From assembly GCA_003221455.1 (NCBI GenBank), contig QHRX01000008.1, positions 37,111-71,653 of the forward strand: a stretch of 34,543 nucleotides of DNA, given 5' to 3'. The notes under the pieces are model-generated. The model was not told the origin of the DNA. It did no database searches and saw only the letters and a program-made list of their open reading frames with translations. Of the stretch, positions 1-34,543 are shown in pieces. Position numbers and translations under genes: made by a program. The first letter of the stretch is position 1, and each line of letters opens with the position of its first letter. The DNA is from Candidatus Rokuibacteriota bacterium (lineage in GTDB: Bacteria > Methylomirabilota > Methylomirabilia > Rokubacteriales > CSP1-6).

Positions 1-537
<537 letters not shown>

Positions 538-550
538 GGGATCCGGAGCG

Positions 551-1900
551 ATGACCCCGGTCGCCCCCCCGGTCAGCAGGTATCTCGCCGCCTTCGAGGC
601 GCTCGAGGGCACCGGCGCCGCCGCGAGCCCGGCGTGGCTCCACCGGATCCGCCACGACGCGATCACCCGCTTCGCCGAGCAGGGCTTCCCCACGGTGCGG
701 CTCGAGGACTGGAAGTACACGAACGTCGCGCCGATCGTGGCGACCGCCTTCCAGCTGGCCGACACGGTCCCCGCCGGCCTGCCCGCCCAGGCGATCGAGC
801 GCTTCGTCGTCCGAGATCCGGTGGCCCACCGGCTCGTCTTCGTCAACGGGCACTACTCCGCCACGCTCTCCTCGGCGGCCCCATTGCCCGGCGGGGTCCG
901 GGTGGCGAGTCTCGCCGAGGCGCTCAGCACGGACACGGCGCTGCTCGATCGGCACCTCGGCCGCCACGCGGCGTCCGAGGGCACCGGTCATGGGTTCACC
1001 GCCCTCAGCACCGCCTTCGTCCACGACGGCGCCTTCGTGCACGTGCCGGCCGGAGTGCGGGTGACGACGCCGATCCATCTCCTCTTCGTGGCGACGGCGC
1101 CGGCGGGGCCCGTGCTCGCGCAGCCGCGCAACCTCCTCGTGGCCGACCGCGGGGGCGAGGCGACCGTCGTCGAGAGCTACGTCGGCCTCGCGGACGACAC
1201 CTACCTGACGAACGCCGTCACCGAGGTCGTCCTCGGCGAGGGCGCGATCCTCCAGCATTACAAGATCGAGGACGAGAGCGAGCGCGCCTTCCACGTGGGC
1301 ACGACCGCGGTCGTCCAAGGGCGCGACAGCACGTTCACGTCGGGTTCGATCGCGGTCGGCGGCGCGCTCGCCCGCAACAACCTCGGCGTGCTGCTCGCCG
1401 CCCCCGGTGCCAGCTGCGCGCTCACCGGCCTCTACGTGCTCCACGGCCGCCAGCACGTCGACAACCATACGTTCATCGACCACGCCGCGCCGCGCTGCAC
1501 GAGCCGCCAGCTCTACAAGGGCGTCCTCGACGGCCGGGCGCGGGCCGTCTTCAACGGCCGCGTGACGGTCCGCCGGGACGCGCAGCACACCGACGCGCAT
1601 CAGACGAACAAGAACCTCCTCCTCTCCGAGGGGGCGGAGGTCGACACCAAGCCGCAGCTCGAGATCCTGGCGGACGACGTGAAGTGCACGCACGGAGCGG
1701 CGGTCGGCCAGCTCGGCGAGGACGCCGTCTTCTATCTCCGGAGCCGCGGCCTCGGCGAGGAGGCCGCCCGCACGCTCCTCACCTACGGGTTCATGAGCGA
1801 GGTCATCAACCGGATCACCGTCGAGCCGATCCGCGCGCAGCTGGACAGCCTCCTGATGGCGCGACTCCGAGAGGCCCGGGCCGCAAAGGAGACACGATGA
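551..1900 (+). CDS. sufD: SufD, Fe-S cluster assembly scaffold subunit
   Basis: Scaffold partner of SufB and SufC. The protein is about 449 aa when started at ATG 551, which follows sufC by 13 nt; an upstream in-frame start at 479 would overlap sufC and add residues unlike the family. The N-terminal helical part (RLEDWKYTN, typical of SufD) precedes the right-handed beta-helix core, and the C-terminus has the conserved region DAQHTDAHQTNKNLLLSEGA followed by HGAAVGQLGEDAVFYLRSRG. SufB is the main alternative, but the length and the HGAAVGQL...LRSRG ending favour SufD. Its stop overlaps the sufS start (ATGA), indicating translational coupling. Confidence 0.95.
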   Translation: MTPVAPPVSRYLAAFEALEGTGAAASPAWLHRIRHDAITRFAEQGFPTVRLEDWKYTNVAPIVATAFQLADTVPAGLPAQAIERFVVRDPVAHRLVFVNGHYSATLSSAAPLPGGVRVASLAEALSTDTALLDRHLGRHAASEGTGHGFTALSTAFVHDGAFVHVPAGVRVTTPIHLLFVATAPAGPVLAQPRNLLVADRGGEATVVESYVGLADDTYLTNAVTEVVLGEGAILQHYKIEDESERAFHVGTTAVVQGRDSTFTSGSIAVGGALARNNLGVLLAAPGASCALTGLYVLHGRQHVDNHTFIDHAAPRCTSRQLYKGVLDGRARAVFNGRVTVRRDAQHTDAHQTNKNLLLSEGAEVDTKPQLEILADDVKCTHGAAVGQLGEDAVFYLRSRGLGEEAARTLLTYGFMSEVINRITVEPIRAQLDSLLMARLREARAAKETR

Positions 1901-3162
1901 TCACAGCCCGAGACGCGAGGGCCGCCGCGGCGCCCGCCGCCGCCCTCTGGGACGTCGAGCGGATCCGGAAGGACTTTCCGGCGCTCCACCAGCGGGTTCA
2001 CGGAAAACCCCTCGTCTACCTGGACAACGCGGCCACGAGCCAGAAGCCCCAGGCCGTGATCGACGCGCTCGTCGCCTACTACTCGCTGGAGAACTCGAAC
2101 GTGCACCGGGGCGTGCACCTCCTGAGCGAGAAGGCCACCCAGGCCTACGAGGAGGCGCGGGTCCGCGTCCAGCGCTTCCTCAACGCCGCCGAGGCGCGCG
2201 AGATCGTGTTCGTCCGCGGGGCCACCGAGGGCATCAACCTGGTCGCCGCGAGCTACGGCCGCACGTGGATCGGGGCGGGCGACGAAGTCATCATCTCCAC
2301 CATCGAGCACCACTCGAACATCGTCCCCTGGCAGCTCCTGTGCGAGGAGCGGGGCGCCCTTCTGCGCGTCATCCCCGTCGACGACGCGGGCGAGCTCCTG
2401 CTCGACGAGTACGCCCGGCTCCTCGGCGCGCGGACGAAGCTCGTGGCCGTCAGCCACATCTCCAACGCCCTCGGGACGGTCAACCCGGTCAAGCGGATGA
2501 TCGAGATGGCGCACCGGCAGGGGGTCCCCGTGCTGGTCGACGGGGCCCAGGCGGCGCCCCACCTGCGGGTGGACGTGCGGGAGCTCGACTGCGACTTCTA
2601 CGTCTTCTCCGGGCACAAGGCCCTCGGCCCGACCGGGATCGGCGTGCTCTACGGCCGGGCGGAGTGGCTCGAGCGGATGCCGCCCTACCAGGGGGGCGGC
2701 GACATGATCGCCTCGGTCACCTTCGAGAAGACCACGTACAACGCGCTGCCCTACAAGTTCGAGGCCGGCACGCCCCACATCGCCGGCGTCATCGGCCTCG
2801 GCGTGGCCCTCGACTACCTGAGCGGGCTCGGGCTCGACCGGGTGGCGGCCCACGAGCGCGAGCTCCTGACCTACGGGACCGCGACGCTCCAGGCCGCCCC
2901 CGGGGTGCGGATCATCGGCACCGCCCGGGACAAGGCGAGCGTCCTGTCGTTCATCGTCGACGGCGTCCACGCGCACGACGTCGGCACGATCCTCGATCAC
3001 GCGGGCATCGCCGTCCGGGCCGGGCATCACTGCGCGATGCCGGTCATGCGACGCTTCGGCGTGCCGGCGACCGTCCGCGCCTCCCTTGCCTTCTACAACA
3101 CCCGCGAGGAGCTGGACGCGCTCGGCGCCGGGCTCCGCGAGGTGCGGGAGATCTTCGGGTGA
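1897..3162 (+). CDS. sufS: SufS-type cysteine desulfurase
   Basis: PLP-dependent desulfurase that converts L-cysteine to alanine and passes persulfide sulfur to SufU/SufBCD. It has 421 aa from ATG 1897. The PLP lysine is in FSGHKALGPTGIGVLYG (about K241), the cofactor-aspartate motif is VLVDGAQAAPH (about 215), and the sulfur-carrying cysteine is in RAGHHCAMPVMRRFG (about C379). The RxGHHCA loop marks group II (SufS/CsdA) rather than IscS. The start overlaps the sufD stop and the end overlaps sufU by one base, so it sits inside a coupled operon. The N-terminal 18 residues are Ala-rich and poorly conserved. Confidence 0.97.
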   Translation: MITARDARAAAAPAAALWDVERIRKDFPALHQRVHGKPLVYLDNAATSQKPQAVIDALVAYYSLENSNVHRGVHLLSEKATQAYEEARVRVQRFLNAAEAREIVFVRGATEGINLVAASYGRTWIGAGDEVIISTIEHHSNIVPWQLLCEERGALLRVIPVDDAGELLLDEYARLLGARTKLVAVSHISNALGTVNPVKRMIEMAHRQGVPVLVDGAQAAPHLRVDVRELDCDFYVFSGHKALGPTGIGVLYGRAEWLERMPPYQGGGDMIASVTFEKTTYNALPYKFEAGTPHIAGVIGLGVALDYLSGLGLDRVAAHERELLTYGTATLQAAPGVRIIGTARDKASVLSFIVDGVHAHDVGTILDHAGIAVRAGHHCAMPVMRRFGVPATVRASLAFYNTREELDALGAGLREVREIFG

Positions 3163-3611
3163 TGTCCGAACTGCGCGAGCTGTACCAGCAGGTCATCCTC
3201 GACCACAACCGGAAGCCGCGCAACTTCGGGAAGCTCGACGGGGCCAACCGGACGGCGGAGGGCTATAACCCCCTCTGCGGGGACCAGGTCCGGGTCTACC
3301 TCGACATCGAGGCGGGCGTGATCCGCGATATCCGCTTCGAGGGCTCGGGCTGCGCCATCTCCAAGGCGGCGGCCTCGATGATGACCGCGAGCCTCAAGGG
3401 CAAGACCATCGGCGAGGCGGACCAGCTCTTCGGCCGGTTCCACGACATGCTGACGGCGGCGGGGAACGGCGGTGCCGCCGCCGAGCTCGGCAAGCTCGCG
3501 GTCTTCTCCGGCGTCTGCGAGTTCCCGAGCCGAATCAAGTGCGCGACCCTGCCCTGGCACACGGTACGCGCCGCGCTCGCCGGCAAGGACGAGCCGGTCT
3601 CGACCGAGTAG
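3162..3611 (+). CDS. sufU: SufU, zinc-dependent sulfurtransferase of the SUF system
   Basis: Accepts persulfide from SufS and hands it to SufBCD. It has 149 aa. The three conserved cysteines are visible: NPLCGDQ (about C39, followed by the zinc-ligand Asp), GSGCAIS (about C64) and FPSRIKCATLPW (about C127). The loop between the second and third cysteines carries the family's GNGG-rich insertion (about residues 95-110), which separates SufU from IscU. ATG 3162 overlaps the sufS stop by one base. The neighbourhood sufCDSU with a DUF59 gene is the common SUF layout in bacteria that lack SufE. Confidence 0.96.
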   Translation: MSELRELYQQVILDHNRKPRNFGKLDGANRTAEGYNPLCGDQVRVYLDIEAGVIRDIRFEGSGCAISKAAASMMTASLKGKTIGEADQLFGRFHDMLTAAGNGGAAAELGKLAVFSGVCEFPSRIKCATLPWHTVRAALAGKDEPVSTE

Positions 3612-3624
3612 GAGAGCCAACGCG

Positions 3625-3939
3625 ATGACCGATCCCGCCGCGACCGAGAAACTCATCATCGAGGCGATCCGGACGTGCTACGACCCGGAGATCCCGGTCA
3701 ACATCTACGAGCTCGGGCTGATCTACGACGTCAAGGTGGACCCGGCGGGCGTCGCCGCCGTCCGCATGACCCTGACCTCGCCCAACTGCCCCTCGGCCCA
3801 GGAGCTGCCGCTCGAGGTGGACGCCAAGGTCCGCGGGGTCCCCGGGGTGTCCGACGCCAAGGTCGAGGTCGTCTTCGATCCGCCGTGGAACACCTGCATG
3901 ATGTCGGAGGCCGCGAAACTCCAGCTCGGCCTCCTGTAG
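3625..3939 (+). CDS. sufT: DUF59/MIP18-family Fe-S maturation protein (SufT-like)
   Basis: Small 104-aa protein of the DUF59 (MIP18/PaaD-like) family, implicated in Fe-S protein maturation. The family motif DPEIPVNIYELGLIYDV is near residues 18-34, TLTSPNCPSAQELP holds the conserved Cys near residue 53, and FDPPWNTCMMSEAAK is at the C-terminus. The start is ATG 3625, 13 nt after the sufU stop and preceded by GGAGAG; the longer frame from 3472 runs through sufU and is a shadow. It is the last gene of the suf operon. The symbol sufT is by synteny; the paralog PaaD is excluded because no paa genes are present. Confidence 0.9.
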   Translation: MTDPAATEKLIIEAIRTCYDPEIPVNIYELGLIYDVKVDPAGVAAVRMTLTSPNCPSAQELPLEVDAKVRGVPGVSDAKVEVVFDPPWNTCMMSEAAKLQLGLL

Positions 3940-3958
3940 CCGCCGGCGAGCGCGATCC

Positions 3959-4309
3959 ATGCCGCCTCGCACCATCGGGCTCCTGCTCGCCGCGCTCGCC
4001 CTTCCCGGTCTGGCCAGCCCGGCCCGCGCCCTCGAGGCCTCACCGAGCGACATCCTCGCCGAGCCCGACCAGTTCGACGGTCGGCCCGTGGCCCTCCGGG
4101 GCACGATCGCCGACCTCCGGGAGCTCGGCGCCACGACGTACACGTTCACGCTCGACGACGGCAAGCGGGCGATCCAAGTGCTCTCCCCCGGCACCCCCTC
4201 CTGCGGAGCCGGGGAGGCCGCGACCGTGGAAGGCGTCTTCCGGAAGGAAAAGCGCGACGGCTACACGATCTACAGCGAGGTCGAGGCGACCCGCGTGACC
4301 TGCCGCTGA
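3959..4309 (+). CDS. Small secreted protein, OB-fold-like
   Basis: Protein of 116 aa with a clear N-terminal signal peptide (hydrophobic core about residues 5-17, likely cleavage after ARA near residue 24). The mature part reads like a small beta-barrel: SPSDILAEPDQFDGRPVALR, then short strands ending in VEATRVTC, similar to OB-fold tRNA-anticodon/CcmE-like domains that bind ligands in the periplasm. Two cysteines (in TPSCGAG and the penultimate residue) could form a disulfide. It starts 19 nt after the DUF59 gene and could belong to the same transcript. The function is not known; the OB-fold assignment rests on pattern only. Confidence 0.7.
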   Translation: MPPRTIGLLLAALALPGLASPARALEASPSDILAEPDQFDGRPVALRGTIADLRELGATTYTFTLDDGKRAIQVLSPGTPSCGAGEAATVEGVFRKEKRDGYTIYSEVEATRVTCR

Positions 4310-4318
4310 GGGTCGCCC

Positions 4319-5062
4319 GTGGCGCCCACGCCGAGACGACCGCACGCGCTCCATCCGTCGCTCCGGACGATCCTCTGTGTCTCGGCCCATCCCGACGACA
4401 ACGAGTTCACCATCGCGGGAAGCGTCGCCGCGTGGGCGCGCGACGGCCGCGACGTCGTGTTCTGCCTCGTGACCAGCGGGGGCGCCGGCACGAACGAGCA
4501 CACTCCGCGCAGCGACGGCCTGGTGCCGCTGCGGGAGCGCGAGTGCTGGGAGGCGGCGCGGATCCTCGGGGTGAAGGATGTCGTCTTCCTCCGGTATCAG
4601 GACGGCGTCGTCGAGCCCACGCTCGGCCTGCGCCGCGACCTGACCCGCGTCATCCGACGACACAAGCCGGACGTGGTCGTCTGCGGCGATCCGACCGTGC
4701 GCTGGTACGGCAACGAATACCTGAACCACCCCGATCACCGCGCCGTCGGGAGCGCCGCCCTCGACGCGGTCTTCCCGTCGGCAGAGACGGGCTCGATCTT
4801 CCCCGAGCTATTGGCCGAGGATCTCGAGCCCCACAAGGTCCGGGAAGTCCTGCTCAGCGGGGCCAACTCCCCAGACACGTGGATCGACATCAGTGACACG
4901 CTCGAGCTGAAGTGCGCCGCCCTCAAGGCGCACGTCTCGCAGGTCGGCTCCGGGCCCTGGGTCGACACGCTCCTGCGAGAGTGGGCCGCACGCGCCGGCA
5001 AGCGCGCCGCCATCCCGTACGCCGAAGCCTACCGGCGCATGGTGTTGGCGCGCGGCGACTGA
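4319..5062 (+). CDS. PIG-L/LmbE family metal-dependent deacetylase
   Basis: Member of the PIG-L family, zinc enzymes that remove acetyl groups from N-acetylglucosamine-type substrates (MshB, BshB and relatives). It has 247 aa from GTG 4319, 9 nt after the previous stop. The first metal motif is SAHPDDNEF (about residues 22-30, metal ligands H24 and D27) and the second is NHPDHRAVG (about 136-144, H140). No signal peptide is present, so it is cytosolic. The substrate cannot be told from sequence; no bacillithiol or mycothiol partner gene is nearby. Confidence 0.92.
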   Translation: MAPTPRRPHALHPSLRTILCVSAHPDDNEFTIAGSVAAWARDGRDVVFCLVTSGGAGTNEHTPRSDGLVPLRERECWEAARILGVKDVVFLRYQDGVVEPTLGLRRDLTRVIRRHKPDVVVCGDPTVRWYGNEYLNHPDHRAVGSAALDAVFPSAETGSIFPELLAEDLEPHKVREVLLSGANSPDTWIDISDTLELKCAALKAHVSQVGSGPWVDTLLREWAARAGKRAAIPYAEAYRRMVLARGD

Positions 5063-5135
5063 CACGGACATCGGGAGGCCGACCGCGCCGCGGCGAGGGC
5101 GTGATCGGCATCCTATCGCGACGAGGAGGACACAC

Positions 5136-5642
5136 GTGAGACTCCGGGGGCGAACACCGGCCATCGCGGCGCTGCTGACCATTTTCCTGACGGCCCGGCC
5201 CGTCGCGCACGCGCAGGACGAACCACCGATGATCCACATGACACCGGACGAGGTGAGGTGGGCCGACTCCGCCGAGGTCCCTGGGCTCAGGATCGCGGTG
5301 CTGGCCGGAGATCCGCGGAAGGCCGGGCCGTACACGATCCGCGTCAAGTTTCCGCCGGGCACGATGACGAGACCGCACTATCATCCCGAGTTGCGGACGG
5401 TCACCGTGATCTCCGGCACGTGGTGGGCGGGCGCCGGGGAGACGTTCGACCCGGACGCGACGACGCCCCTCGCGGCGGGCAGTTTCGCGATCCACTTTCC
5501 GAAGAGAACCCACTTCGACGGCGCGAAGGACGACGGCGCTGTCGTGCAGATCAACGGAATCGGTCCGAGTGCCACGATCTGGGTCCACCCGGAGGAGGGT
5601 CACGTGTGGGTCGGCCCCACGCCGGGCCGCACCACGAAGTAG
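5136..5642 (+). CDS. Secreted cupin-domain protein
   Basis: Protein of 168 aa with a signal peptide (core about residues 8-20, likely cleavage after AHA near residue 26) followed by one cupin domain. Cupin motif 1 is seen as RPHYHPELRTVTVISG (about residues 79-94, metal-ligand type H81, H83, E85) and motif 2 as FPKRTHFDGAK (H126). It resembles the DUF4437/cupin_2 periplasmic proteins often annotated as cupin domain-containing. The start is GTG 5136, preceded by GAGGAGG. It is the last plus-strand gene before the convergent PQQ operon. The substrate is unknown. Confidence 0.85.
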   Translation: MRLRGRTPAIAALLTIFLTARPVAHAQDEPPMIHMTPDEVRWADSAEVPGLRIAVLAGDPRKAGPYTIRVKFPPGTMTRPHYHPELRTVTVISGTWWAGAGETFDPDATTPLAAGSFAIHFPKRTHFDGAKDDGAVVQINGIGPSATIWVHPEEGHVWVGPTPGRTTK

Positions 5643-5763
5643 CTTTCGCCCGCGGGGCCCACCCGCCGGAGACCAACTCGCCGAGCGTCAACCTTCGACG
5701 CCGGCTCGGACCCCTCGTCGAGGCATTGTCAGACGCGACACGGAGGCCGTGGGGTCAGGGCGC

Positions 5764-6162
5764 CTAGAGGATCTCCTTGTCCACCAGATTCGCCGCCTCC
5801 GTCCATCCGGCGTACGTCACCCGCGTGATCTGTCGATGGAGGATCTCGAAGCGTTTGCGGAACTCGACGGTGAAGGTGACCTTCACCTTGGTGCCTTGGC
5901 GTTCGACCACCTTGGCGAACGGGACCATCATCTTCTCGACGAACCCGGCGTCGACGAACATGCAGAGCTTCTCCGCCAATAACCGGCGTTTCAACTCCTC
6001 CAGGTCGCCGTCTCCCCTGCGCTGCTCCGCGAGCGCGACGTCGTAGGCCTCCGGGGTGCTGCACACCCAACAATCCGCCTTCAGCGTCTGCAGATACTCG
6101 CCGGCGTACGCGCCTGCCGTCACAAGGCCGAACACCATCAGCGCGAAGGAGAGGGTCTTCAT
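5764..6162 (-). CDS. Small secreted CxxC protein, third gene of PQQ dehydrogenase operon
   Basis: Protein of 132 aa with a signal peptide (about residues 1-20, cleavage after AYA) and a short periplasmic domain. A CWVC motif at about residues 31-34 follows the signal peptide; the rest is mixed alpha/beta with no family I recognise. The start ATG is 1 nt beyond the stop of the cytochrome c gene, so the two are translationally coupled. By position it could be an accessory or chaperone for the dehydrogenase or cytochrome, in the way XoxJ accompanies XoxF/XoxG, but no XoxJ similarity is visible and this is inference only. Confidence 0.8.
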   Translation of the reverse strand: MKTLSFALMVFGLVTAGAYAGEYLQTLKADCWVCSTPEAYDVALAEQRRGDGDLEELKRRLLAEKLCMFVDAGFVEKMMVPFAKVVERQGTKVKVTFTVEFRKRFEILHRQITRVTYAGWTEAANLVDKEIL

Positions 6163-6163
6163 C

Positions 6164-6616
6164 CTATTTCCAGGAGGCGCCTTCGATGGCGAGCGTCTCG
6201 AGGTATGCGCCGATCTGACTGATCTGCTGCTCGGTCAGGTACTCCTTCCAGGGAGGCATCTGCTTGCCCGTGCGGCCATTCTTCACGGCGACGACGAATT
6301 CGCGGTAGCCCAGCGAAAACTTTCTCAAGTCGGCCGCATACTTGCCAAACCGGGACTCGCCGTCGGCGTGCCGGCCATGGCACGGCGCGCAGAACTTGAC
6401 GAAGAGGCCGTGCCCTTCTCCGATCGCTTCCGCGTCGCCGGAGAGCGGATTGGAGGAAGCCGCCTTGTCGGCGGCAGGGGACGACTGAACGATCTTTGGT
6501 TCTTCGTGTCCCATCGTGCCGAAGGCGTCGACCGGCCTTCCAAGCTCCGATCCGGCCACCGTGAGGAGGGTGGCCGCGAGACAGAGTGCCCACGGGGCGT
6601 CCAGGCTGAATGTCAC
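6164..6616 (-). CDS. Periplasmic mono-haem cytochrome c, PQQ dehydrogenase partner
   Basis: Cytochrome of 150 aa from GTG 6616, chosen because AAGGAG lies at the right distance upstream; a longer frame to 6715 lacks such a site. The signal peptide core is LCLAATLLTVAG (about residues 11-22). The haem c motif is CAPCH (about C76, C79, H80) and the likely axial methionine is in GKQMPPW (about M120). It resembles the small class I cytochromes next to PQQ alcohol dehydrogenases (XoxG, PedF-type), which take electrons from PQQ. It lies between the dehydrogenase and the CxxC gene in one operon. Confidence 0.9.
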   Translation of the reverse strand: MTFSLDAPWALCLAATLLTVAGSELGRPVDAFGTMGHEEPKIVQSSPAADKAASSNPLSGDAEAIGEGHGLFVKFCAPCHGRHADGESRFGKYAADLRKFSLGYREFVVAVKNGRTGKQMPPWKEYLTEQQISQIGAYLETLAIEGASWK

Positions 6617-6737
6617 GTCGGAATCTCCTTGGCCTTCTCGACGACGACTGGCTGACGGTAGCCAACTGGCACACACCGGCTGCGGGGGTGGCGGGCAGTG
6701 ACGTTCGGCGCGCACATCAACGGGCGCGGGGCAGAAA

Positions 6738-6780
6738 GGCGGGACAAGGGACGACAGACGAGCCGAACCCTTGTCCCGCC
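6738..6780 (-). terminator. Perfect 13-bp hairpin inside the PQQ operon
   Basis: Bases 6738-6750 and 6768-6780 are exact reverse complements (13-bp stem, 17-nt loop). On the transcribed minus strand the stem starts 14 nt after the dehydrogenase stop codon and is followed by TTTCTGC, a short U-tract only. It may be a leaky intrinsic terminator or a 3'-end stabiliser that sets the dehydrogenase to cytochrome mRNA ratio. Confidence 0.7.
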
Positions 6781-6793
6781 GGGAGCCTGCTCC

Positions 6794-8569
6794 TCAATCG
6801 AGGGCGAAGACGATCACCGCAGCGCTTTCCTTCAGGTTAATCAGCTTATCCTTGAAGTAGTGGTCCGCGAGCGCGCGACCGACGTAGGAGCCGTGGCCGG
6901 TCGCCACGGCGATGTACTGCTTGCCGTCGACCGAGTATGAAACGATCCCGCCGTTGTGGCCGGTGCCGTTGTTGAAGTGCCACAGCATGTCGCCGCTCTT
7001 CGCGTCGAGCGCTTCGAGCCAGCCATCCGTGGTGCCAACGAAGAGGAGACCCCCCGCCGTGGACAGGAGCGCCGAGTGCGGAATGATCTCGTACCGCTTC
7101 TCCCAGGCGAGCTTGCCGGTCGCGGGATCACGGGCCGTGATACGGCCGTAGGCACTCGACTCGCCCGGCGGGCTGGTCCCGATCCACTCGGCGTTCATGA
7201 ACGCCTGCACGAAGGGCTCTAGGGTTCGGGTGTCAGAACCGGCCGAGATCGTCGTCCCACCGCCCTTCGGGGCGACGGTCAGATCCATGCACCACTCGTT
7301 GGTGATCCGGTAGAACAACTTCGTCTGCGGGCTGTACGTCCCGGCATTCCAGCTGTGCCCGCCATCGATTGCCGGACAGACCAGGGTCTTCTCACCCGGC
7401 TTCGGCCACAGCTGGTTCTCCCATTTCCCGGTCTCCAGGTTGAACCCGGACGTCCAGTTGTAGGACTTCATGTCGGGGTAGACGCTGAGCGGCTGGCCGG
7501 TCTTCCGGTCGTGGACCTGGTTGAAGCCGTTCTTCCCGGGATGGAGCACGAGCTTCCTGCCCCGTCCGTCCTCAAACAGGACGTACTCTCCCGGAGAGGC
7601 GTCGTAATCGTACGGGTCACCGGGCGCCTCCTGGAAGTACCAGTTCAGCTTGCCGGTGTTGAGGTCCAGCGCCACGGTCGACGACGTGTAGAGATTCCCG
7701 CCCGGCCGCCAGCCGTCCGCGTTGGGGTCGAGGCACTTGTCACCGCAATAGTCATAATCCGGATCGGGGTTGCCGACACCGATGAGGATCTGGTTGTTGT
7801 CGTAGTCGACCGTCCCCGGTTGCCACGAGCCCCCGCCGCCCCACTTCCAAGAGTCGCCCTTCCAAGTCGCCAATGCTCTCGGATCATCCCGTCCAGTCGT
7901 ATAGAAGATCCACTTGATGTCACCGCTCCGCGGATCGATGCCGAAGATCTTGCCCTCGATCGGATACTCGCCGCCGTTCTGTCCGATGACGAGCAGGCCG
8001 GAGTTGACGAAGGTCCCGGCGCCACTGAAGCCGATGGTGTCCTTCTTCGAGTTCACGAGCTGCTTGTCCCAGACCACCTTCCCGGTCGCCTCGTCCAGTG
8101 CGACGAGGTGACCATCGGCCTGGCCCATGTAGACCCGTCCGTCGCCGATCGCCAAGCCCCGCGTGTGGGCAAAGAACGAGCGGGCGATGATCGCTTCGTC
8201 CATCTGGGGGACGTACGCCCAGACCCGCTGCCCGGTTTTGGCATTGAGCTTCCAAACCGTCGACGGGTTAGTCGACACGTACATGTAACCGTCGACGACC
8301 AGGGGTGTGCTCTGGAGGCCCATTCGCACTTCGCCGGGCTGGAAGATCCAGACGGGCCGCAACTGCTTGACATTACGTGTGTTGATCTGGTCGAGCGGGC
8401 TATGCCGCCACCCGGTGTTTGCCGCTCGGTGGTACGCGCACCAGTCCTGGGCTGGACAGTTCTTCATCTCGTCTGCGGAAGAGCCAGCCATAGCAGGGGG
8501 GGCGACCAGCATTACCGCCATCACAAGCAAGGCGGCCACCTGTGCCAATTTCACCAATGACCTGGGCAT
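6794..8569 (-). CDS. PQQ-dependent alcohol dehydrogenase, lanthanide-type active site
   Basis: Periplasmic quinoprotein of the methanol/ethanol dehydrogenase family (8-bladed propeller), 591 aa with a signal peptide (about 1-28, cleavage after AMA). Tryptophan-docking repeats such as GHLVALDEATGKVVWD and GWLEALDAKSGDMLWHF are visible. Active-site residues by alignment from memory: Glu201 in GGEYPIEG, Asn267 in GVGNPDP, catalytic Asp321 and Asp323 in PYDYDAS, and the PQQ-stacking Trp249. The D-x-D pair is the known mark of lanthanide use (XoxF, PedH); calcium MxaF has Ala at the second position. The vicinal Cys-Cys over PQQ is replaced by Phe-Phe (about 132-133, ARSFFAHTRG). The substrate is unknown, and the divergence from XoxF makes methanol only one possibility. 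Confidence 0.93.
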   Translation of the reverse strand: MPRSLVKLAQVAALLVMAVMLVAPPAMAGSSADEMKNCPAQDWCAYHRAANTGWRHSPLDQINTRNVKQLRPVWIFQPGEVRMGLQSTPLVVDGYMYVSTNPSTVWKLNAKTGQRVWAYVPQMDEAIIARSFFAHTRGLAIGDGRVYMGQADGHLVALDEATGKVVWDKQLVNSKKDTIGFSGAGTFVNSGLLVIGQNGGEYPIEGKIFGIDPRSGDIKWIFYTTGRDDPRALATWKGDSWKWGGGGSWQPGTVDYDNNQILIGVGNPDPDYDYCGDKCLDPNADGWRPGGNLYTSSTVALDLNTGKLNWYFQEAPGDPYDYDASPGEYVLFEDGRGRKLVLHPGKNGFNQVHDRKTGQPLSVYPDMKSYNWTSGFNLETGKWENQLWPKPGEKTLVCPAIDGGHSWNAGTYSPQTKLFYRITNEWCMDLTVAPKGGGTTISAGSDTRTLEPFVQAFMNAEWIGTSPPGESSAYGRITARDPATGKLAWEKRYEIIPHSALLSTAGGLLFVGTTDGWLEALDAKSGDMLWHFNNGTGHNGGIVSYSVDGKQYIAVATGHGSYVGRALADHYFKDKLINLKESAAVIVFALD

Positions 8570-9318
8570 TTGTCTTATCCCTCCAGCGCTCCGAAACTGT
8601 AGTCCTTCTTGGGCATCGTGCCAGATGGCGTTTGGTTACCTTCCTTTCGAAGAGGCCCGCGGCGGGCCACGAAGAGACATAGTACGCGGCGGGCCATCTT
8701 GGTGGCCGCTGAGGCGCTCTGGGGACTGCCAGGGGACCCGCTCTACGCGCATTACGCCCCCCACAGAGAACGACCGTTAATGGCTCGAAAGCACCAATTT
8801 AGGTCGACGCCAGGGCAGAGTCAAGAGCCCAGTGCCCATCACATAAGGGTGCTCAGCGGCGGGCGCTCAGCGGCCACTAACGCGCGGCGGCATTTGGAAA
8901 ACTCGTCAGTCCCCGCTGCACGAGACATCGCTTGCTGAGTCTCGGCCACCGTTGCGGGAGAGCCGTCTCGGGAATAGCCGGCATTCGGTCGTCGTGCCCC
9001 TCCTAAAACGGCGAGCGCGCGGAATCACCCGAGAATCAGACGATCCGCGCTTCGGCCCTCGGACGAATCCCGACCTGGGTTCAGCGTAGGTGGCACCCCA
9101 CGCGTATCGAGATCCCTAATACGCGGAGCGAGGACCATCTGAAGAAGGGAGGCGAGCCGGCCGGCCTCGGCGGCGTGTCCCCCAAGTGCAAGAGGGGCAT
9201 GCGAGTCCGAAGCCGGGCCGCCCCGCATGGATGACGGCGCCGCACGGGAACCGGCACGACGTCGGATCGTGACCAAGGTCTGGAGCCAGATGGGGCCGGG
9301 ACCCAACAACAAAAGCGT
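8570..9318. other. Intergenic region upstream of the PQQ operon
   Basis: About 750 nt with no convincing gene on either strand. The proximal part (8570-8760) should hold the promoter of the minus-strand PQQ operon; the only clear structure is the pair of direct repeats annotated separately. Short frames in 8600-9310 have Arg/Pro/Ser-rich compositions typical of shadow translation. Confidence 0.5.
8656..8698. repeat. 12-bp direct repeats with palindrome upstream of PQQ dehydrogenase
   Basis: CGCGGCGGGCCA occurs at 8660-8671 and exactly again at 8687-8698 (27 bp apart). The first copy overlaps a 15-bp palindrome at 8656-8670 (7-bp arms GGCCCGC/GCGGGCC). The pair lies 90-130 bp upstream of the dehydrogenase start, where an activator site could be. 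The role is inferred from position only. Confidence 0.4.
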
Positions 9319-9644
9319 CTAGCGGAGGCCCGCGTGGTGAACTCGACGGGTGGGAACACCGAGTTCGCCGACGTGCCCGCGGCCCACGCCGAGGTTCCAC
9401 TCTCGCAGTGGCGGCTCGAACGAGAGGGGAGCACCGGTCGCACGCCGGACGTGCTCGGCCGTCGTCACCGCACGGGCGAACTCGCTCGACACGATCCGCG
9501 CAATGCCCCCGCGCGGGGAGGCGGCGCGCCAGCCGCTCCGGCCTGCCCCACGCCGCAGGATGAGAGCGCGACGTCAGGACACCGGACGATGCGGGAGGCG
9601 TTGCCCATAGTCTCGCCGTGACGGATCAGGACGAGCCGATTCAC
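9319..9644 (-). pseudogene. Histidine phosphatase (phosphoglycerate mutase-like), frameshifted
   Basis: Starts at GTG 9644, two bases after the stop of the N-formylglutamate amidohydrolase gene, with a good N-terminus VNRLVLIRHGETMGNASRI containing the RHG catalytic motif. After about 35 codons the frame is lost: RPERLARRLPARG continues in a second frame and ARIVSSEFARAVTTAEHV, the next family segment, in a third. The last readable piece (PLSFEPPLREWNLG) ends at a stop near 9319, about half the usual 200 aa; the catalytic C-terminal His region is not found. At least two frameshifts plus truncation suggest a decayed gene rather than one sequencing error. Confidence 0.75.
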
Positions 9645-9646
9645 TG

Positions 9647-10501
9647 CTACGACTCGTGCGCGGTCGCGAGTGCCGAGGGCACGGCCGCCAGGACCTCCCG
9701 GAGGCACTGGCGGACACGGGCGATGTTCTCCTCCGCCTTCTCGGGGACGCGTCCGCGTGACACCTGGGCGATGAACTCCTCGTGGCTGGTCGTCATCAGC
9801 AATGACGCGTTGATCTCCAGCTGCATCGCGTGGACTCGGCGGGTCCGGGGCTGGCCAAACGTGGCCACGATGTTGCCGCCGGTATAGCCTTTGACGTTCT
9901 CCTGCACCACGAAACCGTGGCGGGTGAAGATCGCCGCCACGGTCGCAGCGAGTTGAGGGTCACACGTGGCATCGTGACGCGTCCCGATGATGACCTGATG
10001 GTCCTTCATCCGGCGCGGGCTCCCGGTGTGGCCATCGAGCAGCATCGCGTACCCGTAGGCGTCACGGAGCTGGGTCAGCAGGCGCTCCAGAGCCGCGTAG
10101 TAGGGATCGTAGAGCGTCTGCAACTGCGCTTCGAGGTCGGCGAGCCCGAGCGGGCGCGCAAAGATGGCCGCGTCGCGCGTGGTATGGGTGCGCACCACCC
10201 CGCGTCGGGAGCGCACCTCGCCGTCGTGGTGCTCAAAGTCATCGCGGCGGCGATTGACGTCGACGAACATGCGCGAAAACGGCGTCGCGAGGACGGTCGC
10301 CCCGTGCTCATGCAGATCGGCGTAGAGATCGCCCGCGAAGGTGTCGGCAAACCCGTAGGCGAAGGTTTCGTACCAGGGCTCGCAGTAGTCGTCGCGGGTG
10401 ATGTGGGGCAGCGGCTGCGTGCCGTAGTGGGGCACGCTCACCAGAACCGGCGTTCGCTTCCCCGGCGCGGGATGCCTGACGATCGGGAACGAGCGCTCCA
10501 T
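9647..10501 (-). CDS. N-formylglutamate amidohydrolase family protein
   Basis: Member of the N-formylglutamate amidohydrolase (HutG/FGase) family, metal enzymes that cleave N-formyl-L-glutamate to formate and glutamate; 284 aa, the usual length. Visible family motifs: VSVPHYGTQPLP near residue 22, FSRMFVDVNR near 75, MLLDGHTGSP near 153 (probable metal ligands D and H), TGGNIVATFGQP near 208 and HAMQLEINASL near 224. No signal peptide. There are no other histidine-degradation (hut) genes here, so the true substrate may be another N-acyl amino acid. It is followed immediately by the phosphatase remnant in an operon-like arrangement. Confidence 0.92.
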   Translation of the reverse strand: MERSFPIVRHPAPGKRTPVLVSVPHYGTQPLPHITRDDYCEPWYETFAYGFADTFAGDLYADLHEHGATVLATPFSRMFVDVNRRRDDFEHHDGEVRSRRGVVRTHTTRDAAIFARPLGLADLEAQLQTLYDPYYAALERLLTQLRDAYGYAMLLDGHTGSPRRMKDHQVIIGTRHDATCDPQLAATVAAIFTRHGFVVQENVKGYTGGNIVATFGQPRTRRVHAMQLEINASLLMTTSHEEFIAQVSRGRVPEKAEENIARVRQCLREVLAAVPSALATAHES

Positions 10502-10815
10502 GGTCGATGCCCTTCCGAGCGTAGCATGATGGCCTGGGGGACGGACGTCGCTGCATCACCGACGAGCGACAGCTGTCCGACGTGGCGTGACGAGGCCGAC
10601 GAGGTGGTCGCCATGAGGGCCGCCAGGAAGATGGCGCCGGGACACCCAGGATTGACAGGCTTCGGCGCCCCAGCATAATTTCGCCATGGCTCCCCCACCC
10701 GCGACACCCGAACAGCGGCTCCAGACGTTCGAGGCGGTCGTCCGCGAGCAGTGACAGAACCCGTGAGCACCGTCCGGGTGCGTCCCGCCTCGCCGAGGCC
10801 GCGATCCTGGCCGAG

Positions 10816-11241
10816 ATGGCCAATGACCTCAACGACCACGTCGGGATCCCCGGCCGGCCGTTCACGCCGGAGGGGATCCAGGCCGACGGCTTCGGCCCCC
10901 TGGCCGCCTTCACCGCGCTGGTCGCCGAGCTCGACCGCGTCGTGGTCGGCTACGTGTTCTTCGGCCCTGGCTACAACACGGACGTGGCGGCTCGGTCCAT
11001 GTGGCTCCACGACCTCTTCGTGACGCCGGCGGCGCGCGGACGAGGCGTGGGCTACGGCCTCATGGCCGCCGTTGCGGCGGAGACGGTACGCATTGGTTGC
11101 GTGTCGCTGGAGTGGGGCGTCCACACGGCCAACGCGGGCGCGCTCGAGTTCTATCGCCGGCTGGGCGCGGCGGGCACGGAGACGCGCATCTTGAGCGTCG
11201 CCGGCGACCGGCTGCGCGCGCTGGCCGACGCCGCGCCATAG
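10816..11241 (+). CDS. GNAT family N-acetyltransferase, 5' end disturbed
   Basis: Acetyl-CoA-dependent acetyltransferase. The core reads VVVGYVFFGPGYN, LHDLFVTPAARGRGVGYGLM (acetyl-CoA binding R-G-x-G-x-G/A loop near residue 76) and GVHTANAGALEFYRRLGA, a typical GNAT fold of 141 aa from ATG 10816. The normal N-terminal strand appears in a different frame just upstream: GTG 10751 or 10763 gives STVRVRPASP, and the 10816 frame continues with AAILAEMANDLNDHVG. The family usually joins these directly, so a one-base shift near 10795 has probably split the gene. A 22-codon ORF (10686-10754) overlaps GTG 10751; its meaning is unclear. Confidence 0.8.
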   Translation: MANDLNDHVGIPGRPFTPEGIQADGFGPLAAFTALVAELDRVVVGYVFFGPGYNTDVAARSMWLHDLFVTPAARGRGVGYGLMAAVAAETVRIGCVSLEWGVHTANAGALEFYRRLGAAGTETRILSVAGDRLRALADAAP

Positions 11242-11319
11242 CGTCGACGGCGCCGCGCCGGCAGGCGCATCCATCTGAAGACGTTGACGCGTCCGTAGGC
11301 CCCCGATACGGTGCGCGCG

Positions 11320-11433
11320 ATGGCGGATACGAGACCAGCTCCCGACGCTTCAGCCGAGCCGGAGTACGAGAGGCTCGCCGACCTGGGCGTGGTTCGGCCG
11401 GGAGAGGACACCGAGCCGATCGGTGGGGGCTAA
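11320..11433 (+). CDS. Possible 37-aa small protein
   Basis: Short ORF from ATG 11320 (an in-frame GTG lies at 11311) giving an acidic peptide with PEYERLADLGVVRPGEDTEP. Its composition is less Arg-rich than shadow frames, but there is no recognised family and only a weak ribosome site. It is the only candidate in the 11242-11565 gap; the rest of that gap shows nothing. Confidence 0.25.
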   Translation: MADTRPAPDASAEPEYERLADLGVVRPGEDTEPIGGG

Positions 11434-11565
11434 TGGTCGCCAAGCCCCAACGTGCCGCGCACTACACGGCGATCCGGAAACCGCGAAGGCGCTCGAGGGG
11501 GCGTGGGAAGTGCGTAGCAAGGGCCCGTCGGGGTGTCGCCACTGTGCGGCAACCGCGACAAGTGC

Positions 11566-12387
11566 TCAACGTCTCCGGGCGGAGACGCGGGGTCGCCGGC
11601 GCTTGTCTCGGCGCGACGGGCGGTCCGCACGACCCGCGTGCACCGGCGGCGCGTTCTCCAGCTCGATCCCGAAGACCGCCGACAAGCGATCGTCGGCGAT
11701 GCGCTTGCCCACGGCCGGGTGCGCGCGCGATACGGCGCCGGCGGTAGCCGAGCTGAGCAGCTCCGCCTGGTCTACCTGGCGGAGCACGAAGTACAGCTCC
11801 GGCTTGGCGTCGAGACGGATGCCCACGCCGTAGAGGACCGCGGCGACGTGCTTGCACACGTACGCCGAGTCCGGGCACGAGCAGTCGAGCGTCATCTCGC
11901 GTGGCTCCGGGAAGAGTCCGTCCTTCGCGTCGGTCAACACGGCCAGCACCTCGTCGGACAGCTCACCGCGCAGCAGGCCAACGAGCGAGCCGATCCGGCC
12001 GGTGCAGCGAGTGACGACACGGCGCCAGCGTGTCTTCGCCATGGGGGCGATGCCGATCGTCACGCGGTACAGCTCGCTGCCGGCCACGTATGCCTCGACG
12101 CGGCCCCGGGCGATCGCCAGGTCGAGTACCGAGCCGTTGCGGAGGTAGGTGCGTCCGCGCGGCAGGCGGTTGGCCAGGTCGGCGTAGCGCTCGAGGTTGT
12201 CGGCCCAGGCCTTGCCCCAGAACGTGGTGGTGAACTGCCGCTTGCGGTGCGCGATCACGACCGGGTCGGCCGTGCGCTTGCTCTTCTTCAGCAGCTTCGC
12301 CAGCGCCCGGGCGCCGTTCGCCTTCTTCTCGGCCACCGACACGTAGGGCGGGTAGTAGTCCCAGCCGCCTCTGCTGTACCACGCCAT
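11566..12387 (-). CDS. SWIM zinc-finger protein paired with SNF2 helicase
   Basis: Protein of 273 aa. The N-terminus (WGKAWADNLERYADLANRLP, about residues 57-76) and the SWIM motif LDCSCPDSAYVCKHVAAVLY (about 168-187; Cys169, Cys171, Cys178, His180 as CxCx6CxH) match the bacterial SWIM proteins encoded beside SNF2 helicases. SWIM domains bind DNA or protein. The C-terminal 35 residues are Arg/Pro-rich and probably disordered. It starts 14 nt after the helicase stop, so the two form one operon and likely one complex; the role (repair, recombination or defence) is not established for this family. Confidence 0.9.
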   Translation of the reverse strand: MAWYSRGGWDYYPPYVSVAEKKANGARALAKLLKKSKRTADPVVIAHRKRQFTTTFWGKAWADNLERYADLANRLPRGRTYLRNGSVLDLAIARGRVEAYVAGSELYRVTIGIAPMAKTRWRRVVTRCTGRIGSLVGLLRGELSDEVLAVLTDAKDGLFPEPREMTLDCSCPDSAYVCKHVAAVLYGVGIRLDAKPELYFVLRQVDQAELLSSATAGAVSRAHPAVGKRIADDRLSAVFGIELENAPPVHAGRADRPSRRDKRRRPRVSARRR

Positions 12388-12401
12388 CGCGCGCCCTTAT
12401 C

Positions 12402-15110
12402 TCAGGTCTCGGCCGTGGCACGACGGAGGTCGAGCGCGACCATGGCCATCAGCTCTTCGTCGCTCATCTCGGTGAGCAGCGTCTCGCCGCCGCCCTCTAG
12501 CACCCCGCGCACCATCGCCTGTTTGTCCTCGATGAGCCTGTCGATGCGCTCCTCGACGGTGCCGCGGCACACCAGCTTGTGCACGAGCACGTTCTTGTGC
12601 TGGCCGATGCGGTAGGCGCGGTCGGTCGCCTGGTCCTCGACCGCGGGGTTCCACCATCGGTCGAAGTGCACCACGTGCGAGGCGGCGGTGAGGTTGAGAC
12701 CAGAGCCGCCCGCCTTCAGGGACAGCACGAAGAACGGCACGGTCGCGTCCTCCTGGAAGTGCCGGACGAGCCCGCCCCGGTCCTTCACGGGCGTGCTGCC
12801 GTGGAGCAGGAGCCCGGAACGGCCGAACACGCCCGCCAGGAAGGCGGCCAGCGGCTCGGTGGCCTCGCGGAATTGCGTGAATACGAGTACCTTCTCCTGC
12901 TTCGCGGCCACCGCCTCTACGATCTCGCGCAGCCGCGCGAGCTTACCGCTTCCAGCCTCGTCCCACGCGCCTTCGCCCAACCAGTGCGCGGGGTGGTTGC
13001 AGATCTGCTTGAAGCGCATGAGATACGCGAGCACCAGGCCGCGCCGCTCGATCCCCTGCGTGAGCCCGGCGATGGCGCGCTCCAGCTCGTCGACCGTCTT
13101 CTGGTAGAGCGCGGCCTGCGGGCCGGAGAGCAGGCAGAACGCCTTCACCTCGGTCTTGTCAGGCAGGTCGGCCACGATGGAGCGGTCGGTCTTGAGCCGG
13201 CGCAGGAGATAGGGCTGGACCAGGCGGCGCAGGGGCGCGTAGCTCTCGTCCGGGCGGGCGGCCAGCCGCTTGACGAACGCGGAGAACTCGCGCGCCGATC
13301 CCAGCAGGCCCGGGTCGAGAAAGTCGTAGATCGACCAGAGATCGCCGAGACGGTTCTCGACGGGCGTGCCGGTGAGCGCGATGCGCGCGTGCGCCTTCAG
13401 CGCCTTGACTGCCTGTGTTTGCCGGGCCCCGGGATTCTTGATCGCCTGCGCCTCGTCGAGGATCGCCAGCGACCACTCCCGCGAGCGGAGCGTCTCGACG
13501 CGCGCCAGCGTCCCGTAGGTGGTGATGACGAGATCGGTGCCGCCGAGATCGGCGCCGGCCAGCTCGGCCAGCTCGCGCGTGGGCATGGCCGAGGGATGGG
13601 CCACGAGCGTCGTCAGCGACGGCGCAAAGCGTTCGATCTCGGACTGCCAGTTGGCGAGGAGCGACGCCGGCGCCACGAGCAGGTGCGGCGGGTTGCCGCC
13701 CCGCGCGCGCCGCTTGTGCAGCAGCAGGAGCGCCAGCACCTGGATGGTCTTGCCGAGCCCCATGTCGTCGGCCAGGCAGACGCCGAGCCGCAGCGACGAG
13801 GCGAAAGCGAGCCACGCCACGCCGACTTTCTGATAGGGCCGCAGCGCGCCGCGAAAATCGGCGCCCGGGTCGGCCGCGGCGAGCCCGGCCGGCCCGCGCA
13901 ACCCCTCGAGCGTGCGCGCGAGCCAGGCGCCGGCCTCCACGCGTGACCAGCCCTCGCCCGCCGCCAGCGCCACGGCCCCGTCGTCCGTCCGGGCGGCACC
14001 GGCGAGCAGCCGCATGCCCTCGAGGAACGAGAGCCCGCCCTCCTCGGCCTCGCGCCGCACCCGCTCCCAGTGGGCGAGCACTTCGCGCAGCCGCTCGCGG
14101 TCCAGCTCGACCCATTGCCCGCGCAGCCGTACCAGCCCGTCCGACGAGGCCAGGAGCTGGCGCACCTCGGCCGCCGTGAGCTTCGCGTCGCCCAGCGCGA
14201 TGGCGACCGAAAAGTCGAGCAACGCGTCCATGCCGACTGCGCTCGGCTTCTTCTCGCCCACGCGCACGGTGACCTCGGGCCGCGGCGGCCGCCGCGGGCG
14301 CCACCAGTCGGGGACACGCACGACCAGCCCGGCCGCCTCGAAGGCCGGGATGGCGCGCAGGAAGCGGTGCGCCTCGGCGGGCGTCCACGCCGTCGCCTGG
14401 TAGATCGCGCCGGAGTCGACCAGCTCGCCCAGCCACGCGTTCTGCTCCGCGGCCCGCTGGAGCGGCACCAGGAGGTGGAGCAGCCCCTGCCGGTCGCCGC
14501 GCGCGGAGGACTCCTCGAGCGCGCGCGCCAGCGGACGATGCTGCACCCTGCCCCCGGCGCCCGCGCGCACCGCGTAGGTGGCGAGGAAGGCGAACGGGTG
14601 CTCCTCGTCGCCGCGGTTCTCCGCCAGGTGCAGGCACACCTTGCCGACGACGTGCCACGAGGGGTGGCGCGCACTCAGCCAGTCCCCGACCGCACCGCGA
14701 TGGGCGCGGATCTCCTCGGCGAACGCGCGGTTGAGGTCGGCCCAGCGCGCGGCAACCCAGTCGGCGTCGACGTACTCGCCGCCGTCCATGGGCGGAACGG
14801 CGCCGGCCACCCGGCCGCGCTCATCCGGGGGGCAGTCGACTTCGACCCGCTCGCGCCGTTCCTCGAGATCGGGCACGGCACAGAGTCGGGTCACGAACGC
14901 GCGACCGAGGTCGCGTAGGAACGCAAGTGGAGGGGCGAGCGACGCGTCGAGCTCGGTCGCGCCGAGGTCGAGCAGGGCGTGTCCGGGCCCACGCGCAAAG
15001 GCGCGAGCGACCCGGTCACGGGCCGCGACGGACAGGCCGTCGCTCGCCTCGTCGTCGCCGGGTGCCGTGTCCGCGAGCAGCGCGCCCGACGGCAGGATGG
15101 CAACCCGCAT
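12402..15110 (-). CDS. SNF2-family DEAD/DEAH-box helicase
   Basis: ATP-dependent DNA translocase of about 902 aa starting at ATG 15110 (MRVAILPSGALLADT, the usual start in this family; the frame runs 12 codons further upstream). The N-terminal about 400 residues are the bacterial SNF2-associated region. The helicase core has motif I DDMGLGKTIQVLAL (about residue 450), motif II LAILDEAQAIKNP (about 552), motif III ALTGTPVENRLGDLWSIYDF (about 575) and motif VI ATDRAYRIGQHKNV (about 833). It is co-operonic with the SWIM protein. Substrate DNA and partners are unknown; this gene pair is widespread in actinobacteria and other soil bacteria. Confidence 0.95.
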   Translation of the reverse strand: MRVAILPSGALLADTAPGDDEASDGLSVAARDRVARAFARGPGHALLDLGATELDASLAPPLAFLRDLGRAFVTRLCAVPDLEERRERVEVDCPPDERGRVAGAVPPMDGGEYVDADWVAARWADLNRAFAEEIRAHRGAVGDWLSARHPSWHVVGKVCLHLAENRGDEEHPFAFLATYAVRAGAGGRVQHRPLARALEESSARGDRQGLLHLLVPLQRAAEQNAWLGELVDSGAIYQATAWTPAEAHRFLRAIPAFEAAGLVVRVPDWWRPRRPPRPEVTVRVGEKKPSAVGMDALLDFSVAIALGDAKLTAAEVRQLLASSDGLVRLRGQWVELDRERLREVLAHWERVRREAEEGGLSFLEGMRLLAGAARTDDGAVALAAGEGWSRVEAGAWLARTLEGLRGPAGLAAADPGADFRGALRPYQKVGVAWLAFASSLRLGVCLADDMGLGKTIQVLALLLLHKRRARGGNPPHLLVAPASLLANWQSEIERFAPSLTTLVAHPSAMPTRELAELAGADLGGTDLVITTYGTLARVETLRSREWSLAILDEAQAIKNPGARQTQAVKALKAHARIALTGTPVENRLGDLWSIYDFLDPGLLGSAREFSAFVKRLAARPDESYAPLRRLVQPYLLRRLKTDRSIVADLPDKTEVKAFCLLSGPQAALYQKTVDELERAIAGLTQGIERRGLVLAYLMRFKQICNHPAHWLGEGAWDEAGSGKLARLREIVEAVAAKQEKVLVFTQFREATEPLAAFLAGVFGRSGLLLHGSTPVKDRGGLVRHFQEDATVPFFVLSLKAGGSGLNLTAASHVVHFDRWWNPAVEDQATDRAYRIGQHKNVLVHKLVCRGTVEERIDRLIEDKQAMVRGVLEGGGETLLTEMSDEELMAMVALDLRRATAET

Positions 15111-15203
15111 CGTTCGCAATCTAAGCGCGAGCGCCGCCTCGCGCAAGCGCCCGGCGTGCGTTTTCCCGGCGCCGCCTCAGCGTGGCGTCATACAGGGAAC
15201 GAC

Positions 15204-15350
15204 CTAGCGGCCGTACCGGCGATAGATTCGGAAGTCCGCGTCGGTCGTAAGTATGATCAGACCCGCGAGCGTCTCGCTCATCCTGACGAGGCCTGCATCG
15301 GCGAGGCTCATCTTCGTGTTGGCCGAGGAAAACCGCTCCGTTACTGATTT
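15204..15350 (-). pseudogene. PIN-domain (VapC-like) C-terminal remnant
   Basis: Translating the minus strand gives KMSLADAGLVRMSE followed by ILTTDADFRIYRRYGR, the characteristic last third of a PIN-domain ribonuclease (usual form MSLADACLVRM...TTDSDFRVYRRHGR). The N-terminal two thirds are missing: similarity stops at the tRNA fragment at 15353. A TAG at 15204-15206 interrupts the end; the next codons read VVPCMTPR, the expected tail, so a Gln codon has probably mutated to stop. It is a gene cut by the left end of the tRNA-anchored island. Confidence 0.7.
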
Positions 15351-15352
15351 CT

Positions 15353-15397
15353 TGGTGCGCCTGGCAGGAATCGAACCTGCGACCCTCGGATTAGAAG
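15353..15397 (-). repeat. tRNA-Arg 3'-half copy, left att site of island A
   Basis: 45 nt matching the intact tRNA-Arg at 24357-24401 from the CCA end to the anticodon, with one difference in the T-loop. Identity ends exactly at GGATTAGAAG, i.e. within the anticodon loop, after which the sequence diverges. It lacks the 5' half, so it cannot fold as a tRNA. This is the pattern of an attachment site left by an integrase that recombines in a tRNA anticodon loop. Confidence 0.85.
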
Positions 15398-15506
15398 GCC
15401 CGGACACACGGCGAGGCCCCTCGGTGAATGTCTGATTTACCGAGGGGGTTCCCCTTTGTCGCTTGACTGGAGTGAGGGCAGTTTTGGGTGGGTTGGAGGC
15501 GGTCGC

Positions 15507-15530
15507 GGCATAACAACGGGCATAACGGAG
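15507..15530 (+). repeat. 24-bp repeat, left copy near island A end
   Basis: GGCATAAC, two bases, then CGGGCATAACGG and a final xG: matches 19747-19770 at 21 of 24 positions. Each copy itself contains GGCATAAC twice, 12 bp apart. The left copy is 110 bp inside the left att copy. It could be an integrase arm-binding site or a remnant of the same integrase tail. Confidence 0.55.
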
Positions 15531-15676
15531 CGAGGGAAATGCGGCAAGACGGAGCGTCGCGGTGAGACTCAGGAGCTTGCGCGGGCGGCCGGCGGTGGGC
15601 AATCAAGGAGACCGATGGAGCCACCGATGGTGGCTGAGGCGATGCCCGGCCCTCGCGCGCGAACAGAGACAACCGT

Positions 15677-15910
15677 TCAGGGGCTTTGCAGAGCGAGGTC
15701 TCGCGAGAGTCGCAGTTCGCCCAGGTGTGTCCCCGCATGACGGATTGCCTCGACAAGGGCCTCACGGCGCGAGATCTGATGGATCTCGCGGGTGCCCCAC
15801 AACTCCCTTTCCGGAGTGATCCGCTCCTCAAGCGAGGCCGGCTTCAGCGAAATAAGAGCGGTTTCGAGCTCGGCCGAGAGCTGGTCGACGCGCGTCCTCG
15901 GCCGAGAGAG
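15677..15910 (-). other. Coding-like minus-strand segment without a start
   Basis: A 77-codon open stretch on the minus strand that looks like protein rather than shadow: it contains VDQLSAELETALISLKPASL and ISRREALVEAIRHAGTHLGE, acidic/amphipathic helices with a balanced composition. It is closed upstream by a TAG and has no convincing start codon or ribosome site. I do not recognise a family; it may be a gene remnant of the island. The rest of 15398-16312 shows nothing else. Confidence 0.35.
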
Positions 15911-16312
15911 CTATATTAGCTGGCCGTTCGACATCCGCGCACCTCGCTGTTCGGCTCGGATCAGAAGCTATAGGAACCTTGACCCGACGCCTCGCTCTAA
16001 TTATAAGAGGAGCGAGGATGCCCCCGGGATGGCCCGTCAAATGCCTGTCGGTAGCATTCGCAGTTCAGAACTGCTTCTCGCGACGGGCTCGCACGGACTG
16101 AAGAAGGAGCGGACCAGAGGGCGAAGAGGCGCACCCGCGGGGCGGTTTTGGAGGAGCGAGGTGATCTCGTCCCGTTGCCTCGGCGGATGGAGCGTCGGCT
16201 GGAAATCTGACCCGAGCCCGGAGCTCTGTCCATCTGAGTAACGAATAATAACGCTCGGTATCAAGCGCAGCTCTGGTCCATGACGTCGCGCCGATCCTAT
16301 CTCGGCAGCTCC

Positions 16313-16402
16313 ATTTCGCGAAAGAGCGAATCGCACATTAGCGAACAGATCTGCCTCCGACGTGATATCATTTCGCTAAACAGCGAATCGCTGATCTGCG
16401 AA
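16313..16402 (+). promoter_or_regulatory. Duplicated palindromic operator upstream of the ATPase gene
   Basis: Two 33-bp units, 16313-16345 and 16370-16402, are identical at 27 of 33 positions and exactly 57 bp apart. Each unit has a 16-bp inverted repeat (TTCGC-N6-GCGAA; in the second copy TTCGCT-N4-AGCGAA) followed by a further GCGAA 10 nt downstream. The second unit ends 16 nt before the start codon, just ahead of the GGAGG ribosome site, so a bound protein would block transcription or translation. Confidence 0.75.
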
Positions 16403-16418
16403 ATACGGAGGTCAGGTA

Positions 16419-17678
16419 ATGGCGCCGGCCCCCTCAGACAACCCCTTTGCGATCGGGACCCTCGTGACGGGGGATGAATTCGCCGACCGGGCCGATGAGC
16501 TTCGACTGCTCGAGGACGAGCTCCCGAGCGGCGGTCGGATCTTCCTCCTCGCGTATCGGCGGTACGGGAAGAGCTGCCTGATCTGTGAAGCTCTCCGACG
16601 CCTCGAGAAGAACACTGGTGCGATTGCCGTGTACGTGGATCTCTACAAGGCGAGTTCCGAACGAGAGTTCTGGGAACTCATGATCAACCAGCTCGTGGCC
16701 GGCAGCCGTGAACCGGTCAAGCGCGTCGTGGATTGGCTGAAGTCCTTGGGGGGGACCCTACGGCCGACATTTTCCGTGGACCAACAGAGCGGCATGCCGA
16801 CAGTCACCCTGGGTCCTGTTGCGACGTCCGCCGAACTCGGGCGCCTACGGGAGCGAGCGCTGGCGCTTCCCGGCGAGATTGCTGCGCGAGGACGGCACCC
16901 GGTTATCGTCGCCTTCGACGAGTTCCAGCAGATCCATGAGTTCGACGGGGGGCGGCTTGAGAAACAGATGCGCGCGGCCTTCCAGCAACACCGCCAGGTC
17001 GGATACGTGTTCGCAGGTTCGAAGCCGCACCTGTTGCGACAGATGGCCGAGGATCCCAATGCCGCCTTCTATCGTTTCGGCCGTCGACTTGAATTGGGTC
17101 CAATCCCTGCCGAAGCGTGGTTCGGATATCTCAAACCGAGGTTCGGTAAGGGCCGTATCCAGGTATCGGGCGACGCGCTCCGTCGTATCGTCGAACTCGC
17201 AGAAGGAATTCCCTACTACGTCATGCGAGTCTGCCGCCTCCTGTGGCCGCGCGGACTCCGAAGACAGACTATCGACATCAGCGAAGTGGATGCCGCATTC
17301 GGCGAGATCGTGGACGAAGCGGGCGAGATCTTCGCGCCGACGTGGGAAGAGCTGACCCTTGCGCAGCGACGGACGGCCGCGGCACTCGCGGAGGGTCGGG
17401 GCCACGAAATCTTCGCGGAGGCTGTTCGTAAGGTCTACGAGCTCGGCGCGCCGTCCAGCGTTGCTCGGAGTCTTGAACGACTTCGGGACTTGGGTCTCGT
17501 CGGTCATGAAGGGCCGACGACCACGGGTGCGCGCTACCGGATCGTTGACCCGGGCTTCGTCGCGTGGGTGCGCCGTCAGCGTCCGAGGGACCCGATAGTT
17601 TCTGGCGCTCGCGCTCCGACCTCGGCTCAAGAACAGGGATCTCAGCCGAAGCGTGCCCGTCGCCGGGGGAGGTTATAG
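16419..17678 (+). CDS. Arch_ATPase-like AAA/STAND ATPase
   Basis: Protein of 419 aa from ATG 16419, with GGAGG seven bases upstream. The N-terminus NPFAIGTLVTGDEFADRADE leads to a Walker A variant LLAYRRYGKSCL (about residues 43-54; the first Gly of GxxxxGKS is Ala), Walker B VIVAFDEFQQI (about 164-173) and a sensor-1 segment YVFAGSKPHLL (about 197-207). The C-terminal part (about 330-400) looks like a winged helix with ARSLERLRDLGLVGHEG. This is the DUF234/archaeal-type ATPase family often found as single mobile genes; its cellular role is unclear. The last 30 residues are Lys/Arg-rich. The inverted-repeat operator upstream suggests self-regulation through the winged helix (inference). Confidence 0.85.
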   Translation: MAPAPSDNPFAIGTLVTGDEFADRADELRLLEDELPSGGRIFLLAYRRYGKSCLICEALRRLEKNTGAIAVYVDLYKASSEREFWELMINQLVAGSREPVKRVVDWLKSLGGTLRPTFSVDQQSGMPTVTLGPVATSAELGRLRERALALPGEIAARGRHPVIVAFDEFQQIHEFDGGRLEKQMRAAFQQHRQVGYVFAGSKPHLLRQMAEDPNAAFYRFGRRLELGPIPAEAWFGYLKPRFGKGRIQVSGDALRRIVELAEGIPYYVMRVCRLLWPRGLRRQTIDISEVDAAFGEIVDEAGEIFAPTWEELTLAQRRTAAALAEGRGHEIFAEAVRKVYELGAPSSVARSLERLRDLGLVGHEGPTTTGARYRIVDPGFVAWVRRQRPRDPIVSGARAPTSAQEQGSQPKRARRRGRL

Positions 17679-18400
17679 GGGTTCCCGGTCCCAGGACTTT
17701 GGATCATCGTCCTCATCCTGCGCGGTAGACGACATGACTCATTTCGGGGCATAATCAAGCTGACCCTAGCGACCCAGCGAGACGTCTCGACCGCGACTGT
17801 GTAACCGGGCCGGCGAACCATTGCATCCCTCCACCAAATTCTCCTCAAGGGCGAGACGGAATTGCTCCGCTCGCGCTTCTCACCGCCAGAGCGAGTGCGC
17901 GACGTGCTGCGCTTGCGATGACCGGTGACCAGGCAAGCAGCCCGAATCCGGAGGCCGATCCTGACCACGATTTACGGATCACGCCGTGCCGGAATTGGAA
18001 CGCCGTAAAGAAGATTCTCGGTAAGGGGCGGAAGGTCGCCCTTCTCGCATCGAAAACCGAGATCCACGTGTGGCCGACCGATACTCTGAGCCCCTCTGAT
18101 CGATGCCTCTGCGGCGCCCGCCGCTGGTAGGTGGGCTGCAGCGGTAACATCAGCGGTGTACCTCGCGTGGCACCCTACCTGGGTGAGAGGACGGCGCACG
18201 GCTGGTGAGCCGAGGGGATCGGAAATTCTTTTCAGCCTGCGCCCTTTCCCTGCAGATCCTGTGGAAATTGCTGCGCATAATTCGACGCCAAGTCCCCGGC
18301 GAATTGGCGCTTCGGCTGGTGGTACGGTCCTTGCTGCGCTCAAATGGGGACCCTGATCTGGCTGGCCATGTAGGTGCTACGACCAGCACGGAGGCGCACC
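17679..18400. other. Intergenic stretch in island A
   Basis: About 720 nt with no supported gene. A 70-codon ATG frame at 17918-18130 (CRNWNAVKKILGKGRKVALL in its centre) and an adjacent open piece ending near 17920 (ASLHQILLKGETELLRSRFS) look mildly protein-like and may be remnants; neither matches a family I know. The 3' end holds the ribosome site of the PEP-CTERM gene. Confidence 0.35.
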
Positions 18401-18574
18401 ATGAACAAAGTGTCGATTCCCGCAATTGCTGCTCTCGTCGGGATACAGATCGGCCTGGTCGTCCGCGCGGCCCATGCCGCGGTCGTCCCGGCGCCAGAGC
18501 CAAGCAGCCTCACGCTGCTCGGCGCCGGTGCCGCCGTGGTGGCGATTGGCGCCTGGTGGCGCAACCGCAAATAG
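18401..18574 (+). CDS. Minimal PEP-CTERM protein (signal peptide plus sorting signal)
   Basis: A 57-aa protein from ATG 18401, preceded by GGAGG. Residues 1 to about 25 form a signal peptide (MNKVSIPAIAALVGIQIGLV, cleavage near AHA). Only about five residues later begins a full PEP-CTERM signal: PAPEPSSLTLLGAGAAVV, a hydrophobic helix and WWRNRK at the end. PEP-CTERM tails direct exported proteins to an exosortase (EpsH/XrtA type) for processing. Almost no mature domain would remain. The next gene is a membrane hydroxylase 51 nt downstream, in the same direction. It could be a remnant of a longer protein, but the intact ribosome site and both ends argue against decay. Confidence 0.8.
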   Translation: MNKVSIPAIAALVGIQIGLVVRAAHAAVVPAPEPSSLTLLGAGAAVVAIGAWWRNRK

Positions 18575-18625
18575 CCGGGAAGCCTCAATCCGTCTGCTGC
18601 TTGGAGAGAGGCAGCACGCGTCTGC

Positions 18626-19447
18626 GTGTTGGGCCGGGGCGCGATCCACGTGCTTCTTGATGGGCTGATACGAAACAGCTGGTTTTTCGCTCTCGTCGGC
18701 GTCGTCGGCCTCTGGGAGCTCGCCGCGCCCCGCGGCGTACTCACCGCTCGTCGTAGCCTCCGCTGGCCGACCAGCTTCACGCTCGGTCCATTCAACGCCT
18801 TGCTCGCCACTGTTCCACTGGCCCCGTTCGCGCTCGCCATTGCGCTGACGGAACGCGGTTGGGGCCTCTCGACTACCACCAGGCTACCCCTGTGGGTCAC
18901 GATTGCGGTCTCGGTGCTCCTCCTCGACCTGCTTTTTTATTTCCAGCACCGTGCCTTCCACGCGGTGCCGGTGCTCTGGTCCGTTCACAGGGTGCATCAC
19001 GCCGACGTGGACTTCGACTACACCACGGCCTTCCGTTTCCATCCCATTGAGGCGTTGCTGACGAATGGCACGGCGCTCGCCGCGGTCACAGTATTCGGCC
19101 TGCCCGCCTTCGCTGTCCTCGTCCACCAGACGCTCGCCACGGGCATGACGATCTTCGAGCACGCCAACGCTCGTTGTCCTTCAGCGGTCGAGGTTCGTCT
19201 CCGCCGGATCTTCGTCACTCCCGACATGCATCGGATCCACCATTCGACGGGCGCGCCAAGCACCGACAGCAACTTCGCGACGATCTTATCGTGCTGGGAC
19301 CGCTGGCTCGGGACCTACCGGTCACACGCGACGAGAGGTCGAGACGGTATGGAGATCGGGTTGACCGAATTTCGCGACCCAAAATATCTCACGCTTCCGT
19401 GGACGCTCGCGATGCCATTTCTTCGCCCTCGGCGGGTCCAAGGGTGA
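18626..19447 (+). CDS. Sterol desaturase/fatty acid hydroxylase family membrane protein
   Basis: Integral membrane di-iron enzyme of the fatty acid hydroxylase superfamily, 273 aa from GTG 18626 (a GTG at 18650 is an alternative; neither has a strong ribosome site). The histidine boxes are HRAFH (about residue 107), HRVHHADVDF (about 120) and HRIHHS (about 205), with the usual FHPIEALLTN between. Hydrophobic helices lie near residues 18-36, 55-75 and 88-106. It would hydroxylate or desaturate a lipid or sterol-like substrate in the inner membrane; the substrate is unknown. It lies just downstream of the PEP-CTERM gene within island A. Confidence 0.9.
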   Translation: MLGRGAIHVLLDGLIRNSWFFALVGVVGLWELAAPRGVLTARRSLRWPTSFTLGPFNALLATVPLAPFALAIALTERGWGLSTTTRLPLWVTIAVSVLLLDLLFYFQHRAFHAVPVLWSVHRVHHADVDFDYTTAFRFHPIEALLTNGTALAAVTVFGLPAFAVLVHQTLATGMTIFEHANARCPSAVEVRLRRIFVTPDMHRIHHSTGAPSTDSNFATILSCWDRWLGTYRSHATRGRDGMEIGLTEFRDPKYLTLPWTLAMPFLRPRRVQG

Positions 19448-19641
19448 CGTCCGTGACGGCCCACCAGTCGCACGGTCCTCGTCATTCGTTGCTGTCAGGG
19501 TCCGAAGCCCGAGTCGGTGCTGATCTCCAAGAGCCTACAGCTCCCACGGCGGCTCGACAGCCATCGGGAGTTCGAGCACCGCCGGCCCGTCGGCGTCGAA
19601 CGCCTCCGCGAGCGAGCGTGGGAGCGTGTTCACGGTGCTGA

Positions 19642-19797
19642 GCGGCCACCGTCGAAAAAGATCAGATTTGCGGCTACGCGGACTCCGGGCGCCAAGTCCC
19701 CACCGTCAGCCCCGCTGACCTCAAGGAGGTCGCCCAGAAGCTCACGGGCATAACCGCGGGCATAACGGCGGGGCCCACGCCAGACTCGCAGTCGTAA
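19642..19797 (+). pseudogene. Probable integrase C-terminal remnant, right end of island A
   Basis: A 51-codon open piece ending in a stop 15 nt before the tRNA fragment at 19812. Its centre, TVSPADLKEVAQKLTG, aligns with the tail after the catalytic Tyr in tyrosine recombinases (compare NPEHLRGAAARLDG at 24200-24240), and it ends with an ITAGITAG repeat. No catalytic residues remain. The assignment depends on position next to the att copy and on the similarity to the second remnant. Confidence 0.45.
19747..19770 (+). repeat. 24-bp repeat, right copy near island A end
   Basis: Partner of 15507-15530 (21 of 24 identical, same orientation). It lies 42 bp inside the right tRNA-derived boundary and within the integrase-like tail, where it encodes GITAGITA. 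Confidence 0.55.
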
Positions 19798-19811
19798 GTC
19801 TCTGATTTTCA

Positions 19812-19855
19812 GGGGCGCCTGGCAGGAGCCGAACCTGCGACCCTCGGATTAGAAG
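19812..19855 (-). repeat. tRNA-Arg 3'-half copy, junction of islands A and B
   Basis: 44 nt matching the intact tRNA-Arg from the acceptor end to the anticodon, with two differences (a G for T near the discriminator and a T-loop base). Identity ends at GGATTAGAAG, the same base as in the copy at 15353-15397. No 5' half follows. Confidence 0.85.
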
Positions 19856-20161
19856 TGGAAGGGCGGTGATGAGCCGTCCCTCCAATCTTCTCGCTTACTT
19901 CCGCGTAACTGCGCGAATCGCCCGCCCTTCTTGCGTTGATCGCTCACGACACAGACGTATTCTCGTGACAAGCGCGGATGCGAAAGCACGGCGATTCGTG
20001 GGGTCGTTCAGCGCAAGATAGCGCAAGAGAGTTTGGCCATCTGGAAGAGCCCGAGGTCTCACGAGGAGGATCGTCCGCCTCCGCGTAGACGCCCACTTGA
20101 CGCAGCGCCTCTTTGAGCAAGTTCTTGGTCGCACCGAGCCATCGCCCCAGACCCTTTCGAC
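19856..20161. other. Decayed sequence, left part of island B
   Basis: No intact gene. The minus strand shows disconnected protein-like pieces in different frames (WLGATKNLLKEALRQVGVYA near 20100-20150; LLRYLALNDPTNRRAFASAL near 19970-20040), compatible with a frameshifted remnant of unknown family. Confidence 0.35.
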
Positions 20162-20319
20162 TTGCCGCCGGAGGTCCCCTCGTTCACCCTCGAGAGCAAC
20201 GACGTCGAAGACGGGAGCCACTGGACCCCGGAGTTCGCCTGCTCGCGCCTTGGCGCCAGGACATCTCGCCGGAGCTGCACTGGTCGAGCTTCCCGGTTCA
20301 TATCGGAAATTCCGGGTGA
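20162..20319 (+). pseudogene. YbhB/YbcL (PEBP-like) fragment, frameshifted
   Basis: VPSFTLESNDVEDGSHWTPE followed in another frame by DISPELHWSSFP reproduces the first 50 residues of phosphatidylethanolamine-binding/YbhB proteins (usual form FTLTSxDIxDG...NISPELxWSGFP). The DPDAP core that should follow is absent, and the second frame stops at 20319. A truncated, frameshifted gene. Confidence 0.65.
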
Positions 20320-20436
20320 ACCGAGCTTGTGGAGCTTCGACGCGCTGGAATCTCGGCCCGACTTTCACGTTCTTGCGGAAAAAATGCTCCAGAGGTATCG
20401 CCGGAAGCCGATCTTCCGTCCCAACGGCGAATCGCG

Positions 20437-20675
20437 ATGGTTCGGACGGGGCGCAATGGACGCCGGATCGACAGGCTTGCCCTCGAGGAGCACGAGCTGT
20501 TCGACGGAGAGTTGCAGGGGGGCCGACTGCGAGCAACTCCAGCGACTGGAGGTCACCCTCGACCAATGCTGGGACTTGCTCCTGCCAGCCCCGGGCCCGC
20601 CGGGCGGGCGGCCTCGACCCCGACCGGCTGGCGTCGGGGACGAGGGGACTGTCTGTCGAAGGCTACACCGACTGA
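20437..20675 (+). pseudogene. DUF2630-like small protein, multiply frameshifted
   Basis: Three frames must be joined to recover the family: RRIDRLALEEHELFDGE, then QLQRLEVTLDQCWDLL, then RARRAGGLDPD and finally VEGYTD before the TGA at 20673. The segment LDQCWDLL...RRARRAGGLDPD...VEGY is distinctive for DUF2630 proteins (about 80 aa, function unknown). At least three indels show decay, in line with the neighbouring PEBP fragment. The 20676-21120 stretch after it shows nothing but the promoter and GAGGAGG site of the next operon. Confidence 0.7.
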
Positions 20676-21120
20676 CCGAGCTCACGCAACAAGGAGGTCT
20701 AAGTCGAATCGGAATCCTGGACAGGGAGTATGGAACTGAGCAGCGGGGGGCGGTGCGGGCGCGGTCTCGTTGCTCGAGGTGGTTGGAGTGACCAAGCTCT
20801 CGGAAGCAAGGGGCCCGGACCGGTGCCAGGGTTCGGCAGGCTGACTGTCGTCGACGTGTTTGGGGAGTGTCAACCAGCTGGCCGACCGGACGGCCGGCTC
20901 GATGGACCCCGTCACTCGGGCGACAGTCGATTCATCGTCGTGATCCAGACTTCGTGGCGCTCGGCGCAGGCATCCCCGCTGCGAGCCTTCGACAGAGGAG
21001 GCAGGAGCGGCATGGGCGTGGTCACTCATTTGATCAGACCAAGGGCACGCACGCGTGAAGCGGGTGGCGAGCCGCCCTCCGCCGGTTCGCTGACCACAAC
21101 ACGAACGAGAGGAGGGCGCC

Positions 21121-21894
21121 ATGAGTACGAACTCGACTGACGAGGGACTGTTAACCGGTCGACGCTTGTTTCTAAGGCAAGTCGCAACTCTCGCCGGTAG
21201 CGCGTCACTTGCGCCAAAAGTCATCGGTGCCGCAGCTGTGGCGGCGGGCAGCGCGATCGCCGCGCCAGCCTCAGCGCAGCCGGCCGGCGCGCCCATCGCG
21301 TCTGCGCCGGCGTTCGGTTATGAATCGCTGGGCCCTGACGAGGCGAGTTTCGTTGAAGCGATGGTCAACGTCATGTGCCCGGCCGATAACCTTACACCCA
21401 ACGGCGTCGACTGCGGCCTCGCCGTATTCATCGACCGGCAACTCGCCGGCGGCTTTGGCACAGGGGATCGTCTGTATATGCGCGGCCCCTGGAAGCAAGG
21501 GAAGCCGCAGCTCGGTTACCAATTGCCCCTCACCCCCGACCAATTCTTCAAAGCGGGCGTCGCGGCAGCCAATGCCGCGTGTAGAGGCAGGTTTGACAAA
21601 GACTTCGATCAGCTGGAGCCCGCCGATGCGGATGCTTTCCTACGCGACCTGGCCGGCGGCAAGATCAGTGACATACGCGTTCCTCTTGGCCAATGGTTCA
21701 ACGAACTCGTCTACCCATTGTTCACGCAGGCCTGTTTTGCCGATCCGATGTATGGCGGCAATAACGGCAAGGTGTTTTGGAAGATGATCGGCTATCCCGG
21801 CCTTCCCGCCACACACACGCGAGATATGGTGAACTTCCGTGGCAAACCATACCCAGGGGCCAAGGACCCGAAGGCAATCCAGGACTTCAGCTGA
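21121..21894 (+). CDS. Gluconate 2-dehydrogenase subunit 3 family protein (Tat-exported)
   Basis: Small subunit of a periplasmic FAD dehydrogenase complex, 257 aa from ATG 21121 with GAGGAGGG upstream. A Tat signal GRRLFLRQ (Arg14-Arg15) with a hydrophobic stretch and ASAQPA cleavage region is present. The mature domain has family features FVEAMVNVMCPADNLTPNG (about 76-94), GVDCGLAVFIDRQLAGG and WFNELVYPLFTQACFADPMY. In this family the small subunit carries the Tat signal and its partner is exported with it; the GMC subunit downstream has none, which fits. First gene of a three-gene operon. Confidence 0.93.
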   Translation: MSTNSTDEGLLTGRRLFLRQVATLAGSASLAPKVIGAAAVAAGSAIAAPASAQPAGAPIASAPAFGYESLGPDEASFVEAMVNVMCPADNLTPNGVDCGLAVFIDRQLAGGFGTGDRLYMRGPWKQGKPQLGYQLPLTPDQFFKAGVAAANAACRGRFDKDFDQLEPADADAFLRDLAGGKISDIRVPLGQWFNELVYPLFTQACFADPMYGGNNGKVFWKMIGYPGLPATHTRDMVNFRGKPYPGAKDPKAIQDFS

Positions 21895-21909
21895 GAGAAG
21901 GGACGTGTC

Positions 21910-23670
21910 ATGGCGACGACAATGAAAAAGCGCACCGTAGTCATCTGCGGTGGCGGTCTGACCGCGGGCCTCATCGCGCGACAACTCACTGCAAAGAATG
22001 TCGACGTACTCGTCTTGGAGCGTGGCTACGACCACACCCGGGCAGCCGAGGCCAAGTTGCCGAACCAGCGCGATGAGCTGCGTTGGGCGACGCATGCGGG
22101 TCTTGCCCAGGACTGGGCCGTTCAGACGTACACATTGCGTCATGGGCGCAACGAGACCGCGCTGCCGGTCCGGCGGATGGAAGCCTTCCTTCCCGGGGAA
22201 GGTATGGGCGGCGCGGCAAACCATTGGAACGGACAGACGTGGCGCTGGGCCGAATACGATCCGACCCTGCGGACGCGTCTCGAGGGTCGGTACGGCAGGA
22301 AGGCAATCCCTGCCGACATGCCGATCCAGGATTGGGGCGTCACGTACGGGGAGATGGAGTCCTATCACGACCTGTTTGAGCGGCTGTTCGGGATCGCTGG
22401 CAAGGCTGGCAATCTGCGTGGACAGATCCAAGCCGGTGGCAACCCCTTCGAAGGGCCACGACAGAACGAATATCCGCAGCCTCCATTGGAGACGACAGAG
22501 GCCGGAGTGATTTTTACTCGCGCTGCCGAAAATCTCGGCTACAAGCCATTTCCGATGGCGGCGGCGAATTCGCCGAACGCATACACGAATCCCGATGGAA
22601 TGAAACTCGGCCAATGCCAGTACTGTGGCCACTGTGAGCGCTTCATCTGCGAAGCGAGTGCAAAAGGAAGTCCAGAAGTTCTCTTGTTTCCGATGCTGCT
22701 CAAAAGGCCAAGTTTCGAGCTGAGGTTACGTTGTCATGTCTTGGAGGTGGAGTACGATCGTCAAGCAAAGCGAGTACGAGGAGTGCGTTACGTCGACCTC
22801 ATGACGGGTGAAGAGTACGAACAGCCGGCCGATATTGTCGTGCTCGCCTCGTTTACTATGTCGAACACCAAGTATCTGCTGATGTCGGGAATTGGCCAGC
22901 CGTACGACCCGACGAACGGGAGTGGCGTGGTCGGCAAAAACTTTTGCCATCAGATGATGTCGGGTGTGAACGTATTCTTCAAGGATCGCTGGATCAACCC
23001 ATTTCTCGCTTCCGGGGCATCTCAGACGTGCGTCGACGAGTTCAATGAAGACAACTTCGACCATACGGGGCTCGGGTTCTTCGGCGGCGGGTACATCTAT
23101 TCGAACGTGACCAACGGCCGGCCGATCGCCTCGCGCCTGGTTCCGCCTGGCACCCCGGCATGGGGAAGCAGTTGGAAGCAGGCAAACGCAGATTGGTATG
23201 CGCACAGCTTCGCGATCACGGCTCACGGCAGCTGGTACCCGCACCGGGAAAATTACCTCGACCTCGACCCCACGTATACAGATGCGTACGGTCAGCCGCT
23301 CGTGCGGATGACCATGGATATCCGAGATAACGAGCGGCGCATGTCGGAATACTGTACCCAGAGGGCCGAAGAGATCGCCAAAGGGACCGGCGCGACGATC
23401 GTCGCGTCGGGGACGCCCCGCCGGGGACCGTACGATTCGCGAGTGTACCAGACGACCCACGTGACGGGCGGGACCATCATGGGCGCCGATCCGGGTACGA
23501 GCGTCGTGTCGCCGCACTCGCAGCATTGGGATGCTCAAAACCTATTTGTGGTTGGGGCGTCAGTCTACCCGTTCAACGCGGGTTATAACCCGACGGGTCC
23601 CCTTGGGGCGCTCGCCCTTCGCCTTGGCGACGATATGGTTCGATATATCGACCGGCCACAGATTTTGTAG
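21910..23670 (+). CDS. GMC oxidoreductase, FAD catalytic subunit with Cys cluster
   Basis: Catalytic subunit (586 aa) of a gluconate/fructose/glucose dehydrogenase-type complex, 15 nt after the small subunit. The N-terminal FAD motif is VVICGGGLTAGLIARQL (about residues 10-26). A four-cysteine segment QCQYCGHCERFICEAS (Cys236, 239, 242, 247) matches the insert that holds a 3Fe-4S cluster in FAD-glucose and fructose dehydrogenases. The C-terminal catalytic pair is His517 in THVTGGTIMG and Asn560 in GYNPTGPLGALALRLGDD. No signal peptide; export is by the Tat partner. The substrate is probably a sugar, sugar acid or alcohol, not deducible further. Confidence 0.93.
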   Translation: MATTMKKRTVVICGGGLTAGLIARQLTAKNVDVLVLERGYDHTRAAEAKLPNQRDELRWATHAGLAQDWAVQTYTLRHGRNETALPVRRMEAFLPGEGMGGAANHWNGQTWRWAEYDPTLRTRLEGRYGRKAIPADMPIQDWGVTYGEMESYHDLFERLFGIAGKAGNLRGQIQAGGNPFEGPRQNEYPQPPLETTEAGVIFTRAAENLGYKPFPMAAANSPNAYTNPDGMKLGQCQYCGHCERFICEASAKGSPEVLLFPMLLKRPSFELRLRCHVLEVEYDRQAKRVRGVRYVDLMTGEEYEQPADIVVLASFTMSNTKYLLMSGIGQPYDPTNGSGVVGKNFCHQMMSGVNVFFKDRWINPFLASGASQTCVDEFNEDNFDHTGLGFFGGGYIYSNVTNGRPIASRLVPPGTPAWGSSWKQANADWYAHSFAITAHGSWYPHRENYLDLDPTYTDAYGQPLVRMTMDIRDNERRMSEYCTQRAEEIAKGTGATIVASGTPRRGPYDSRVYQTTHVTGGTIMGADPGTSVVSPHSQHWDAQNLFVVGASVYPFNAGYNPTGPLGALALRLGDDMVRYIDRPQIL

Positions 23671-23693
23671 GAAACCCGCCGGAGGGCCCCTGT

Positions 23694-24071
23694 ATGCGAC
23701 GTCGAATGTCAGTGGCCGTGGGCGCGCTACCCCTGTTTCTCCTCTCTCTTTGTGGAGGGCCGGCTCATGCGCGGGACACCAGTAAAGGCAGGGAGGTGTA
23801 TAGCCTCTGCGGCGCGTGTCACCCAACCGACTCGAGTAATGGTGCGGGGCCGGGCCTAGCCGGCATCGTTGGACGCAAGGCGGGCACCGCGGCAGGCTTC
23901 CGTTACAGCAGAGCAATGAAGAGTTCTGGCATCATCTGGGACGACAAGACCCTCGATGCATATATCGGGGAACCGCAGAGAGTCATTCCCGGCAACGTTA
24001 TGCCATTCTCCGGCATCGCGGATCCTGGCGCGCGCGCCGATTTAGTTGAATACTTGAAAACGCTCAAGTGA
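23694..24071 (+). CDS. Periplasmic cytochrome c (class I), GMC complex partner
   Basis: Cytochrome of 125 aa with a signal peptide (about 1-26, cleavage after AHA), haem motif CGACH (Cys39, Cys42, His43), and axial Met103 in GNVMPFSGI. The spacing GPGLAGIVGRKAG and the MPF ending are those of the mitochondrial-type c2/c550 group. It is 23 nt after the GMC gene and is the likely electron acceptor. Typical gluconate/fructose dehydrogenases use a tri-haem subunit; here a single-haem soluble cytochrome takes its place. Confidence 0.93.
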   Translation: MRRRMSVAVGALPLFLLSLCGGPAHARDTSKGREVYSLCGACHPTDSSNGAGPGLAGIVGRKAGTAAGFRYSRAMKSSGIIWDDKTLDAYIGEPQRVIPGNVMPFSGIADPGARADLVEYLKTLK

Positions 24072-24182
24072 ATTTAGCCCACATGTCCGATTTGAGACGG
24101 GAAGGGACTGGCCCATAAGAGCACTTCGCGCCTCCCGTGCCGAGAACGCCCTTTATGTCGCCTATCGCCCCACGGCTTCCTC

Positions 24183-24331
24183 GCAATGGTCATGCGGTAC
24201 ACGCACCTGAATCCAGAGCATCTCCGTGGTGCCGCCGCTCGTCTCGATGGCACTCTCGCCGGCGCCGTGCCTGCCGCCCGCCCTACCGGAGATTCAACGC
24301 AAATCTCAACGCAAGAGGCTGCCGGCCTAGT
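24183..24331 (+). pseudogene. Tyrosine recombinase (phage integrase) C-terminal remnant
   Basis: The frame at 24186 reads MVMRYTHLNPEHLRGAAARL, the segment that carries the catalytic tyrosine and following helix of phage-type integrases (usual form RYAHLSPEHLR). The upstream catalytic R-H-R domain is not present; the bases before 24183 do not continue the protein. The tail (STQISTQEA) runs on toward the tRNA without a stop until 24398. It marks the right end of island B, where an integrase gene beside its tRNA target is expected. Confidence 0.7.
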
Positions 24332-24356
24332 GGGGGTGTCTCAGAAGTCCTTGTAT

Positions 24357-24433
24357 TGGTGCGCCTGGCAGGAGTCGAACCTGCGACCCTCGGATTAGAA
24401 GTCCGATGCTCTGTCCAACTGAGCTACAGGCGC
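24357..24433 (-). tRNA. tRNA-Arg (anticodon TCT)
   Basis: Complete cloverleaf on the minus strand: acceptor GCGCCTG/CAGGCGC, D-arm GCTC...GAGC, anticodon stem TCGGA/TCCGA with loop CTTCTAA, T-arm GCAGG/CCTGC with TTCGACT, discriminator A and an encoded CCA (24357-24359). The anticodon TCT reads AGA. It is the only full-length copy in the window; three partial copies are annotated. An AT-rich block (TATAAAATAATA, 24438-24449) directly upstream on the minus strand is the probable promoter -10 region. Confidence 0.95.
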
Positions 24434-24735
24434 GTGCATATAAAATAATACGTTACGTGTTGCGCCGCGCGGCATTCTTGCCGTCGCGCTGACTTTGAGC
24501 TGAGAGCTTAGCCCGGAAACCGAACCCAAAGCTCGCGGCTCGCTGTTTGGCTTCCGCCCTCTCTGTACCGCTCGCACCCCGCGACCTTGTGCAACGGCCC
24601 GCCTCCGGCCTGCAATGATCGGGCGAGCAGCCCAACGAACGCGACGGCTCGCCTTTGTCCGCCGCGATGCCGGGGTGGCGCCGTCGAGGTGGCACGGGCA
24701 CAGGCGCGGGACATGCGCGAGGATGGCGGCCTCGC
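24434..24735. other. Intergenic region upstream of tRNA-Arg
   Basis: No gene seen. It contains the tRNA promoter region and the first 70 bases resemble 27554-27640 (shared GCGCGGCA and CGCTGA blocks). Confidence 0.5.
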
Positions 24736-25470
24736 TCAGCTGTCGCCAACCACCATCTTCTCGTACAGCGCACTCAGCGTCTCGTCGATCCCCGCGCACG
24801 CCCACACGTCGAAGAAGGGCGAGCCCTGCAGGGCCAGGAACTCCCGCCTGTCACGCTCCTTCCTCTGCTCCTCGCTCTCGCCGGGTCTCGCCGCCTGCTG
24901 ATGTCCGCGAATGCGGTCCTTGTGATAGATGGCCGGGTACTCGATGTGGCGGTGGAGCTCCCGGAAGTCCTTCGCATAGAACACCGCCACGGGCACAGAC
25001 GCCCACTCTGCTCCGTTCTTCTTGTTCATGAACTCGAGCATGAGGTCGTGGTTGGCGTCGGGGGCGGCGGCGGGATCGGGACGCCGCCTGCCGAGAACCT
25101 TCTTGCCGTCCCGGTTGAAGATACGTAGCTCCATACCGCCCGCCTCGGACAACCGCGCGAGAACGGGCACGTCGCGACGGCAATCCGACGACCAGTCCTC
25201 GGAAATCACGAGGATCTTCGCGGGCCCGTTTGGCTGCGCCACGAGCCACTTGATCGCGGCCGTCTGGTGGTCGCTGAGGCGCGCCCTCGCGTAGCGCTCC
25301 CGGAGGACCGCGCTGTTGTCCTTGCGCGGAGCGCTGAACGACCCGCCATCGGGGAAATAGCCACCCCAGGCCTCGCGTGCGAGATTCTCGGGGCTGCCGG
25401 CGTATCGTACGTACTCGTCGAAGGTCATGCCCTTGGCGAACCGCTCTGCGTTGACGACGCTTTTAGCCAC
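24736..25470 (-). CDS. Thioredoxin-fold family protein
   Basis: Protein of 244 aa started at GTG 25470, which has AAAGGAGG just upstream; the longer frame (25569) lacks a ribosome site. The central segment KILVISEDWSSDCRRDVPVL (about residues 83-102) resembles the thioredoxin_9-type motif EAWCGDC, but only the second cysteine remains (WSSDC), so it cannot act as a two-cysteine oxidoreductase. ASVPVAVFYAKDFRELHRH (about 155-173) holds the cis-Pro loop. No signal peptide. The C-terminus is rich in charged residues. Function unknown; it stands alone between the tRNA and the divergent sigma-factor gene. Confidence 0.8.
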   Translation of the reverse strand: MAKSVVNAERFAKGMTFDEYVRYAGSPENLAREAWGGYFPDGGSFSAPRKDNSAVLRERYARARLSDHQTAAIKWLVAQPNGPAKILVISEDWSSDCRRDVPVLARLSEAGGMELRIFNRDGKKVLGRRRPDPAAAPDANHDLMLEFMNKKNGAEWASVPVAVFYAKDFRELHRHIEYPAIYHKDRIRGHQQAARPGESEEQRKERDRREFLALQGSPFFDVWACAGIDETLSALYEKMVVGDS

Positions 25471-25774
25471 GCTCTCCTCCTTTGGGTCTCCGGTCCCTTG
25501 TCGCCGGCCACAGCGTATCGTAGAACGCGCTCGGGCCGAGGGTCCGACATAGACGCGCTTCGAAAGCATGTGGCCAACTGGGCAGCACTACGCGGATGGG
25601 GCGTTACGTAGCCCGCTCGGCAGCCTGAGCACGTGAGGACCGGAACTCGGCCTCCGTGGGGGGATTCCCCCTCGCTGATTCGGGTCTCCACCTGATTGGT
25701 CGGCAACAGGGCTCCGCGTAGTGTCGACTCCGAAGACGCATAGGTGTCTCCGTTGAACGGGGGGTAGTGGTCAC

Positions 25775-27265
25775 GTGATGACATTCAAGATACCCGAGAT
25801 GAACGTCGACCCGGCCCCGGGCGCGCCGACAGCGTTCGTCTCCGGAGAGGCGGCCGAGAGCCCACATCCCGTTCTCGACGATTCCGAAGAGAGCCCAGAG
25901 CTAGCCAGCGAACGAACCTTCACGCCACTGAAAGGCGAGGACGGGGTTCGCTTGTACCTCAGGGAGATCGGCAAGATCCCGCTGCTGACCGCGCAGCAGG
26001 AGGTCGAGATCGGCCGGCGGATCGAGATCGGCCAGATCGCGCTGCGCCGGGCACTCGCCGGTATCCCCATGGCTCTGAGTGCCCTCCTCCAGGTGGGGGA
26101 CCGCCTCCGCCGGGAGGAGATCCCGGCCGACGATGTCATTCTGCAGGAAGGGGAAGAGCTGGACGGTGCCGAGGTCAAGTGTGTCCTCCGGGCGTTCTCG
26201 CGCGTCCGCTGGCTCGAGCGGCAGATCGCGCGTCCGAGACAGTCGACGCGCCTCAAGCGGCCGTCTGCCACGACCCGGCGCAACGATACAAGGAGGATCG
26301 CGGCGGCCCGAGACGCGATCCAGAAGATCGTCGCCCGGATGCCGCTCAAGCCCGCGCTCATCGACCAGCTGGTCGCCGACGTCCGCCGTCGCTGCGAGCC
26401 TATCGAGCGGCTGTCCGCTGACGCCCGGCAGGCGCCGAACCCGGCGGCCCGGCTGGAGCTGCGGAGGCTCGAGCGTGAGGCGAGGCTGCCGCGCCGGCAG
26501 CTCGAGGCCATGCTGGCGGAGATCGCCAAGCACGAGCGCGAAGTCCGCCAGGCCAAGAAGGAGCTGATGGAGGCGAACCTCCGCCTCGTGGTCTCCGTGG
26601 CCAAGCGCTACCTGCGGAGCGAGCTATCGCTGCTCGACCTCGTCCAGGAAGGGAACATCGGCCTCATGAAGGCGATCGATCGCTTCCAGTACCGCCGGGG
26701 CTTCAAGTTCTCCACATACGCGACCTGGTGGATCCGGCAGGCGCTCAGCCGGGCCCTCGCCGATCAGTCGCGGACCATCCGGATTCCCGTCCACATCGTC
26801 GAACAGCTCCACCGGATCTCGCGCGTAAACCGTACCATGGTGAACGAGCTCGGGCGGGATCCCACGCCCGAGGAGCTAGCGCAGCATGCGGGGGTCCCGG
26901 CGAATAAGGTCCGAATGATCCTAGAGTCCTCACGGCGGCCGCTCTCGCTCGAGAGTCCCGTCGGCGGAGACTCGGAGCTGGGCGACTTCCTAGAGGACAC
27001 GTCAGCGGGCTCACCGGACGACGCCATCCTGAGCCAGGATCTCATGACACGGGTCGAACGGGCACTGGCCATCCTGTCCCCAAAGGAGAAGGAGATTCTC
27101 CGCCTCCGCTTCGGGATGGGCGCCGAAGGCGAGCGCACGCTCGAGGAGATTGGTCTACGCTTCGCGGTGACACGCGAGCGCATCCGCCAGATCGAGGTCA
27201 AGGCGCTGCGCAAGTTGCGCCATCCGCGCACTGGCCGAATCCTCCGAGCCTTGGTCGAGCGCTGA
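25775..27265 (+). CDS. rpoD: Sigma-70 family RNA polymerase sigma factor (RpoD-like)
   Basis: Primary-type sigma factor of 496 aa (GTG 25775; ATG 25778 is equally possible). Region 1.2 is [20 protein letters not shown] (about 50-69); an Arg-rich non-conserved linker spans about 90-260; region 2 has [32 protein letters not shown] and [20 protein letters not shown]; region 3 [20 protein letters not shown]; region 4 [20 protein letters not shown] and [18 protein letters not shown]. Region 1.1 is absent: only about 45 unrelated residues precede region 1.2. It may be the housekeeping factor or a group 2 paralog; lack of region 1.1 and the isolated location favour a paralog. Confidence 0.93.
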
Positions 27266-27888
27266 TGGCGCCGAGGCCGCCTGATACACCTCTCGACTAG
27301 AGCCCTTCCTCGGGCCTCGAGACACTCTCAGGAGGGCTATGCGGTCGTCGACTCCACGCGAATCTCGGCCCGCCCTCGAATCCTGCGCCCCACGAGGGCT
27401 TTCCCCATCTGCACATCGTCTCTTCGTCGCGAAGTTACAAGATCCGGGTCCCCGAGCCTCGAGCGTCGCTCCTTGAGTTTTGAGTAGACGCCGCGGGAAT
27501 GGTCTGAGCCGGCGTAGAAGTCCGATGCCCTGTCGAGCCGAGCCGAAGGCGCGTCCCTATAAATAGGCTAACGCCTTGCACGCTGCCCAGCGCGGCAGTT
27601 TTGAACCTACGCTGATCGTGCGCCGGGAAGCGCCGCCCCGAACTGGCGCCGCCGCTGACGGTGTCGATCCGTCCCCCTCGCGGCCAGCGGCCCCTGTCCG
27701 GTCGCCCTGAGCAAGAACCGAATCATCGCGAAGACTCGATGGAATCAGATCGTCGACCTTGTTCGCCGGCCGACCCGCACGGGCACCTCGTCCGTCTCGC
27801 TGTGTCCCCGCGCGAGCTCTTTCGCCTCGCTCTCAAGGAGCTCACAGAACATGGGTTCCGCGATGCTCCCCCTGGTCCCTCGACCCCA
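27266..27888. other. Intergenic region with tRNA remnant
   Basis: No gene seen except the tRNA half copy annotated at 27515-27553. Short frames in 27661-27888 are antisense to, or shadows of, the next gene. Confidence 0.5.
27515..27553 (-). repeat. Decayed 5' half of tRNA-Arg
   Basis: TAGAAGTCCGATG at 27515-27527 and the following bases up to GGCGCG (27553) match the intact tRNA from its anticodon to its 5' end with several changes in the D-arm. The 3' half is missing and the break is again at the anticodon. The flank beyond (CTATAAATAG at 27558-27567, then GCGCGGCA) resembles the tRNA promoter side at 24434-24480. Confidence 0.7.
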
Positions 27889-28293
27889 CTACCTCGGGCT
27901 GTCGGCGGACGCCTCCACGACGCCTATCGTCGGCCCCTCAGCCCAGGCCCGCGCCCGCACCTGTGCAAACTGCTCTCCCTCGTGGTACTCCTCCACCTGG
28001 AGCGAGTCACAGTCCTCGCACTCCTGCTCCTGGCGCGTGTGACCGTCCAGCACGAGGTAGAGCTTCCGCACACGGGTCTTGGTCGTAGCCTCCTTGTCGG
28101 AGGTGGTTGACGCGACCGCCCAGGATCGCTGGCCTTCGGCACCGGCCCTCGTCTCGACGTTGATCTTGAGCCATACCAACTGCTGCGCACGCGCCACCGG
28201 CCCGCCGGCAGGGGCGAGCGAAGCGATCGCGGCTCCGAGAGCGATCACCGTCCTGAGGCTCCGAACGCGCGTTGCCACCTGTCTCCTCTCCAT
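27889..28293 (-). CDS. Small secreted protein of unknown function
   Basis: Protein of 134 aa from ATG 28293, with GGGAGG just upstream; the longer frame to 28482 has no such site. Signal peptide core VIALGAAIASLAPAG (about residues 16-30), cleavage near ARA. The mature domain (QLVWLKINVETRAG, then KLYLVLDGHTRQEQ and ECEDCDSLQVEEYHEGEQFA) is acidic with two close cysteines (CEDC) and predicted beta strands. I do not recognise a family. No neighbour within 800 nt on the upstream side. Confidence 0.65.
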   Translation of the reverse strand: MERRQVATRVRSLRTVIALGAAIASLAPAGGPVARAQQLVWLKINVETRAGAEGQRSWAVASTTSDKEATTKTRVRKLYLVLDGHTRQEQECEDCDSLQVEEYHEGEQFAQVRARAWAEGPTIGVVEASADSPR

Positions 28294-29179
28294 GGCCGCC
28301 TCCCCTCTCGCAGCACTTCTCGACGAGTGTTTAACGTGAGCTACCGGCAAGAAGAAGGTCTCGGGAATTCTGTCGCTGAGACTACAGTCCTCCCGCAGGC
28401 CAACTGTCAGATCGCGGCATGGATGGCCTCTCGTCATTCCTCCCGGGACCCCGGGCCTGGCCGTTCCAGGCGCCACCCACACGGGGATGGCCTACAAGAC
28501 TCGCTGGGCCAGATGTCCGGTTGCGGTTCGCGGTAGCGCAGTAGATGAACCTCGCCTCCTGACTGTCCCGTCGGGGCTCGTCGGTGTAGAGTCAAGTCCT
28601 TGAAGCAGTCTAGCGTGACGTCGTGCCGAGCGAGAAGCTTTTCGATTCGTTGGGCTGACGCGAACGCGGCCGAGGCCGCGTGGTTCGGAGGTCGACGATC
28701 ACGAGGTGCGTCACCGCGTGTGGGTGAACTCGGCAACTCCGGGCTCCCGAGACAGGGCGCCACCGCGGCAGGACCCTCCTTCGGCCTCTTCGCCTGGGCT
28801 CTCGGGTGTGTGCCTGCGGTTCGAGGCACCGTCGCGCAGGATGCATGCGCACCCATGGGTGGGTGCCGGACAAGCACGGCTCGGCCGACCCTCGAGACGG
28901 CCGGCCAGAAATACCTCCACTTGATTAGCAGCCGCCTGACGAGGTAGAGTACCCCCGCTTCGGTCCGGGGGCAGTGTGCCCCGATTGTTCGCCCCAGAGG
29001 GCGGCTCTCGAGCGCAACGGGGTCGCCCATGAGGCCCGCCGGCGTCCCTTCTCATCGTCGCGCAGTTCCACAGGTACGAGCACGCGACGCGGTTGCCGGC
29101 TCGCTCCACGCATGTCGGGGTCGTCCTTGACCGACGCCACGAGGGGCTGCGCATGGGTACCACGAGCCGGAGAGACAAG
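28294..29179. other. Intergenic region, no gene seen
   Basis: About 890 nt without a supported gene or RNA. Overlapping frames on both strands are Arg/Pro/Ser-rich and mutually antisense; none has a family pattern or a ribosome site. Confidence 0.5.
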
Positions 29180-29428
29180 ATGGCCGAGAAGAAGGACCGC
29201 GGGCTGGGAATCCCAACGGAGCGCGACACGATCCGCTGGCTCCTTCGGGGCCAGCGCACGCTGCAGCAGGAGCTCCGTCAGATCAACCGGGCGCTGGACG
29301 CGAGCCAACGGCTTCTGCAGGATCTCAGCCAGCATATACGAATGCTGATCCAGCCCATCGATGCGAGAGCCACCCGAGAGCGGCGCAGGACTCGACGCTC
29401 CTCCGGGAGAGTGACGAGATCTAAGTAG
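29180..29428 (+). CDS. Small coiled-coil protein
   Basis: Protein of 82 aa from ATG 29180 (GGAGAG five bases upstream; ATG 29153 is an alternative with GAGGGG). The middle, LLRGQRTLQQELRQINRALD followed by ASQRLLQDLSQHIRMLI, is a regular heptad-rich helix and the C-terminal 20 residues are Arg/Ser-rich, possibly nucleic acid binding. No family recognised. The frame's composition, unlike the flanks, supports coding. Confidence 0.5.
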   Translation: MAEKKDRGLGIPTERDTIRWLLRGQRTLQQELRQINRALDASQRLLQDLSQHIRMLIQPIDARATRERRRTRRSSGRVTRSK

Positions 29429-29783
29429 CGGGGGCGCCCAGGCCGAAAGCGAGATCATCGCGGCCGTCGCCAATGACCCTCGGTGCCCTCGCCGCCGACC
29501 GGTCTAAGCGCCAATCCGGAGGCGACCACAAGACTCGCGCCAATCTATCGCCGCTACGACGGGTCCGTCGACAGGCCGAGCGTCGGCAACAGTTCCTCAG
29601 CTGTGAGGCGCTCAACCCCGTGACGGCCTCACCCCCATGACCACCCGGCGCGGACGCCCGAGACGGGCGTCCCCGCGCTGGGAGAAAAAGCGCGTCGCGT
29701 GGCTCTCCCCGTTAGATTAGAGGTGCAGAACGCTGTGCTGAAGCAGCCGACGAAGTTCGCTCGAGCGCGGTCGCCTAGGCAGA
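29429..29783. other. Intergenic region, no gene seen
   Basis: About 355 nt between convergent small genes. No gene, RNA fold or strong terminator identified. Confidence 0.4.
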
Positions 29784-29999
29784 CTATCTGCCGCGGAGAT
29801 GCGAGGTTGAACGATACGCGCGGGGCGGAACGGAGCGATCGACGACGTTCAGCTGTCCGAGCCGCGCCGTCCCCTCGGCGACCGCTCCTGCGATCGTGCG
29901 GAACGTCCTACCGGACTCCTCGACGACTTCACCGGCGTAGTTGACGATTCGCCAGCGCCATTCGGGATGAACGGGAGTCGAAAACGCCACGACCTGCAT
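29784..29999 (-). CDS. Small conserved-looking hypothetical protein
   Basis: 71 aa from ATG 29999 with GAGGAGG eight bases upstream. The compact sequence HPEWRWRIVNYAGEVVEESG followed by TFRTIAGAVAEGTARLGQL has the look of a small single-domain protein (two or three strands and a helix); similar short ORFs beginning with a WRWRI core occur in related soil bacteria as far as I recall, without known function. It follows the RNA-binding gene by 62 nt on the same strand. Confidence 0.6.
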   Translation of the reverse strand: MQVVAFSTPVHPEWRWRIVNYAGEVVEESGRTFRTIAGAVAEGTARLGQLNVVDRSVPPRAYRSTSHLRGR

Positions 30000-30061
30000 G
30001 AGTTGCCTCCTCGCAACCTCTCACGTGTTCAGCTGACGTCGAACGCCGCCCGCGCGTCGCT

Positions 30062-30388
30062 CTACCAGCGGCTCCCGCGGGAGCCGCCGTGTCCGCCGCC
30101 GTACCCCCCGCGGCCCTCGCCACGCCTCTCCCCGCCAGAACCGGAAGGCTTTGCGACCTCCACCTTGATTTGGCGGCCGTCGAGTTCCGTGCCATTCAGG
30201 CGCCGCACGGCCTCACTGGCCTCCTCCGAGGTCGTCATCTCGACGAACCCGAAGCCTCGCGACCGACCCGAGTCGCGATCGGTCACCACGCTGGCGGAAT
30301 CGACTCCGCCGACCGCGGCAAACGCCTCACGAAGACGCTCACTGGACGTGGAAAACGAGAGACCTCCGACGAAAAGCTTGACGGCCAC
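30062..30388 (-). CDS. RRM-domain RNA-binding protein
   Basis: Bacterial single-RRM protein of 108 aa (GTG start with AGAAGGAG upstream). RNP2 is KLFVGGL (about residues 4-10) and RNP1 is RGFGFVEM (about 44-51), with the aromatic RNA-contact residues present. The C-terminal tail from about residue 82 is Gly/Arg-rich (GEGRGGYGGGHGG), as in cyanobacterial cold-induced Rbp proteins, and probably adds RNA affinity. Likely an RNA chaperone in the cytosol. The 30389-30831 stretch upstream holds its promoter and that of the divergent solute-binding protein; nothing else is visible there. Confidence 0.93.
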   Translation of the reverse strand: MAVKLFVGGLSFSTSSERLREAFAAVGGVDSASVVTDRDSGRSRGFGFVEMTTSEEASEAVRRLNGTELDGRQIKVEVAKPSGSGGERRGEGRGGYGGGHGGSRGSRW

Positions 30389-30831
30389 GACGCACTCCTT
30401 CTGAAGGCTTCCGTTCAGTGCACGGCCAGAACCCGGAAGAGGCTCGAGACGCGGCCTGAGGCTACGGAGGGTTCTCGGTGAACCGACGGTCCGCCAGGCC
30501 CATTAAGTTTACACGAGTCAAGCGCCTCCCGCTGAAGGGATTTCGGGCCCCAGACTCTACGGCGTAACTCGATGTCGTCAGTTCCGGCGTGACCCGCCGG
30601 GGTCCGGCTCCCCGCGCTCCCCCCCGGGGTTCCTTGACCACGGCCGGACCCGGCGCTAACCTCGGCGCATTCTCCGACCTTGACGGCCCTCGACGCCGCC
30701 CGACGAGCGACCCGACACGTTCACGTGGGTGCGAGTGGAGGCGGGCGGCGACGGAGACGAAGGGAGCCGTCATCACGACCGGGGGCGAATCGAGGAAGCG
30801 GGCAGGCCCGCCGCGGAAGGAGTGGCATCCG

Positions 30832-32196
30832 ATGACGATGACGCCGAACGACCCCGACAAGCCTCTGGACTCCCGTGTCGATCGCCGGACCTTCCTCAGG
30901 ATCAGCGGTGCCGCCGGTGTGGCCGTCGCCGCCGGCGGGGTGGAAGAGATCCTCGCGGCGCGCCGGGCGCCCGCCTACGCTCAGGGGACCAAGGTCCACC
31001 TCCTTCAGTGGGTCGATTTCGTTCCCGAGGGGGACGTCGAACTGCGGCGCCAGATCGCCGAGTACAATCAGCAGACGAGGGCCGAGGTCACCCTCGAGAC
31101 CATCAACGCGAACGACCTCCAGGCGCGGATTACCGCCGCGATCCAGTCCGGCAGCGGCCCCGATATCATCCTGATGCTCCACAACTGGCCCCATCTCTAT
31201 CAGAGCGCCCTCGCCGACGTCTCCGACCTGTGCGAGTGGAAAGCCCGAGACCAGGGCGGCTACTACCCTGAGTCCGAAGCCGCGGCCAGAGAGGGCACCC
31301 GCTGGCTCGCGCTGCCCTACGAGATCGTCGGCGGTCTGATCACCTACCGGAAGTCGTGGTTTGCGGAGGTGGGCGCCCTCGAACCGCCGAAGACGCTCGA
31401 CGACTACCGCAGGGTGGGTGCGGCGCTGAAGAAGAAGGGCCGCCCCATCGGTCAGACCCTCGGCCACACATTCGGCGACGCCCCGGCCTGGACGTACCCG
31501 CTCCTCTGGGGCTTCGGCGGGGCTGAGACGGACACCACGGGGAAGAAGGTCGTCCTCAATTCGAGGGGGACGCTGGAGTCGGTCAAGTGGATGACGGCCT
31601 TCTGGACGGAGGCGTGTGACGAGGGCGGGCTCGCCTGGGACGACACGAACAACAACCGAGCCTTCCACGCCAACGAGGTCAGCGCGACCCTGAACGGCGC
31701 CTCGATCTACATCGTCGCCAAGCGCAAGCCGGACGCGATCAAGGACGAATTCGGCCAGCCGATGTACAAGGACATTTCCCACTTCGCGATCCCCGATGGT
31801 CCGCAGCGGAGGCCGGCCTACCACCTCGCGTTCTCGCACGCCGTCATGAAGTACTCGACGAACCAGCAGGCGGCGAGGGAGTTCCTGAAGTGGTTACACG
31901 CGAAGGAGCAGTTCGGCAAGTGGTTCGAGATCGAGTCGGGCTATAACGTCGGGGCCGCGGCGTTTTGGGAGCACCATCCGATGTGGGAACGGGTGGACGA
32001 CGCGATGAAGCCGTTTCGGACCGCGGCCCGTGCCTCGCGCATGTTTGGCTACGCCGGGCCGTCGAGCGCTAAGGCGACCGAGGCGTACTCCAAGTACATC
32101 ATCACCGATATGTACGCCAAGGCGGTCCAGGGGATGCCGCCGGCCCAGGCGGTCGCGTGGGCCGAGGCCGAGCTGAGGAAGATCTACGAGGCGTGA
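30832..32196 (+). CDS. ABC transporter solute-binding protein family 1 (Tat-exported)
   Basis: Extracellular solute-binding protein of 454 aa from ATG 30832, chosen because GGAAGGAG lies nine bases upstream; the longer frame (30589) is shadow. Tat signal DRRTFLRISGAAGVAVAAGG with cleavage near AYAQG. The mature protein begins with KVHLLQWVDFVPEGD and contains SGSGPDIILMLHNWPHLYQS (about 100-119), typical of sugar/oligosaccharide-binding proteins. No permease or ATPase gene follows, so it is an orphan here. The substrate is unknown. Confidence 0.92.
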   Translation: MTMTPNDPDKPLDSRVDRRTFLRISGAAGVAVAAGGVEEILAARRAPAYAQGTKVHLLQWVDFVPEGDVELRRQIAEYNQQTRAEVTLETINANDLQARITAAIQSGSGPDIILMLHNWPHLYQSALADVSDLCEWKARDQGGYYPESEAAAREGTRWLALPYEIVGGLITYRKSWFAEVGALEPPKTLDDYRRVGAALKKKGRPIGQTLGHTFGDAPAWTYPLLWGFGGAETDTTGKKVVLNSRGTLESVKWMTAFWTEACDEGGLAWDDTNNNRAFHANEVSATLNGASIYIVAKRKPDAIKDEFGQPMYKDISHFAIPDGPQRRPAYHLAFSHAVMKYSTNQQAAREFLKWLHAKEQFGKWFEIESGYNVGAAAFWEHHPMWERVDDAMKPFRTAARASRMFGYAGPSSAKATEAYSKYIITDMYAKAVQGMPPAQAVAWAEAELRKIYEA

Positions 32197-32909
32197 CGCG
32201 GCCGTTGGCGGGGACTGGCCATGGCTCAAGACCGAGGTTCTTCCGGGAGGGCGCGGGGACGGCGCCGCGATCGCGTGCCATGCCATGCGTGTGCTCGCGG
32301 TGACCCTCGTCGCCGGACCATCGACACCCGACGATGACGACGACCATGGCGGATGCGTCTCAGTCTGCCCACCGGCCGGAGTGTCAGGACAGATCCAGTC
32401 CAGACCAAGGGAGGGTCCGCCGACCGACGGTCGCGGTCGAACTGGTCGGCCCAAAGACCGCCAAGACTCGCGACCGACGGTCCCACTGCCGCCTCCTCTT
32501 GACGGCGGATGAGGTGTCCCAATGAAAGACCGACGATCACATCACAATCGAGAAGGCTCGGTCCGCCCGAAGACTGCCCCGGCTCCACCCCGACCTTTGC
32601 CGACGCGTCCTCCGCGACGGCCGTCTCCCCAACGACCGGCCCCGGCGAGACCGGCCTAATCGCGAGCGTGCGGGCACACGCCGCAAAGCTGTCCAGGCGG
32701 GGATCGTGGATTACGTCTTCCTTCTCGCTGAGTCCTGGGGCCCATCGATCGTCGCATATGGATAACCGCGAAAGTCCAGAGACCTTCGCCAGCCATGCGA
32801 CTGCGCGGACGAAGCCCGTGCACACCGCAGCGTCGGAGACAGGATCGCTCCAGAAGGCGGAGCAGGGGATTGGTCGACGCGTCGATTGGTCGGTGGTAGG
32901 CTGAATCCC
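32197..32909. other. Intergenic region with a doubtful minus-strand frame
   Basis: About 710 nt. On the minus strand a frame from GTG 32825 to 32226 contains protein-like pieces (AKVSGLSRLSICDDRWAPGL, then FAACARTLAIRPVSPGPVVG), but it has no ribosome site, runs into low-quality sequence and matches nothing I know. It may be a decayed gene. Nothing else is seen. Confidence 0.3.
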
Positions 32910-33479
32910 ATGCGATTGAGAACGCGGAGGCCCTACATCGTCCCTCTTCTGGCCACGCTGTTCCTGGCGGCATGCGCGACCGTGCCCGCGGGGCCGAGCG
33001 TGATGGTGCTGCCGGGCACGGGGAAGAACTTCGAGCAATTTCAGGCCGATGATGCGGTCTGCCGTCAATGGGCCGCACAGCAGACGGGGACGACCCCGCG
33101 GCGAGCGGCGACGGAGAGCACGGTGAGCGGGGCGGCGATCGGGACGGCGGTGGGGGCGGCGGCGGGTGCCGCGATCGGTGCCGCCGCCGGGAGCCCGGCG
33201 ACCGGAGCAGCGGTCGGTGCGGGCGTTGGGCTGCTTGGCGGGACGGCGGCGGGCGCGAGCAGCGCCGAGGGTTCGAGCTGGTCGGTCCAGCGTCGTTACG
33301 ACATGACCTATATGCAGTGCATGTACGCGAAGGGCAACCAGATCCCGATTCCCGGCGGCTCTCGGTCGATGTACACGCCGCCGCCCGCTGCGACTCCGCC
33401 TACCGCTAGCGCTCCCGCCAACATCCCCCCTCCGCCGCCAGGGTCTCCCCCGCCACCGCCGCCCGGGCTTTCGCGCTAG
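32910..33479 (+). CDS. Glycine-zipper lipoprotein with proline-rich tail
   Basis: 189-aa lipoprotein: signal peptide with lipobox LFLAACATVP (Cys near residue 23), then an N-terminal domain (FEQFQADDAVCRQWAAQQTG), a glycine-zipper membrane segment (GAAIGTAVGAAAGAAIGAAA and a second Gly-rich hairpin, about 75-120), a short conserved YDMTYMQCMYAKGNQIP segment and a Pro-rich C-terminus (runs of six prolines). YMGG-type glycine-zipper proteins sit in or on the outer membrane; function not established. The start is ATG 32910; an upstream TTG is less likely. Confidence 0.88.
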   Translation: MRLRTRRPYIVPLLATLFLAACATVPAGPSVMVLPGTGKNFEQFQADDAVCRQWAAQQTGTTPRRAATESTVSGAAIGTAVGAAAGAAIGAAAGSPATGAAVGAGVGLLGGTAAGASSAEGSSWSVQRRYDMTYMQCMYAKGNQIPIPGGSRSMYTPPPAATPPTASAPANIPPPPPGSPPPPPPGLSR

Positions 33480-33521
33480 CGCTCCCCCTCCGCTAGCCGG
33501 AGGGCTCGGCCTCCCAGATCG

Positions 33522-34295
33522 CTACGCGGGCCGCGCCGCCCGGAGAAGCGCCAGATTCTCGTCGACGGTGTCCTTCGCGGTGATGGCGCGAACGACGACC
33601 TCGTCGACCACCCCCCGCCACTTGTCGAGGGCCGACGCGATCGCGCTCGGACTCTGGACGGTGACGGCCGTCTCGACCGGCTTCACCCCCATGCGCGCGA
33701 AGTGGTCCGCGTACGCCGGTATGGCCGCGTACCGGGCTCCCTCCTCCAGCAGTCTATCGCCCGCGGCGGATCCGAGAGCGACGCGGACGTACGCGTAGAG
33801 CTTCGGTGCGCGCCGGCCCGCCGCCGCGCCCGCGCGCACCCACTCGGCCGAGAGGCGGGCATGCTCGGGAGTCAGCCAGTTGAAGAGCACTCCGTCCGCG
33901 ACCTCCCCGGCCAGGCGGCACATCTGCGGACCGAGGGCCGCCACGACGAGGCGGACGGCAAGCTGGGACCGCAGCTCGGCGACCCCCGTACGGACGCGTC
34001 GGAGGGCACCCGGGTTCGCGCTTCCGACCCCGAGGAGGAGGCGATCCAGCGGGAGCGCGTTGGCTCGCACGCCCTGGACGATCTTGTCCGGTCCGCGCGT
34101 ATGCAGCGGAACGACGCCGACGCCGAGGTCGATGCGCTGAGTCTCGCTCGCCGCCACGGCCAGCGCGACCAGCCCGTCGGTCGCGCCGGGATGGTTCACC
34201 CAGAAGGAACTGTACCCGAGCCCCTCGGCCTCCCGCGCCGACGTGCGGATGATCTCGGGCGCCGTGCCTGCGTGCAAGGCGAAGCCGTGTCTCAT
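33522..34295 (-). CDS. LLM-class flavin-dependent oxidoreductase
   Basis: Luciferase-like monooxygenase/F420-dependent reductase family, 257 aa (ATG 34295 with AGGAGG at good distance; GTG 34298 is one codon earlier). The barrel begins GFALHAGTAPEIIRTSAREA; further family pieces are GYSSFWVNHPGATDGLVALA, IDLGVGVVPLHTRGP, DRLLLGVGSANPG and LAGEVADGVLFNWLTPEHA. It is shorter than the usual 290-340 aa, with a compressed region after GVGSANPGALR. Cofactor FMN or F420 cannot be told. It is co-directional with the molybdenum hydroxylase remnant. Confidence 0.9.
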   Translation of the reverse strand: MRHGFALHAGTAPEIIRTSAREAEGLGYSSFWVNHPGATDGLVALAVAASETQRIDLGVGVVPLHTRGPDKIVQGVRANALPLDRLLLGVGSANPGALRRVRTGVAELRSQLAVRLVVAALGPQMCRLAGEVADGVLFNWLTPEHARLSAEWVRAGAAAGRRAPKLYAYVRVALGSAAGDRLLEEGARYAAIPAYADHFARMGVKPVETAVTVQSPSAIASALDKWRGVVDEVVVRAITAKDTVDENLALLRAARPA

Positions 34296-34412
34296 CACCG
34301 CCTCCTCTGGAGGATCCCCCGTACGATACCTCGTTACGGCTCGGCCCTCACAGGCCCGGGAGGGGAGGCCTGAACATCGGCGAGCCGTCGACCCGGCTCC
34401 GCCGGACGCCCG

Positions 34413-34543
34413 TCAGAGCGCGAGGACGCCCCCGGCCCGCGTGGACCCCGGCGGTGGCGATCGACCGATCCGCGCGTGCGCATGCAGCGAGCGCATGACG
34501 ACGGCAGGGGTCTGGCCGGGGAGGTTGATGTCGTCGAGGAACC
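34413..34543 (-). pseudogene. Molybdenum hydroxylase large subunit N-terminus, interrupted
   Basis: Reading in from the right edge on the minus strand: FLDDINLPGQTPAVVMRSLH followed by AHARI, the conserved opening of xanthine/CO/aldehyde dehydrogenase large subunits (usual form FVDDLxLPGxLxxAxVRSPHAHARI). About 12 codons later, after GGVLAL, a TGA stops it where the family continues with the TGAD region. Either a frameshifted/decayed gene or a single-base problem; the start lies outside the window. Confidence 0.65.

Follow-up and report, generated by a model that had tools for sequence, protein, structure and literature searches.

The tRNA-Arg(TCT) gene and its displaced halves

The window analysed here, a stretch of 34,543 nucleotides from a Candidatus Rokuibacteriota genome, carries an intact tRNA-Arg(TCT) gene on the minus strand (24357-24433), and partial copies of this gene lie on both sides of it. 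A repeat search of the window returned copies of one repeat at 15344-15397, 19802-19855, and 24348-24401, with start-to-start spacings of 4458 and 4546. Two displaced 3′ halves of the tRNA gene (15353-15397 and 19812-19855, both on the minus strand) were found in this way and again in a search of the whole genome (4.4 Mb in 336 contigs), where they gave E-values of 2.4e-16 and 3.6e-14, far beyond chance. The latter marks the junction of two segments, islands A and B, and the former, at the outer end of island A, would be the original chromosomal half. On the opposite side of the intact gene, a decayed displaced 5′ half (27515-27563, minus strand; 82% over 49 nt; E = 7.4e-7 genome-wide) lies at the outer end of a third segment, island C.

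A preliminary description of this DNA had reported the intact gene and its two 3′-half copies, which ARAGORN, the repeat search, and the genome-wide E-values confirmed, and had placed the break of the copies inside the anticodon. The block shared by the 3′ halves ends in ..GGATTAGAAG, so that in the tRNA sense it starts with CTTCTAATCC. Because CTTCTAA (24395-24401, minus strand) is the complete 7-nt anticodon loop of tRNA-Arg(TCT), the break lies at the 5′ edge of this loop instead, and the half breakpoints point to the loop as the probable strand-exchange (overlap) region. Displaced 3′ halves start at CTTCTAATCC, displaced 5′ halves stop at CTTCTAAT or within 1-2 bases of it, and this one anticodon-loop breakpoint is found in more than 20 half copies across many genomes.

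Two other calls fall in the flank outside island A. An ARAGORN call of tRNA-Leu(TAG) at 15082-15155 on the minus strand shares sequence with the beginning of the open reading frame for the SNF2 helicase and is probably a false positive. The gene at about 15207-15341, previously called a PIN-domain gene, matched neither Pfam nor NCBIfam.

Islands A, B, and C

The segments are described as remnants of two types of element. Type I elements would bring in the 3′ half of the tRNA gene and come to lie downstream of the tRNA; type II elements would bring in a promoter and the 5′ half and come to lie upstream of it.

Island A (15398-19811), assigned to type I on the 3′ side and older by position, was recognized by its composition, its arm-type repeats, and a homologous end in relatives. 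Its GC content is 0.632, against 0.691 and 0.682 in the flanks, and its tetranucleotide distance exceeds that of every host window tested. Just inside the island and beside the crossover lies a hairpin, CCCCTCGGT..ACCGAGGGG (15417-15448, plus strand; fold z = -3.7), and a homologous hairpin comes after displaced 5′ halves in relatives. An arm-type unit, GGGCATAAC, occurs in pairs at 15507 and 19746, forming a left arm, GGCATAACAACGGGCATAACGG (15507-15528, plus strand; 1 of 1000 shuffles), and a right arm, GGGCATAACCGCGGGCATAACGG (19746-19768, plus strand), and GGCATAACnnCGGGCATAACGG is common to both ends. The right arm falls within the C-terminal remnant of an integrase gene, a 51-aa open reading frame (19642-19797, plus strand) that reads VSPADLKEVAQKL.. 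/ VSPADLKEVAQKLTGITAG.. and ends in ..VSPADLKEVAQKLTGITAGITAGPTPDSQS before the stop; it aligned to the intact SPADL-type integrase of a relative with a score of 61, against 42 for the best of 1000 shuffles. The first ~110 bp inside the left end are homologous to element ends at two loci in relatives (L113 and L117; E = 4e-12 and 7.5e-9), and this end is also homologous to ends fused with 5′ halves in two genomes (G026 and G076). The cargo, all on the plus strand, comprises a 419-aa AAA/ATPase_2-like protein (16419-17678; PF01637, E = 6.8e-6), a 57-aa PEP-CTERM microprotein found in Pfam and NCBIfam searches (18401-18574), and a fatty-acid hydroxylase family protein (18626-19447; PF04116, E = 7.6e-28).

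Island B (19856-24356), also assigned to type I on the 3′ side and younger by position, was delimited by its composition, a homologous left end, and matched arms. It is the most atypical segment in tetranucleotides, lying outside every host window tested, and its GC content is 0.615 (flanks, 0.69 and 0.68). Its arm-type unit, TCARCGCAA, occurs in tandem at 20008 and 24294, as a left arm, TCAGCGCAAGATAGCGCAA (20008-20026, plus strand), ~152 bp from the crossover, and a right arm, TCAACGCAAATCTCAACGCAA (24294-24314, plus strand). The element at locus L124 in a relative has an arm at a similar distance, and the first ~110 bp inside the left end of B are homologous to the element ends at L064 and L124 (E = 8e-15 and 1e-6). 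The C-terminal remnant of the B integrase, MVMRYTHLNPEHLRGAAARLDG.. (24102-24290, plus strand), was detected (E = 3.7e-8) with a profile made from the integrases of relatives and was the sole match of this profile in the window. The same tail footprint is found beside the tRNA-Arg(TCT) gene of one relative (G006) and, upstream of the window on the same contig, beside tRNA-Arg(TCG). The latter gene belongs to a tRNA-Arg(TCG)/tRNA-His pair ~7 kb upstream of the window (L008 9825-10177, contig C212), in which a type I integrase tail adjoins the Arg gene; it is a second docking site on this contig.

The plus-strand cargo of island B consists of a gluconate 2-dehydrogenase subunit 3 family protein (21121-21894; PF13618), a GMC oxidoreductase (21910-23670; PF05199/PF00732), and a cytochrome c (23694-24071; PF00034), and its closest relatives are in Proteobacteria. 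In a scan of named genomes, the GMC oxidoreductase was 76-78% to proteins of Proteobacteria such as Inquilinus and Bradyrhizobium; among family members, a homologue was found in only 6 of 56, at no more than 51%.

Independently of the repeats, the integrase tails beside the tRNA-proximal ends, the distinct arms, the homologous ends in relatives, the atypical composition, and the affinity of cargo B all indicate that A and B are what is left of two separate integrations, each by a different integrase. The arm repeats differ between the two islands, so A and B are not two copies of one element. The earlier proposal of serial integration at the tRNA gene by elements that are now immobile is supported and best accounts for A and B. 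The integrase tails noted before two of the sites were borne out, by the profile for B and by the alignment score for A. The cargo calls also held for the hydroxylase, the dehydrogenase subunit, the GMC oxidoreductase, the cytochrome c, and the PEP-CTERM microprotein; the ATPase_2 match is weak and below the curated Pfam cut-off. The near-equal size of A and B is probably a coincidence, since comparable spacings in relatives range from 0.85 to 6.9 kb, and any significance of it was dropped.

The preliminary description recognized two islands at the tRNA gene and missed what lies on its other side. Island C (24434-27514), assigned to type II on the 5′ side with its integrase lost, is marked out by the displaced 5′ half, an upstream match in a relative, and an arm. 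Its right arm-type repeat, TCAGCTCAAAGTCAGCGC (24486-24503, minus strand), is directed at the 5′ end of the tRNA, and the window contains exactly two strict arm tandems, one to either side of the tRNA and each directed at it. The 73 bp upstream of the tRNA match, at ~80%, an element end that adjoins tRNA-Arg(TCT) in genome G070, with a score of 84 against a maximum of 33 in 1000 shuffles, and this match takes in the TCAGCTCAAAGTCAGCGC arm pair. Island C encodes a Thioredoxin_9 protein (24736-25569, minus strand; Pfam) and an extra sigma-70 factor of the ~500-aa type (25775-27265, plus strand). Other sigma-70 copies lie elsewhere in the genome, one 68% identical (C208:5851-7260) and a more distant one on contig C291. 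The composition of island C is near that of the host and not clearly atypical, no integrase profile match was obtained within it, and a left arm was looked for and not found. The reading of C as a third island, the mirror image of A and B, is therefore the least certain part of the interpretation.

An alternative explanation would hold that there are two islands only, both on the 3′ side, that the copy at 27515 is a chance pseudogene, and that the similarity to G070 reflects a conserved native promoter. The missing integrase and left arm of C and its host-like composition would fit such an explanation. However, the 27515 copy begins at the crossover, as other displaced 5′ halves do, the upstream similarity to G070 includes the arm tandem, and upstream regions differ at loci where synteny with tRNA-Pro is conserved. 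These observations make a two-island locus unlikely and favor island C as a separate element.

Elements at tRNA genes in related genomes

The survey of relatives covered 57 genomes of the family, all fragmented drafts, and genomes with fragments were counted by hand from search results. The tRNA-Arg(TCT) fragments fell into two groups, 3′ halves on the one hand and 5′ halves accompanied by their upstream region on the other. By this count, displaced 5′ halves were present in 12 of the 57 genomes (G000, which is the genome of the window, G019, G025, G026, G060, G064, G065, G067, G069, G070, G075, and G076) and displaced 3′ halves in 8 of 57 (G000, G005, G018, G030, G065, G068, G070, and G076).

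The 5′ halves stem from elements with an integrase that reads toward the tRNA from upstream. In G065 (locus L129), the intact tRNA gene is flanked by two convergent integrase genes whose C-termini face it: one faces the 3′ end of the tRNA (4617-5710, plus strand; one stop or frame break) and the other, which is intact, faces the 5′ end (7006-5876, minus strand). In G069, a displaced 5′ half (C91) and the end at the intact tRNA (C579) share an exact 23-base arm, CGCGGGCACGTTTTCGGGCACGT; the element, read across two contigs, has an intact integrase gene whose stop codon is a UAG inside the rebuilt tRNA. At L095 and L014, type II integrase frames cross the promoter region of tRNA-Arg(TCT) and stop at a UAG from tRNA residues 8-9. 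Type II elements extend beyond tRNA-Arg, as a case at tRNA-Ser(CGA) in G065 demonstrates (L268 155-4571, G065:C17): a perfect 43-nt displaced 5′ half lies 4.3 kb off on the same contig, and a degraded integrase with stops lies between it and the intact gene. Inverted insertion of type I elements was considered for such loci and rejected, as the convergent integrases and matched arms reveal a separate type II class. Intact type I and type II elements, which the preliminary description had suggested looking for, are present in relatives.

In a genome with several tRNA-Arg paralogues, the half copies might also have arisen by segmental duplication or tRNA gene decay of the ordinary kind, with no integrase involved. 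The common anticodon-loop breakpoint in so many copies and genomes, the integrase tails and arms that border the islands, and the intact integrase elements in relatives make this explanation highly improbable compared to site-specific integration. Equally hard to credit is a single island of ~9 kb that gained its internal half copy later by duplication, for, adjacent and similar in size as A and B are, each has its own integrase tail and arm pair, and the element ends in relatives that match the left end of A are not those that match the left end of B.

The side of the tRNA from which these elements act appears to be variable. One genome (G005) combines a displaced 3′ half on the 3′ side of the tRNA with an integrase tail on its 5′ side. 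The integrase tree intermixes 5′-facing and 3′-facing enzymes at three places: the G069 enzyme (L095) groups with the tRNA-Val enzyme of the genome of the window with support of 1.000, an enzyme of G017 (L023) groups with those of G070 and G000 with support of 0.978, and the clade of L129R and the tRNA-Ser enzyme is sister to the L064 clade with support of only 0.736. Together with the homology of the A end to ends fused with 5′ halves in G026 and G076, the mixed tree suggests that the side used has probably changed repeatedly.

An empty tRNA-Arg site, which the preliminary description had proposed to seek in related genomes, was not found among the relatives, no circular form was seen, and the flanking genes were not syntenic. 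Homologues of the SNF2 helicase reach 92% identity, and no tRNA lies in the ~1.5 kb flanks examined around them; thioredoxin homologues are located elsewhere. The state of the locus before integration therefore has to be inferred.

Intact tRNA-Arg(TCT) was not found in the assemblies of G025, G026, G064, G067, G075, and G076, all of which have a displaced 5′ half. In G076, the 5′ and 3′ halves are on separate contigs (C176:40385 and C99:10636), and the other assemblies have the 5′ half only. Perhaps the gene is missing from these assemblies because the locus is often near contig ends. The result counts against an integration model, which needs an intact gene to exist. For the loci with a 5′ half only, a group I intron in the anticodon loop was rejected, as no 3′ half lies downstream within the examined stretches. 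Chimeric tRNAs with divergent 3′ halves were likewise set aside, as ARAGORN detects no tRNA there.

A proposed two-sided docking site

Mobile DNA often inserts at tRNA genes. In nearly all of the cases described, the 3′ half is swapped and the host promoter stays in charge. The tRNA-Arg(TCT) gene of the window is very likely a two-sided docking site for small tyrosine-recombinase elements, of which A, B, and C are fixed remnants. The attachment site of such an element would have the order integrase 3′ end with tandem arm sites, tRNA half, 7-bp anticodon-loop crossover, hairpin, and second arm, the second arm site lying ~110-150 bp from the crossover. Crossover in the anticodon loop would join the half brought by the element to the resident half, so that an intact tRNA is restored and the resident half is pushed to the far end of the element. 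Newcomers would land beside the intact tRNA and displace older elements outward; by this topology, B would be younger than A. In the window, the 3′ side would have received first A and later B, and the 5′ side would have received C, with the working integrase lost in all three. The intact tRNA itself is attributed to different sources as a mosaic, with its 5′ half and promoter from island C and its 3′ half from island B.

The anticodon stem-loop has a dyad symmetry that fits the core-site layout of tyrosine integrases (PMC8371274); this symmetry probably accounts for the two-sided use, as it would permit both orientations. A broader proposal, advanced tentatively, is that in this family the anticodon stem-loop acts as a reversible-orientation platform, that integrase lineages switch sides repeatedly, and that the promoter and either half of the tRNA gene can all be exchanged, the working tRNA being routinely reassembled from parts of different elements. 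The genomes in which only separate halves were assembled may represent an extreme form in which the tRNA gene is left split.

Compared to the 3′-fragment islands of the Islander class (PMC4383910), islands A and B show several similarities. First, an intact tDNA is accompanied on its 3′ side by cognate 3′ fragments in the same orientation, with the islands intervening, and each island bears matching attachment features at its two ends. Second, a tyrosine integrase and a crossover in the anticodon loop are involved. However, the integrases in the window are cut down to C-terminal tails, the islands are only 4.4-4.5 kb, and the array extends to the other side of the tRNA. No conjugation, relaxase, or phage structural genes were found among the Pfam matches of the main open reading frames in A, B, and C. 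All three are now immobile remnants and not intact members of a known island class.

Island C, which has a displaced 5′ half in the same orientation upstream of the tDNA, resembles the 5′-fragment islands (PMC4383910) and the pTN3-like archaeal integrases (PMC8371274), in which the element likewise brings the promoter and 5′ half and the resident 5′ half is displaced upstream. Compared to known 5′-fragment islands, the present ones recur at one tRNA in the 12 genomes counted above and use the same crossover as the 3′-half elements. Unlike in pTN3, attP does not interrupt the integrase gene, and in two relatives this gene ends with a stop codon within the rebuilt tRNA. By analogy only, the array recalls an integron in its stepwise growth of small cargo units at a fixed site; in contrast to an integron, every element came with an integrase of its own, and a tRNA gene that is used from both sides serves as the platform. 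The window showed no integron integrase.

Each of these ingredients is known. Islander lists 3760 islands with a 3′ fragment and 159 with a 5′ fragment among 3919, as well as 125 tandems (PMC4383910), and a review of archaeal systems considers bacterial use of the 5′ half to be seldom seen (PMC8371274); tandem tRNA islands and 5′-fragment islands are thus established. The part that appears to be new is a site that is routinely two-sided, with one crossover and with 5′ halves displaced as often as 3′ halves. No description of such a two-sided site at a single tRNA and a single crossover was found in the mainly open-access literature searched. Such a site raises the questions of what sets the orientation of an integrase when its target is nearly symmetric and how a tRNA gene copes when its regulation passes to mobile elements. 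The locus also suggests that very small islands with 1-3 cargo genes can accumulate at one place and become fixed.

Several smaller loci were noted in the same searches. In G005 (L064 7225-10029, G005:C21), a compact element of 2.75 kb lies between two tRNA-Arg(TCG) 3′ halves; it has an intact integrase of 361 aa (PF00589), matched GTGCCGGTTTTGGTGCCGGTT arms, and two small open reading frames that resemble a putative toxin-antitoxin pair. At tRNA-Arg(CCT) in the genome of the window (L081 1419-1650, G000:C139), the region upstream of the 5′ end holds a type II integrase tail, MTLRYAHQSPDRLRDAVASLEEFSTKSAQ, together with TCAGCACAA arms. In G068 (L121 547-1435, G068:C215), two tRNA-Arg(TCT) 3′ halves lie 0.85 kb apart, a spacing too short for an integrase gene and cargo, and this may be a miniature or deleted element.
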